Assembly (NCBI GenBank): GCA_027625915.1
Contig: JANTQA010000058.1
Span: forward strand, 62,001 to 126,000
Direction: 5' to 3'
DNA: 64,000 nt
Source: Anaeramoeba flamelloides
Lineage: Eukaryota > Metamonada > Anaeramoebidae
Under the pieces are notes generated by a model. It was not told the origin of the DNA and did not search any database. It was given only the letters and a program-made list of their open reading frames with translations. Within the stretch, counting starts at the first letter, position 1. The number at the start of each line of letters is the position of its first letter. Made by a program: the position numbers and the translations under genes. Of the stretch, positions 1 through 64,000 are shown one piece after another.

Positions 1-84
1 TTTGAGTTCTGATCATCGAGTTGCTTGAATTTTCAATTTGTACCCACAAATCAGAACAATTCCTCCAAAGGAATAGTGACTTTC

Positions 85-165
85 TCTTTGGTTCCTTTTG
101 GTTCCTTTGGTTCCTTTTGGTTCCTTTGGTTACTTTGGTTTCCTTTGGGTTCCTTTGGTTTTTAA
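85..165 (+). repeat. GGTTCCTTT tandem repeat
   Basis: Imperfect 9-bp tandem iterations of GGTTCCTTT. The same array lies at the equivalent place in the other copies of the 3.7-kb unit (about 5630-5680, 11510-11555, 35395-35445, 45061-45117; inverse 63475-63560). The number of iterations differs between copies, as expected for slippage. Confidence 0.85.
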
Positions 166-1355
166 TTGAATTGAAGTTCCCCTTAGGATCTTTGGTGGAT
201 ATTATTAACTCTGTTTTAGTTTTATGAAAGATTCTCTACCATTTCCAAACATACTCGAAACACTTTTGTTCATTTTTATGTTTTTATTGGTGAATTTTTT
301 ATTTGTTCGTTTTGTTTCTCTGAAAAAACTGAATTGTTCATTCTCAATACAAAATGGATTGGAGTAGCAGTGGGAAAGTTTTTATGGAATTTTAGATTCA
401 GAGGATCTTTTAGTGAATTAAAAATTTTGCAAAAATTCGTCAGTTTTTTTAACATAAAAAAAAAAATTTCTTCGCATTAGTTGATTGAGAAAAAATGATA
501 TTTTTGTTTTCAGGAAATAAGATAATTAACTTGGATTCAATACAATACTAAATCCTTTACTTTGTCTTTATTCAACACAGACTTTGTTTTGGGAATAACA
601 AAGAACCTATTAACAATAATTCCATTTTTTTGCCAATTTTATGCAATTTTTTATATTTAAGGGGAAAATTCAAAACCTATTTCATCTTTAACTTACACAC
701 TCTAAAAATAGACTGTAGGTAATTTCCACAAGATCAAATGGTTTTCAATTTTCGCCTGTTAGCAAATTTTCTCAAAAATTCGATTTTTCCTTTTTTCGGA
801 ACCTTCTTTTGCATTTTGAGTAACAAGGAGAGAACACAGACATTAATGAGACATCAAAAAAATCACAGAAAGGGCAGAAATCACAGAAATCACTTAAATC
901 ACAAAAAAAATTAGAGATCAATTATGACAATTTCTTTACAAAAAAATTCATTTTTTCCTCCTTAGATCAAACTGAATACATATTTTTGTGAATTATCAAC
1001 CACCACTAAACCCTCTTTTTTAAACACACTGAACTCCAAAAATCAAATTTTGATTTGCCAACCTAGTTATTGTTAACATTTAGTAAAAATAAATTCAATT
1101 TCTGAATTTTAGAATTTTTCAATTTTTTGTTCTTAAAAACACTCAGAAATCATTATATTCTAATCCAAAATTTATATTCCAGATTTGGAATTTTATTTTG
1201 TATGGTTGAATTTTAAGTTTAAAATTTGTACTTTAAAATGTTTGAAGTCGAATGGATTATAAATTTGAAAAATATTGTTTTTAAAAACCCGAATTCTTAT
1301 TTTGAATTTATTTATTTCAATCACCTAATATCATGAAGAAAGGGAGGAGAAAAAA

Positions 1356-1382
1356 GCCCCTTTCGGGGGTTTGGGGGTGTAG
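1356..1382 (+). other. C-run/G-run hairpin module
   Basis: CCCC, a TTTC loop and GGGGG, then a second GGGGG run three bases later. It is one of the very few G+C-rich spots in the 3.7-kb unit and is kept in copies at 7649-7677, 37148-37171, 42380-42402 and in inverse at 56530-56556. It can form a short stem; the doubled G-runs could in principle join a multi-strand G-quadruplex. Function unknown. Confidence 0.6.
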
Positions 1383-1608
1383 GTAATATAGCACCTAATA
1401 GGTTAGGTGTGTAAATATAGATAATGATTTTTTTTTTAGAAAAAAAGTTTTGAGTTGGGTACGTATAGAATTCATACATCATTACTTAACAAGATAAAAA
1501 TACGTTCATACATACAGTCAGTTACTTTTAAGGTACAAACTTTAAAAAATTAAATTAAGCACAATAAATCTAGTAAAATAAATTGTAAAAATAATATTCA
1601 AATATATA

Positions 1609-1609
1609 C

Positions 1610-1648
<39 letters not shown>
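1609..1648. repeat. TA microsatellite
   Basis: Alternating TA run at the end of the G-run module. Each copy of the 3.7-kb unit has a microsatellite here (7818, 37306, 42530; TG/CA in the inverted copy at 56277). The Tc1/mariner element begins at its right edge, consistent with TA target preference. Confidence 0.9.
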
Positions 1649-1653
<5 letters not shown>

Positions 1654-2885
1654 GATTCAAAAAAGTGGGTCCCACAAAATAATAATAAAAAAAATAATAA
1701 TAAATTAACGAATATTTAAAACAATTAAAATAAAAATTAAATAATCTAAATTATATTTGTTGAGTTTTTATTTATTTCGAATTAACTTTTTATAAAAAAT
1801 AAAAAAAAATTATATTTAAAAATAAAATTTTTTTTTGGGCCCTTCTTTTTTGTAATTTTTTTCAAATTAATAAAAGCCATTAATGCATTCCCCTTTTAAT
1901 TCTATTACCAATCTTAATCTTTTTTTCCATTGAATTGCAAAGATTTTCTATTATTTCCCATTCAATATTATTCCAAACTTGTCTACATTTTTTAACTAAT
2001 TGGTTTTTTTGTTTTAGGTGTCTCGTCACTTATTTTTTGTTCATAATCCCCCATAAATGTTCAATTGGATTTAAATCCGGTGAGTTGGGTGGCCATTTTT
2101 TTAAAACATTACATTTCTTTTTCAGATACTTTAAAATAAATTTGAAAACTTGCTTTTGTTGATATTGATGTATGCGATAGCTCCATCTTGCATCAATATC
2201 CATTGTTTTTAACCAAAAAGATTATCCATACCAGAAAAAATTTTACTTCTGGAAATAATGTTTTTTTGATAAGATTCCGAGTTTACTATTTTTGGACACT
2301 TTTTTAATGTTGTATGATTTGAATAATTTATTCCACCAAAAAACATTACTTTTGGTATAAACTTAGTAAACCTCTCAAAAACTGAATCTATTATAAAAAA
2401 ATTATTTAAAATTTTTTATTTATTTTAATTTTTTGCAAAATTGAATGAAGAGAATTAACTTGTTATTTTAAATATTCAATAAAAGGAGATGAATTTAAAA
2501 AAAAAAAAAAAAAAAAAAAACATACCATCTCTTTCACCAGTTTGTCTCCAAATTTTTCTTTTTAAACCAGAAAAATAAAACCATTTTTCATCTGTAAAAA
2601 TCACTTTCTTCCAATCAATAGGATTGTTGAGATATTTTTTTGCAAATTTTAATCTTTTTTTCTTTTTGTTTAATTGTTAGCAGTGTTCTTTTTTTTTGGT
2701 AATAAAAAATTAAATTTAAGTTCTTTTCTAATATTGTAAATTGTTATTGTTGATATATTTATATCGTGGTTATTTGATAAAAAAGATTTTAATTTTTTGC
2801 AACTCATTTTACGATTATCTTTTGTAATATTTTCAATAAGAATTTTTGTTTTCTCATTTTGTTTTCTTTTTCGACCTGTTGAATA

Positions 2886-2912
2886 CAGTCAGTTTCACTT
2901 TTAAGGCACAAA
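2886..2912 (+). repeat. Fragment of CAGTCAG MITE
   Basis: One terminal arm of the 197-bp palindromic MITE family (CAGTCAGTTTCACTTTTAAG), preceded by TA and followed by a long A-rich tract. It sits inside the decayed Tc1/mariner transposase, between the helix-turn-helix and the catalytic part. The opposite arm is missing. Confidence 0.75.
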
Positions 2913-2950
2913 AAAAAGCAAAAAAAAAAAAAAAAAAGAAAAGAAAAAAA

Positions 2951-2982
<32 letters not shown>

Positions 2983-3002
2983 AAAAGAAAAAAGAAAAAA
3001 AT
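2906..3002. repeat. Poly-A/AG low-complexity tract
   Basis: Almost pure A with scattered G over about 95 bases, next to the MITE fragment. Translations across it (long Phe runs on the minus strand) are not meaningful protein. Confidence 0.9.
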
Positions 3003-3486
3003 ACTTTTTTGTTTGAAATTTTTTTATCCAATATCTAACTTTTTTTCTTGTTATATTCAATCTTTCTGCAATTTTTCTTTGACTTAACCCCTCTTCATAT
3101 AATATTATTATATTTAATCGAATTTCTCTTTCATTTAAATTATTTCTATAATTCTCTAACATGTAAAAAATATTAGTATAAAATTCAATATCCAAAATCA
3201 GAAAATGAATCAAAAAGAAAATAAAAAAGAAAAAATGAAAAAAATGAAAAAAAAAATATAAAATTAAAATTTCTTTCCAATTGAAAATTTTTTTAAGAAA
3301 ATCTTTAAAAATTCAAAATATTAATTTAAAATATTAATTTTAATTAATTTTATCTCAATTACAATTAATTATTATGAAATGACATTCAAATAAATAATTT
3401 ATATATATATTTGAATTAATTATTTAACGAATAATAAAAATTTTCAATAAAAATTTTGGGCCCTCTATTATTGAAATTAGTTTATA

Positions 3487-4235
3487 TATATATTACATAT
3501 AACCTTGTTTTCAAATAAAAGGGTACTATAAAATTCAAGAATTATTCATAATTTAATGAAGTTAGTTGTAGTATCCTTCTAAAAGATATGAAATTCTTTA
3601 AACATAAAAAAACAATAAACTGAAGATTTAAAACTCCTTAAAACAACATAAAAAAAATTAAAATTAAAATATTTATAAAAATTGATTTTTCCCTTTTATT
3701 TGAAATGATTAATCTCGTTTTGTAAATTGTAAGGGAAAAATTATGAAATCTATAAAAACGATTGAAAAATTTGAATTGGGGAAAAAGTTCTATACATTTT
3801 TTGATTACTATTTACAGGTCAAACTTTTGTTATTTAAAGTCTCATTTTCAATATAAAACCGCAATTCAACTGGATATTTTGTTGGAATTGTTTTTTTTTT
3901 CAATCTTTATTTTCTATTTTCTTTGTTACATACATCAATTAAAAAATGGTCTTTCTTAATTCCTATATCTAGCTAATTCGAAATCAAACTTAAACTGTGT
4001 CTATTTTTATACTGGTGGATTATTTACAAATTGGTTTCTTCTAATCTTGTTGTTTCATTTTCCAATTGTTTAACTATTCAATATCAATAAATTATAAAAA
4101 AATCTAAAAAATGAAAAAATGAATAATTAAAATGAAAATCACCGATAAGTAATTATCTTATTAACAATAAAATTCAATAGTATTGATAATTTGAAAGGTG
4201 CAACCTTTTGTTTGAAAAGGATTTCATATTATTAT
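3487..4235 (+). repeat. Linker module of the 3.7-kb unit
   Basis: Resumes copy 1 after the Tc1/mariner element. It matches 7855-8169 plus 9670-10085, and the reverse complement of about 55560-56230. Landmarks are AAGATATGAAATTCTTTAAA and a closing stretch with ATTCAATAGTATTGATAA before a short TA run. No coding potential. Confidence 0.75.
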
Positions 4236-4836
4236 ATATATATATGAACAAAATATAAACAATTTATACACAATATAAAAGACTTGAAAGAATAAAAATC
4301 TTATATTTTACATACAATTTGGAAATAATTTTGATTTTACAAAATATGAAAATTCATTATTCTTTTTTATTGTTTTGTTTTCCTTTCCCTTTTTACCATT
4401 TTGATAACCTGTTTCATTAAATTTCGAAATTTTTTTTTTTTATGATTTAACAATAGAGGATTAATTGTTGAATTTATTGAATAGAAAAATCCACATGCAA
4501 TCAGTTGATGATATCTTATCATTTGATCGATCAACAATTGTTGGAGGAATTTGAACAAATTTTATCAATATAGTTTTTTGTTCAAACCTGTTCATTTCGT
4601 TATTTTGGACATAATACAATTTTTATTTTTTTGAAAATTTATAGTTTTTTCAAAAATTTCCAATTTCTGGATTATCAACTCTAATCCTAAAGTTTATTTT
4701 TTGTGATCATTTCTAAATAATAAAAAACCAGTGGATTAAAACACAAAAAAAATTTCATTTTTAGGATCTTTTAACATTTAAGAGAGAATATAAATTTTTA
4801 TACTTTGATTTTAATTGTAGACATATATAATAATCT

Positions 4837-4884
4837 CATTTCTACTTTAGTAGAAATGAAAAGCCATCTTTAGATGACCTTCAA
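4837..4884 (+). other. Twin stem-loop, subtype A
   Basis: First hairpin: perfect arms CATTTCTAC / GTAGAAATG around a TTTA loop. Second hairpin: arms of the GGCCATC / GATGGCC type (here AAGCCATC / GATGACCTT, slightly mismatched), also around TTTA. The pair is kept in ten places while the flanks drift. It is followed at once by a G-depleted tail. Function unknown; it could act as RNA or as a cruciform. Confidence 0.85.
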
Positions 4885-5330
4885 AACACCATAAAAAAAC
4901 CTTAACCAAAAACAATTTAACAAACAACAAACAATATCAACAACACACTATTCTCTACATTCAACTCAAAATCATACATATAAATCATAACACACAAATT
5001 TATAGAAAGCATTTACTAATCAAAAACACTCAATCAGAATTCACAATGACATTCAATATACTAAAAAATTTTTATCAAAAAACACAAATAACAAAAACAC
5101 AAATCATTCAACACCAAACAACAATCAATAAATCATTAAATTCATCAATATAAAGTCAAAACAGTCACCTAGACAAAGCAAAAACTCATTAAATAACAAA
5201 AATTTAAATCAACAATTCAAATGTGAACTTATCAGGAATCCATTAACAATTCACAAAAATCAATTAAAGGATCTTAATCTCAATAACATTAAAATTCTAA
5301 AGGGACTTTAATTAAAGATATTCTACAATT
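4885..5330 (+). other. G-depleted A/C-rich tail
   Basis: Directly 3' of the twin hairpin. In 4921-5220 I count 8 G against 63 C on this strand. No open frame and little similarity to the other tails, although all share the skew. A normal, less skewed repeat module (GGTAAACTCGA) starts near 5395. Confidence 0.8.
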
Positions 5331-6780
5331 TGGATAAAGTTTTCATCTTCTAAACATTCCTTTTCAATGGACAATGAACACAAAAATTTGAGATAGGTAA
5401 ACTCGATTAACCTTATTTACAAACCTTAAAATGAAAATGAAAAATAATCATGATTTTTGAGCTTGAAAAAAGAAAGATCATTTCAAACATTCTTGATAAA
5501 CCACTCTAACTTTTGAAGATCGTGTGTATATGAGTTTTGATCATTAAGTTCTTGGATTTTCAATTTGTAACCACACTTTAGAACTTACTCCATCAAAGAA
5601 ATTGTGACTTTCTCTTTGTTTTTTTAGTATGGGATTCCTTTGGTTTCTTTGGTTCGCTCGTTTTTTTTTGTTTTTTCTTAGAAGTGAAGTTCTCAAAAGC
5701 ATCTTGGGTTGATATTATCTTTATTGTGTTTCATATTTTGAAAGAAATTTCGATGTCAAACATACTTTTGATTTTTTTGATGATTTTTTGAAATTATTTT
5801 TCCTGTTTTGTTTCTCTTAAAACACATTTTACTGTGTTCGAGAAAAAATGGTTTGCGGTCTAGTGGGAAAGGTTTTGTGGAATTTTGCCTTTGAGGATCT
5901 TTGAGAAAATTTTATTTTTGCAAAAATTAATCAGGAAATTTTTTTTTCATATTTACAAAAATTAAGATTTACATATTTCTTTGCATCAGCTGATTGAGAA
6001 AAAATGATCATTTTGACTTTTTAGGAAAGGATAATTATATTGGATTCAATACAATATCAAAAAATTTATCTTGTCCTTATTCAATATATAATTTGTTAGG
6101 AAATAACAAAGCAAATGTTAAAAATAATTCCAAATTTTTGTTAATTTTTATTTGGATTTTGACCTTTAAGGTGAAAATTGATACTTATTCCGTCTTTACT
6201 TAAACACGTTAAAAAATAGAATATGGGTAATTCCCAACAAGTTTAAATGGTTTTCAATCTTCTACTGAAAGATAATTTTCGTAAAAAATTCGATTTTTGT
6301 GATTTTTGGATCCTTCTCTTGTATTTTGAGAAACAAGAGAAATTTCAGAACCCACAGAAATCTGAGAAACCAGAGAAATCACTGAGAAATCATAGAAATT
6401 TCAAAAATCAAAGAAACCAGCAAAAATTACAGAAAGGAGGATACATCAATATGACATTTTTTTATAAAAAATTCATTTATTGATACTTAGATCTCCCCAA
6501 TAAATATTTGTGAGATTTGACAACCACCAAGCCCTCTTTTTAATACACCAAACATCAAATTTTCAATTGCCAACATAGTCATTAATATTTAATTAAACTC
6601 AAATTTCAAATTCTGAATTTTAGATTTTTTTTTTTTTTTTTTTTTTGAAATCATTTTATAATAATCCGAAATTTAAACTTAGATTTGGAATTTATTTTCT
6701 ATGATTGAGTTTTTGTTTAAAGTTTGTACTTTAAAAATTTGAAGTTGAATGTATTATAGATTTGAAAAAAAATGATTTTT

Positions 6781-7561
6781 TAAAGTTTTCAAAAAAGGAT
6801 AATGAAAATATTAATTGGGAAATAGACACCTTAAAATTATTAGAATTAAATCTAAACCAATTTAGACAAAAGTTAATAATAAATTGTTCTGGATGGAAAG
6901 GTCAAGAATATTTAAAAATTATTAGATATAACAATATAATAAATCAATAGTCCTGTCGTCAAGTGCCGTCAAGTGCCTAGTTTTTCCAGAATTCAAAAGA
7001 ATTGACTAAAATCAAAGATTTAACTCAATTCTTTTAAATTCTGGAAAAGAAAGAACCTAACAGCGGTTTTTTTAATTTTTGAAATAAACAGAAAATTTTA
7101 TGAATTTTCTGTTTATTTTAAAAATTAAAGTAAACTTAATGCTAAAAAAAAATTTAATATGCATAATGATCAACAGCAATTTTAAAATTACCAAACTTTA
7201 CAAATTATTTAAACAGATAATCTTATGTTTATGATAAGAATAAAATAAAAATAAAATCATGTAATATCTGTAAAAAATACCAGAACACATAAATAGATGA
7301 AGATGTCCATCATTTTTTTATGGAATTGTCGGTTCTATAAAAAAAATCGAAAAATCTGGATTAAAGAATTAATACAAATAAATAAAAATAATAAGAATAA
7401 TATCTTTAATATTATTCAAAATAAAGATTCATTATTCATCTTATCATTGGTTAATGATAAAGAAAATTATGATTCTCTGTTAAAATTTCTAAACAAAAAT
7501 TTAGAAATAACGGAATGTAAGAGGAAATTGATTTCCTCCCTTCAAAATTTAAAAAAAAAAA
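6781..7561 (+). pseudogene. 5'-truncated LINE tail (RT C-terminal zinc finger)
   Basis: Encodes fragments matching the C-terminal end of ORF2 of the LINE at 22211-22712. WKGQEYLKIIRYNNIINQ matches WKVQEYLKIVQINNTINK. Then, with frameshifts, come LKLPNFTNYLNR, the CNICKK knuckle, HHFLWNC and NRKIWIKEL. The last two with the knuckle form the zf-RVT-type Cys/His finger found after non-LTR reverse transcriptases. It ends with CCTCCCTTC and a poly-A run, like the LINE at 22741. The repeat around it is duplicated as an imperfect target site (AAATGATTTTTTAAA / AAATGTTTTTTTAAA). A 5'-truncated, poly-A-tailed insertion with target duplication is the hallmark of LINE retrotransposition. Confidence 0.85.
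6951..7130 (+). repeat. Palindromic insert (hairpin family shared with 47.2-48.1 kb)
   Basis: Interrupts the LINE tail just after IINQ. It contains a direct GTGCC-TCAA-type doublet, then inverted arms TTCCAGAATTCAAAAGAATT / AATTCTTTTAAATTCTGGAA, then a second palindrome GAAATAAACAGAAAATTTTA / TGAATTTTCTGTTTATTTTA. The same building blocks occur many times at 47220-48060. No coding. Confidence 0.75.
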
Positions 7562-7648
7562 CAAATGTTTTTTTAAAAACCCTATTTCTTAAATTGAATC
7601 TATTAATTTCAATCATCTATTATCATAAAGTAGGACATTAGAGAGAAA

Positions 7649-7677
7649 GCCCCCTTCAGGGGGTTTGGGGGTGTGGG
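7649..7677 (+). other. C-run/G-run hairpin module
   Basis: CCCCC-TTCA-GGGGG stem-loop followed by a second GGGGG and a GGG run. Conserved module of the 3.7-kb unit, about 140-170 bases before its microsatellite. Confidence 0.65.
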
Positions 7678-7720
7678 TAATAAAGCACCTATTATGGTAG
7701 GTACGTCAATATATATTTTA

Positions 7721-7756
<36 letters not shown>

Positions 7757-7813
7757 GTTTTGTTTTGGGTACGTAGGAGAAATCAGACAACATTCCTTAA
7801 CAAGATTAATATT

Positions 7814-7817
<4 letters not shown>

Positions 7818-7853
<36 letters not shown>
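7818..7853. repeat. TA microsatellite
   Basis: TA dinucleotide run at the end of the G-run module of copy 2. Confidence 0.9.
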
Positions 7854-7857
<4 letters not shown>

Positions 7858-8169
7858 AATTTTTTAATAATTTGGCACACAAAAATATTCAAGAATTATT
7901 TATAATTGAATCAAATTAATTCTAGTGTCAAACGAAAAGATATAAAATTCTTTAAAAACATAAAAAAACACTCAACTGAATTATTAACTCTCTTCAAAAC
8001 ATAACAATAAATATTAAATTAAAATATTTTTAAAAATTGATGAGTTCTTTTATTTGAAAGGAGTAATCTCTTTTTGTAAATTGAAAAGAAAAAAAATTAT
8101 CAGATCAATAAAAACCTTTGAATACGAGGGATTGGGAAAAGTTCCTTACAATTTTTGATTACTCTTTAT

Positions 8170-9669
8170 ATCCCTTAGCACCCCAAATAACCTAAAAAAC
8201 ATTTCAAACAAAAATTTTAATTTGAAATGTTATCAAAGGATAATAAGGTATAGAATTAATAAAAAATTATCTTAGAAAGAAAATTTTATAATTAAAAAGT
8301 GTATAGTTACTTAAAATAAAAAAATAACTTGAAAAAAATTTTTCAACATTGGGAATTTTTTTTGGTTATTGTGATTTTATTATTTTTTCAAATTTTGTCA
8401 AAATAAATTTTTTTTTTTTTTGAAAAGTTTGTCTAAACATCAAAAACCTCTTAGTTTTAACATTTTAAAACACATCATACTTTACTGCAAATATTTTGGG
8501 GGCCCTTTGCACCCCAAAATTGCCTAAAAAACTTGATTAAATAATTTATTCATTATAAAAGTTATTATATCATCACATAGAAAATTTGTTTTATCTACTG
8601 ATTACTATTCAATATCTATATCTATATTAGATTCTGAATAATTTAAAAATAAAAAAAAATATAAATTAAGTTTGAAAAAAAAAATCAAACTTATTTTCAT
8701 TGTAAAATTTTACAATTTTTTTCAAACAAGATTTTTTTTCAATTTTAAATGATTTGGCCAATAGTTCGAGTCAGATTAATAATTGATTTTTTTTTTATTT
8801 TTTAATATTTTTTAATTTTTGACTTTTTAAAATCTAGACATAAAATAAACAATATTATTGAATTAGAGACCATATATCAGAACTTATTTAACAAGATCTG
8901 GATTAATTTATTAAGGAAAAATCCAAATATCGCTAATATATTATTCAAATTTTTACCAATAACAAAATGCAATAAAAAAAATTGGTTTCAAATAGATTAT
9001 TATATTATATTGGAATAATATTTAAGAGTTATTTTTTATTTTATTGTAAATTTAGGTATAAATATTTTATCAATTAAAAAGTAATTTATATTTGTTTTAT
9101 TCCAATTTAATAAATTGAAATTATTTTACAATTTTTTTTTTTTTTTTTGATTTTCAATTATTATCTATTGCTTAAATCAAAGTTTTAGAAAATTAATCAT
9201 ATTAAAAATTTAATTTTGGCCTAAAGAAATAAATTTCATTTTTCTCTTAATTGTATATTTATTGAAATTTTTTCTAAAAAAAAAAAATTAAATTTCAAAG
9301 TAATTTATTTTTTTATTTATTTTTTTATCATAAAATTAGCAAAATTGTTTGGTGGTTATTATTAATAAATTAATGTGTTGAGTTTTGAATTACTATTAAT
9401 GTAATAAAATTTCTGATTTAAAAAAATTAAATAAAAATAAAAATCTTTAAAAAAAAGGTAAAAATGAATAATTATTATTTTTTTTTCAATTTCAAAAAAA
9501 AAAATCAATAACTTAACTACTTTATCTTTGAACTATTTTGGCTTTTTATTATAATTCAAATCTGGATTAAAGACAAATAAGAAAATTAATATATTAGTAG
9601 ATCAATATCATTTTAAATCTAATTTAAAAAACTTGATGAAATTTAGGCAAATCCGGGGTGCTAAGGGAT
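8170..9669. mobile_element. 1.5-kb non-autonomous DNA transposon with 15-bp inverted ends
   Basis: Perfect ends ATCCCTTAGCACCCC / GGGGTGCTAAGGGAT, flanked by TA (TATA on both sides). It sits inside the linker module of the repeat, which is continuous without it at 3800-3840. A subterminal repeat of the end (GCACCCCAAAATTGCC) lies at 8510. The interior is nearly pure A/T with no open frame. A second, incomplete copy ends at about 42258 with matching inner sequence (about 150 bp). Superfamily not determined; TA duplication would suit Tc1/mariner-like or related MITEs. Confidence 0.8.
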
Positions 9670-10690
9670 ATAAGTCAAAATTCTGTTCTTTAATGTCTCA
9701 TTTTCAAGATAAAATCACAATTCATCTGGTATTTTGTTGGAATTGTTTTTAGCTTTATTTTCTCTTTTCTTTGTTCCTTACATCAATCCACAAATAGCCT
9801 CTCTTAATTCTGACATTTATCTTTTTTTGAAATCAAACTTCGCTTGTTTCCATTTTTATATTCATAGGTTATTTACAAATTTGTTACTTCATATCTAGTT
9901 GTTTCATTTTTCATTTTCCACCTGTTCAATATCCGATAAATAAAAAAAAACAAAAAATTGAAAAATTAAAATGAAAATCACCATTAAGTAATTATCTTAT
10001 TAACTATCAAATTCAATAGTATTGATAAATACGAAAGGTGTAACCTTTTGTTTGAAAAGGACTTTTATATATATATATATATGTTAATAAAATAAAAAAC
10101 AATATGTACACAATTTAAAACACTTGAAAGAATAATATCTTATGTTTTACATGCAATTTGGAAATAATGTTGATTTTACAAAATATAAAAATTCATAATC
10201 TGTATTTTATATTTTGTTTTCCTTTCCCTTTTTGCATATAAGAAATCTATTTCATTAAATCTGGAAATTTTTTTTGGATTTAACGATTAAAGATTAAAGT
10301 TCATTTTATTGAATAGAAAAATCCAGATACAATTAGTTGATGATATCTTTACATTTGATCGATCCAACACAAATTTTTGGAGAATTTCAACAAATTTCTA
10401 AATAAAATTTATTTTCCTAGCTCCTTCATTTCATCATTTCATCAATTCTGGAGATAATACAATTTTTATTTTTTTGAAAATTTCTAGTTTTTTTAAAAAT
10501 TTACTTTCTCTAAAATTATCAACTCTAATCCTAAAGTTAATTTTTTTAGATCATTTCTAAATTATTTCAAGTCAGTGGATTAATTCACAAAAAACAATTT
10601 TTTTTTTTTTTTAGGGATCTTCTTTTAACATTTAAGAGAGAATGTAAATTTTTATTCTTTGATTTTAATTGTAAACATATACAATAATCT

Positions 10691-10738
10691 CATTTCTACT
10701 TTAGTAGAAATCAAAAGTCATCTTTAGATGGCCTTCAA
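10691..10738 (+). other. Twin stem-loop, subtype A
   Basis: CATTTCTAC-TTTA-GTAGAAATC followed by a GTCATC-TTTA-GATGGCC hairpin. It has small mismatches relative to the cleaner copies at 34695 and 43631. Immediately followed by an A/C-rich tail. Confidence 0.85.
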
Positions 10739-11210
10739 AGTATCACAACAAATAACCATAATAATAAATAATACATTTTACACAACAAAAATAATTAACA
10801 ATTACCTTCAAACAAAAATCACAAAAATATCTACATAATTATTATACTAAACTTAATAACAAAAATCAAAAAAATTTTCTAGATAGACACACTAATTAAA
10901 ACTTATCCAAAATTACAATCTATTTCTTTCAACAACCAATAGTCCAAACAAATTATTATCAATCAATCAAAATACCAAAAATCAAACCATTCATAAAAAT
11001 CAAAATAAAAAAACTACATTGAGAACACAATTCAAAAAATTACTGTATAAAACAATTGATATCCCTCATAAAAAACACATTCAATTTCAATTCACAATTG
11101 AACTGTGAAATTTTTAACATAAAATTTGAAATTCACAAAATTTTCTCAAAATATTTTGATCCATAATAATCTTAAAATTATGAAGATCACCGTTAATGTT
11201 GATATTCAAC
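10739..11210 (+). other. G-depleted A/C-rich tail
   Basis: Strongly G-poor on the + strand, rich in AACAA/ATCAA-type sequence. No coding potential and not alignable by eye to the other tails. The skew fades toward the GGTAAACTCGA block at about 11280. Confidence 0.75.
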
Positions 11211-11910
11211 AATTCGGATCAACATTCCATTCTTCAATCATTTTTTAAATCAAGGAAAATGAAAAACACAACTGAGAGAAGGTAAACTCGAACAATCTCT
11301 TCAAGAAACCTAAAAATGAAAAACAAAAATAATCACAATTTCTGAGCTTGAAAAAAAGAAAGATCATTTCATTCATTCTAGATAAACGACTCTAATTTTT
11401 GAAGATCGTGTGTATATGAGTTTTGATCATTAAGTTCTTGGATTTTCAATTTGTAACTACAAATTAGAACAAATCCTACAAAGGAATTATGACTTTTTCT
11501 TTTGTTTTTTTCGTTTTGGTTTCTTTGGTTCTTTTGGTTCTTTTGTTTTTTTCTAGAATTGAAGTTCCCCATAGGATCTTTTGTGGATATTATTTACTCT
11601 GTTTTAGTTTTCTGAAAGAATCTACAATGCCAAGCATACTCAAAACTTCTTTGTTCATTTTGTATTTTTTTGTGTTTAATTTGTTTTTTGTCTTGTTTGT
11701 TTTGTTTATCTTGAAAAACTGAATTTGTTCATTTCAATACAAATTGTATTGGAGTTTCCATGATAAAGGTTTTGTGGAATTTAACATTTATTGCTTTTAT
11801 GATCTAAAAAAACTTTTACAAAAATTAAGTCAGTTTTTTATTCTATTAAAAATTTAGATTTAATTCGTATTCACAAAGTTGATTGAGAAAAAATGATCTT
11901 TTTGTTTGGA

Positions 11911-12530
11911 GGACACCAAAAGAATAACACAAAAATTGTAGTCACTTTTTTTACTTCAAAACACATTTTTTTTTAGAAATTATTCAAATTTTGAAAGGAA
12001 TTACAAGATCACTTTTCAAAAACTTTCAATTTAAATAGTTTTAACATGTTAAACGATTTAAAAAGTAGTAATTAGATTAACTTTCCACTTTTAAATTTTT
12101 TCATCAAAAGAGTTTCCATTTTATTGAAAGTGGGCAAATATTTTGCAATTTTGATAACTTTTAAAAATTTCTTATAAATTCAAAAGTTTATCTCTTTGGT
12201 TAATGATTATTTTTTACCCAAATTGAGCTCTAAAAGTTTGTCTCAAGTATTTGAAATTTGTTAAAATATGAAAGAATATCATGGATTGGAAATCTTGTAG
12301 ACTGTCAGTCTGAAAGTTCGAAAAAGTCTTGAAAGTATTTCTATGGATTGTGCTATTCTTGTAGTTGAAACTAGAAAAAATCTCATGACTTTTACAAAGC
12401 TTGACACTTTTGTCAAGTATTTCCTCATTGAAAGATGTTGAAAAGCGTTTGAAAGTTTTTTAAATTGTCTGAAAGTGTTTGAAAGTTGAAATAGTCTGTA
12501 AGTTTGATAAAAGTCAAGAGATTTTTTGTT
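11911..12530. other. Unidentified insert in repeat copy 3
   Basis: Interrupts the block that is continuous in the other copies, where TGATCTTTTTGTTT is followed directly by the CAATACAATACC region. Its right half (12240-12530) carries many dispersed GAAAGT/TTGAAAGT words and short mutually complementary pieces. Neither a reading frame nor clear terminal repeats were found. Confidence 0.5.
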
Positions 12531-12780
12531 GTAAAAACAGAATTATATTGGCTTGAATACAATACCAAATACTTTACTTTGTCTTTATTCAATTTATACT
12601 TTGTCTGAGAAATAACAAAGTAAAGGTTAACAATAATTCCAAATTTTTTCAATTTTTGAGAATTTTTTCTTTTAAGGGGAAAATTGAAAACCCATTTCAT
12701 TTTTACATACACATTTTAGAAATAGACTTTGGGTAATTTTAAACGAGGTCAAAAGGTTTTCAATTTTCACTTAAGGGTCG

Positions 12781-13331
12781 AATAATTATGGTGAAAAAAT
12801 GTTATTCTGAAATGGAAAAAAACTTTTTAGTAATTTTTTATTTTTATGGATATACCTAAAACCAATCAAAAACCAACCAACCTATGATGTATGATCGATC
12901 TCCAAAATCAACAACCAAAAATCAACAACCAAAAATGAGGACATTTTTTTTAAAAAAAAGCTCCAAAGAGTGACACTCAATTTCCAATTAGAATGGTTAG
13001 AATACACAATTTTGAAAACAACTATGTCAGTTTTGAAGTGGTGCTCTTGGGCACTTTTTGAGATCTCGGTGACTTTTTTTTTCAATTTTTTCATTTTACA
13101 GATGGGTTATTTTTATCTCAAGAATATTACATAATCCTTACTTGGTCAAATTTAGAGGGTGACAAAATACCCACAAATCAGACTAAATCGAATTAAACTG
13201 ATTGCGTAATTCAAGAAAGCAATTTGTTTAAAATTAAAGAAATTTACTCATTTGAAAATAGAAAATGAGAAAAGATGAATTTTTTATTTTTATTTTTTTT
13301 TTTAGATTTTTAAAAGTTTTTTTTACTCTCA
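12781..13331. other. Non-coding stretch before the LINE
   Basis: AT-rich, with short direct repeats (CAACCAAAAATCAACAACC near 12910). It may be the 5' untranslated part of the LINE, but no second copy in this window proves it. No supported gene. Confidence 0.4.
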
Positions 13332-14542
13332 GTAACCAAGGAAAGCGATAAAATACAAAAAATTTTTCTCAAAAACTTACCAAGTAAATACTCAATTGAT
13401 AAGCTAGTTGCATTAATTGAAGATAAGACAAATTGTTCCCCAAATATTGGAATTATCAAAAACAAAAAAAATCCGAACAACGGATTAGTTATTATAACGC
13501 CATTATCGAAAGAAAATGAAGCAATAATAAAACAAAACTTATGTGATAATTTCTATTTTGAACAACGACAAATACTAGTATCAGAATACGATAAAGAATA
13601 CAAATATATAAAAAAAAAAATTATTTACAAAAAAAAAAGAAAAAAAACAAAAACAAAAAAAAAACATAATTAATAACGAAAACCAAAGAGAATCAAAATT
13701 TCAGGAAAATGAAAATAATTCCCAAAACAGACACTTTGAAAGCTCTCAAGCCCATCATCAAAAAAAAAAAGATGAAGAAGAAAAGAAAAAAGAAAAAAAC
13801 ATAAATCAAAAAAAAAAAAAAAATTATTACAATACAAAAAAGCATAAAAAGTTACAAAATCACAAAAAAAATCGAGATACAATATGGAAATTGACCCCCA
13901 AAGTGCCAAAACCTAAATTGCCAAAACAATACTAAAAATGAAAAAAAAAGATCATAAACGATCAAAAATTTCGACACATAGTGGATCTTCAATAAACTAT
14001 GAATTTTTGCCAAATTCCATTTTTATACATAATATCCCCCTACCATGCAAATTATTATGATATTGAAAGTTTAATGAAACCATATATTGAAATCAAAGAA
14101 TTAATATTGTTTTTGGACAGGTTTAATCGATTTAAAGGAAGTGCAAAGATTATTTTAAGAAAAGAAGAGGAGTATGAAAAAATCTTGAATTATTCGGGAA
14201 AATTAAGTATTTTTAATAGACTGATATTTTTAAACAAATTCAGAATTAAAAAGAATAATAAATCACAAAAAAAGATAAATAATAATGAAAATTTTAAACG
14301 AAACCAATTTGAATCGAGTAATCAACATGAAGAAAAAAATATCAAAGATATAAAAAATAAAGAATGGTTTGAAAAGAATTTTCTAAACAAAAATAATGAT
14401 AAAAACAACGACAATAAAAATAATAAAAAAAAACAGAACAGAGAATTTTCTACCAACCAAATTGTAATTTTTAATTTACCAAATAATATTCTAAAAGAAA
14501 CGTTGCTAAAAAGTTTTAAAAATTATAATCCTGAAAACATAA

Positions 14543-14700
14543 CACAAGTACACTCAACGAAATTTAAGACACAAAAAAATCTCAAATTAAGGCACAAAAT
14601 TCAAATTCTAGTAAACATAAATTGTAAAAAATAAAATTGCAAATTTTGTGCTTTAATTTGAGATTTTTTTTGTGCTTAAATTTTAAAAATTATAACTGAC
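14543..14700 (+). repeat. Degenerate CAGTCAG-family MITE
   Basis: Palindromic arms of the MITE (CGAAATTTAAG, CTCAAATTAAGGCAC, TTGTGCTTTAATTTGAG) without clean termini. It lies in RRM 3 of the LINE ORF1, beside a complete copy at 14732. Confidence 0.7.
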
Positions 14701-14731
14701 ATTATAATTTTGAATAATAAAAAAAATAATA

Positions 14732-14930
14732 CAGTCATTTTCACTTTTAAGACACAAACTTTCAACGAAATTTAAGGCACAAAAAAAATCTCAAATTAAA
14801 GCACATTTTTTGGAAATTGGTTTTTTTTACAATTTATTTTACTAGAATTTGAATTTTGTGCCTTAATTTGAGATTTTTTTTTGTGCCTTAAATTTCGTAG
14901 AAAGTTTGTGTCTCAAAGTGAAACTGACTG
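14732..14930. repeat. CAGTCAG-family palindromic MITE (199 bp)
   Basis: Starts CAGTCATTTTCACTTTTAAG, ends GTGAAACTGACTG, with TA on both sides. Nearly the whole length is two inverted arms around a centre with TACTAGAATTTGAA-type sequence. Inserted in the LINE ORF1. Confidence 0.9.
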
Positions 14931-15212
14931 TATAAAATATTCATTCATTACATTTCCAAATGAAAAAATGAGAGATGGTGCTTTGAGTTTCAATGGGGTT
15001 AGAATTAACAAAAAAAAAAATTATAATCAAGAAAGCTTTTTTGAAAAAAAATATTAAAGAAATAAATAATATTTTTGAAAAAAATAATATTTTAGAAAAA
15101 AACAAAATATCTCCAAATTCAATAAATTTTCTAGAAAAAAGAATTAAAAATTTAGAAAATGAAATTCATAAATTAAAATTAATTATCAAAGATAACAATA
15201 CCCAACTTTTTT

Positions 15213-15409
15213 CAGTCAGTTTCACTTTTAAGACACAAACTTTCAACGAAATTTAAGGCACAAAAAAATCTCAAATTAAGGCACAAAATTTGGAAATTTT
15301 TTTTTTACAATTTATTTTTACTAGAATTTGAATTTTGTGCCTTAATTTGAGATTTTTATTGTGCCTTAAATTTCGTTGAAAGTTTGTGTCTTAAAAGTGA
15401 AACTGACTG
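15213..15409. repeat. CAGTCAG-family palindromic MITE (197 bp)
   Basis: CAGTCAGTTTCAC to GTGAAACTGACTG, TT on the left and TA on the right. It interrupts the LINE ORF1 downstream of RRM 3. Confidence 0.9.
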
Positions 15410-15909
15410 TAATAAACCCTCTGAGAATAAAAATGATAATATTTTTAATCAAAAAACTCCAGATATTTTGACAAAATCAAATAACGATAATAAATTAAAA
15501 AAAAAAATAACAAAAAAAAATAAATTAAGTGAAATTGGAATACAAAAAGAAGAAGAAAATAATAACAACAAATCAAATTGTGAAATCATTTTTAATCAAA
15601 AGATTAATAAGCCTTCTTTAGAGGATTTTTATATATCAATTGGTCTAACTGTCACAAAACAAAAACCGATTCTCAGATCATTTTCTTTTACCTATAATAA
15701 TTTAAAAATGTTAACCAACTGGAATTTACCAAAAATGAATTTTTTCGAAACAAATTCAAACAATATTTTTAAGTTGAGTATAGAAACTGAGAGAGAAATA
15801 TTCGATTTTTTAAAAAATTTCGAGAGAAAAAGAATCAATAAAAATAGATACCAAAAAAACAAAGATATTTTCAGAGAAAGGCAAACGGTGTATAAAAAAT
15901 GATCTAAAA

Positions 15910-18340
15910 GTGTTTTTTTTCCTAATGACTCACTTTTATTTAAGTGAGTTGCTTGAATTTGTATGTTCTTTTATTATTTAAACTTTAATACTCTTATTCA
16001 GAAAAGAGTAATAGAGTTTTATTTTTAAATCATAAAATAACTCCTCACTAAAAATACACCATTGTTAGAGAGGAGTAAAGAAAGCAATTCTGAAGTTTTT
16101 TTCCGTGTCGAGTCATCACGAAAAAATCCAAAACACGGAGTACGTGTTCATTTTAGTATTTTAAGGCGTCTACGTCATCGTAAAGTGGTTGAAAAAAGAA
16201 TTTCAACTGATTTAAATTCATTTTTTTTTAATCATATTTCACTTTAAGTGTTTATGAGCGTGTCACGAAAAAAGAATTCAAATTTCTAAACCAAACACAT
16301 CCATTTCAGTTCGTCAGAAATTGAAAGTGAGGAGGAAGAATCGAAGAAAGAAGAAGAAACAAAGAGATACTGTTTTAAATAATAAAAACACAATCATTGT
16401 TTCAAATTCTGTTGAAAAGATTGAAACGAAAACAAGAGTAAAATTATTTTGATAATTAATCCCAAAGAACTCAACTAATATTTATTTTTTTTTTTTTTTC
16501 TTTTCTTTTCTTTTTTTTCAATAGGTGAACCTAAGTAACTTGGTTGAGATTCTAAAAAGAACCCGATATGAATTGTTTTACTTTTCTTGAGTCGAATAAA
16601 GAAAAGATAAAAAAGGGGGGGGCTTTTATCAGATACTATGTCGGAAATGCGGTGCCACTATTTGTGGTTCGCGATACAGTATGAAAAGACATTTATTGAC
16701 TAGTAAACACAGAAGAGGTTTTGGACCAAATGGTCAGACCGCATCAGAGCTAATCATCCAGGATAGTGTAGACAGAGTCACACAAACCTTCCTGCAAGCT
16801 TCTGTGCCAATTGATAAATTTCATCGATTGGTCAATCGAGATTCGATTGTTGCGTTTCGATCACTTGGTTCAATTCCTTCAATAAGAACTGTGCGAAGGT
16901 CAATAGTACGAGTTCTTGAAGAGAAAAAAGAGTAACATGAAAAGAGTACTTGTTGGACAGAAGTTTTGTCTAATGATGGACGAAACTACTGACATCACTT
17001 CACGCAGTTTGTGTGCTGTTGTGGTAACCAACTTGGATTTCCGATTGTGTCTCAAAGTCAAAGAAATGGATAGATGCGATGCTTCTTCATTGCAAAAACT
17101 CCTGGAAGAAACATTACTTGAATACGAGATTGATTGGCAACAAATTACAAATTTTGTTACTGATGGTGCAAGAGCATGTGTTTCATTAGGAAGACGATTA
17201 AACGAACAATATGCAATACAACACACTTTATGTGCTGCACACTTACTGCATCTCATTTCACAAAAAATTAATGGAGTCTTTTCCAAACATCAATGGATTA
17301 TGTAAATTGGTTCGTGTGTTTTTTAAGAGGGGAATACAAGCAGGCCGTAAGAAGCGATGGAGAAGTCAAAACATAACTGACATATCTCTTCCTTCAAAAA
17401 CACGCTGGGGAACTTGGTTAAAATGTGTTTCAGATGTGTTCATGAGACGCAAAAAACTTACTTACTTTTTATAACCAAGGAGGAAACATCAGAAACTGCG
17501 AATCAAATGATAAAGTGTTTGACGAATGAAGGAAGCATACAAGACCTCCGTTTCATTGAATATTTTTCAAGACTATTTACACCTTTGATAGATGGAATTC
17601 AAGAACGACAACTCCGAAAAGATACTTTAAATAGATGGCGAAATATCGAAACTTGGTTATTTAAAATGAGTGGGAAAGATTATGCAAAAATATTCAATTT
17701 ATCGGTTAATAGCGGAACGATGGGGAAAATTATGGATTTTCTCAATAAAATAAGAAGATACAAGCCACGATTGGAAGATGCCAATAGAATCATTTATACG
17801 CATTTTTACTTATGCCCTGAACACATTAAACCACTTATTGAAGACGAAAATAAACTATGTGATAAGATGCGTAAATACCTACGTGGAGATTTGATTGGTC
17901 AGTTCATTGACTTTCAAAATTTTTTGATGAAAAAAGATGAATCTTGTCATTCGCCTCACCTATACTGGACTGGAAAAAAACAAGTTTTTGGAGATTTGTC
18001 CAAACATTTTTTGAACTTGTTAGTTATGGAGCCTACTTCATGTGAAGTTGAAAGAGTCTTTTCACATGTCACTTATATTATGAATCCACGAAGAAATCGA
18101 TTAAATACCGAAAATCTTGAAGCAGAAGTGATTTTCAGTTACAATACAATTAATTAAAATTTCTTTTTCAATTTTTTTTTCATAATCTTTACTCATTTCT
18201 TTCTTAAAATAAATTCATCAAGAAAAATAGAAAATTTCAATAAAGCACCTTTTCTGCACTTTTTTTTCGTTTTTCTTTTTTTTTAGTAACTTTCCGTGTT
18301 AATTTTTCATTTTACACCTTTTGCCTGTCTCTGGATATTT
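15910..18340 (+). mobile_element. hAT-superfamily DNA transposon inserted in the LINE
   Basis: Separates two LINE segments and carries a frameshifted hAT transposase (16621-18157). The region is visibly richer in G+C than its surroundings. I could not fix the inverted ends or the 8-bp target duplication by eye, so the borders are approximate. The 5' part (15910-16620) has no gene, only short repeated motifs such as GTGTC-ACGAAAAAA variants (16105, 16260) that may be subterminal transposase sites. Confidence 0.75.
16621..18157 (+). pseudogene. hAT transposase, three frameshifts
   Basis: Cut-and-paste transposase of the hAT superfamily. A BED-type zinc finger opens the readable frame at 16639-16716 (CRKCG, then MKRHLLTSKH). 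The RNase-H-like core follows: LMMDETTD (about 16970-16993, first catalytic Asp), FVTDGARACVSLGRR (about 17152-17196, second Asp) and CAAHLLHL (about 17233-17256). The C-terminal dimerisation region holds PTSCEVERVFSHV and NPRRNRLNTENLE (about 18028-18120), diagnostic for hAT. The parts lie in three frames, with shifts near 16920-16940 (A-run), 17265-17275 and 17420-17475, so no full protein can be made. There are few substitutions that damage motifs, so decay looks recent. Product length, about 510 residues from the BED finger, fits small hAT enzymes. Confidence 0.9.
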
Positions 18341-18350
18341 TCTTCAATCA

Positions 18351-19430
18351 ATTAATTGAACATAAAAATACTATTATAAATCAAAATTTTGATATTAACA
18401 ATAATTGTAAAGATCTTATTTTGATAAATGAAAATAATGAGAATAATCTAATTCAAAAAAACATAGATTATTTTTTCTCTCAAAAAAAATCAATTAATGA
18501 AGTAAATATCCTAAAAGAAAATAACAATTCAAAAAAAACTAGCCGAAATATTGACCTAATCAGAAAAAAAAAAAGAAAACTATTTTATGTAAAGCAATTT
18601 CCAAAAAAACTAATAAAAGGTGTAAAAAAAGAACAACAAATTTAGAAGGTTATTGTAATTGTCATATCAATCAACTTGATGATTGAATTTATGAAACAAA
18701 CTTTACAATTAAAAAATATGAAATTTTTAAAATATTAATAAAAATTATTATTTTTATAGATAAATTCAAAACTCAAAACAACTTAAAAAATTTTAAATGG
18801 GGTTATACAAATCCAAAAAAACCATTTGATTACCCATTAATAATAAATTTAAAATTTCATCACATTGAATTCAAATTATTAAAAAATAAAGTTTTATATT
18901 TTTATATACAAATTTTGCATTCAAATACCAATTTTTTCAAAAAAGAAATAAATCAAAAAAATATATTTAAAGAAATTATTTTTTTATTACATAAAAAATA
19001 CACAAATTATGAAAATTTTATTTATTTAAATTATTTTTTAATAAAAAATATTATAATATATGAATTTGAAAAATGGGAATTATCTAATTTAAAATTGATT
19101 CAAATAAAATATTGGATAAAAAAAATCTTTCAATTATTCATTTATTTCGCTATATGGGGATTATAATATTTATAATACAAATATTCAATTTTCTAAGTTA
19201 TATATCCTTGTAATAAAATTAATAAATACAAAAATGAAATTTAGAAATTTCAAAGAATTAAATTTTAATTTCAAATTTGAATTTAATAAAAATTCATATA
19301 ATAACAAAAATGTAATTCATTTTTCAAATATGGACAAATGTAAAATTATTAAAAAATTACAAAATGTCCCGAAAGATAATAAATTAATTTTTATTCAAAA
19401 AAAACATTTCAACTTTAGAAGTTTTTAATT
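18351..19430 (+). pseudogene. LINE segment between ORF1 and the endonuclease
   Basis: Resumes LINE coding-like sequence after the hAT element. One open stretch at 18351-18645 is Asn/Lys-rich and ends KKLIKGVKKEQQI. A second at about 18765-19166 encodes KWGYTNPKKPFDYPLIINL and a Phe/Ile/Lys-rich tail. A third at 19234-19428 precedes the endonuclease. None matches a domain I recognise; position suggests the end of ORF1 or the start of ORF2. Very A+T-rich with many stops between pieces. Confidence 0.45.
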
Positions 19431-19579
19431 TTTTAATGAATAGACCAGTGATAAGATATCAAAGAAAAGGGGATAATGGTATAGAAATATGGGATTTAAA
19501 AGATAATATAAATTATTTTATAAAACAATTATTAAAAAAACTCATTTATTACCCAGAAATTTATACATTTTCCATTTCC

Positions 19580-22500
19580 AAAACAATCAAAAATCATTAT
19601 TATTAAAAGGAAAAAAGAGAGAATATAACAATAAATTTATTAATATAAAAATTTTATCATTTAATGTCAGAGGGTTAAATGAAAAGAATAAAATTTCTAT
19701 TTTAGAATCTTTTTATTAAAATTAAATATTGATATATGTCTTATACAAGAATCAAAAGTTACAAAAAATCCACGATTTATGAATTATTTTTCAATTAATA
19801 AAAAATCTTATGGTAATAAAAATAGAAAAGGTGGTTTATTAATTATAATAAAAATTATTTTTAAAGATTTTACAAGAGAAATATTATTTCCAGATCTTGA
19901 TATTATGGGAATTCAATTCACTGATTTTATCATTATTAACTTATATAAGAGACATGACAGGAATAAAGAAATAAATGAAAAAATCCTTGGTTTATTACAA
20001 AAATATCAAAACCATAATACAATTATCATGGGAGATTTTAATTTGAATGAAAATCAAATAAATTATTTTTCAAAATTCAACTTTAAAATTATTTTAAATA
20101 CTAAGCCAAGTAGAAACAATAATAACATTGATTATTTTATAACTAACTTTAATAACTTAAAATTTATCAAATCAAAAACCATAAAAAATAAAATTAGTGA
20201 TCATAATGCAATATTAAATAAATTTAATATTAATAAAAAACTGGGAAATTAAAAATGTCTACAAAATTAAAGATATTGCAAAGTTTCATGTTGACTTTAT
20301 AAATTTTTATAAAAATAAAAATTATCAATTAAATGGAAAGAATTTTAAAATCTTTAAAAAAACAATTTAAAGTAAAAGAGAGAATTATCTTAAATATACC
20401 AAAAAAAGATTTAAAATTATATAATTTAATTAATAAATTGTATTTGAAAATAATGAATTAATTAAAGAAATTAAAGATAGGAATAGTAAACAATATTTTA
20501 AATTAATAAACCAGATTAATATTGAATTTGAAGAAAATCAAAACTTTTGGAAAAAGCTAAATAGATTAAGAGAAACTTTGAGTAAAATGATTCTCAATAA
20601 TGAAAATATGGAAACTTCATATTTCGGGTTTGTTAAATCTATTAGTAAAAAACCAAAAAAATATATTCTTAATTTTACAGTCAGTTTCACTTTTAAGGCA
20701 CAAACTTTCAACGAAATTTAAGGCACAATAAAAATCTCAAATTAAAGCACAAAATTCAAATTCTAGTAAAAATAAATTGTAAAATAAAAAATTCCAAATT
20801 TTGTGCCTTAATTTGAGATTTTTTTGTGCCTTAAATTTCGTTGAAAGTTTGTGCATTAAAAGTGAAACTGACTGTATTAAAAATTTCACATTAGATAAAA
20901 ATAATTTATTAAATATTAAAATAGAAGAAATATTCTCAATTACTAAAATCAAAGAAATTATCAAATATCAAAAAAATAAATCTGTCAAAGAATTTGATAA
21001 AATTAAACAATATAAAACAATAAAAAATCAAAGTAGTGAATTTTATATAAATTATGAAAACTTTATAAAAACAATCCAAAAAATATTTTTAAATTGGATT
21101 AATGATATTTATCAAAAAAATATTAAATTTATTAAAAAAAGAAATTTATTATTCATTCATAAATCTGGCGATGAAGGTATTCCACTTAATTATAGACCAA
21201 TTTCAATTAATCAAACTCTCCCAAGATTTTTTCTTAAATTGTTATATGCCGGAATTCAAGATTCTTGGGACTTAGTTTCAAAAAAACCAATTTGGATTTA
21301 AAAAAAAATTAGATACTAGAATTGCAGTTTTAAACTTATTGAATGAATATCAAAAAATAAAAAATAAATTTAAAAAAGAAAATATTTATATTGTTACAAT
21401 AGATATACAAAAATGTTTTGACTCTATTCATCATTCATTGATTTTATTATTCAATTAAAAAATTTATAAAAAATGAAATTATTGTAGAATATCTACTTGC
21501 TTATTACTCAAAAGAAGGAATTGGTGTTTACCAAGGAGATCCATTATCTCCTTTATTATTTGGTTTTATTACTCATTTTCTCTTAGAAAAAATTAAATCA
21601 CTAGCGTTACATATTCAAATGTTTGCAGATGATCTGATTTTACTGATGAAAGGATCATTAATAGAAATAAATTTTCAATTACAAAAAATCTTTAAAATAA
21701 TAAAAGATTTTGGAATGAATCCTAATGATGATAAAACTAAAAAAACTTTAATTCCAAAAGAAATTTTATATCTTGGTATTTGGCTAGATAAAAAAACTCA
21801 TTTAAAATTCAACCTTGATAAAGTTAAGGTCAATTTTAAAAAGTTAATCAATATCTTACAACAAAAAAATTTTTTTAATTGTCTAAAAATTCAATTTTTT
21901 AAAGCTGTATTACATAATCAATTATTATATGGAGTAGAAATATTTGATTTAACAAAAACAGATTTTAAAGATATTGATACTTGGATTAATAAAAAAATTA
22001 CAAAATTTTTATTAATCAACCCACACTCACCAAGGCTTATTTATAAAACTGAAGCAAAAATTGATCCCGTAAGGATAACGATATATAAAAGAAGATTTAA
22101 GTTAATTCAAAAATTAAAAATCCTCCATTATGATGAATTAATTAATTATCTTCCTTTTAGAAAAAAAAGAATCAGAAAATATAAATTGGTACTCCAAAAA
22201 TTTAAAACAATTGGAAAATGAACTAGAAAATTTTAGAATTAAAAACTTAGAAAATAGTCCAAGTTGGAAAGTTCAAGAATATCTAAAAATAGTACAAATC
22301 AATAATACAATAAATAAGCAGCAAAGATATTTAAAATGGAAGGGCTCAACTTCAATTTTAAAACTCAGAAATTTTACAAATTACCTTAACAGGTACTCTT
22401 ATGTTATGAATAAAAACAAATCAAAACTATGTGAATTATGTAAAAAAAATAAACAATTTAGATATTATTGAAGATTTAGACCATTTTCTATGGAACTGCT

Positions 22501-22712
22501 CAGCCTATGAAAATAATCGCAAAATCTGGATATCTGAATTAAAAAAAATTAATATATCTAATATATTAAATAATAATAATATTTCTAATATTATTATAAA
22601 AAAGGATTCAAACTCTTTATTAGCCTTAGTGGGTAATAAACTTATTTTTGAGTCTTTAATTAAATTCCTAAATAAAAATTTAGGAATTCGGGCAAATAAG
22701 AGGGGTCAATAA
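19580..22712 (+). pseudogene. LINE ORF2: APE endonuclease + reverse transcriptase, broken
   Basis: Endonuclease: ILSFNVRGLNEKNK (about 19650-19695), ICLIQESKV (about 19736-19762, catalytic Glu), MGDFNLNE (about 20028-20051) and ISDHNAIL (about 20195-20218, catalytic Asp-His). One base lost in a T-run near 19710 breaks its N-terminus. A MITE (20678-20874) splits the linker. Reverse transcriptase: NYRPISINQT (about 21190-21220), VTIDIQKCFDSIHHS (about 21398-21442, motif A Asp), YQGDPLSPLLF (about 21532-21564), then FADDLILL (about 21622-21645, the catalytic Asp pair). C-terminus: WKVQEYLKI, a CELCKK knuckle (about 22429-22446) and DHFLWNCSAY (about 22480-22510), the zf-RVT type finger. Frameshifts near 21300, 21455, 22220 and 22450 rule out activity. 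Order and motifs are standard for APE-type LINEs. Confidence 0.88.
20678..20874. repeat. CAGTCAG-family palindromic MITE (197 bp)
   Basis: CAGTCAGTTTCAC to GTGAAACTGACTG with TA on both sides; inserted between endonuclease and reverse transcriptase of the LINE ORF2. Confidence 0.92.
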
Positions 22713-22741
22713 CTCCTCCCTTAAATAATAAAAAAAAAAAA

Positions 22742-25096
22742 TAAGTGCCCAAATTTCGAGATCTCTTTCTAGAATCATTGGATTTCAATATGATGTTGGG
22801 CAGTTGATTAATGATATAATTTAAATAAAATTTTCTACTTCATAATTTACTAACAAAACTTTTGACTGAAAAATTGGAAGAAAATAAAAAAAAAATTTCA
22901 AACAATCAGATGACAATTTGATTTTTTTTTGTTTGTTAGTTTCTTCAATCAAATAGTTTCAGAGGTCAATTTTTCTTCACTGATTTAAATTTAATATTTT
23001 TACATGATGAAAAATTTCAATTTAATTCTCAATCAAATTACTCTTACAACCGAAAAAAAATTCGATAATATCCAGATGTTGTAAAATTTAGTATGATTTT
23101 TTTAGCCAAATTTTTGTACAAAAAATGAAATAGATTTTTTTCAACGTATAAAAATTTATAAAGAAGACACCTTGTTAGTATTTAATCTTCTGATGATTAT
23201 CCATCAACTTCTAGTTTATTGATGATTATTTACAGGGTTCCTCATATAATTAGTTTTCCTGAGTATCATTTGAAAAACTTGGCTCTTATTTTTCGAAAGT
23301 AGTTTATATTTTCAAATTTTACCACTTTGCGGAAATCTTTTCAATAGTGAATCAATTGATTTCAGATTTGGTATTTGGTTTTATTTCAAAAAATATGATC
23401 AGAATAAATAATGATATATAATATTATCGAAATATCAGATCCTATCAATTTGTCAAAATATTACTTAGAAAAAATGAAGTGGGTTTTGGTTTTTTTTTTT
23501 TTACAAATAATAGATTCATTATTTCATACCATTGTTTTGATTCCTTTTGTTTTAAGTTTATATTTTTGCTGTTTGATGAAGAACTTTTATTTCATATATT
23601 TTTTTAGGTACCTGATCAATTTCCTCGTTTCTTCGTTTCTGACGTTTTATAAAATTACACAATTAAAAAAATTACACAAAACGAAGAATGAAATTTATGT
23701 CTTTCTTTGATTATAAAAATCATTCTTGAATTTTTTTATCAAACCAAAATGCCTTAAGATATCAAAATACCTTTTTTAAATACCCCCGAACCCACAAAAA
23801 CAAAAGCACATTACCTTTTTTACTTATAAAAAATATATTATCATATAACTATTCAGAAAAATACCAAATAGGATTATTTTTTATCATAATAGATAAATTA
23901 GAACATTTTTCTGAGATAAGACATAGAGTAGAGGGTTTGAAATTCAAAAAAAAAAGATTGTATAAAAACGATTTAGTTTTATCATAATAAATTGACATTT
24001 TTTTTTTATCACACTTTACATCTTGTTTGTTCGCTATATATGTTTAATTTTTTTCATATTATGAATAAATTAAATAACAATTTTTTTAAATTTCTCTATT
24101 CTCAATTTTATTATATGTATTGGAACTCATATTTCTGAACTATTTTGATTTTTCCTTCTTTACTTTTTCTGAAGGTATAAGAAATTCCTCAAGACTTTAA
24201 ATGAAATAACTTTTTTTTTATTTCATCCTCAATTATTTGAAAAGACTAACTCACAACAAAAAAAACTTTAAATTTTCAATAATATAGAAAAAAAAATTCA
24301 AAAGGCTAGATCAGTTTCAAAAACAAGATGATTCTGATTTGAAGAAACATTATTTTTAAGAAATTATGTTCTTTTTCATTAATAGAGAAAATTTTTTTAT
24401 TTAAAATTGAGAAATAATAAGTTCTTTTTTAGTTAATAAACAATAAAAATAAAATTTTATTTAGTTTTTATTTTTTATTTTTTAAATGTAAATTATTTAT
24501 AGAGAAATATTTGTTTTTTTTTTTTTTTACTTGAATCAAAAGTACCTTGGAAATTTATTTAATATTAATAAAAACTTGAGAAAACAACAGAAAGAAAGAA
24601 GAAAATCTGATAATTTTTTTAAAAAATTTTTCAAATGGTTATATTTCTCAACTCAACTCAAAAATTGATTATTTCACTCAAATTAACTCTTCTAATTCAA
24701 AAAAAAAAAAAACAAAAACAACAAATAATATCTCTATTTTTTTTTTTTTCAAATAAGTCTCATCAATAAAATCTGGAATAAAAAAAAAAGAAATAACATT
24801 AAATTACTCTACCATATTTCTGAATTTCAGAATCATTTCAAAAAAAAAAAGATTGAACAAAAAATAACAAAAAATTTTCAATAAAAAAAAAACATAAAAA
24901 CAAAACTTAAAACTATTTTTTTTTGTCAAAAAATCCCTTAAATTTTAATTTTTTTAATTTTTTTTCATTTCAGAAATTCCTTTTTACTTTTGAGAACAAC
25001 CCAAAACTATTTTTGTTGATCCATTTTTAAAAATTTAATATCATTATTTTGTGTGTACTTTAAAAAACAAAAAAAAAAAAAAAATGATGATTTCAG

Positions 25097-25144
<48 letters not shown>

Positions 25145-25753
25145 TCAGAAGTCTAAAATTAAAACTCTTCTTAGTCTTATTTTTTTTTTTTTTTTTTTTT
25201 TTTTTTTCATATAATTAAATTTTGAAAAGTACATTTATATAGAATATACCATTTATTGATAAACAAAAATAATTTTAGACTTTTCTTGTTTTAAAAATTA
25301 ATTCATTAATATTTAGTTCTTGTAATTTTATTTTCAAATCTTAATCTCTCAAGAAATATCCAATTTTGTACCATTTCCAACATCCATAGTAAACTCATAA
25401 TTTAAAATTATGATAAAAAAAAAAAACAATAATATTTAAATATTTAACTTAGAATTTTAAAAACAATATCTTATTAGATAATTTGATTGATAAAATAATA
25501 ATAAAATTTTTAATATTTATTTATTTATTTATGATGGTTAAATTTTGGATATTCATAAATTTCTTATTTTAAGTAATTTCATCATGTGATAAAGTTCAAA
25601 ATTTTTCTTTGAACATAAGAGAAATTCAAAATGTATTTCAATTGATTGATCAGAACACAACAGAAAACAGAAAAGAAAAATAAAAATAAAAATATCAAAA
25701 TCATTTAAATCAAAATTTTAAGCAGAGAGAGAAACCTTTTTTTCAATGATTAG
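22742..25753. other. AT-rich spacer without supported genes
   Basis: Poly-A/T tracts and a (TTA) repeat at 25098-25145. An open frame at 23411-23710 (+) would give 99 residues with two or three hydrophobic stretches. It has no recognisable family, and T-rich DNA makes such frames by chance. The first exons of the Ras-like gene could lie here but I found no P-loop (GxxxxGKS/T). Confidence 0.6.
25098..25145. repeat. TTA trinucleotide microsatellite
   Basis: About 16 uninterrupted copies of TTA; a poly-T run of more than 20 follows at about 25180-25207. Confidence 0.9.
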
Positions 25754-26175
25754 ATTCCTATATCAACGAAATAAAACAAGTAAAAGAAAAGGGAAAAGAT
25801 GGAAGAAAAGAAAGATCTATTGATTATATAAGTATTATTGTAGGAAACAAAATTGATTTAGATTACCAAAGAGAAGTAATTTTTGAAGCAAAAGTAAAAT
25901 TAATATTTTTTCAATAAAAATATATCAAAAAATTAAATATTTATTTGTTCAATATTAATTATTTAATTGTTATTTCTTTTCTAATTTATTAACAATTTTG
26001 ATTTTTTTTTTTTTTTTTTCAATAGAATTATTGTAAAAAGAATAATTGTGTATACTTTGAAACATCAACTAAAAATTATAGAAATATTGATTTAATTTTC
26101 GAAAGATGTGTAAAAGATTATTTAGATATAATTGTATTAAAGAAACAATTAAACAATGAATTTGAATCAAAATAA
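25754..26175 (+). pseudogene. Ras-superfamily GTPase, last two exons only
   Basis: Exon A runs 25754-25893 and exon B 26026-26175, ending in TAA. The 132-bp intron has GTAAAAT at its 5' end and a T-run followed by CAATAG at its 3' end, in phase 0. The joined reading has the guanine-specificity motif VGNKIDL (about 25843-25863) and ETSTKNYRNID, the ETSAK-like G5 loop (about 26062-26094), followed by the closing helix FERCVKDYLDI. Spacing fits a Ras-like small GTPase. The exons with the P-loop, switch I and DxxG were not found upstream; a likely 3' splice site (GATTAG) lies at 25748-25753. No CAAX or Cys-Cys prenylation tail: the protein would end NNEFESK. It is either a real gene whose upstream exons I missed or a 5'-truncated copy. 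Confidence 0.7.
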
Positions 26176-27362
26176 AGTGTAATAACATTGACAGAAGAAG
26201 AAAAAGAAAAAAAAACAGATTTTTCAAATTTTAACTCCCATAAAAATTAAAATCTTTTTTTATTCTTTTGTAGTTCTAAACACAATTTTCCACATATATT
26301 CTATTCTCTCTCTTTTTGTTTTTTTTTTTTTTGATCTAAAAAAACTTTTTAAATTAACGATCTAAATAAATTATATTTTTTTTATTTATCATTTCTTTAT
26401 TCTTATAATTTAAAATGTTAAAACTTTTAAGTTTTATTCTAACCCCCTCCGCCACACAGATAAAATATTTTTCAAATATCTTTAATAAAAAAATTGTATG
26501 AACTTCTATTTAATAAAAAAACATAAAAAAAAAACTCTGAATTTTAATAAATTAGTCATTTTAAGTCAAAGAAATTCTGACAAAAATATTAAATTTTTTT
26601 TTAATTAAAATACGCATGTTCACAATAGTTTTTTTAATGAGTAGGAATTTATATAAATTAGATTTTCTTAAGTAAAAACAATTTTATAAAAAAAATCTCA
26701 AATTATATTTTTGAAAAATTAAAACCAATTTTTAAACTGTATTTGTTTAAAAAGAAGAGAAAAAAAACTTCAAAAGACAACCATAAAATTAATTTACATA
26801 AAAATTCAAAAATGAATAATTTCGATTTTTAAATTCAATGGAACATATCTCTTTCTAATAAATATATTTCAACGGATAGTTATACATTTTTTTTAACAAA
26901 ATTTTATTTTCAATTTCTTGATTCTTTGATTCTCATCAGCCGTTCGATTCGACTTGTGATGATTTTTACTTTAGTTTAACCAAACCACCCTACCCGGCCC
27001 TAACCACTAACAAAATATCTCATTACTTTTAAAAAGCTTTCACAATCTCCAACACTTCCAAGCCATATAAAGTGTTTGAAATTGGCTGCAAGTTTGAAAT
27101 TGTTGGAAATTCTGAAAGCTTTGTAAAGGTCAGAGGAAAAGTTCAGAATTAAATTGGTAGTAAGTTAAATTGATTAATGTGAATTTGTTGTGTAAAATTA
27201 AAAAGTACAATTTTTCTTCAAAGCATACCATGTCCCCTTAAAGAACTTTAATTTCAAATTTTACTAATTGATTAATATCAAAATATTCTTTTATTTAAAA
27301 TATATTGGTAGACAATAAACAAAAACAATAAAATGAGTTGAACTAAAATCAAAAATAATTCC
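26176..27362. other. AT-rich spacer
   Basis: No supported gene. A weak inverted repeat (AAGCTTTCACAATCTCCAAC at about 27033 against GTTGGAAATTCTGAAAGCTT at 27099) could form a small hairpin. A slightly less AT-rich stretch near 26935-27010 has no recognisable function. Confidence 0.5.
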
Positions 27363-27620
27363 AAACCCTTACTAAATTGAAACTTTATCACAATCAAATA
27401 GGAGGTGAAGGAACCAAAGACTTAAAACAAGCTCTCAAGGATAACCAAGCACTGATCAGATTGAATCTTTCTAAGAATGAAATTGAAAATAAAGGAATCA
27501 AATTCCTCAGCCGAGCTTTACGACGGACAACCAGAGTCTTACAAAATTGGTTCTTTGTGAGAATGAAATAGGATAGAAAGCAACCAAATACCTCGTCGAG
27601 TCATTAAAAGTATACTGAAG
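27363..27620 (+). pseudogene. Leucine-rich-repeat (RNI-like) gene relic
   Basis: Reads LTKLKLYHNQIGGEGTKDL, then LIRLNLSKNEIENKGIKFL. These are two ribonuclease-inhibitor-type leucine-rich repeats of about 28 residues with the L-x-L-x-x-N-x-I pattern. After a frameshift near 27540 a third repeat follows (LVLCENEIG, stop, KATKYLVESLK). Only about three repeats remain, with a stop and a shift, and nothing recognisable flanks them. Such arrays occur in NLR-like and other scaffold proteins; the original protein cannot be named. Confidence 0.75.
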
Positions 27621-28778
27621 AATGATCCTTTTTGAAAATTATATCTGGGTGTATGTTCAATTCGGTTTTGCATTTTTATTGAGAGAAAGAATATGGATTA
27701 ATTATGTGTCTCTGAAAAAATTTGATTTTTCTTCTTCTTAAAGAGTTATTCATTCAACAAATCTGTTTTGAGAAAAGTGTAAATTAATATAAATAAGAAC
27801 TATAAGTTTGTAATTCTGATTGTTTCATTGTGCTTTCTTGAAAACTCGTATGAGTTTAAGGATTCACACAAGTTTATAATGAAGTTTTTACAGTCAGGAA
27901 ATTTAATTTTTGAAAAACAAACGTATTGTTTCATAAAAAAAAGATTTGTCTCTTGATTGAATGTATGGGAAAGGATAAATGCCGGTCAAATATAAATTAT
28001 TCTCTGAAAATTTTAAAGAAGCAATAATTACTTTATTCGTAAAGAAAATTTTTAGCATTTAATTTATGTTTTGGGAATTTGAAAAAATAATTGTGAATTA
28101 AAAAAAATTCACAAAATATTGACAAATTGATATTTTATTTTGTCTTTGTCCCTAATTAGTATTCAAAAACAATAAAGTAAATTCAAGATTTGTTACAAAT
28201 TAACTACGTGAGAAATAGCTTAGATTTAACTTTTTATCCTTTTAAAAGGATAAAAATGTCAAAAAAAAAAAATAAAAAATAAATAAATGAATGAAAAATG
28301 AAAAAAAAAAAAAAAAAATACTATTATTATTTACATTTGAGTAGTGATTGAAGAAAAAAATTGAAAAAATGAATATTTTTCTTTAAAATGATATTATTGA
28401 GAATTTTTGTGATAAAAAATATATAAATAATTTAGAATTCTCAAAAAGAACATGAAAAATCATTTGTTGATTCGGTTTTTTTTTCTATTTTGGTACATTT
28501 TTTCGGTTTAAAAAATCAAAATTCAAAGATTTTATTAGATTCTCTTTTCCAATAAAAGAAAACACCTAAAGGGAGGAGGGGCTTTGGTTTTCTTTTTCTT
28601 TTTCTTTTTCTTTTTCTTTTTCTTTTTCTCTTCCTTTTTCTTGTCTTAGTTTTTTTTTTTGTTTCTTTTCTTTTAGTTTCTTTTTTTTTTTGTTTGTTTA
28701 GAAAACTTCCAAATTAGATTTGCTGATCAAAAATTAATTAGCTAATGAAAAACTAAAAAGCTATGATTAAAAAATAAT
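27621..28778. other. AT-rich spacer downstream of the nuclease-kinase gene
   Basis: No supported gene. It holds a TTTTTC hexanucleotide run at about 28583-28632. The last ~100 bases may be the 3' untranslated region of the minus-strand gene that ends at 28779. Confidence 0.5.
28583..28632. repeat. TTTTTC hexanucleotide repeat
   Basis: About eight imperfect copies of TTTTTC (GAAAAA on the gene strand), 150 bases beyond the stop codon of the minus-strand gene. Confidence 0.85.
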
Positions 28779-31700
28779 CTAATAAAATTCCTCAAAAAAA
28801 TTATTCAGAAAGTCCCTAAACTCCTTATAACCCAGCCAATCTTTTTTATATCTAGCAGGTATTTTGTACTGTTTAATTACTGTGTTATCTTCAGCATTAA
28901 TAGTATTGGTATTAGGTACATTTGTTTTTGATTTGGGATTAGTTGTATTGGTCTTATTGAAACATTTATCATATCTTTTCATTACAGCTTCAATATAAAC
29001 ATTATAGTTAGAGTATGTATATCTTTTATCATTCGGAATGTAGTAGATTTGTTCATTTGTATAAAAATTTAAAAATGAATTTAATAATATTTCAAGATCA
29101 TCAGAAATTGAAAATTGAAATTTAAAATCTAAATGTTTCCCAACCATACATCTTGGTCCAAGACAACAAGTGCCACCATGAAATTTTTTCTGTTGATTTG
29201 TTTTTAAATGAGCTGAATCGAAATCAACTAATTTTGGGATATACTCAAATGTTGTAACATTATTCTTCCTATTCTTCTTGGTTGTGATAAAATTCGTTTG
29301 ATCATCATTATCTTTATCATCATTATCAATTTTATTATTTTTAATTGTATTTTCCTTCTTTTCAACCATAATATTTGCAACACGAAGATCTCTATGATAA
29401 TAACCCTGGTTATGGAGATTCTCTACTATATTGATTATAGATAACCAGAATTTTTTATGTTTAAAGTTTGGTAAATTATAAGCTTTATTTACTTTTTCTT
29501 GTTTTTCTTTTGTCCATTTTTCATATGAAACCCAATAAGGCATACGATGATACAATTTTGTTGACATTAAGAAATTTTGAAGAATTGGTTTATTATCATT
29601 CAAATTAATTAACAATTTATTTATATTTTTAAAATATTGTTGTTTGATAATTGAAGTTTCTTCTTCTTCTTCTTCTTCAGCTATTAAAGGATATAAAAAG
29701 CTTTTCTCTAAAAATCTTTTTGAAATCAACATTTTGCGATTTGAAATTTCTTGTTGGCAATTATTTAAAATTTGAGTTACATCCGTGCCAAAGAATTGTT
29801 TAAGTATTAAAACTTGTGGTGATTCTATAATTTTGTCTTTTTTTACTTTTTCTTTTACTTTTCCTTTTTCTTTTTCTTTTCCTTTTCCTTTTTCTTGTCT
29901 TAATTTTTGTTTTTCTTCTTTTTGTTTAAATGTATTAATCTCTTTTGATCTCGTTAATTTATAAACAAAGGCATAAGCGCCCTTTCCTAAACATTGAGAA
30001 ATGGAGTAATCAAAATTATTAAATTGAAATTTCTGTAAACGAAAAAATTCTGATTTAAAGTTTGTTGGATCAGAGAAAAAAAGATTTGGGAAGGAAACTA
30101 CATCACTCTGAGTTGGTATTTCTAGATCCCCTTCAGAAGAAACTTCTTGACATATTATTTGAAGTTGTTTTAAATCGGTGAGAAATCCTATTATAGGTGT
30201 TTGAAGAAAGGATAAAGCATTTGCAAGTGTTTTACAATAATTTGCTGTTTGTGATACTCCCTTTGTACTTAATGGTGATGGTCTTTTCTTATTATTTGAT
30301 ATTGGAGAGGGCAGTTTGACTTCAAATATTGCAAGTGTTTTATTTGTTGGGATTTTGTTACACACATTCTTGAAATCTTTCCAATTTTTGAGGTAATTGT
30401 CAAATTTTTGTTTATTGTTTTTTGCAATTTGAATTAATTTATTCCATACCTTTTTTTCCTTTGATAACGAAAAAATATTTTCTTGATCTTTCTCTTTCTC
30501 TTTCTCCTTCTCCTTCTCCTTCTCCTTCTCCTTCTCCTTCTCCTTCTCCTTCTCCTTCTCCTTCTCCTTCTCCTTCTCCTTCTCCTTCTCCTTCTCCTTC
30601 TCCTTCTCTTTATCTTTCTCTTTATCTTGATCTTTATCTTGATCTTTATTTTTCCTTTTCCTTTTCCTTTTCTTCAATTGATTGGGATATTTATTGAAAT
30701 ATTTGTAAAAATTTTTCATGGATGTTGTAAATAATCTCCATTCAAAGTATTCCATAATTTGATTTCTTTCAATTTCAAAAGCAAATTTGAAGGATTTATG
30801 TACAATTAAAAAATCTGGTTTATCATTGTAAAAGGCTCTTTGTTCAATTTCTCCTGTCCAAAGAAATCTTATATCATCAAGATCTTTTTCAAAATTTAAG
30901 AAATATTCCATTAATTTGATTTGAAAATCTTTTTCATTCTTATATTTCCCATTTGAAATCTCTGTTAATCTTTGGATATTTTTGAAAATTTCATTACTTT
31001 TATCAATTTTGTTCTTGTTCTGGTTGTTTAAAGAGTTAATAATTTTTTCTATAATTTTTAGATCAAATTTTTGGAAATGATTATTAATATGTTCAAGAGG
31101 GTTAGGCCCTTTAGTTGGTACATAAATTGTAGACGAGCTTGCATTTTTAGATGGTGTTCCTCTATTTTGAGAATTTTCACTTGATGTTTTGAAATCTGAA
31201 TCTTTCATGTTTCGATCTTTCAAAGATAAATTGGTAATTTTTTTATGTATTTCTTTTTCTTTTTCTTTTTCTTTATCTATTTCTTTTTCTTGTTCTTGTT
31301 CTAAAATTTGTTTTTTTGTTTCTTTTATTTCTTTTTCTTGTTCTAAGATTTTTTTTTCTTGTTCTTGAATTTGCTTTTTTTGTTCTTGAATTTGTTTTTC
31401 TTGTTCTTTGATTTTCTTTGACAAACTTTTTTGTTCTTGCATTAAGCTAAAAAGAGCATTTATATCAATGTTTTTGCCTTCCAATAAATTTTCCATTTTA
31501 CTTAAGCAATCATTAACTTGGTTGTCAAGAATACCTTTCCCATTCTTGATCAATTCTTTAAGTTGATTGTAATAAACAGAAAATTCATTTCGTTTTTCTT
31601 TAGCAATTTGTAAAAAGATTGTATTTACTTTTTTTTCATTTAACTTTTCTTTTTTTTCATGGAGCTTTGAAAGTTCTTTTCTCATGTCTTGTAAATTTTT

Positions 31701-31922
31701 TTTGTCTTGTTGTAGATTTTTTCTCATGTATTGTAAATTTTTTTTGTCTTGTAAAAGGATCTTGAATCGTAATTTCTTTTCTTTTTCTTTTCGAGAATAT
31801 TTTGAACGAGTTTTTTTTTTTTTTTTTGGTGTTTGGAATACCATTTTTTTTTCTTTTTCATTTTCTGTTTCACTTTCACTGTTACTTCCTTGATGGATTT
31901 GATCTTTTCTTTTCCTCAACAT
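28779..31922 (-). CDS. Crinkler-like PD-(D/E)XK nuclease-protein kinase fusion, 1047 aa
   Basis: Single uninterrupted frame, the only long intact gene in the window. Residues ~1-40 are basic (KKKKKTRSKYSRKEKEKK, nuclear-localisation-like). Residues ~45-240 form a Lys/Glu/Gln coiled coil with QEKQIQEQ-type heptads. Residues ~340-600 look like a restriction-endonuclease-fold domain: KPDFLI at ~367, then IFEVKLP at ~530 (ExK), then TANYCKTLANAL and PIIGFLTDLKQ. About 57 residues of Lys-Glu repeat (~421-477) lie between the Asp and ExK motifs. Residues ~640-1000 are a protein kinase: LGKGAYAFVYKL (glycine loop, ~644), LILKQF (Lys), YYHRDLRVANIMV (catalytic loop, ~841), LVDFDSAH (DFD in place of DFG, ~899). 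A low-complexity insert and a Gly-Thr segment GGTCCLGPR follow. Nuclease-kinase pairs are typical of Crinkler/CR-type proteins in fungi, oomycetes and free-living protists. Whether this one is an effector, a defence factor or selfish is not shown. No signal peptide seen. Confidence 0.85.
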   Translation of the reverse strand: MLRKRKDQIHQGSNSESETENEKEKKMVFQTPKKKKKTRSKYSRKEKEKKLRFKILLQDKKNLQYMRKNLQQDKKNLQDMRKELSKLHEKKEKLNEKKVNTIFLQIAKEKRNEFSVYYNQLKELIKNGKGILDNQVNDCLSKMENLLEGKNIDINALFSLMQEQKSLSKKIKEQEKQIQEQKKQIQEQEKKILEQEKEIKETKKQILEQEQEKEIDKEKEKEKEIHKKITNLSLKDRNMKDSDFKTSSENSQNRGTPSKNASSSTIYVPTKGPNPLEHINNHFQKFDLKIIEKIINSLNNQNKNKIDKSNEIFKNIQRLTEISNGKYKNEKDFQIKLMEYFLNFEKDLDDIRFLWTGEIEQRAFYNDKPDFLIVHKSFKFAFEIERNQIMEYFEWRLFTTSMKNFYKYFNKYPNQLKKRKRKRKNKDQDKDQDKEKDKEKEKEKEKEKEKEKEKEKEKEKEKEKEKEKEKEKEKEKEKDQENIFSLSKEKKVWNKLIQIAKNNKQKFDNYLKNWKDFKNVCNKIPTNKTLAIFEVKLPSPISNNKKRPSPLSTKGVSQTANYCKTLANALSFLQTPIIGFLTDLKQLQIICQEVSSEGDLEIPTQSDVVSFPNLFFSDPTNFKSEFFRLQKFQFNNFDYSISQCLGKGAYAFVYKLTRSKEINTFKQKEEKQKLRQEKGKGKEKEKGKVKEKVKKDKIIESPQVLILKQFFGTDVTQILNNCQQEISNRKMLISKRFLEKSFLYPLIAEEEEEEETSIIKQQYFKNINKLLINLNDNKPILQNFLMSTKLYHRMPYWVSYEKWTKEKQEKVNKAYNLPNFKHKKFWLSIINIVENLHNQGYYHRDLRVANIMVEKKENTIKNNKIDNDDKDNDDQTNFITTKKNRKNNVTTFEYIPKLVDFDSAHLKTNQQKKFHGGTCCLGPRCMVGKHLDFKFQFSISDDLEILLNSFLNFYTNEQIYYIPNDKRYTYSNYNVYIEAVMKRYDKCFNKTNTTNPKSKTNVPNTNTINAEDNTVIKQYKIPARYKKDWLGYKEFRDFLNNFFEEFY
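30502..30609. repeat. CTCCTT hexanucleotide array inside the coding region
   Basis: About 17-18 almost perfect copies of TCCTTC; on the minus strand these are in-frame GAGAAG/GAAGGA-type codons for Lys-Glu dipeptides. Array length is always a multiple of six, so slippage changes protein length without breaking the frame. It sits inside the predicted nuclease domain. Confidence 0.95.
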
Positions 31923-33090
31923 CTTGGTTGAAAAGTTGATAAGAAAGGATTAACTAAAAAAAGCAAGAACAAGGAAATAAATTAAAAAAAGGAAAGAATC
32001 GGGGTAATAAATTAAAAAAACTATGTAAATGTTTAAAAAATGATAATTTTATAAAAAAAATAATGAATCCATTGAAACAAAAAAAAATTCAAGTTATTAT
32101 CAATATAACATTAATTTTGATTCAAAACAAATAAAAAACTTCACGTGTTGATAAAAAATTATTTGATTTTCAAAAGTAAAATTGGGAAAATTTTTTCATA
32201 AGATAATTTTTTTTACATTTTATTTTTTAACGAATAGTTTTTTTTTTATTTTAACTCAGAGATTCATTTCTGATAAAATTTATTCTTATTGGATTATTTC
32301 TCTTAAAACACAATTTATTGTGTTAGAGACAAATTGGGTTGCAGTGTAGCGGGAAAGGTTTTGTGGAATTTTGCATTTGGTGGTCTTTGATAAATAAAAT
32401 TAAATTACTGTTGAGAGAAAAATGTTATTGAGAGAAAAATAGTTGGATAGTAATTTTTATTGGGAACATTACTTGAAAATGATTTTTAATTTCAATCAAT
32501 TCTGAAATAACTAAAGAAAATAACAATATTATACTTATTAGAATAATGCTTAATGTAATTCTACTTTTTTCAAAACCTTCTCTCTTATAATCTAAAGTAA
32601 ATTTAAAAATTACCATTTTCAGAATTAATAGTAAACTTTACTAAAACTTGGCAAATTTGTTAAAATAGCATAATCTACTTTAGTTATCATCCATTCAAAT
32701 GAGTATTCTACACACACCACAGATTAATGAACTTGTAATACATGTAAACCTGGATTTTTATAAAATTCAACTAGTTATCAATAGGATTTGATTTTCAATT
32801 TTGCTAATGTTCACAATTAAAAATGGTGGAAAATCATTTTTCTTTTTCCCACAGTTTTCTCTATCAACAGTTAAATAAAAATAAATTTTATTGAAAAAAT
32901 TTGGAAATATATATCTATTTGATATTTTGGCCGGAACCATGTGGTTGAATAATTTTATCTTTTAAATACCTGATTTTTTGGTATATGTGGTTTGGATATT
33001 ATCATATTTGAAATTGTTTTTGGAAGATTGTTATTTATTGAATTTTATAAATGACCTGATTTTTATTATAAAAATAATTTAATTTCATTT
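31923..33090. other. Spacer with a repeat fragment
   Basis: Upstream region of the minus-strand gene (promoter not recognisable). At 32285-32400 a fragment of the 3.7-kb unit appears (AAAACACAATTTATTGTG, GGGAAAGGTTTTGTGGAATT), as at 5815-5910. The rest is AT-rich with no gene. Confidence 0.55.
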
Positions 33091-33138
33091 CATTTCTACT
33101 TTAGTAGAAATGATAGGCCATCTTTAGATGGCTTGATG
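33091..33138 (+). other. Twin stem-loop, subtype B
   Basis: CATTTCTAC-TTTA-GTAGAAATG, then ATAGGCCATC-TTTA-GATGGC, then TTGATG. Subtype B differs from A by ATGATAGG in place of ATGAAAGG and by (C)TGATG in place of CTTCAA after the second hairpin. It heads a very G-poor tail. Confidence 0.88.
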
Positions 33139-33840
33139 CAAATAACATGAACATACACAAACACACATTATTTCATTTCCAAAAACAACAAATGCCATGA
33201 TAAGCCACACTAAAAAAAACAATACAAATAAAACAATACAAAATGAAATAAAAACACTAATAAAATCAACAAATACCAAAAAATAAAAATCTAAAAAAAA
33301 AAAAACACAATAATTAATAACAAACAATTACTAAAAATATATTATACTACATTAATAACAATAAATATTTTAAATTACTATTAAATACATAAAATATCAT
33401 ATCAAAATATTACTAAAAACAAAAATATTACTAAAAACAAAAATAATACACAAATAATACTATATCAATTAATATAATCATTTTCAACAAACATAAACAC
33501 ATTATATAAACACTTACAAATATTATAAAACAATTATAAATAAAATTAACTTTTCGAAAACAGATTAAAACTCCAATCAATTTAAATTATTTAAAAAGAC
33601 TAATATAAAATTTAATTAAATCAAAAATAATTCCATAAATAACATCATATAAAACAACACCCAATATAAAAAATAACACTCATACCAAATAGAGATATTA
33701 CCACAAAAAGATTCTAATTTCGAATTAAAAACTAAAAATTTCTTATAACTCAAATTCTCATACAATTAATAAATTAAAAACTACAAAAATTTTACCTTTA
33801 ATTCAAGATAACCTTAATATTTTCAACTATTTGTTGAAAA
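33139..33840 (+). other. G-depleted A/C-rich tail (most extreme copy)
   Basis: On the + strand 33301-33540 contains no G and 30 C in 240 bases; the flanking hundred bases have only a few G. Sequence is ATA/ACA/AAC-rich with no reading frame of interest. The skew ends near 33840, where GAAAAGAGATC and AAGTCGAAAAGAAAGTAATC begin; that junction is also found in the inverted copy at 59340-59390. Confidence 0.88.
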
Positions 33841-34740
33841 GAGATCTATAAAAGTCGAAAAGAAAGTAATCTTCAAATAATGTTAAGTCTAAACAACTCC
33901 CCAATAGTGAGGTTCAAGATGAGTAGGTAATTATGAATATAGAGTAAGTTTAATTTGGGTATTTAAATATTTATTCTGAATTTTTTTTTTTTTTTTTTTT
34001 TTGAAGAGAAACCTTGAGTTGGAAAAGTATAAGAATTCAGACATTATAACTTAAAAAGATTAATATATATGTATATTATATGAACAAAATATAATAAATT
34101 TGGACACATTTTAAAACAGTTGAAAGAATAATACAACTGTATTTTACATCCAATTTGTAAATAATTTTGATTTTAAAAAAATATTATAAAATACATTCAA
34201 GTCTTTATTGTTTTTTTTTTCATTTTATTTCCCTTTTTTACACTTTATTAATCTATTCGATTAGATCTCGAAAATTTCTTCTGATTTAACAATAGAAGAT
34301 TAATATTAAATCTGTAGAATAGAAAAATCATATACAATTAGTTGATGATATCTTTACATTTGATCGATCAAAAATTGTTGGTGAATTTTAACAAATTAAC
34401 CTAAATACAATTTATTTTCCAAACTCATTCATTTTGGACATTCACCATCTTGGACACACTCCAATTTTTAATTTTTAGAAAATTTAGAGTTTTTTCAGGG
34501 ATATTACTTTTTCTGAATTATAAAAACTAAACATGAAGTTTATTTTTTTAGATCATTTCTAAATATTTTTACAAGTCAGTGGATTAATTCACAAAAAACA
34601 ATTTTTTTTTTTTTTTAGGGATCTTCTTTTAACATTTAAGAGAGAATGTAAATTTTTATACTTTGATTTTAATTGTAGACATATATAATAATCTCATTTC
34701 TACTTTAGTAGAAATGAAAGGCCATCTTTAGATGGCCTTC
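33841..34740 (+). repeat. Lead modules of repeat copy 4, ending in a twin hairpin
   Basis: GTCGAAAAGAAAGTAATCTT module, a degraded G-run module (GGTTCAAGATGAGTAGG), poly-T, TTGAGTTGG, short TA run, then the ~640-bp lead segment ending with the hairpin at 34695. The same order appears inverted at 58500-59390. Confidence 0.75.
34695..34740 (+). other. Twin stem-loop, subtype A (perfect)
   Basis: Both stems perfect: CATTTCTAC / GTAGAAATG and AAGGCCATC / GATGGCCTT, each with a TTTA loop. It lies 1.6 kb after the subtype B pair at 33091 and heads a second G-poor tail. Confidence 0.92.
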
Positions 34741-35030
34741 AAATAATCTTCAAAAAAATACAACATCAAACATATCAAACCACAACAAATTTTCTCTCAC
34801 TAACCCACTAAACACAAAACAAACATACAAATAAACAAAATGACACAATTACCTAAATTAAATAAAACACACACACTTAATAATAACAAACAATTGAAAC
34901 AAAAATAAACAACCCAATACACAACTTCTTCCATTCTTCAATACATAAATTTAAAATTTAAACACTAATCTTAATCATACAAAAACTATCTTCAATTTCC
35001 TCAAATTCAGGCTCAAATTATTTGGAATAA
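34741..35030 (+). other. G-depleted A/C-rich tail
   Basis: 34741-34980 has 2 G against 55 C. No coding potential; it ends as the GGTAAACTCGA-type block approaches (about 35166). Confidence 0.85.
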
Positions 35031-35159
35031 ATTCACAATTCACAAAATTACCTTTAATAATTTAGACTCAATATAATTACATTCTGAAGGGAGGCCTTTA
35101 ATAATATATACTCTAATTTGGATTAAACTTTCATTTTTAACTGGAAATTAAACAAAAAA

Positions 35160-37309
35160 AATTTTCGATAAGTAAACTCGAACGCAAAATTCAGAAACCT
35201 AAAAATGAAAAAGAACAATAATCACATTAACTGAGCTTGAACACTGAAGATCATTTCAAACATTCTTGATAAATAACCACAAATTTTGAACATCATGGGT
35301 ATATGAGTTTTGATCATCAAATTACTTGAATTTTCAATTTGTAACCCACAAATCAAATCAATTCCTAAAAAGGAATTCTGACTTTTATTTTAGTTTTTTT
35401 GGTTCCTTTGATTTCTTTGGTTCCTATGGTTACTTGGGTTCTTTTTGTTTTTAATTGAATTAAAGTTCCCATTCGGATCTTTGGTGGTTATTATTTACTT
35501 TGTTTTAATTTTCTGATAGAATCTTCCATGTCAACCATACTCGAAACGCTTTGTTCATTTTTATGTTTTTTTGTTTGTTTGAGATAATTTTTTTCTGTTT
35601 GTTTTGTTTGTTGTTTTGTTTTGTTTCTCTTTTGAAAAAAACTGAATTTTTTCGTTTCAATACAAATTGGAGTAGCCATGGTAAAGGTTTTGTGGAATTT
35701 TACATTCATTGATGGATTAAAAGAAAAAATTTTGCAAAAATTTATCAGTTTTTTGTTTTATTCATATCAAAAATTTAATACAAATCAGTGTTGATTGAGA
35801 AAAAATGATCTTTTTGTTTTTAGGCAATGAGGATATTTGTTGGATTTAATACAACACCAAACACTTTATCTTGTCTCTTTATTTCAATTTAGACTTTATT
35901 TGGAATAACTATTAACCTGTCAGAGAACAATTCTGTCAAAATTTTCGCTAATTTTTGTCCTTTTGAACATTTAAGTAAAAACGGTAAACCCGTTTCGTCT
36001 TAGCTTACAACATTAAAAATAGTCAGTTGGTAATTTCCAACAAGATCAAATGGTTTTCAATTTTCACCTGTGTGTTAGGAAATTTTCTCAAAAATTCGAT
36101 TTTTCCGATCCTTCTTTTGCATTTTTATTCTCAATTATAAATATCAGAAATCACAGAAATTGTAAAAATCATTCCAAATCAGAGAAATCACAAGAGACTA
36201 ATTCTGATATTTTCTAAAAAAAAACATTCATTTATTGATACTTGGATCTCACTGAATACATATTTGTGAGATTTACCAACCACCAAACCCTCTTTTAAAC
36301 ATACCAAAAATCAAATTTTGAATTACCAACTTAGTCGTTAACATTTAGTAACACAAAATTCTTTTTTTGAATTTAAGTATTTTTTTTTTTTTTTTTTTAG
36401 GAATAATTCAGAAATCATTTTAATGATCTCCAAAATATAAACTTTGATTTGGAATTTATTTTGTATGATTGAATTCTTTTTAAAGTTTATATTTAAAAGT
36501 TAAAGTCGAATCGATTATAAACCCCAATTCAAAATTTTTAAAACACCAAAATTCGATTTGTGAAAAAAGAATCTTATTTAATCAATTCTTGAAGAAATAC
36601 CAAATTAGAACCATTCGCAATTGAAATGTTAACACTTGTTTATAAATTACAATACACACAAAACAAAAAATAAATAATTATTAATACAAATAAATCAATC
36701 ATGTGTCAAAAATTTTTGAGAGAGCAAAACAAAAAAATACATTGCTAAATTTGATGAAATTCTATTAGGAATATTGATCGATCAAATGACCAGATACTAT
36801 CAACAACTTTTATTTGAAGTTCTTCTATTTGTAACAACTCAACTTTCCTACAATATCAATTGTTGAAAAAAATTTTGATCAAAAGAAAAGAGTTAGGTAA
36901 TTCAAAAAATGAAATGAAAAAAAAAAACTAAAAGATGAAAAAATGATTTCCATATTTTCCAAAAATAAAAATTATCTGCAATTCCAATAAAATTGTATTG
37001 TTGTGATTCTTTGGAACATTTTAGCTCTGTGGAAAATTTTGAATTTTAGTTTAGATTTGAAAAAATTGTTAAAAACCCTAACTCTTATTTTGTATACAAT
37101 TTGTTAATTTCAATCATCTAATACCATAAAGTAGGGTAGGGGAGAAAGCCCCCTTCAGGGGGTTTGGGGGTGTATGTAATATAGCACTTCTCATGGTTAG
37201 ATATGTAAATATATATTCTGGTTTTTTTTATTTAGAAAAGAAAAGAAATATTTGAGTTGGGTAAGAAAAAGAATTCACATCATTACTTAACAAGATTAAA
37301 ATACATACA

Positions 37310-37345
<36 letters not shown>

Positions 37346-37485
37346 TATATATCTATATATATGAACAAAATATAAACAATTTGGACAAAAATTAAAACAG
37401 TTGAAAGAATAAATATCTAATATCTTTTACATCCAATTTCAAAATAATAATAGATTTTACAAAAATATGAAAATTCTTTTTTATG
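35160..37485 (+). repeat. Composite 3.7-kb repeat unit, copy 4 (body)
   Basis: Body modules from AGTAAACTCGAACGC through the GGTTCCTTT-like array (35395), TTGATTGAGAAAAAATGATC (35790), AAACCCTCTTTT (36283), G-run module (37148) and the TACA/TA microsatellite (37306). An inverted piece of the lead module (ATTGATCGATCAAATG, 36772-36930) is embedded. After 37340 the next lead module starts but is lost at about 37485. Confidence 0.75.
37306..37362. repeat. TACA then TA microsatellite
   Basis: About eight ATAC/CATA tetranucleotides followed by TA. Same position as the TA arrays in other unit copies, showing turnover of the repeat type. Confidence 0.9.
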
Positions 37486-37604
37486 TCAATAACCGTTCTG
37501 GAAAAAAAGTGAAACACTGTTATTAATTGGGAACATTACTGAAAATGAAAAGAAAAACCAATAAAAAGAAGAAACCTATTAACTCCAAATAATAACTCAT
37601 TATA

Positions 37605-37800
37605 CAGTCAGTTCCACTTTTAAGACACAAACTTTCAACGAAATTTAAGTCACAAAAAAAATCTCAAATAAATGCACAAAATTTGGAAATTTTTTTTTAC
37701 AAATTATTTTTACTAGAATTTGAATTTTGTGCTTTAATTTGAGATTTTTTTGTGCCTTAAATTTCGTTGAAAGTTTGTGTCTTAAAAGTGAAACTGACTG
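37605..37800. repeat. CAGTCAG-family palindromic MITE (196 bp)
   Basis: CAGTCAGTTCCAC to GTGAAACTGACTG, TA on both sides, followed by a short (AAT) repeat at 37812-37838. Confidence 0.92.
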
Positions 37801-38024
37801 TAATCATTTCATCTATAATAATAATAATAATAATAATAAATTCAAATAAAAAAAATATTATTGAATTTTATTAATATCATTTAAATTGAAAAAATAGAAG
37901 AATATCATATTTTTTATTAAAAGAAATTAGTTTTATAGATTTATTAAAATTATCAAAAATAATATTATTTGATTAATTGTTTTTAATTCAATATTAAAAG
38001 AACCCAATTTTTTAGTATTTATTT

Positions 38025-38810
38025 AGATAAAATTTCACATATAGTTTATAATTTAGAAAATGCGAAAGAATCATATAACAACTGTAAACAATTATTTAAT
38101 AATAAAAACTCACTGAATAATAACTTAAAAATTAGGTTATTTAAATCTTTTATAATAAGCCAATTGACCTATGGATTAGAAATATATAATTATGAAATAA
38201 AAACTTTAAATTATTAAAATTAGTAGATTAATTCATGTATTAGTGAAATATGTAGTATAAACAGAAATAAACCAATTCTTATTTATAAAACAGAATTTAA
38301 AATAGAAAATAAGTTAATTTCTGTTACAGTCAGTTCCACTTTTAAGGTACAAACTTTCAACAAAATTTAAGGATCAATAAAAATCTCAAATTAAGGCACA
38401 AAATTCAAATTCTAGTAAAAATAATTTGTAAAAATAAATTTCCAACTTTTGTACCTTAATTTGAGATTTTTTTAGTGCCTTAAATTCCGTTGAAAGTTTG
38501 TGCCTTGTAGGTGAAACTGACTGTATTTCAAAAATATTTTGAAAAAATTTGAAATATTATAATTATTATTTAAAAATATTTATTAATCAAATCTAAATGA
38601 CAACAACCAAAAAAAATACAAAAATCTAAGAAAACTAAATATTATTAATTAATACAAATTCTTTAATTGAATATTGAATTTCTTATTATTTAACTATTAA
38701 AAATTTAATTAAAAATAGGTATAACTTTCGCTATAAATAAATATTTCAAAAAAACTCAAATACTACATTGTAAATTTCATTTTGTCCAATGTTTAGTGAG
38801 GAAAATTGAT
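38025..38810 (+). pseudogene. LINE ORF2 relic (RT thumb / C-terminal part)
   Basis: Reads SFIISQLTYGLEIYN at about 38145-38190, aligning with QFFKAVLHNQLLYGVEIFD of the LINE at 21895-21950. LIYKTEFKIENK at 38280-38315 aligns with LIYKTEAKIDP of the same LINE. A MITE (38327-38523) interrupts it; the following few hundred bases are too decayed to align safely. An older, more divergent copy of the same LINE family. Confidence 0.7.
38327..38523. repeat. CAGTCAG-family palindromic MITE (197 bp)
   Basis: CAGTCAGTTCCACTTTTAAG to GTGAAACTGACTG with TA on both sides; inserted in the LINE relic. Confidence 0.92.
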
Positions 38811-38954
38811 AGTCTAAAAATAGAAAAAAGTGAAAAATGTACTCAATTAAATAAGGATCTGAAAAGATTAGCAAAAACAAAAATAAAATATTTTATTTCT
38901 TACTTGGAAAAAATAATAGATTTATACCAAAGTTATGAAAATTTTCGTTCAGTA

Positions 38955-39327
38955 CACTAGTGTAAATATGAATGTTGTAAAAAATTGAGTTTTTACAATT
39001 TTCAAGATAAATAAAGAGTTCCACGGAATTATCCAATTTTTGGTAATAGTAAACGAAAAACCCATTTTTATTTTTGAGTTCAAACCCATTTTAAATGAAA
39101 AATCATTTAGTGAGTACCACTCTTTCAATTTGAAAACCTAAATCATTTCTCAAACAAAGTATTTATACTCACCTAATGAATTTTGGATTAAAATTATGAT
39201 TATTCTATTAAGATAATCAAGAATTAGATTTACTATTACCAAAAATCGGATAGTTGCGTGGAACTCTTTATTTATCTTGAAAATTGTAAAAACTCTATTT
39301 TTTACAACATTCATATTTACACTAGGG
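38955..39327. repeat. 373-bp MITE with ~100-bp inverted arms (second family)
   Basis: Left arm starts CACTAGTGTAAATATGAATG, right arm ends CATTCATATTTACACTAGGG. The arms are nearly identical over about 97 bases, including AAGAGTTCCACG. TA lies on both sides. About 150 bases of unrelated centre. Unrelated in sequence to the CAGTCAG family; only one copy in this window. Confidence 0.88.
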
Positions 39328-39392
39328 TATTGATATATTTTTATAAAAATTTATTATTAAAGTATCCAATTGAAAAGTGGAATTATTCAGTA

Positions 39393-39586
39393 CAATTAGT
39401 TTAACTTTTAAGGCACAAACTTTCAACGAAATTTAAGACATAAAAAATCTCTAATTAAGGCACACAATTCAAATTCTAGTAAAAATAAATTGTAAAAAAA
39501 AAATTTCAAATTTTATGCCTTAATTTGAGATTTTTTAGTGCCTTAAATTTCGTTAAAAGTTTGTGCTTTAAAAGTGAAACTGACTG
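39393..39586. repeat. CAGTCAG-family MITE, diverged (194 bp)
   Basis: Left end altered to CAATTAGTTTAAC; right end GTGAAACTGACTG intact, followed by TATATA. Arms otherwise match the family. Confidence 0.85.
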
Positions 39587-39635
39587 TATATATATATTAT
39601 ATTTATTTTTTTTTTTTTGTAAAATAAATATTTTG

Positions 39636-40190
39636 TTAAAAAGAACAATATAAAAAAAATAAATTCATTTTTTTTATTGAATTTTCATGAATATAACAAA
39701 ATTTGGAATTATTTTTTGTTTTATTCTTGCATTTTAATCCAGCTTTTGTGGTTGAAGTGCATCTTAATGTTTTTGTTTGGGTTTTTTTTTTGGTTTTTTT
39801 GCTACCTTTTGAGAATATTGTATTTTTTGGTTCATTTTGTTTTTTTTTTTTGGTTTTTGTTTTTACACTGTTTTTGATTTTGTTCCAATTATTTTTCTTA
39901 ACTGTTTGTTTTTTTTTAATTGGTCTTTTTTTGAATTTCTTTCGAGTAATTAAAATATCCTCAACATCATAATTGTTAATTATTGTTTTATAATTTATGG
40001 TTTTTTCTTGTTGAGGGGGGAAATATTCTTTCTTGCGTAATTTATCTACAAAACGGGTACAATCTTCTTTTTCCTCTTGTATCCTTTTCTCTAAATCTTT
40101 TTCATTATAGAAATAATTTTTATCTTTAGTTGTCTCTTTAAACAACTTTGCATAATATTTTATTGCTTGTTGGCCCTCTGCTTTTTTTTA
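39636..40190 (-). CDS. Small basic protein with C-terminal Cys/His knuckle (hypothetical)
   Basis: The first in-frame ATG is at 40145 (169 aa), but the frame is open further upstream to about 40190 (AEGQQAIKYYAKLFKETT), so the gene may be 5'-truncated or spliced. The middle is charged, with an acidic-basic switch and INNYDVEDILITRKKFKKR, faintly like the first strand of a chromodomain. The C-terminus has RCTSTTKAGLKCKNKTK then FCYIHEN: a C-x9-C-x10-C-x2-H motif. I recognise this type as a short zinc-binding motif seen in assorted bacterial, phage and protist proteins without a firm function. Flanked by a MITE on one side and an A/T block on the other, so it may belong to a mobile element. Confidence 0.5.
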
Positions 40191-40364
40191 AACATATATT
40201 AACACAAGTATAAATTGAAAAAAAATGAATTTATAAATATTGGATCTCTGGGCGAATTACTCATCGTCCCTCAATCAAAATAATCTGAAAAATTTATTTT
40301 TTAAGTTTAGAGCTCTTTATCTCCTCTATTTTAGAAGTTATTCTTAATTTTCGATTTTTTGTCA

Positions 40365-41440
40365 AAAAAAAATTTTTTTTTGAAATTTATAATTTTTCAT
40401 TTTTAAAAAGGGTACCTTTTTACACCACAAATAATTTTTTTTTGGTGTTTTAAAGATCATCTTACTAGGGTAATTTTTGATCAAAAATATGATTTTGGTG
40501 AAAAAAATTGAAAAAATGAAGGTTTTAAAAAAAAATTTTTTTTTTGACTTTTTTTTTACTACTCTTTTGATTTTCACATTTTCGATTTACTCAAATATTA
40601 TATTTATAATATATTTTAAACTACAATAGTTATAAATTGTTTAATTTTGAAATTTTTTTTTTAGATCAATAAAAATTTTTTTTATTTTTTTTTTCCCGTT
40701 TATCAAAGTTAATTATAAAAATACATAAGTTACTGTTAATTATAGCTGATAAAATGAAATATAAAAATCTATTTGACAGAGACAAAAAAATTTTTCAAAA
40801 TTTTTTTATTTTGATTTTTTTGTGAAGTTTTCAAATTTAAACTTTATGAAGGTTAGTGGTTTCGAAAATATTTAGTATTTAAAATAGGCGTTTTTAACGT
40901 TTTTCAAAATTGAAAAATTTAAAAAATGTATATAAAAAATTTTTTTTCAAAAATTTTTTTAATGTACTAAAAATTGGTAACTTTGAAAAAAAAAAGTTTT
41001 TTTTAAACATCTCAAAAAAATGATTTTTATTTTTATTTTAACTGAAAAACACTGTTTAAAAAAAAAATTTTTTTTTAAGAGGAAAACTCTAGTAAATTTT
41101 CATTTTTTTCTACTTTATCATAAAAAAAATTCACATTATCAATATTTTGAAAAAAAAATTTTTTAGACCTCATCTTATTTTATCTAAATATTCATTTTTT
41201 CAAATTTTTGATAGTGTATTCACTAGAAAAATATAAAAAAAAATGCTAAAAAAATTCAAAAAAAATTTTACTAGAGTTTCCTATTAAAATGAATTTTTTC
41301 AAAAAAAAATTTTTTTATAACGTTTTTTTCATTTCAATTTTAAATTTGTTAATTTTTTTACAATGAAAAAAAAAATTTTTTTAATTGTAAAAAACTTGAG
41401 GTATATTTTTTTTTTTTTGAAAAAAAAATATATTAGAAAA
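40365..41440. other. A-tract/T-tract block array
   Basis: About a dozen junctions where 7-11 A are followed at once by 7-10 T (for example near 40370, 40530, 40940, 41060, 41150, 41305, 41375) in about 1.1 kb, with short mixed sequence between. No reading frame. Such A/T palindromes give narrow-groove, stiff DNA and can extrude; whether this is selected or just decay of an AT element is unknown. Confidence 0.6.
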
Positions 41441-41505
41441 ATTACTCAATTAAAAATTCAATTTTATTATCTTCAGAATTTTATAATTTTAAAATATCCA
41501 ATAAT

Positions 41506-41608
41506 TACTCATTAGATTAGTGGTAGATCACCGAGATCTCAAAATTTGAAAAGTGTGTAGCCGGAGTTCGATTCCTGATAAGATCAATTAAATTAATAGT
41601 TTTTTTTT
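41506..41608 (+). tRNA. tRNA-like relic with A box and B box
   Basis: A box-like AGTGGTAGA at 41519-41527 and B box-like AGTTCGATTCC at 41565-41575 (10 of 11 to the consensus), then a T-run at 41600-41608 that could stop RNA polymerase III. A D-stem GATT/GATC (41515-41518 / 41526-41529) and a T-arm CCGGA-GTTCGAT-TCCTG (41561-41577, one mismatch) can be drawn. The anticodon loop would have T33 and CTC. The acceptor and anticodon stems do not pair. So it is probably a dead tRNA gene or a tRNA-derived SINE head, not a working tRNA. No CCA. Confidence 0.4.
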
Positions 41609-41869
41609 ATTTTTTTTTTAAACTTTTTATATATAATTTAATCGACAAAGTATACATGTTTGCTACCTGAATTTACCTTTAAATCTTTTCAAAATTTTTT
41701 TTTTCAAAAATTCAAATTTTCTTAAGGTACCAAAATTCGGATAAATACTGGTAACTAAGTAGTTTTTTTCGTGTGAGGAGTAGAAGATTTTAAATTATTT
41801 ATAAATACTAAAACCTACAATTAAAAAAAAAAACTTTAAAATTCATTTTAACCTATCTGGGTCACTATT

Positions 41870-42260
41870 TAAACAATATAAAAACAATATCAATTTTTCA
41901 TTGTTTGGGGGGCCTTATATTTTTCGAGTTATTGTCCAAAATAGCTATGAAAAATCACTATTAAAAAATTTGTATATAAAAATCGATTTTGGGCAATATC
42001 TCGAAAACTAGACGTCCTAGAGACTTCTAAACACCAAAAATCGAAATTTAAGAAAATTTTGAATTTGTTGAGCAATAAAACAATTTTTTCATCCTAGTTT
42101 TATATTTACTCTTGTGTGTAAGTAACTATATAATTTTTAATTATAAAATTTTCTTTCTAAGATAATTGATTATCAATATGATATCTTATAATTCTTTGAT
42201 AACATTTCAAATTAAAATTTTTGTTTGAAATGTTTTTAGTATATTAGGGACGCTAAGGGA
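41870..42260 (-). mobile_element. Partial copy of the ATCCCTTAGC inverted-repeat element
   Basis: Read on the minus strand from 42260 it begins ATCCCTTAGCGTCCC and continues with AAACATTTCAAACAAAAATT and TTATCTTAGAAAGAAAATTT, as at 8170-8330. TA repeats abut the end. The far end was not found. Two inverted pieces (ATTTTGGGCAATATCTCGAA at about 41987 and TTCGAGTTATTGTCCAAAAT at about 41929) form a hairpin inside. Confidence 0.65.
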
Positions 42261-42525
42261 TATATATATATATATATATTGAAAATTGAACTTGTAGTTG
42301 TATAATAATATAATACATCAAACATTGGATTTTCAACTAATTGATTCAACTAATGATTAAATAAAGGTTAGGAAAGAAAGCCCCCTTCAGGGGGGTTAAG
42401 GGTGTAGGTAATAAAGCACCTATTATGTTAGGTACGTAAACATATTTTGATTTTTTTTTTAGAAAGGAAAAGAAAGCTTTGAGTTGGGTACGTAGAAGAA
42501 TTCCGACAAAATTCCTTAACAAGAT

Positions 42526-42529
<4 letters not shown>

Positions 42530-42566
<37 letters not shown>
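42530..42566. repeat. TA microsatellite
   Basis: TA run at the junction of the G-run and lead modules of copy 5. Confidence 0.9.
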
Positions 42567-42570
<4 letters not shown>

Positions 42571-43058
42571 CAAAATACTAATAATTTGACCTACAATTTA
42601 AAATAGTTGAAAGAATAACAATACATTAATTTTACATTTAATTTGAAAATAATTTTAATTTTTACAAAAATATAAAAATCATTTTTTCATCATTCTATTT
42701 TTTTATTTTTCATTTTCTAAATTTTCTAATCTCAATCTGTTTCGATCAGGAAATTTTTTTCCAGATATAGTTTCCAAAAGATTAATGTTGAGTTTGTTGA
42801 ATAGAAAAAATCTCATATAATGAGTTGATGGTATTCCTACATCAGATAGATCAACAATTGTTGGTGGAATTTCAACAAAATTACCTATTATAATTTTTTG
42901 TTCTAACTAGTTCATTTCATCATTTCTTCATTTCTTCATGCTGGAAATCATCAGATTTTTATTTTTTTAGAAAATTTAATGTTTTTTCAAGTATTAGTTC
43001 TTTTGAATTATCAACTCTAATTTGAAGTTTATTGTTTAGATTATTTCTGAATAAATTA

Positions 43059-43515
43059 CAGTCTTTCCAAGGCAACTCTAAAATTTTATATAAAACGAAA
43101 TTGAATTTCTTATTCTAATTTTCCATTTTCAAAATATTCGGAAATAAGAGTTATTATTCCAAAAAAAATTTTAATAATAAATGAGCTATTATTCAAAATT
43201 TTGAATCATCAAAAAAAAAAACAAAAATTGAAGATTCTTGAAACACTTTAAAAATATTGTTCAAAAAAGGTAAATTTTTAAAGATCAGTAAATATTGATA
43301 TTTTTTTTAAACTTTTTTATACCGATAATTTCAAAGTTTCATGGGATCTTGATTTTTTTTTTCGATTTTACAAAATTTAAATAATAAAACATTTATTATT
43401 ATGAATTTTTTTTGGAATAATAACTCTTATTTCTGAATATTTTGAAAATGGAAAATAAGAATAGAAAACTCCATTTTGTTTTATATAAAATTTTATGGTA
43501 GCCTTGGAACTGCTG
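43059..43515. repeat. 457-bp MITE with ~125-bp inverted arms (third family)
   Basis: Left arm CAGTCTTTCCAAGGCAACTC, right arm TAGCCTTGGAACTGCTG; the inner arms match well (GGAAATAAGAGTTATTATTCC against GGAATAATAACTCTTATTTC). TA on both sides. The lead module is continuous without it: AAATTA joins AGTAAATGG, compare 34567. CAG ends and TA duplication suggest a Tc1/mariner-mobilised MITE; no second copy here. Confidence 0.88.
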
Positions 43516-43630
43516 TAAGTAAATGGATTGATTCAAATAAATTTCATTTTTAGGCTCTTCTGTTAACATGTTCAAGAGAGAATATAAATTTATATTCTTT
43601 GATTTTAATTGTAAATATAGATAATAATCT

Positions 43631-43678
43631 CATTTCTACTTTAGTAGAAATGAAAGGCCATCTTTAGATGGCCTTCAA
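43631..43678 (+). other. Twin stem-loop, subtype A (perfect)
   Basis: Same as the copy at 34695: both stems perfect with TTTA loops. Followed by the longest G-poor tail. Confidence 0.92.
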
Positions 43679-44530
43679 AAGACAACACTAACTAAAAAAC
43701 ACAAACTCAATCATTTTCAAAAATTCCTACAACACACAATCTCACCTCTAACAATATTTCAAATCGAAAACAAACGAATTTTTACTTGCTCATTATCAAA
43801 AACACATACATTCAATCTAATAATCTAATAAACTAAAAATACATAATAAATCAAAATATATCCAATATTTTAAACTTTTAATGCACAAACTCTCGACCTA
43901 CTTTCAGACACAACAAAATCAAAAATTAATACACAACATTCAGAATTTAACTTCTCCAATTTATATTTCCAAAAATTGAATTTCTAATCTTAATTTGAGA
44001 TTTCCTTTCTTCACAATATTTCGTTAAATTTTTATTATAAAAAAGTAGAACTTACTGAAAATCTACTTATATATCAAAAACTACATCTATAATTCAGACA
44101 ATAACAAGATCATAATCAAATTTAATATAACATTTAAAACACAAAACAATAACTAATAAAGCATACAATTACGAAATTTAACATTAGAAATTATGATCCT
44201 TAAATTCGAATTGAGTAACTCAATTCCAGATACATAACTTTACCCACATTTTCGTAAAATGTGTACCTTAATACTCTAAGTGACAAGAATAAACATTCTA
44301 ACAACTCAATAAAAAATCGACAAAAACACATTATCTCAACAATAAAAAACTCATTATCATTAACTCAAAACAAAACCAAACTGTATCAACCATACCATTA
44401 AATAAAAAACACACTCAAAAATCAAAAAAACTCAAAATATCCAATACAATTCAAATCTACCATTCAGAAATACTTTGAAAATTCACAAAATTGTTACAAA
44501 CAATTTTTATCCCATTCTCATTAAAATTAT
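43679..44530 (+). other. G-depleted A/C-rich tail with an embedded decayed MITE
   Basis: About 850 bases, strongly C over G on the + strand (43801-43860 has no G). It contains a recognisable but G-stripped CAGTCAG-family MITE at about 43866-44060. No coding. Confidence 0.82.
43866..44060. repeat. G-stripped CAGTCAG-family MITE
   Basis: Order and spacing follow the MITE: TTTTAATGCACAAACTCTC, TTAATACACAACATTC, TAATCTTAATTTGAGATTT, then ATATTTCGTTAAATTTTTAT and AACTTACTG. Most family G positions in the AAGG and GTGCC words are replaced (AAGG becomes AATG, CAGA or AATA), while A/T positions are well kept. Confidence 0.7.
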
Positions 44531-44559
44531 AAAAGGGACACTAATGTAAATATTCATTA

Positions 44560-44756
44560 CAGTCAGTTTCACTTTTAAGGCACAAACTTTCAACGAAATT
44601 TAAGGCACAATAAAAATCTCAAATTAAGGCACAAAATTCAAATTCTAGTAAAAATAAATTGTAAAAAAAAAATTCCAAATTTTGCGCCTTAATTTGAGAT
44701 TTTTTTTGTGCCTTAAATTTCGTTGAAAGTTTGTGTCTTAAAAGTGAAACTGACTG
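44560..44756. repeat. CAGTCAG-family palindromic MITE (197 bp)
   Basis: CAGTCAGTTTCAC to GTGAAACTGACTG, TA on both sides. Pristine, with normal G content, although it lies at the edge of the G-poor tail: a recent arrival. Confidence 0.92.
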
Positions 44757-45060
44757 TAATTTTAAAAAAAAATACATTTTTCACCATATTATTTAAGAAA
44801 AAAATGAACAAAAAATTTAAGATAGGTAAACTCGAACACCCTTATTATAAAACCTAAAAATGAAAAAAGACAAATAATCACTATTGTTTGAGCCTAAAAA
44901 ATATAGATCACTTCAAACATTCTTTGATAAACGACTCTAACTTTTGAAGATCGTGTGGTAATGAGTTTTGATCATCGAGTTGCTTGAATTTTCAATTGTA
45001 ACCACAAATCAGAGCAATTCCTATAAAGGAATTCTGACTTTCTCTTTAGTTTTTTTTTTT

Positions 45061-45117
45061 GGTTCTTTTGGTTCCTTTGGTTCCTTTGGTTCCTTTGGTT
45101 CCTTTGGTTCCTTTGGT
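45061..45117 (+). repeat. GGTTCCTTT tandem repeat
   Basis: Six near-perfect 9-bp units; longest and cleanest version of the array in this window. Confidence 0.93.
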
Positions 45118-45797
45118 TATTTTTGTTATGTATTGAATTGAAGTTCTCATTAGGATCTTGGGTGGATATTATTTACTCGGTTTTATATTTTGAAAGAATC
45201 TCAACCATGCAAAACACATCTCTATTTTCATTTTTTATTTTTTTTTGGAATAGCTTTTTGATTTTAAGAGATAATTTTTTCATTTTGGATTGTTTCTCTG
45301 TAAACTCAATTGGTTATCTTTTCGAGACAAAGTGAGTTACAGCCTAGTGAGACTTTTTTATGGAATTTTGCATTTGAGTATCTTTGAGAAAATTATCTCT
45401 TGCCAAAATTTAGTCAGTTTTTTTAACCCTTTAAAAATAAAAAAAACAAACTATTTTGTCAGTTTACAAAAAATAACTCTTTTGTTAATTAGGAAATGAG
45501 GACATTTGTTGGATTCAATACAACACCAATACTTTGAATTGTCTTAATTCAATTTAGTCTTTGTTTTAGAAATAACAAAGAACCTTTTAACAATAATTCC
45601 AAATTTTTGTTAATTTTTATCAAGATTTTGACCTTTTAGGTGAAAGTCGAAAACCATTTCATCTTAACTCACACATTTAAAATCGGCTAAGGCAAATTGC
45701 TAACAAGGTCAAATCGTTTCCAATTTTCACCTATTTGTAAATTTTTTTAAAAAAATTCCATTTTTCCCTTTTGAGAAATCCCAGAAGCCGAAAACCA

Positions 45798-45857
45798 CAG
45801 AAATCACAGAAATCACAGAAATCACAGAAATCACAGAAATCACAGAAATCACAGAAA
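45798..45857 (+). repeat. AGAAATCAC tandem repeat
   Basis: About six to seven perfect 9-bp units; degenerate versions at 860-900, 6350-6440, 36145-36190 and inverted at 57000-57035 and 62690-62715. Confidence 0.92.
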
Positions 45858-46235
45858 CCAGTAGAGATTAATTCTTACATTTCTGGAAAAACAAATTTAT
45901 TTTTTCCAACTTAGATCTCCCTGAAGACATATTTGTTAGATTTACCAACAACCAAACCCTCTCTTAAACATATCAGTCATCAAATTTTCAATTGCCAACC
46001 TAGTTGTTAACTTTTAGAGACATCCAAATTGCAAATTTGAATTTTTCTTTTTTTTTTTTCACTGAAATAAATCATAATATTCATAGCCAAATTTTTTTAT
46101 TTGATTTGGAATTCATTTTTTTAAAAGTGAATTTTAGTTTAAAGTTTGTCACATTTAAAAGTTGTAGTGATTATAAGATTAGAAATTGTAATTTTAAAAC
46201 CCAATTCTTTATTTTGAATCTAAACCCCATTCCAA

Positions 46236-47219
46236 AAATATGTACATATCAAAATCAAAAATATACAAATAAAATAAACTCAATTTATATTATATTTTTC
46301 CAAGCATAATATCAAACAATATAAAATTTATCCAGTATTAATGTTTTAATAAGTAATCATTTTAATCCAAATAAAAGAAAAAAAAAAATAGAAAAAATCA
46401 AAAATAAAAATCAGGGTTTTTCCAAATTTCTAAAATAATGAAAAGAGAGGAACAGAAAATGTATTGGTAAATTTGTTGAAATTTCACCAACAAATGTTGT
46501 TGATCGATCAAATGATAAGATACCATCTACTAATTGTATTTGGATTTTTCTATTTAACAAACTCAACATTAACCTTCTATCAACTATATCTGGAAAAAAA
46601 TTTTCAGATCTAAAGGAAACAGATTTTGTAACAACAAAATTGGAAATTAGAACAAAACAAAAAAATGAAATAAGTAAAATGTTTGTAAAATCAATATTCT
46701 TTCTAAATTTAAATTTGAATTATGGTATTGTTATTCTAAAAAACTGCTTCAACTGTGTCCAATTTTTTTGGAATTTTAGTTTACTTAATTTTTTTATTCA
46801 AATGTGAACCATGAACTGACTAATTCAATTTATATCCAATAACATCCAACTTTTAATTATAAATTTCTCCTTACAAGACGCTAATCCCAAAAAACAACAA
46901 AAAAATGTAAATAAAATTCAAGAATAAACACGAAATATATTAACCAAAGGAACTAAAGAAACAAAAAAACAAAACTGCAATTTTCCGATTGTAAAAATTG
47001 AACTTTCATTCTTGATCTGAATACTTTCTTAAGGCTTTCAATCCCTGAAAGATGATATAAGATTATATTGTATTGAGTATAACTGGATTTTATTTTGATT
47101 CTTAGCTGATTGATCTTGGACTTGATATGGATTTTAATAGTGATTAAAAAAGTCAATTTTTTAATTTTTTAATTTTTCAAATATTTTGAACTTTAAAAAT
47201 TCAGGAGATTAATGACCAC
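46236..47219. other. Repeat fragments and spacer
   Basis: Inverted lead module (GTTGATCGATCAAATGATAAG and neighbours) at 46440-46740; the rest is AT-rich without a supported gene. A minus-strand frame at 46953-47156 is too short and unlike anything I know. Confidence 0.5.
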
Positions 47220-48062
47220 TTTGAGCCGTTAGGTTTTTTTAATTTAAAAGAATTGAGTAAAATCATTGATTTTTCTCAATTCTTTTGAATTTTGGAAAAC
47301 CACCGTTAGCTTTTCTTGAGTTTTCTGTTTATTTGTGAAGTGTTCTAGGTTTTTTTGGGGTTTTCAATTATATTTTGAAGTGTTCTAGGTTTTTTTTACT
47401 TTTTTGAAATAAACAGAAAATTTTAATAAATTTTCGGTTTATTTCGAAAAGTAAAAAAAAAAAAAAAAACAGAAAATTGATAGATTTTCCAAATAAAACA
47501 GAAAACCTCAAGAAAATTACCTTTAGGTTTTTTTATAATTTTTGAAATAAATGGAAAATTTCAAAAAAACAGCCAGTGAGTTTTCCAGAATTCAAAATAA
47601 TTGAGTAAAATCTTTGATTTTACTCGATTATATTGAATTCTGGAAAACCTAGGCACTCTACGGCACTTTTCATTGAGTTTTTTTATTTTTTTAGGAATTT
47701 TTAGAAAATTTATATAATTGTCTTTATATTTCTCAAATTGAAAAAAAAACTCGGCACTCTACAACACTTATCCTACATATTTTTTTGAGTTTTCTATTTA
47801 TTTGTAAAGTGTTCTAGGTTTTTTTGAGTTTTCTATTTATTTGTGATGTGTTCTAAGTTTTTTTTCGAGGTTTTCTATTTTATTTAGAAAATCTATTGAT
47901 TTTCTGTAGGTTTTTTTTTTTTTACTTTAGAAATAAACAGAAAATTTTAAAAATTTTCGGTTTATTTCTAAAGAAAAAAAAAGTAGAACACTTTACAAAT
48001 AAATAGAAAACTTGAAAAAAAACCTAGAACACGTCACAAATAAAATAGAAAACTATGAAAAC
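47220..48062. repeat. Cluster of nested palindromes
   Basis: At least five hairpins of two types. Type 1: AAAAGAATTGAGTAAAATC / GATTTTACTCGATTATATT-like arms with TCCAGAATTC ends (47245-47300, 47580-47650). Type 2: AAATAAACAGAAAATTTT / AAATTTTCGGTTTATTTC (47406-47450, 47930-47975). TGTTCTAGGTTTTTT blocks (47340, 47385, 47810) have inverse counterparts at 48020-48050, so much of the region also folds as one large palindrome. Related to the insert at 6951-7130. Confidence 0.75.
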
Positions 48063-48066
48063 ATGT

Positions 48067-48264
48067 AGTCAGTTCCACTTTTAAGGCACAAACCTGCAAC
48101 AAAATTTAAGGTACGATTAAAAACTCAAATTAAGGCACAAAATTCAGATTCTAATAAAATAAATTGTAAAATTAGAATTAAAAATTTTGTTGGCTTAATC
48201 TGAGATTTTTTTGTGCCTTATTTTTTTTTGATGAAAGTTTATACATTTAAAGTGGAACTAAAGG
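48067..48264. repeat. CAGTCAG-family MITE, degenerate
   Basis: TAGTCAGTTCCACTTTTAAG at the left and AAGTGGAACTAAAGGTA at the right, with many changes between; an old copy. Confidence 0.8.
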
Positions 48265-48283
48265 TATAAAAAAACACTTTTTT

Positions 48284-48398
48284 ATTTTTTATACTTTTTA
48301 CCTTTTCCAAATTTCCCTTCTTAAGTTGCTTGGGCTCTATATTCTCTTTTTGTTTTTTTTTAGGTGTTTGGGAAAGGTAAAAAGTATAAAAAATCATT
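48284..48398. repeat. Inverted repeat, ~25-bp arms
   Basis: TATACTTTTTACCTTTTCC at 48289 against GGGAAAGGTAAAAAGTATA at 48371; the spacer carries poly-T. A small hairpin element just before the G+C-richer island. Confidence 0.75.
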
Positions 48399-48399
48399 A

Positions 48400-48630
48400 T
48401 AAGAATTGGTTGACCTGGTCATGACTAACCCAACCAAACTTGTTCATGATCAGATCTTCGAAGAGGACTTATGTTACTGAACTGAATCCAACGAATGCGA
48501 TCTGAAACTAACCAAAGTGAACCGAATTGGACTTTCCGTACTATCTGCCGAGTCGTTACTTGGACTGGGTTTTTGCTGTAGAGTCGGTATCTTGTACTGG
48601 AATTTTGCGAAAACAAGATTTGGGAAACTT
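48400..48630. other. G+C-richer island of unknown nature
   Basis: About 230 bases with balanced composition in very AT-rich surroundings (for example TCGAAGAGGACTTATG and CTGCCGAGTCGTTACTTGG). The minus strand is open at 48425-48616 (63 codons) but has no recognised motif; + strand frames are interrupted. No tRNA, rRNA or snRNA recognised. It could be an exon, a structured RNA or a foreign fragment. Confidence 0.45.
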
Positions 48631-48639
48631 ACAAAAAAA

Positions 48640-49656
48640 AAAAAAAAAAAAATAATAAAAAAAGCAAATAACACAAAAAAAAAATAAAATAATAAAAAAA
48701 GCAAAGCAACTGAAAAGAAAATTTCGAAAACCAAATCTTATTCTTAAAAACCAGAGCTTTTTAGATTCAACCCATCTACAAAGTTCTAAATCAAAATTTA
48801 ATAAACAGCCTTTTTCCTTTGATCTATAGTTGTTCAAATATTTAGAACTCTTTATTAAAATAACCTATGGTGGCGATCCAAAAAAAAAAACGACATAAAA
48901 GGAAACAACCACCAGCCCACTCAACACTTGGGGCACAAAAAAAAACTTTTCACTGAAGTTTTTTCTTTTTTCTATTATTTTTTGACTCTCTTTCATTTCT
49001 TGCTTTTCTTTCTCTTTTTCTTGTCTTTTTTCCGAAATAATTTATTCTTTTCATTTTTTAAAGAAAAGATATCCTTTGAGCTGTAATCCTGCTTACATTA
49101 CAGTTAGGATAAAAAAACCTAAATACAATTTTAGAGTTTCAGGCAAATAGGAGGTAATTTTGTTGAATCACCTCTGCTCAACAATAAAAAAAAAAAAAAA
49201 AAAAACACTTTTTTATTTAGAAACATCGATTAAACTTTTTTGAGTGGGTTATTTTGGTAACCGTACTTATGAATGAATTTAAATATCTACTAAAATACAA
49301 AAGTTTTATTATAGTTTTAAGATTCCCTTATAAAACTCTATTTCCTGAAAAATTGAAATAATTTTTGAATTATTATTTTTGGATTATTTATATGTTTGAT
49401 TTTGTTTTAGTTTATTTTTTTCGATTATATGTCCCTACGACACAAAAAACACTAAAAATGGATAACTGATCAAATCTCTTCCATTAAAAAAAAATTTAAA
49501 AAACTCAATGAAAATTAGAAAAATAAATAAAGTTTCCATTTAACTTTTTCTTGTAAACATTTTTTGCCAAAATCATTGAATTCAAAGTTGAAATTATGTA
49601 TATTTTTATATACACTATCTTCTTTTAACTCATTTACTAAAACAAAAACTAAATTA
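48640..49656. other. AT-rich spacer
   Basis: No supported gene. It contains a hairpin at 49068-49111 (ATCCT, CTGTAAT / ATTACAG, AGGAT). A G+C-slightly-richer patch at 48840-48945 has no recognised function. Confidence 0.5.
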
Positions 49657-49852
49657 CAGCCAGTTTCACTTTTTAAGGCTCAAACTTTCAACGAAATTTT
49701 TGGAACAAAAAAATCTCAAATTAAGGCACAAAATTTACAATATTTTTTTTTACAATTTATTTTTACTAGAATTTGAATTTTGTGTGTTAATTTGAGATTT
49801 TTTGTGCCAAAAATTCCGTTGAAAGTTTGTGCCTTAAAAGTGAAACTGGCTG
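49657..49852. repeat. MITE, CAGCCAG subtype
   Basis: Ends are CAGCCAGTTTCAC and GTGAAACTGGCTG: the same base change is present in both arms. TGGAACAAA in the left arm is likewise mirrored by GTGCCAAAAATTCC in the right. TA on both sides. Confidence 0.9.
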
Positions 49853-49925
49853 TAATTATAATGAAAAAGATAATATATTTCATTTAATTAATATATTGGA
49901 TATTAAAAATAATAAAAAATTAAAA

Positions 49926-51198
49926 ATGGTGACCACTTTTGATTCTCTAATCATTTCACCATAATTACAACAATTCATAACTGATCAAGAACAAGGACAA
50001 GATCAAGAACAAGGGCAAGGACAAGAACAAAAACAAGAAAAACCAGATCGAAATTATTGTGGAGAAATTGGATTTTTATTATCAAATATTTGGGAAAACC
50101 AAAGTTTTGATCGACTTTATTTAAATAGTTTTATATATGACAGCTATATATGGGACCTAGTGTTAATTCATAATTTTAATAATGAGAACTTTAAGATTTT
50201 GATCAAAATTAATAAAAAATCACCAGGGGAATCAAATAATTCATCGCCCATAGAAAAAAAAATTAAATTCCAAATCAAGAATCAAAAATCTGATATCTTT
50301 TATGAAGGTAATTTATCTTTTAATAACAAACAATGAATATATCAGCAAATTATAATCACAGATTTAATTGAGTGTTTGCCTCCAAAGCAAAATTTCCTTT
50401 TCAATCTCAATTTTGAGAAGAGTTGTATTAGCGTCTCCAAAACTTCTCAAAATTCATTCCAATTGTTGGTACAAAAGTTACCCAATAATAATAATCAACA
50501 ATATTTTTCAGATATTTTTGCTTATGATGGATTCAATTGGCAAATTAAATCTGAAAGCAAGGAGAAATTGAAAACGTAGGAATTCTTCCTCAAGATCCAT
50601 CCATCTTCGAAAAAGGTTTTTAAAAATGATATTTATGCATCAAATCTGAACCTCAGTTTAACAGAACCAAATAATTCCGATACAAAATCCAATATTTATT
50701 TGAGAATATCTTGATCAAGATATGAATAATTACTTTTCCACTTGTGGCTTTATACGATATTTTGAATTACAGCAATCATTCAGTTTTAAAGTGAATCTAA
50801 CTTTTGATGACCCAGATCTATTCCCATGTGTTGAGAAAATTGAGAAGAATGAATTCGAATTTATACTACCTAAATTCTGGAAAAGAGGAGATCCAAATAT
50901 AAGTCTCCTCCCCTTTGAATACGATGGATACTATTGGGAACTGCTTATCAGTAATGATAATGATGAGGACATCTTTTCCATTTCGATCACACTTTTGAAT
51001 GAATCAAAAAAGGAATTAACCACAGAAACTTACCAATGCAAAATCCTTATTGAAATAAATGAAGGTGATTTATATGATAATGAGATCGTTTTTAATCAAC
51101 CAAAGGGTGGATCTGAAATCATCCAAGAAGAAGATTTGGTTGGTTCATTCCCAAGAAGAGGCGACTTAGAATTCTCGATCAAATTTTTTGAAAATTAA
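49926..51198 (+). pseudogene. Protein with three MATH/TRAF-like domains, decayed
   Basis: A single frame runs from 49926 to about 50715 with only in-frame stops (TAA near 49962, TGA near 50334, TAG near 50577, TGA and TAA near 50712). A one-base shift then leads to an open 159-codon frame at 50722-51198. Three similar segments are seen: YDSYIWDLVLIHN (about 50136), YDGFNWQIKSES (about 50523) and YDGYYWELLISND (about 50919). Each is followed by beta-rich sequence, resembling the Y/F-x-G-x-x-W core of MATH (TRAF) domains, which bind peptides in adaptor and BTB proteins. A Gln/Glu/Gly-rich linker (DQEQGQGQEQ) precedes the first. No BTB, RING or protease partner found. The last domain may still be translated, but a whole protein cannot. 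MATH assignment is moderate. Confidence 0.6.
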
Positions 51199-51632
51199 TC
51201 CACTACATTACTTTTATCAAATTACTACTATTATTTAATTTTCAGAAAATTCAAGACAAATTGTATTTTTCATTTATTTTGAAAACTTTTATCTATTTTA
51301 ATATCACAAGTGTTTTTAAAATTTTTTCAAAATTAATATTTTTTTAAGTGTGAAAAAATCATTTCACAATATAGTACCTAAATAAAACAGAAAGTCAATT
51401 TTCCAATATCTTGAAATTAGTGGTTATTATTGCCAAAAAGTGATAAAAAATCATTTTTTTTTTCTTATTAAAATCACAAGTATAAAAAATTATTTGATCT
51501 TGTTTTTATTTTTTTTTAATCGTTATTGTAATTTTTAATTTGAGTCAAATAAAATTCCCCAAAAGATATATTTTTGAAAACATTAGATTTAATGTTGTGT
51601 TATTGAAAACATTAACATTCAATAACACATTA

Positions 51633-51829
51633 CAGTCAGTTTCACTTTTAAGGCACAAACTTTCAACGAAATTTAAGGCACAAAAAAATCTCAAAATTAA
51701 GGCACAAAATTTGGAATTTTTTTTTGACAATTTATTTTTACTAGAATTTGAATTTTGTGCTTTAATTTGAGATATTTATTGTGCCTTAAATTTCGTTGAA
51801 AGTTTGTGCCTTAAAAGTGAAACTGACTG
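51633..51829. repeat. CAGTCAG-family palindromic MITE (197 bp)
   Basis: CAGTCAGTTTCAC to GTGAAACTGACTG, TA on both sides; first of a tight cluster. Confidence 0.92.
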
Positions 51830-51876
51830 TAGTTATAAAATTAGTTTGCGTGTTTTCTTCATCATATATATATATA

Positions 51877-52074
51877 CAGTCAGTTTCACTTTTAAGACAC
51901 AAACTTTCAACGAAATTTAAGGCACAAAAAAAATCTCAAATTAAAGCACAAAATTCAAATTCTAGTAAAAATAAATTGTAAAAATTAAAAATTCCAAATT
52001 TTGTACCTTAATTTGAGATTTTTTTGTGCTTTAAATTTCGTTGAAAGTTTGTGCCTTAAAAGTGAAACTGACTG
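51877..52074. repeat. CAGTCAG-family palindromic MITE (198 bp)
   Basis: Inserted at a short TA run 47 bases after the previous copy; centre in the opposite orientation to it. Confidence 0.92.
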
Positions 52075-52139
52075 TAGAATATTTAATTATGAGTAATCTT
52101 GTATATTTACCCAAAAAAATTGTGGCTTATTTTGACCAC

Positions 52140-52312
52140 TTTGATTTTGTGCCTTAATGGGTTTTTTTGTGCCTTATTTCTTATTTTTTCCTGTGCCTTA
52201 AAAGAGCACAGGACTGTAACTAGAATTTAAATATTTTACATTAATTTGATATTTTTATTGTTTATTTATTTACTTTGCAAGTTTGTGCCTTAAAAGTGGA
52301 ACTGACGTATCT
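52140..52312. repeat. MITE fragments
   Basis: Several GTGCCTTA words (52155, 52171, 52193, 52285), ACTGTAACTAGAATTT and a closing AAGTGGAACTGACG; scrambled remains of one or two family members. Confidence 0.65.
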
Positions 52313-52318
52313 ATTAAA

Positions 52319-52370
52319 CCCAATTCCACTTAAGTAGAAATGATAGGCCATCTTTAGATGACCTGATGAA
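52319..52370 (+). other. Twin stem-loop, subtype B (first stem damaged)
   Basis: The left arm of hairpin 1 is altered (CCACTTAAGTAGAAATG). Hairpin 2 is ATAGGCCATC-TTTA-GATGACC followed by TGATGA. A MITE inserted nine bases later has separated it from any tail. Confidence 0.75.
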
Positions 52371-52378
52371 AAATTATA

Positions 52379-52574
52379 CAGTCGGTTTCACTTTTAAGGC
52401 ACAAACTTTCAACGAAATTTAAGGCACAAAAAAATCTCAAATTAAAGCACAAAATTTGGAATTTTTTTTTTACAATTTATTTTTACTAGAATTTGAATTT
52501 TGTGCTTTAATTTGAGATTTTAATTGTGCCTTAAATTTCGTTGAAAGTTTGTGCCTTAAAAGTGAAACTGACTG
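52379..52574. repeat. CAGTCGG/CAGTCAG-family MITE (196 bp)
   Basis: CAGTCGGTTTCAC to GTGAAACTGACTG, TA on both sides. Confidence 0.92.
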
Positions 52575-52640
52575 TACAAAAAACCCAAATCTAACAAAAT
52601 TAAACCAAAACAAACAAAACAATATCATACGATCAATATA

Positions 52641-53037
52641 CAGTCAATTTCATCTTTAAGGAACAAACTTTCAACGAAATTTAAGACACAAAAAACCCTC
52701 ACATTAAAATCCAAAATTTGGAATTTATTTTTATTTGCAAATTATTTATAATAAATCTGAATTTTGTACCTTAATTTGAGATACAGTCAGTTTCACTTTT
52801 AAGGCACAAACTTTTAACGAAATTTAAGGCACAAAAAAAATCTCAAATTAAGGCACAAAATTCAAATTCTAGTAAAAATAAATTGTAAAAAAATAAATTC
52901 CAAATTTTGTGCTTTAATTTGAGATTTTTTTGTGCCTTAAATTTCTTTGAAAGTTTGTGCCTTAAAAGTGAAACTGACTGTATTTGAAATTTCTAAAATT
53001 ATTTTGAAAGTTTATACCTGAAAAGTGGAACTTACTG
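52641..53037. repeat. Outer, older MITE split by a nested MITE
   Basis: The left part (CAGTCAATTTCATC to TTTGAGA) ends at 52781. The right part resumes at 52983 and closes AAAGTGGAACTTACTG at 53037. TA at the break is duplicated around the inner copy. Confidence 0.88.
52784..52980. repeat. CAGTCAG-family MITE nested inside another MITE (197 bp)
   Basis: CAGTCAGTTTCAC to GTGAAACTGACTG; both flanking TA dinucleotides belong to the outer copy, giving a clean target-site duplication. Confidence 0.92.
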
Positions 53038-53090
53038 TATATGTTATTATATAATCACGATATTTTAATTAAAAAAATATCTCTTAAACT

Positions 53091-53140
53091 CATTTCTACG
53101 TTAGTAGAAATGATAGGCCATCTTTAGATGGCCTGATGAA
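53091..53140 (+). other. Twin stem-loop, subtype B
   Basis: CATTTCTAC-GTTA-GTAGAAATG (loop GTTA), then ATAGGCCATC-TTTA-GATGGCCTGATGA. The tail (53141-53300) is G-poor but short compared with the others. Confidence 0.88.
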
Positions 53141-53599
53141 TATCCCTTTAATGAACACTATCCAATCACTCCAAATTTTCAATTAATATACTAATATATC
53201 TTAACTACAATAATCTGACAAACATCACTTTAACCTAACTCGCGAGTTTACATTAAAATTAATAACTTTCTATCAAAAAAACCTACGATCACGAAATTTA
53301 TAATTTTTATCAACATTCTTTTCGTATCTAATTTCTCCAATGAAATGAAATGACGAATTTTTATTTCAAAAATTTGAAAATTTTTCCATTTTGTAATTTT
53401 TTATATAAAATTTATCAATATTTAAACCACAAACTTAAGCTTATAAAAAATTCAAAAATTACACAATTTACAAAATTATTGTTAAAAAACTACATTTAAA
53501 TTTGAAATAATAACAGATAAATAGTTTAATCATAAAGGGGTGGATAATAACACCATAAGAATCAATAAAGTTATCAAAACAGATTGTGGGTTTCGGGCC

Positions 53600-54165
53600 G
53601 TATGCGCCTAGCGCGCACGCCCTAAAACCACCCAATTCTTTTGGTAACATTAATAATTAAAATTTCGTCATGGGTGGGTACAAATTTGGGGTTGACAAAG
53701 AAGAAATTTTAATCATTAATGTTATCAAAAGAATTGGGTGGTTTTGGGGTTGGCGTACAAGTGCGTGCACCCTAAAACACCAAATTCTTTTGATAACATT
53801 AATAATAATATTTTTTTCTATCTCCACCCCATTCCGGTATGACTGAATTCCTTAAAGATAAATTTAAGTGTAAATTTTAGTAATTGTTAAATTTTTTATA
53901 ATTTTAGATTTTTTCTATATTTTTTTTACAAAATTGAATCATTATAAGTAATATACAAGAGGCATAATCCAGAAAATATCACTTGATATAACTATCACTT
54001 AAAAATTAAAAAATCAAATTTTTTCAAAAAAAATTCAAAATTTTATAATTAATCATCAAATTAAACTCAAAAATAATTATAAAAAAATTAAAATTTTCGC
54101 GATCTACTGTTTTTTTTTGAAAAAGATAGAAAAAATTATATATGCCTCCCGCGCTAGGTTATATC
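53600..54165. other. G+C-rich inverted-repeat segment
   Basis: CCTAGCGCG at 53607 and its complement CGCGCTAGG at 54150 bracket about 540 bases, striking in DNA this AT-rich. Inside, ACCACCCAATTCTTTTGGTA with flanks (53615-53667) is inverted at 53703-53756 and repeated directly at 53767-53806. Likely a small mobile element; no target duplication established. Confidence 0.55.
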
Positions 54166-54251
54166 AATAATTGTCACACTCCTAGAGTAAAAAAAATTTA
54201 GGATAAAAATTCAAAAATCGGAGTGGGTTGATATGGTCCTTAAAGGGATAT

Positions 54252-54526
54252 AAAAACACTTTTGGATTTTTGAAATTTTTGAAATTTCATTATTTGAGAC
54301 TAGGGACAAAAGAATAATGTTAGTGTGTTGTATCTTTGAAATAAACAATGTTTTATAATACAATATTTAACTAGGTTCAGTATCTTAAAAATTTTCATTT
54401 TTACATTTTTGAAAATTTTAAAAATTTTGAAAACATGTTTTGTCCATATATATAAAAACACATTTTTGAAATTTTGAAATTTTTGAAAATTCATTATTTG
54501 AGACTAGGGACAAAAGAATAATGTTA
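54252..54526 (+). repeat. ~70-bp direct repeat pair
   Basis: CATTATTTGAGACTAGGGAC and flanks occur at 54287-54322 and again at 54492-54526. The MITE is inserted at the TA ending the second copy. Confidence 0.85.
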
Positions 54527-54724
54527 CAGTCAGTTTCACTTTTAAGGCACAAACTTTCAACGAAATTTAAGGCACAATAAAAATCTCAAATTAAGGCACA
54601 AAACTTGGAATTTTTTTTTTTTACAATCCATTTTACTAGAATTTAAATTTTGTGCTTTAATTTGAGATTTTTTTTGTGCCTTAAATTTCGTTGGAAGTTT
54701 GTGTCTTAAAAGTGAAACTGACTG
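54527..54724. repeat. CAGTCAG-family palindromic MITE (198 bp)
   Basis: CAGTCAGTTTCAC to GTGAAACTGACTG. The uninterrupted direct repeat at 54322 shows the empty site (ATGTTAGTGT), confirming TA duplication. Confidence 0.93.
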
Positions 54725-54739
54725 TAAATAAAGAGATCT

Positions 54740-55254
54740 AAATATTTGAAAAACTATAGATCAAATGAAATAGGTTACTTTATTAAGTTTTTTAGAATTT
54801 GATAGATGGTTTGAATCTATAAAGTGCTAAGGTTTTAAGAATAAGTTTTGGTTAACTAGAAACTTTCGAAAAAATAAAAATCCTGTGTGTACAAAATGAA
54901 ATGATGAAACAAAGGAGTTAGGTAAAATAAATTGTATTAGTTAAATTTGTTTAAATAATTACAACAAAAATTATTGATCTATTAAATGTAAAGATATCAT
55001 CAACTGATTGTATGAGGATTTTTCTATTTAAAAAACCCAAAATTAATCTTCTATCATTAAATAAAAAAAATTCTAGATCTAAATGAAACAGATTACTAAA
55101 ATGATAAAAAGGGAAATGAATACAAAACAATATAGACAAATAAATGAATTTTCATATTTTGTGAAATCAAAATTATTTACAAATTGTATGTAAAAATATA
55201 AGATTTTTATTCTTTTAACTGTTTTAAAATGTGTGGACAATGGTTGATATTTTG

Positions 55255-55297
<43 letters not shown>

Positions 55298-56230
55298 TGA
55301 TAAATTCGAAAAAATTTCAAAATAGTTTTTAGTTCAATTTACATTTTTATAAATCTTAGAACTGTTTCTTATCAAGCAGTTACTGAAAAAGAATATTTTG
55401 TAGATCAACTAATTTTACAGAGTTTCTTACCACTTGTCTTCTATAAAATGCTTTATTCAAAGTTGAGAATAAAAATTTCAAAAATGAAAATCAACAAAAA
55501 ATTTTAAAACATAAATTGCAATTTATCAGTATATATATATATATATATATACATCTTTTTAAGTAATAGGGTACACATTTCAAATTATCAATACCATTGA
55601 ATTTTGTTGTTAATAAGCTAATTATGATTGATGATTTTAATTATTCATTTTTTCATTTCATGTTTCTTTTTATTTTTAGGATATTGAACAGTTGGAAAAT
55701 GAAACAACAAGATAAGAAGAAACCAATTGGTAAATAATCTACTAGTATAAAAATCGACACAGTTTAAGTTTGATATCGAATGAGCTAGATATAGGAATTT
55801 AGAAAGACCATTATTGGATTGAAGTATGGAATAAAGAAAAATGAGAAAATTGAGAAAAAAACTATATCAACAAAATATCCACATGAATTGGGACATTAAT
55901 CTTGGAAATCAGACTTTAAAGAAACAAAAGTATTATGTGTAAAGAGTTGTCAATAAAATGTAAATAAAAGTTTCCCCAATTCATCTTGTTCAAAGGTTTT
56001 TATAGATTTCATAATTTTTTTTCCTCCAACAATTTATAAAATGAGATTAATTATGTCAAATAAAAGGGAAAATCAATTTTTAAAAATAGTTAAATTTAAT
56101 TTTTTGGTTTTTGTTTTAACGAGTTTTAAATCTTCAGTTGATTGTTTGTTTTTTTATATTTTAAAGAATTTCATATCTTTTAGACTGATATTACAATTTA
56201 TTTCATTCAATTATGAATAATTCTTGAATT
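54740..56230 (-). repeat. Lead and linker modules of the 3.7-kb unit, inverted
   Basis: Lead module inverted at about 54740-55255 (AATTATTGATCTATTAAATG, ATTTTTCTATTTAAAAAACC), TA array at 55255-55297 and again at 55531-55550, linker module inverted at 55560-56230. Continuous with the inverted copy that follows. Confidence 0.75.
55255..55297. repeat. TA microsatellite
   Basis: About twenty AT dinucleotides at the inverted lead-module start. Confidence 0.92.
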
Positions 56231-56260
56231 TTTTTGTGCCCTTGTATTTGAAAAGGAATT

Positions 56261-56405
<145 letters not shown>

Positions 56406-57959
56406 TTCTCTTATTAAGTAATGATGTCTGAATTCTCTCTGTACCCAACTCAAAGCTTTCTTTCTTTTCAAAAAAAAAAAAATAAAAATATATAATTATG
56501 CACCTAACATAATAGGTGCTATATTACCTACACCCTCAAACCCCCTAAAGGGCGCTTTTCTCCTAAACTACTTTATGATATTAGATGATTGAATTTAATT
56601 GATTCAAAATAAGAATTGGGTCTTTTTAAAAAACAATTTTTCCAAATCTATAATTTATTCAACTTTGACATTTTAAAGAACAAACTTTAAACAAAAATTC
56701 AATCATACAAAATAAATTCTAAATCAAAGTTTAAATTTTGGATATAGAATTAAATGATTTCTGAGAGATTTAAAAAAAAAAAAATTAAAAAAATCTAAAA
56801 TTCAGAAAAGGAATTTTGGTGTCATTAAATTTTGATGACTATGTTGGCAATTGAAAATTTCAAGTATCAGTATATTTAAAAGAAGGTTTTGTCGTTGGTA
56901 CATATAACAAATATTTATTCAGTGAGATCTAAGTTGGAAAAAATGAATTTTTTTTATAAGAAAATGTCAAAATTGATTTAAACTGGTTTCTTTGTGATTT
57001 CAATCTTTTTTCTGTGATTTCTGTGATTTTTGTGATTTACCCTGATTTTGCAAAATGCAAAAGAAGTGATGTTGGAAAAATCGAATTTTTGAGTGAATTT
57101 TCTATTAGGTGAGAATTGTCCACAGTCTATTTCTAACTTGTGTAAGTCAAGACGAAATAGTATTCAATTTTCATCCAAAAAAGGCAAAAATCGATAAAAA
57201 TTGGCAAAAATTTGGAATTATTGTTTACAGTTTCTTGGTTATATCAAAACAAATTCTAAAATCGAATAAAGAAAAGGTCAAAGTATTTGAATGGTGTTTT
57301 ATTGAGTCCAATAAAATCCTCATTTCCTAAAAATATAAATGACATTTTTTATCAAATTAACAATTTTTTGCAATTTTTTAAGGAAGAAAAAAAAACATTC
57401 TTATTTTGCAAAATTTAATTTTCTCAAATGTCCCCAAATGGAAAATTCCACATTTGTTTTACCACTAAAACTCAACCTAATTTTTTCTCGAACATACCAA
57501 ATTGAAGTTTTAAGAGAAACAATCAAAACAAAACAAAACAAAACAATTAGATCAAAAAAGCAACAATCAAACTAAAGTGTGTTTGGTACTCGAAGTTTCT
57601 TTCAAAAAACAAAAACAGAGTAAATAATATCCACTAAATATCCAAATGGGTACTTCACTTCAAGAAAAAAACCAAAATAACCAAAAGGAACTCCAAGTAT
57701 CAGAATATACAAAGAATAGGTCACAATTCCTTTGTAGGAATTGTTCTGATTTTTGGTTACAAATTGAAAATTCAAGCAACTCGATGATCTAAATTCATAT
57801 ACACACTATCTTCAAAAGTTAGAGTCGTTTATCAAGAATATTTAAAAGGATCTGCTTTTTTCAAGCTTAAAAAATCATGATTCTTTTTCTTCTTCATTAA
57901 TAGGTTTCTTTAGGAGGTGTTTCGAGTTTACCGATCTATAATTTTTTTGTTTTTTTTCA

Positions 57960-58495
57960 TGATAGATAAAATAAAATAAAAATTAAATGTTGATCCAAAT
58001 TGGAGTATATTGATATATAACTTCCCTTCTAAATTTTAATGAGAATTGGATCAAAATCCCATTTTGATAATTTTGTGGATTTTCAAAGAATTGTTTGAAA
58101 AAGAACGATATTAGATTGTTAATTTGAAATTTTTTAATTTGAATTTGTTTTTTGTTTTGTTAATAGCATTGTGTAAAGTTTGGGTGATATATTGTATTGA
58201 TTATAAATTTGTATTGTTGATATTGTTGTTAATGTTTGTGATATTTTTTGGTTTTTAATTTTTTGTTGTGTTTTTGGTGTATTGTTTTTATTATTATATG
58301 TGATTTGTTGTTATATTTTTTATTTTTGTGTGTTTGTATGTGGTTTGTTGTTGATTTGTTGTTTGTGTTGTGAAATGGTTGTTTATATTGTTTTATAATA
58401 TTATTTGTTTTATTTGTGATTTATTATATTTTAATGTGTTTGATTTGTATTTGTTGATAGATTTATTTTTTGTATTTTATTTATTTGTTTTTTTA
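57960..58495 (-). other. Tail lacking C on + (lacking G on the minus strand)
   Basis: 58168-58498 has no C at all in 331 bases of + strand. TTG/TGT/TTT-rich. It is the inverted equivalent of the tails at 33139 and 34741. No coding. Confidence 0.9.
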
Positions 58496-58540
58496 AGACC
58501 ATCTAAAGATGGACTTTCATTTCTACTAAAGTAGAAATGA
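58496..58540 (-). other. Twin stem-loop, subtype A (inverted)
   Basis: On + : ACCATC-TAAA-GATGG, then CATTTCTAC-TAAA-GTAGAAATG. Orientation agrees with the C-free tail to its left. Confidence 0.9.
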
Positions 58541-59390
58541 GTTTATTAGATATGTTTAAAATTAAGATCAAAAAGTATATGAATTTTAAATTCTCTCTCA
58601 AATTTAAATAGAGTCTAAAAATTAAAAATTTTTTTGAATTAATACTATGACTTGGAATATTTAGAAATGATCTCAAAAAAAATAAACTTCAGGATTAGGG
58701 TTGATAAATCAGAAAAAGAAATGTACCTGAAAAAACTATAAGTTTTCGAAAAAAATTAAAAATTGAGGTGTCCAAAATAATATGAAATGATGAACGAGTT
58801 AGGATAAATAATTGTATTATTAAATGTGTTGAAATTTCAACAATTTTTGTTGATCGATCAAATATAAATATATCATCTCCTAATTATATGTGATTTTTCT
58901 ATTCAACAAACTCAACTTTAATCTTTTATTCTTCAATCAAAAGAAATTTTCGAGATCATATGAAAAAAATAACTTTAAAGAGTAAAAAATGAAATGAAAA
59001 AAAACAATAAAGATTAAAAATTAATTTCATATTTTTATAAAATCAAAATTATTTACAAATTGGATGTAATGGCAGTATTTTTATTCTTTCAAGTGTTTAA
59101 ATTGTTCAAAATTTTTTATATTTAGTTCAGATATGTGATATATTTATATCTTTTTAAGTAATTATTTCTGAATTCTTTGATGTACCCAACTCATGGTATT
59201 TTTACTTTTCTATAGAAAAAAAAATTCTGTATTGTTATTTAGTTACCAAACCTAACTTTAGCTTATATAAATTAGTGGCTACTTCCCAAAACTCCTAAAA
59301 TCGGGGGTTATTTATGCTTAACTTGATTTGAAGATTACTTTCTTTTCGACTTTTATTGATCTCTTTTCAACAAATTTGAATATTGGAAAG

Positions 59391-60180
59391 TAATTTGAAA
59401 TGTAATGTAAAGTTTTTAGAGTTTTTAATTGAATAATAGTATTTGGATTTGAGTTATAAGAAATTTATCGTAATTGATTCTAAATATGTATTTTTTTGGT
59501 GGTATTTGCTGTATGATGTATAAGTGTTAATTTTTAATTTTGGTCTTCTTATATATGATGTTATTGATGATTAAATTTATTATTGAATGAATTAAATTTT
59601 GTATTATTTTGATATTGAAGTTAAAGTTGTTTGTAATTGTTTTAGAATTATTTGTTAAGTGTATTTATGATTAGTATGTGTTTGTGTTTTAGTATTTTGT
59701 TAATTGTTGTGTTATGATTGAAAATTATATATATATATATATATATTTATATATACAGTCAGTTCCACTTTTAAGGCACAGACGATCAACGAAAAGTAAG
59801 TTACAATAAAAAATCTCAAATTAAGGCGCAAAATTTGAAATTTTTTTTTTAACAATTTATTTTACTACAATCTGAATTTTGTGCTTTAATTTGAGATTTT
59901 TTATTGTAACTTACTTTTCGTTGATCGTTTGTGCCTTAAAAGTGGAACTGACTGTATATGTTTATTATTTAATGTTGTTTTGTTGAGTTACGATTTTTAA
60001 TGATTATAGTTAATGTTTTAATAAGGTTTTATTTTTATTGATTATTAATAATTGTTATTTTGTTATTATGAATTGTTGTTTTGATGTTGTATTATGTTTT
60101 GTATGTTGTTTATATTTGAAAATAATGTTGTGTTTTATAGTTATTTGTTTTGTGTTCGTATAATTGTGTTGAAATTTGTA
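59391..60180 (-). other. C-depleted tail (G-depleted on the minus strand), interrupted by a MITE
   Basis: Only scattered C in TTG/GTT-rich sequence on both sides of the MITE at 59756-59954. Runs from the subtype B hairpin at 60181 leftward to the GAAGATTACTTTC junction near 59385. Confidence 0.82.
59756..59954. repeat. CAGTCAG-family MITE, variant arms (199 bp)
   Basis: Arms carry a linked block of changes: GACGATCAACGAAAAGTAAG on the left and CTTACTTTTCGTTGATCGTT on the right, exact mirror images. TA array at the left border. Its G and C content is normal although it lies in a C-poor tail. Confidence 0.93.
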
Positions 60181-60227
60181 TCATGCCATCTATAGATGGC
60201 CTATCATTTCTACTAAAGTGGAAATGA
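60181..60227 (-). other. Twin stem-loop, subtype B (inverted)
   Basis: On + : TGCCATC-TATA-GATGGCCTATCATTTC, then TACTAAAGTGGAAATG. Hairpin 1 has one mismatch (GTGGAAATG). It lies 1.68 kb from the subtype A pair at 58496, mirroring the 33091/34695 spacing. Confidence 0.88.
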
Positions 60228-60234
60228 AATTTAT

Positions 60235-60305
60235 TCAGTTCCACTTTATTGACTCAAATTTTCATCGTAATTTCTTAAAAAGGAGTAATCTCAAATTAGA
60301 GTAGA
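60235..60305. repeat. MITE arm fragment
   Basis: CAGTTCCACTTTATTGACTC, then AATCTCAAATTAGAG: one degenerate arm of the CAGTCAG family. Confidence 0.55.
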
Positions 60306-60579
60306 TCTTTTAGTATTTTTTTTTTTTTTCATGAATTTAATTAGTATAATGAATTTTTTTCCTTAATATTAAAAATATTTTTGTGATTTGAATTCAATAG
60401 AGATTTTGTTCTTTTAAAATTGCAATGGGTTATAAGATAATTAGATATTAGGTGTATGGTTATCAAAATATTGTTAAATTAAATTGATTATATTTTTAGA
60501 TAACAAATTGTAATCAATTTATTATTTTTTTATATACTTAATACAATTTGAGTGTATTTGTATGATAATCTAGACGAAA

Positions 60580-60900
60580 TTCCTTCAATTTGGACACATT
60601 TTTAACTTTTGAAAATATAAATTCTGATACTAAACTTGTATTGTATTTGAAAATAATATTTATTTATAATCTGTTTCGTTTATTGGAGTTTTTGTATTGT
60701 TTACTTTTTTCCTTTCTATTTTTTCAGGTGAGTTAATCTGTTGAGTTAGATCTGAATTTTTTTTACAATTATTGGTTAAGTTTATTGTTGAGTTTCTTAA
60801 AAATTATAGACTTATACTACTAGTTGATGGTGTATAGGGATTTGATCAATATTTAATTGTTGGTGAAATTTCAATAAATTTACCAATAGTAATTTTTTAT
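60580..60900 (+). repeat. Degenerate lead module, forward
   Basis: ATTTGGACACATTTTTAAC, ATCTGTTTCG, TTTATTGTTGAGTTTCTTAA and ATTGTTGGTGAAATTTCAAT follow the order of the lead module at 10090-10400, but much decayed. It lies head-to-head with the inverted units. Confidence 0.6.
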
Positions 60901-60919
60901 TTGGCTAGTTATTTTTTAC

Positions 60920-61336
60920 ACAGAGAAAATTTTGTTTTTTTTTGGGTATATATTTTCATTTTATTTTTGAAGTTATATGTTTTTATAAGGTTATATTGAT
61001 TTTTAGTTATTGTGATTTTTTTTTGTTTTTTATTGTATTGATAATTTTTGATGGAAATATGTTGAATAATATTTTTGAATATTGGTTGTGTTGATATTTT
61101 TGATATGAAAGTTATGCTATTTGAATTGTTTGGTTTTCATTTTTGTTTAATATTTTTTGAGTGTTTAATGTTGTTTTTTGAGATTTGATAGATTATGTTT
61201 TTGTTATATTGTGTTTATTTTATTGTAGTTATGTATTTTATATTTATGTCTTATGGAGAATTGTATTTTATGATGAGATTGATTTTGTAGAGTATATATG
61301 TGTGTATTTGTAATGTTTTGTTGAAAATTTCTGTAG
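60920..61336 (-). other. C-depleted tail
   Basis: TTTG/GTT-rich with rare C on +; belongs to the inverted subtype B hairpin at 61337. No coding. Confidence 0.75.
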
Positions 61337-61379
61337 GAAATCTAAAGATGGCGTATCATTTCTACAAAAGTAGAAATGA
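61337..61379 (-). other. Twin stem-loop, subtype B (inverted)
   Basis: On + : AAATC-TAAA-GATGGCGTATCATTTC, then TACAAAAGTAGAAATG. Second hairpin weakened (AAATC against GATGGC); first intact in its arms. Confidence 0.82.
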
Positions 61380-62162
61380 ATTTTGTTTATTTTTTTAATT
61401 TAAATTGTGGGAAAAAAATAAAATATAATTAAAAAACAATCTTTCCAAAACAATTCTTAAAATATATTATTCAAAAATCAAAGATATCAAAACATCAGAA
61501 TATTTTTAAGATCAAATCAATCAACTACATAATTCGGACCAAGATATCAAATTAGAAAATATTTCATAAAATTATCGATATAACAACTTTTTTTTATTTA
61601 ATAGAGTCTTAAAAATTCTCAAAAACAATTTCCAAAGTTCTAATCCAAATCAAATGTTTTATTATTAAAACAGAGGGTTTTATTTCAAATATATATACTT
61701 TTATAATTATAAATTTTCTTCCTAATTTAAATATAATTAAAAAAAAAAAAAAAGAGAAATCTTGAAGTACAATGTTTGATATTTTCCTAACCGTCTCCAT
61801 ATTTTTATCTCCAATCAGATTTAAATTTTAAAGTCAGATTAAATAGCAAATGGTTTCCAATTTGGTATCAAAAAATTTTTAGTAGTTTGTTTTTTCTTTT
61901 TATAATGATAATCAAAAGAAAAAGAAATTTTGAGATAACTATCTAAACCCTGAAAACTTGTTTTTAAAAAATTTAAAAAGTAAAATAATCAAAGATTTTG
62001 TTGCCTATAAAAAAAAATGATGATCATTTTCATACATTCTACAATAAACAACTCTAACTTTCAAAGATCACTTGTATATGGATTTTGAACATTGAGTTCC
62101 TTCGGTTATATTCATTGTTCCATTGTCTCATATCAATCATAATGGTTCTTGGAGAAGCATTT

Positions 62163-62222
<60 letters not shown>

Positions 62223-62510
62223 GATTGAAGTTCTCAAGATCTCTATTTAGGTTAATATTTTATTTCTTTTTTGGATTTTGAATAGAATCTAATCTTCATT
62301 ACCAAACATTAACATAAACCAAATGTTTCTGTTAATGTTTTTTTTGATAAAATTTTTAAAGGTGTTTGTATAATTATTCTCAACTAAAAAAAAATTTAGT
62401 TTGGTGTTATAAGATAAGTTGGGTTGAGGTGTTTTATAAAAGCTTTTAAGATCAATGTTATATTTAAAGATCTCAGGAAAATCAAATATTTTGAAAGGTT
62501 AAAGCAAGTT
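61380..62510. other. Spacer with a forward repeat fragment and a poly-T tract
   Basis: AT-rich spacer without genes. At about 62045-62330 a forward fragment of the unit body appears (ACAACTCTAACTTTCAAAGA, GATTGAAGTTCTCAAGATC). Confidence 0.55.
62165..62220. repeat. Poly-T tract of about 56 bases
   Basis: Uninterrupted T run, the longest homopolymer in the window, at the place of the GGTTCCTTT array in the repeat fragment. Length may be unreliable in assembly. Confidence 0.9.
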
Positions 62511-63990
62511 TTATTAAATTAAAAAAAAATTAGAATAGTTAACGACTAGGTTGGCAAAGTCAAAATTTGATTTTTGATTTGTTTAAAAGAGGATTTAGTT
62601 GTTGGTAAATTTCATAAATATTTATTCATGAGATCTAAGTAGGAAAGAATGACTTTTTTTTGTAGAAAATGTCAGAATTGATCTCTCCTGGTTTCTGTGA
62701 TTTCTGTGATTTTCTATGGTTTTTGTAAGGTCGGTGTTTTCTTTTATTTCTTATGATTTCTGTGGTTTCGATAATTTCTCCTCGAAACACAAAATGTAAA
62801 AGGAAGGATATTCAAAAATGGATTTTTTGAGTAAAATTTACGATTCAAGTGAAAATTGAAAAGCATTTGACCTTGTTGGGAAATTACCTACTGTTTATTT
62901 TTAATTTGTGTAAGTAATGATGAAAATGGTTTTCAATTTTCCTCATAAGGGTCAAAAATCTCAACAATTGGCAAAATTTTGACATTATTGTTTACAGGTT
63001 CAGTGTTATTTACAAACAAATTCAAAATTGAATAAAGAGACAAGGTAAAGTTTTTGTGATTGTATTGAATCCAACATAATTCTAATTCCTCAAGAACTAA
63101 AAGATCATTTTTTCTCAATCAACTCTGATTTGAGAATTAAATTTTAATTTGTTAAGATAGAAGAAAAAAACTGACTAATTTTTTGCAAAAATTTTTTTAT
63201 ACTGAATCCAATGAATGTAAAATTCCAAAAAACCTTTATCATGGATACTCCAACCCGTTTTGTTTTGAAACTAACAATTCAGTATTTTAAGAGAAACAAA
63301 ACAAACGAAACAAAAACAAAAAAAAAGCACCATAAAAAATTATCTCAAAAAAGCACAAAAAAAAATGAAAAGTGTTTTTGTCATGGTAGATTTTTTTAAA
63401 AGATAAAACAGAGTAGATAATAGACACCAAAGATCCTAATGAAAACTTCAGTTCTAGAAATTACAGAAAAAACAAAAAGAACCAAAGGAAACAAAGGAAA
63501 CAAAGGAACCAAAGGAAACAAAGTAACCATGGGACCAAAGGAATCAAAGGAACCAAAACTAAAAAAACAAAGAGAAAGTGCCAATTCCTTTGTAGTAATT
63601 GTTCTGATTTGTGTGGTTTACATTTTGAAAATTCAAGTAACTCAATGATCAAAACTCAAACACACAAGATCTTCAAAATTTAGAGTTATTTATCAAGAAT
63701 GTTTGAAAAGATCTTCATTTTTTGAGCTTTCAGAAAATGTGAGTATTTTTCAATTTCATTTTTTCGTTTCTTCATCAGTTTGTTCTCGAGTTTACCGATC
63801 TCAAATTTTTTTGTTCATTTTCCTTATTAAAAAAAATGAACAAAGAATGAAATTTTGATCTAAATTTTAGATTATCTACATTAACTTCCCTTCAAAATTT
63901 TAATAGATTGAGTTAAAATCCTTTTAGACAATTTTGTGAATTGCCAAATTCTTGTTGAAAATAAAACAGTTGAATTATTTATTTTAATTT
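62511..63990 (-). repeat. Composite 3.7-kb repeat unit, second inverted copy (body)
   Basis: Read on the minus strand from about 63990: TAAACTCGAGAAC (63786), GATCTTGTGTG block, GGAATTGGCAC, GGTTCC/CTTTGG-type array (63475-63560), TTGATTGAGAAAAAATGATC (63101-63120) and AACCTAGTCGTTAAC (about 62540). The hairpin and tail of this copy would lie beyond the right edge. Confidence 0.78.
63475..63560 (-). repeat. GGTTCCTTT-type tandem repeat, inverted
   Basis: ACCAAAGGAAACAAAGGAAA-like 9-bp units; produces a spurious collagen-like Gly-x-x-Lys frame on +. Confidence 0.9.
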
Positions 63991-64000
63991 ACATTATTTT

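What the first reader, a model, noticed from the sequence alone, without database searches (positions are those of the whole stretch)
33091..34980. Twin stem-loop that heads tails with one base missing
Ten copies of a two-hairpin motif (CATTTCTAC-TTTA-GTAGAAATG, then GGCCATC-TTTA-GATGGCC) occur here. Well-preserved copies are followed, always on the same side, by 300-850 bases in which the strand carrying the hairpins has almost no G. Counts by eye: 33301-33540 has 0 G and 30 C; 34741-34980 has 2 G and 55 C; 4921-5220 has 8 G and 63 C; the inverted copy has no C over 58168-58498. Tails do not align with each other, so the skew, not the sequence, is conserved. I know of no standard repeat class with this design. 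Possible causes: strand-specific cytosine deamination on the other strand (R-loop or single-strand exposure starting at the hairpins), a replication or rolling-circle intermediate, or selection for an unstructured, G-free transcript.
Basis: partly seen in the sequence, partly recalled or inferred. Interest (0 to 1): 0.88.

Follow-up and report, generated by a model that had tools for sequence, protein, structure and literature searches.

The report
Twin hairpins heading hypermutating G-less tails
In the amoeba Anaeramoeba flamelloides a repeated pair of small DNA hairpins marks the start of a few hundred bases that appear to change several times faster than the DNA around them and in which new G's are rarely written, which looks like a locally targeted mutation process.

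Summary
In detail: all four base counts are exact, and 36 of 44 twin-hairpin copies in the 280 kb first examined head a G-less segment. The genome is the metamonad Anaeramoeba flamelloides; about 220-250 copies lie largely in small contigs and near ends of large ones (lists partly capped). Conserved DNA lies on both sides; the tail is hypervariable. Close paralogues show why. Just past the hairpins divergence jumps from 2% to 15%, stays near 10-17% for about 400 bp, then falls to 2-5%. Ten of 11 families with mostly intact hairpins show a tail excess at P<0.001; 0 of 7 with mismatched hairpins do, though one has a weaker excess. Of 185 polarised tail substitutions 8 create G, against 30 of 170 in controls; A-to-C is enriched; the matrix predicts the observed 1-2% G. 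Simple cytosine deamination is not enough: 130 of 185 changes are transversions among A, C and T. Best reading: the twin hairpin starts error-prone resynthesis of its own strand, inserting A, C or T. The local hypermutation is well supported comparatively; enzyme, timing and purpose are inferred. No raw reads were examined.

The parts
33091..33133 (+). twin hairpin, T type (ATA spacer); the last base of hairpin 2 is T, so a G-T wobble closes it
33139..33789 (+). G-less tail, 651 bp with G12 C97 (HMM segment)
34095..34694 (+). conserved A-type upstream block, 76-84% alike in most of its genome matches
34695..34737 (+). twin hairpin, A type, both stems perfect (9 and 7 pairs, TTTA loops); folds at -12.9 kcal/mol as DNA, z -8.25
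34738..35005 (+). G-less tail; HMM segment 34736-35005 has G2 C64
35090..36300 (+). conserved A-type downstream block with a TTTGGTTCC microsatellite; longest open stretch in +450..+1500 is 88 codons
4837..4879 (+). twin hairpin, A type, stem 2 broken (5 of 7 pairs)
4880..5221 (+). G-poor tail; no significant excess divergence among 3 paralogues (5/275 vs 7/698)
10691..10733 (+). twin hairpin, A type, stems 8 of 9 and 5 of 7 pairs
10744..11097 (+). G-poor tail; no excess divergence among 4 paralogues (3/274 vs 14/703)
43631..43673 (+). twin hairpin, A type, intact
43682..43938 (+). G-less tail; 77 of 277 columns vary among 5 paralogues against 26 of 704 in the flanks
52321..52363 (+). degenerate twin hairpin inside a small inverted-repeat element, tail absent
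53091..53133 (+). twin hairpin, T type, loop GTTA; tail weak (G15 C52 in 300 bp)
58497..58539 (-). twin hairpin, A type, one mismatch in stem 2
58111..58494 (-). G-less tail on the minus strand, G1 C70 in 384 bp
60184..60226 (-). twin hairpin, T2 type, one mismatch in each stem
59953..60179 (-). G-less tail, probably continued at 59375-59720 beyond an inserted element
61336..61378 (-). twin hairpin, T1 type, stem 2 broken (4 of 7 pairs)
60930..61323 (-). G-less tail, G4 C71 in 394 bp

Best explanation
The twin hairpin is a cis-acting initiator of local hypermutation. SHOWN (comparatively): in most families whose hairpins are intact the 300-450 bp 3' of them have accumulated substitutions with 3 to 19 times the odds of the flanking DNA, starting within about 10-30 bases of hairpin 2; the substitutions write A, C or T but seldom G on the hairpin strand, and that spectrum by itself predicts the near absence of G. 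INFERRED: the hairpin pair is extruded as DNA and nicked or broken at its 3' foot; the 3' end primes resynthesis of the hairpin strand for some 450 nt by a low-fidelity polymerase that fills many positions without reading the template, as in bypass of abasic sites (A-rule plus Rev1-like C insertion). Copies whose hairpins decay mutate less and keep the G-poor tail as a relic. It may be a by-product of a fragile hairpin or a deliberate diversifier; I cannot tell which.
For: Variable columns per site in 10 intact families: 0.016-0.020 from -50 to +50 (0.016-0.051 further upstream), 0.152 at +50-100, 0.122 at +400-450, 0.020-0.053 from +500 on; 6 mismatched families show no step, 0.005-0.050 throughout. 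Pair C5_10430/C47_10484: 1 of 399 upstream, 21 of 275 tail, 2 of 297 downstream. C55/C71: 0 of 400 upstream, 12 of 278 tail, 3 of 204 downstream. Ten of 11 intact families significant at P<0.001, 0 of 7 mismatched (Fisher P 2.5e-4; Mann-Whitney on log odds ratios P 0.006). In the C5/C23 block the intact tail has 26 of 300 at 5740-6040 while the tail of a broken copy 3.7 kb away has 2 of 421. Polarised events: to A 63, C 65, T 49, G 8; predicted equilibrium A .52 C .27 G .011 T .19; observed at +60-260 in intact copies A .55 C .19-.21 G .011-.017 T .23-.24. To-G 8 of 185 vs 30 of 170 control, P 5e-5; A>C:A>T 39:32 vs 6:27, P 6e-4; both survive leaving out any one family. G depletion fades with distance. 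Loop TTTA reads TAAA in single sister copies, compatible with flipping of an extruded stem-loop.
Against: Hairpin dependence is a correlation over 18 families and not absolute. Intact F_18508 shows no excess (19/275 vs 35/500); the intact pair C5_5646/C47_5714 none (5/277), its family's signal coming from C23; in the C5/C47 block the broken 1946 copy has 13 of 287 at 2140-2440, more than the intact 5646 tail (9 of 450 at 5740-6190). Mismatched F_58610 shows a weaker excess (17/275 vs 8/452, P 0.002), F_60226 is borderline (5/215 vs 2/398, P 0.055); pooled mismatched families OR 1.85, P 0.001. Among A/C/T changes the C<->T share does not differ from control (P 0.22). Predicted C (.27) exceeds observed. 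Only 12 ancestral G sites enter the G-loss rate. Stems show no compensatory pairs. No reads, RNA or enzyme data; nick, polymerase and direction of synthesis untested. Flanks could be partly homogenised by conversion or polishing.
Confidence: 0.5

Rival explanations
1. Strand-specific cytosine deamination (AID/APOBEC-like or spontaneous, in an R-loop or other single-stranded state) on the strand opposite the hairpins, perhaps followed by a second error-prone repair phase as in somatic hypermutation.
For: G on the hairpin strand is the most mutable base (7 of 12 sites; 8 of 15 in the separate count of one family) and is nearly absent; a two-phase version would add A/T changes.
Against: G-to-A is 4 of 185 events; A-to-C, A-to-T, T-to-A, C-to-A and T-to-C make up 155 of 185. 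With almost no target C left on the opposite strand, deamination alone would hardly drive continued fast change.
Confidence: 0.15
2. Selection for a G-free, unstructured transcript or ssDNA: hairpins and G-free tail form one noncoding RNA, sequence otherwise free to drift.
For: The tail RNA folded is predicted unpaired (0 kcal/mol for one 140-nt piece); the hairpins are conserved across flank types that look unrelated by eye.
Against: Purifying selection cannot raise the rate above neutral, yet in intact families tails vary at 418/2961 against 220/6622 in flanks, while mismatched families are much closer (54/1681 vs 71/4027); A-to-C is enriched, which G avoidance does not predict.
Confidence: 0.13
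3. Artefact of age: flanks are homogenised by gene conversion or by short-read polishing across near-identical copies while unique tails keep their true age.
For: The A. flamelloides assemblies are Nanopore polished by Racon, Medaka and five Pilon rounds (passages of PMC11550330), and the repeats are numerous.
Against: At 8-20% true divergence reads should not cross-map wholesale; conversion from other families would raise flank divergence, since their flanks are mostly 76-88% alike; in the closest pairs the differences are mainly substitutions, not Nanopore-type indels; mismatched families show little tail excess; the special spectrum is unexplained.
Confidence: 0.12
4. Mutagenic retrohoming: the tail is rewritten from an RNA copy by an error-prone reverse transcriptase primed at the hairpin foot, a eukaryotic parallel to diversity-generating retroelements.
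For: Sharp, one-sided tract anchored at a hairpin; endonuclease and reverse-transcriptase domains are encoded in the window (19692-22221).
Against: Errors are not adenine-specific (A has the lowest rate, 0.109); tails of different families mostly do not align, so no common template repeat is seen; tails are noncoding.
Confidence: 0.1

Closest known systems
Repeat-induced mutagenesis at hairpin-forming inverted repeats in yeast (PMC3681665, passages including the abstract seen)
   Same: A hairpin-forming sequence raises mutation nearby through error-prone (Pol zeta) repair; complex mutations included.
   Different: There mutagenesis reaches 8 kb on both sides and was seen in replication-deficient strains; here one side only, about 440 bp, with a sharp start and few new G's. 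The yeast signature is G.C to T.A and G.C to C.G.
Somatic hypermutation by AID (features recalled)
   Same: Fixed start, limited tract, high rate in otherwise conserved surroundings; G on one strand highly mutable.
   Different: Noncoding, hairpin-anchored, transversion-rich, few new G's; no deaminase looked for.
Diversity-generating retroelements (features recalled)
   Same: Variable tract next to a hairpin and a conserved boundary.
   Different: Not adenine-specific, no template repeat seen, no variable protein.
Abasic-site bypass spectrum (PMC4167244, abstract read)
   Same: In human cells A preferred, then T and C.
   Different: That is a lesion-bypass assay; here only the pattern of inserted bases resembles it, and C is as frequent as A among events.

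Membership tests
AID/APOBEC-type hypermutation | Changes dominated by C-to-T on the edited strand (G-to-A on the hairpin strand) | tested here: not met
   G-to-A 4 of 185 polarised events
AID/APOBEC-type hypermutation | A cytidine deaminase acting on the locus | not tested
   no search for a deaminase was made
Diversity-generating retroelement | Adenine-specific substitutions relative to a template repeat | tested here: not met
   rates A .109, C .176, T .225, G .583; tails of different families mostly do not align
Diversity-generating retroelement | Variable region in a protein-coding gene | tested here: not met
   at least one stop in each of six frames in 44 of 44 tails of 350 bp
Repeat-induced point mutation (RIP) | C-to-T transitions across whole duplicated sequences | tested here: not met
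   49 transitions, 136 transversions; excess confined to the tail
Repeat-induced mutagenesis at inverted repeats | Elevated mutation near a hairpin-forming repeat | tested here: met
   10 of 11 intact families
Repeat-induced mutagenesis at inverted repeats | Both sides, over kilobases | tested here: not met
   upstream 0.016-0.051, tract ends near +490
Repeat-induced mutagenesis at inverted repeats | Dependence on Pol zeta and Sae2 | not testable with these tools
   needs genetics
Structured RNA gene | Compensatory changes in the stems | tested here: not met
   36 distinct 43-mers from 74 copies; variants are one-sided breaks, no double change restoring a Watson-Crick pair; no Rfam family at gathering score in the window

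The most novel reading that the evidence does not exclude
A dedicated eukaryotic diversification device: a conserved twin DNA hairpin recognised by a nuclease-polymerase machinery that repeatedly rewrites the next 450 bases of its own strand with A, C and T, keeping hundreds of noncoding repeats near chromosome ends permanently different from one another, for instance to block ectopic recombination or to make a private repertoire of unstructured RNAs or barcodes.
Probability: 0.25. Interest if true: 0.93.

Novelty: new variant of a known kind. Interest (0 to 1): 0.82.

Why it matters
Hypermutation confined to a fixed tract by a short cis signal is known in few systems. A hairpin-anchored, one-sided, G-avoiding version in a metamonad would be a new way to target mutation, gives a natural experiment (hundreds of copies with intact and decayed signals), and makes directly testable how hairpins guide error-prone synthesis and how strong strand skew can arise by mutation alone.

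Tried and rejected
Coding tails: rejected, stops in all six frames. Known RNA family in the window: none at gathering score. tRNA: none. A mobile element was considered; I did not search systematically for element ends. TTAGGG arrays (4 units, exact) are absent from the assembly, so nearness to chromosome ends rests on position in contigs only. My guess midway that the host was a Hydra was wrong; one search names Anaeramoeba flamelloides. Kinase-like ORF: no homologue for residues 560-1050. The exact twin-hairpin pattern is absent from the viral and prokaryote collections. An early impression that changes among A, C and T are abnormally poor in transitions was dropped: the C<->T share is not different from control. 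Literature: eight searches; in the listed results (8-15 papers each) I saw no description of these repeats or of hairpin-anchored, G-avoiding hypermutation. Only listings were seen except PMC11550330 and PMC3681665 (passages) and PMC4167244 (outline with abstract).

Selection of families: 52 of the 78 copies held fell into the 18 families of 2-5 close copies of the final tail/flank counts; they were found by similarity upstream or around a copy or by similarity of tail pieces, the latter biased to tails that are still alignable. Of 10 tails queried, five had paralogues, which I fetched; of 10, three had good ones, of which I fetched members of two (for one of them 2 of the 5 found) and left one (C5_29261/C66). 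C35_55814 was compared but left out of the family counts. 'Intact' allows one mismatched copy per family (F1, F_57415, F_16003401, F_15992680); the one family with a TTCA loop 2 and perfect stems (F_13680) counts as intact. In four families the downstream flank was not used because the copies are not homologous there (F_13680, F_60226, F_61378, F_15963142). The polarised spectrum used 5 of the 16 families then held; with three copies the minority base is simply called derived. F_15963142, though 3 copies, was left out (two are nearly identical). Controls were the flanks of those families (far flank of 4 of the 5) and 3 of the 6 mismatched families. Columns next to gaps were dropped, and 11 tail columns were unresolved. 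The chi-square test of a fixed draw uses frequencies estimated from the same events.

Full report
OBSERVATION. The window holds ten copies of a twin hairpin, CATTTCTAC-TTTA-GTAGAAATG, three bases, GGCCATC-TTTA-GATGGCC; none is expected by chance. A three-state composition HMM, blind to the hairpins, puts the start of the G-less segment between 3 bases before and 11 bases after the end of hairpin 2 in most copies; 36 of 44 copies in the 280 kb examined have such a segment of at least 220 bp, and 36 of 45 such segments have a hairpin pair at their 5' end.

HOST AND DISTRIBUTION. A transposase ORF of the window matches ten proteins, all named Anaeramoeba flamelloides, at 81-99% over 24-84% of its length; two of the contigs listed have exactly the lengths of contigs C33 and C24 of this genome. 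Which strain it is, no call states. The genome is 254 Mb in 76 contigs and the window lies in a 176-kb contig. Hairpin 1 with up to 2 mismatches gives 217 forward and 214 reverse matches, an intact copy matching on both strands; a 30-mer through hairpin 2 gives 247 with up to 3 mismatches, control 0. Of the 55 perfect T-type copies, all listed, the 16 near the start of contigs that other calls show to be long (C13 5, C24 2, C37 1, C48 4, C75 4) are on the minus strand and the 11 near a far end (C33 1, C48 10; the length of C48 was not fetched) on the plus strand, so their tails point outwards. Exceptions: two minus copies near the right end of C70, plus copies at 22 kb on C48 and 6 kb on C43, and some interior copies. 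No TTAGGG array is in the assembly.

ANATOMY. Copies fall in three flank types: A, with about 600 bp conserved upstream and about 1.1-1.5 kb downstream, and T1 and T2 with other flanks; several loci repeat the order T1-T2-A. By eye only the hairpin pair is shared across types. Between conserved flanks the tail has no match to other copies in most cases. Tails have stops in all frames. The perfect pair folds at -12.9 kcal/mol as DNA (z -8.25) and -20.7 as RNA; a tail piece is predicted unfolded. Stem variants are one-sided breaks without compensation, so sequence, not merely pairing, may be recognised.

HYPERMUTATION. Near-identical repeat blocks allow a rate test. C5_10430 and C47_10484 differ at 1 of 399 upstream sites, 21 of 275 tail sites and 2 of 297 far sites. 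Five copies of the 43631 family vary at 77 of 277 tail columns and 26 of 704 flank columns; the youngest pair, C55 and C71, has 0 of 400 upstream and 12 of 278 in the tail. Pooled over 10 intact families, variability is 0.016-0.020 from -50 to +50, hairpins included, 0.152 at +50-100, still 0.122 at +400-450, and 0.020-0.053 from +500 on; further upstream it is 0.016-0.051. In 6 families with mismatched stems there is no step (0.005-0.050). Final count, with two later families: 10 of 11 intact families have a tail excess at P<0.001, 0 of 7 mismatched ones; Fisher P 2.5e-4, Mann-Whitney P 0.006; pooled intact tail 418/2961 vs flank 220/6622, mismatched 54/1681 vs 71/4027. Against the rule: F_18508, intact, 19/275 vs 35/500; the pair C5_5646/C47_5714, intact, 5/277; F_58610, mismatched, 17/275 vs 8/452 (P 0.0018), mostly at +50-100; F_60226 borderline; and in the C5/C47 block the broken 1946 tail has 13 of 287 at 2140-2440 against 9 of 450 in the intact 5646 tail, whereas C5/C23 shows the opposite, 2 of 421 against 26 of 300. 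So stem integrity matters but the dependence is graded and rests on correlation.

SPECTRUM. Parsimony on five families gives 185 tail events: A>C 39, A>T 32, A>G 5, C>A 25, C>T 15, C>G 1, G>A 4, G>C 1, G>T 2, T>A 34, T>C 25, T>G 2. The equilibrium of this matrix is A .52 C .27 G .011 T .19; intact tails at +60-260 have A .55 C .19-.21 G .011-.017 T .23-.24, so the lack of G needs no selection, though C is over-predicted. Creation of G is rarer than in controls (8/185 vs 30/170, P 5e-5) and A>C commoner (39:32 vs 6:27 against A>T, P 6e-4), robust to leaving out any family. The choice of new base is compatible with a fixed draw independent of the old base (chi-square P 0.13-0.53, with frequencies from the same events). 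Events lie within 2 bp of the previous one of their lineage in 34 of 159 cases. The C<->T share is not different from control (P 0.22).

READING. A sharp 5' edge at the hairpins, G depletion that fades with distance and a spectrum of A, C, T but seldom G fit resynthesis of the hairpin strand from the foot of hairpin 2, with insertion opposite uninformative template positions; abasic bypass in human cells inserts A, then T and C (PMC4167244, abstract), and Rev1 prefers dCTP (abstract start of PMC9130138 in the listing). The loop TTTA reads TAAA in hairpin 1 of C47_10484 and hairpin 2 of C23_9027, which is compatible with flipping of an extruded DNA stem-loop. These mechanistic steps are inference. 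The closest described process is mutagenesis at inverted repeats in yeast, two-sided and kilobases long (PMC3681665, passages).

LIMITS. All evidence is from one polished long-read assembly (methods in passages of PMC11550330). The contrast between families with intact and mismatched stems argues against a general artefact, but reads must be checked.

Noticed in passing
window 43057-43519: A self-complementary element of about 460 bp just upstream of the 43631 copy matches 35 other places at 83-87%, mostly far from contig ends, among the 40 candidates scored; looks like a MITE-type family unrelated to the arrays.
   Followed up: no
window 52280-52400: Small element with inverted termini (GTGCCTTAAAAGTGGAACTGAC) that carries a degenerate twin hairpin without a tail; T2-type copies have a similar AAAGTGGAACTGA just before the hairpins.
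   Followed up: partly
window 28779-31949, minus strand: ORF of 1056 aa, very K/E-rich, with a kinase-like C-terminal part by eye; no Pfam family, and no homologue found for residues 560-1050.
   Followed up: partly
C47 10484 hairpin 1; C23 9027 hairpin 2; C33 15967462 and 16022864 hairpin 1: The tetraloop reads TAAA instead of TTTA in single copies, as if a whole stem-loop had flipped.
   Followed up: partly
L021, contig C33 near 16028074: A degenerate hairpin pair on the minus strand with G-less segments on both sides, 16027755-16027934 on minus and 16028058-16028446 on plus; possibly an inverted duplication.
   Followed up: no
window 16600-18157: hAT-type transposase pieces with about 37% G+C in a 23% G+C region, 81-99% identical to ten other proteins of the species: perhaps recently active.
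   Followed up: no
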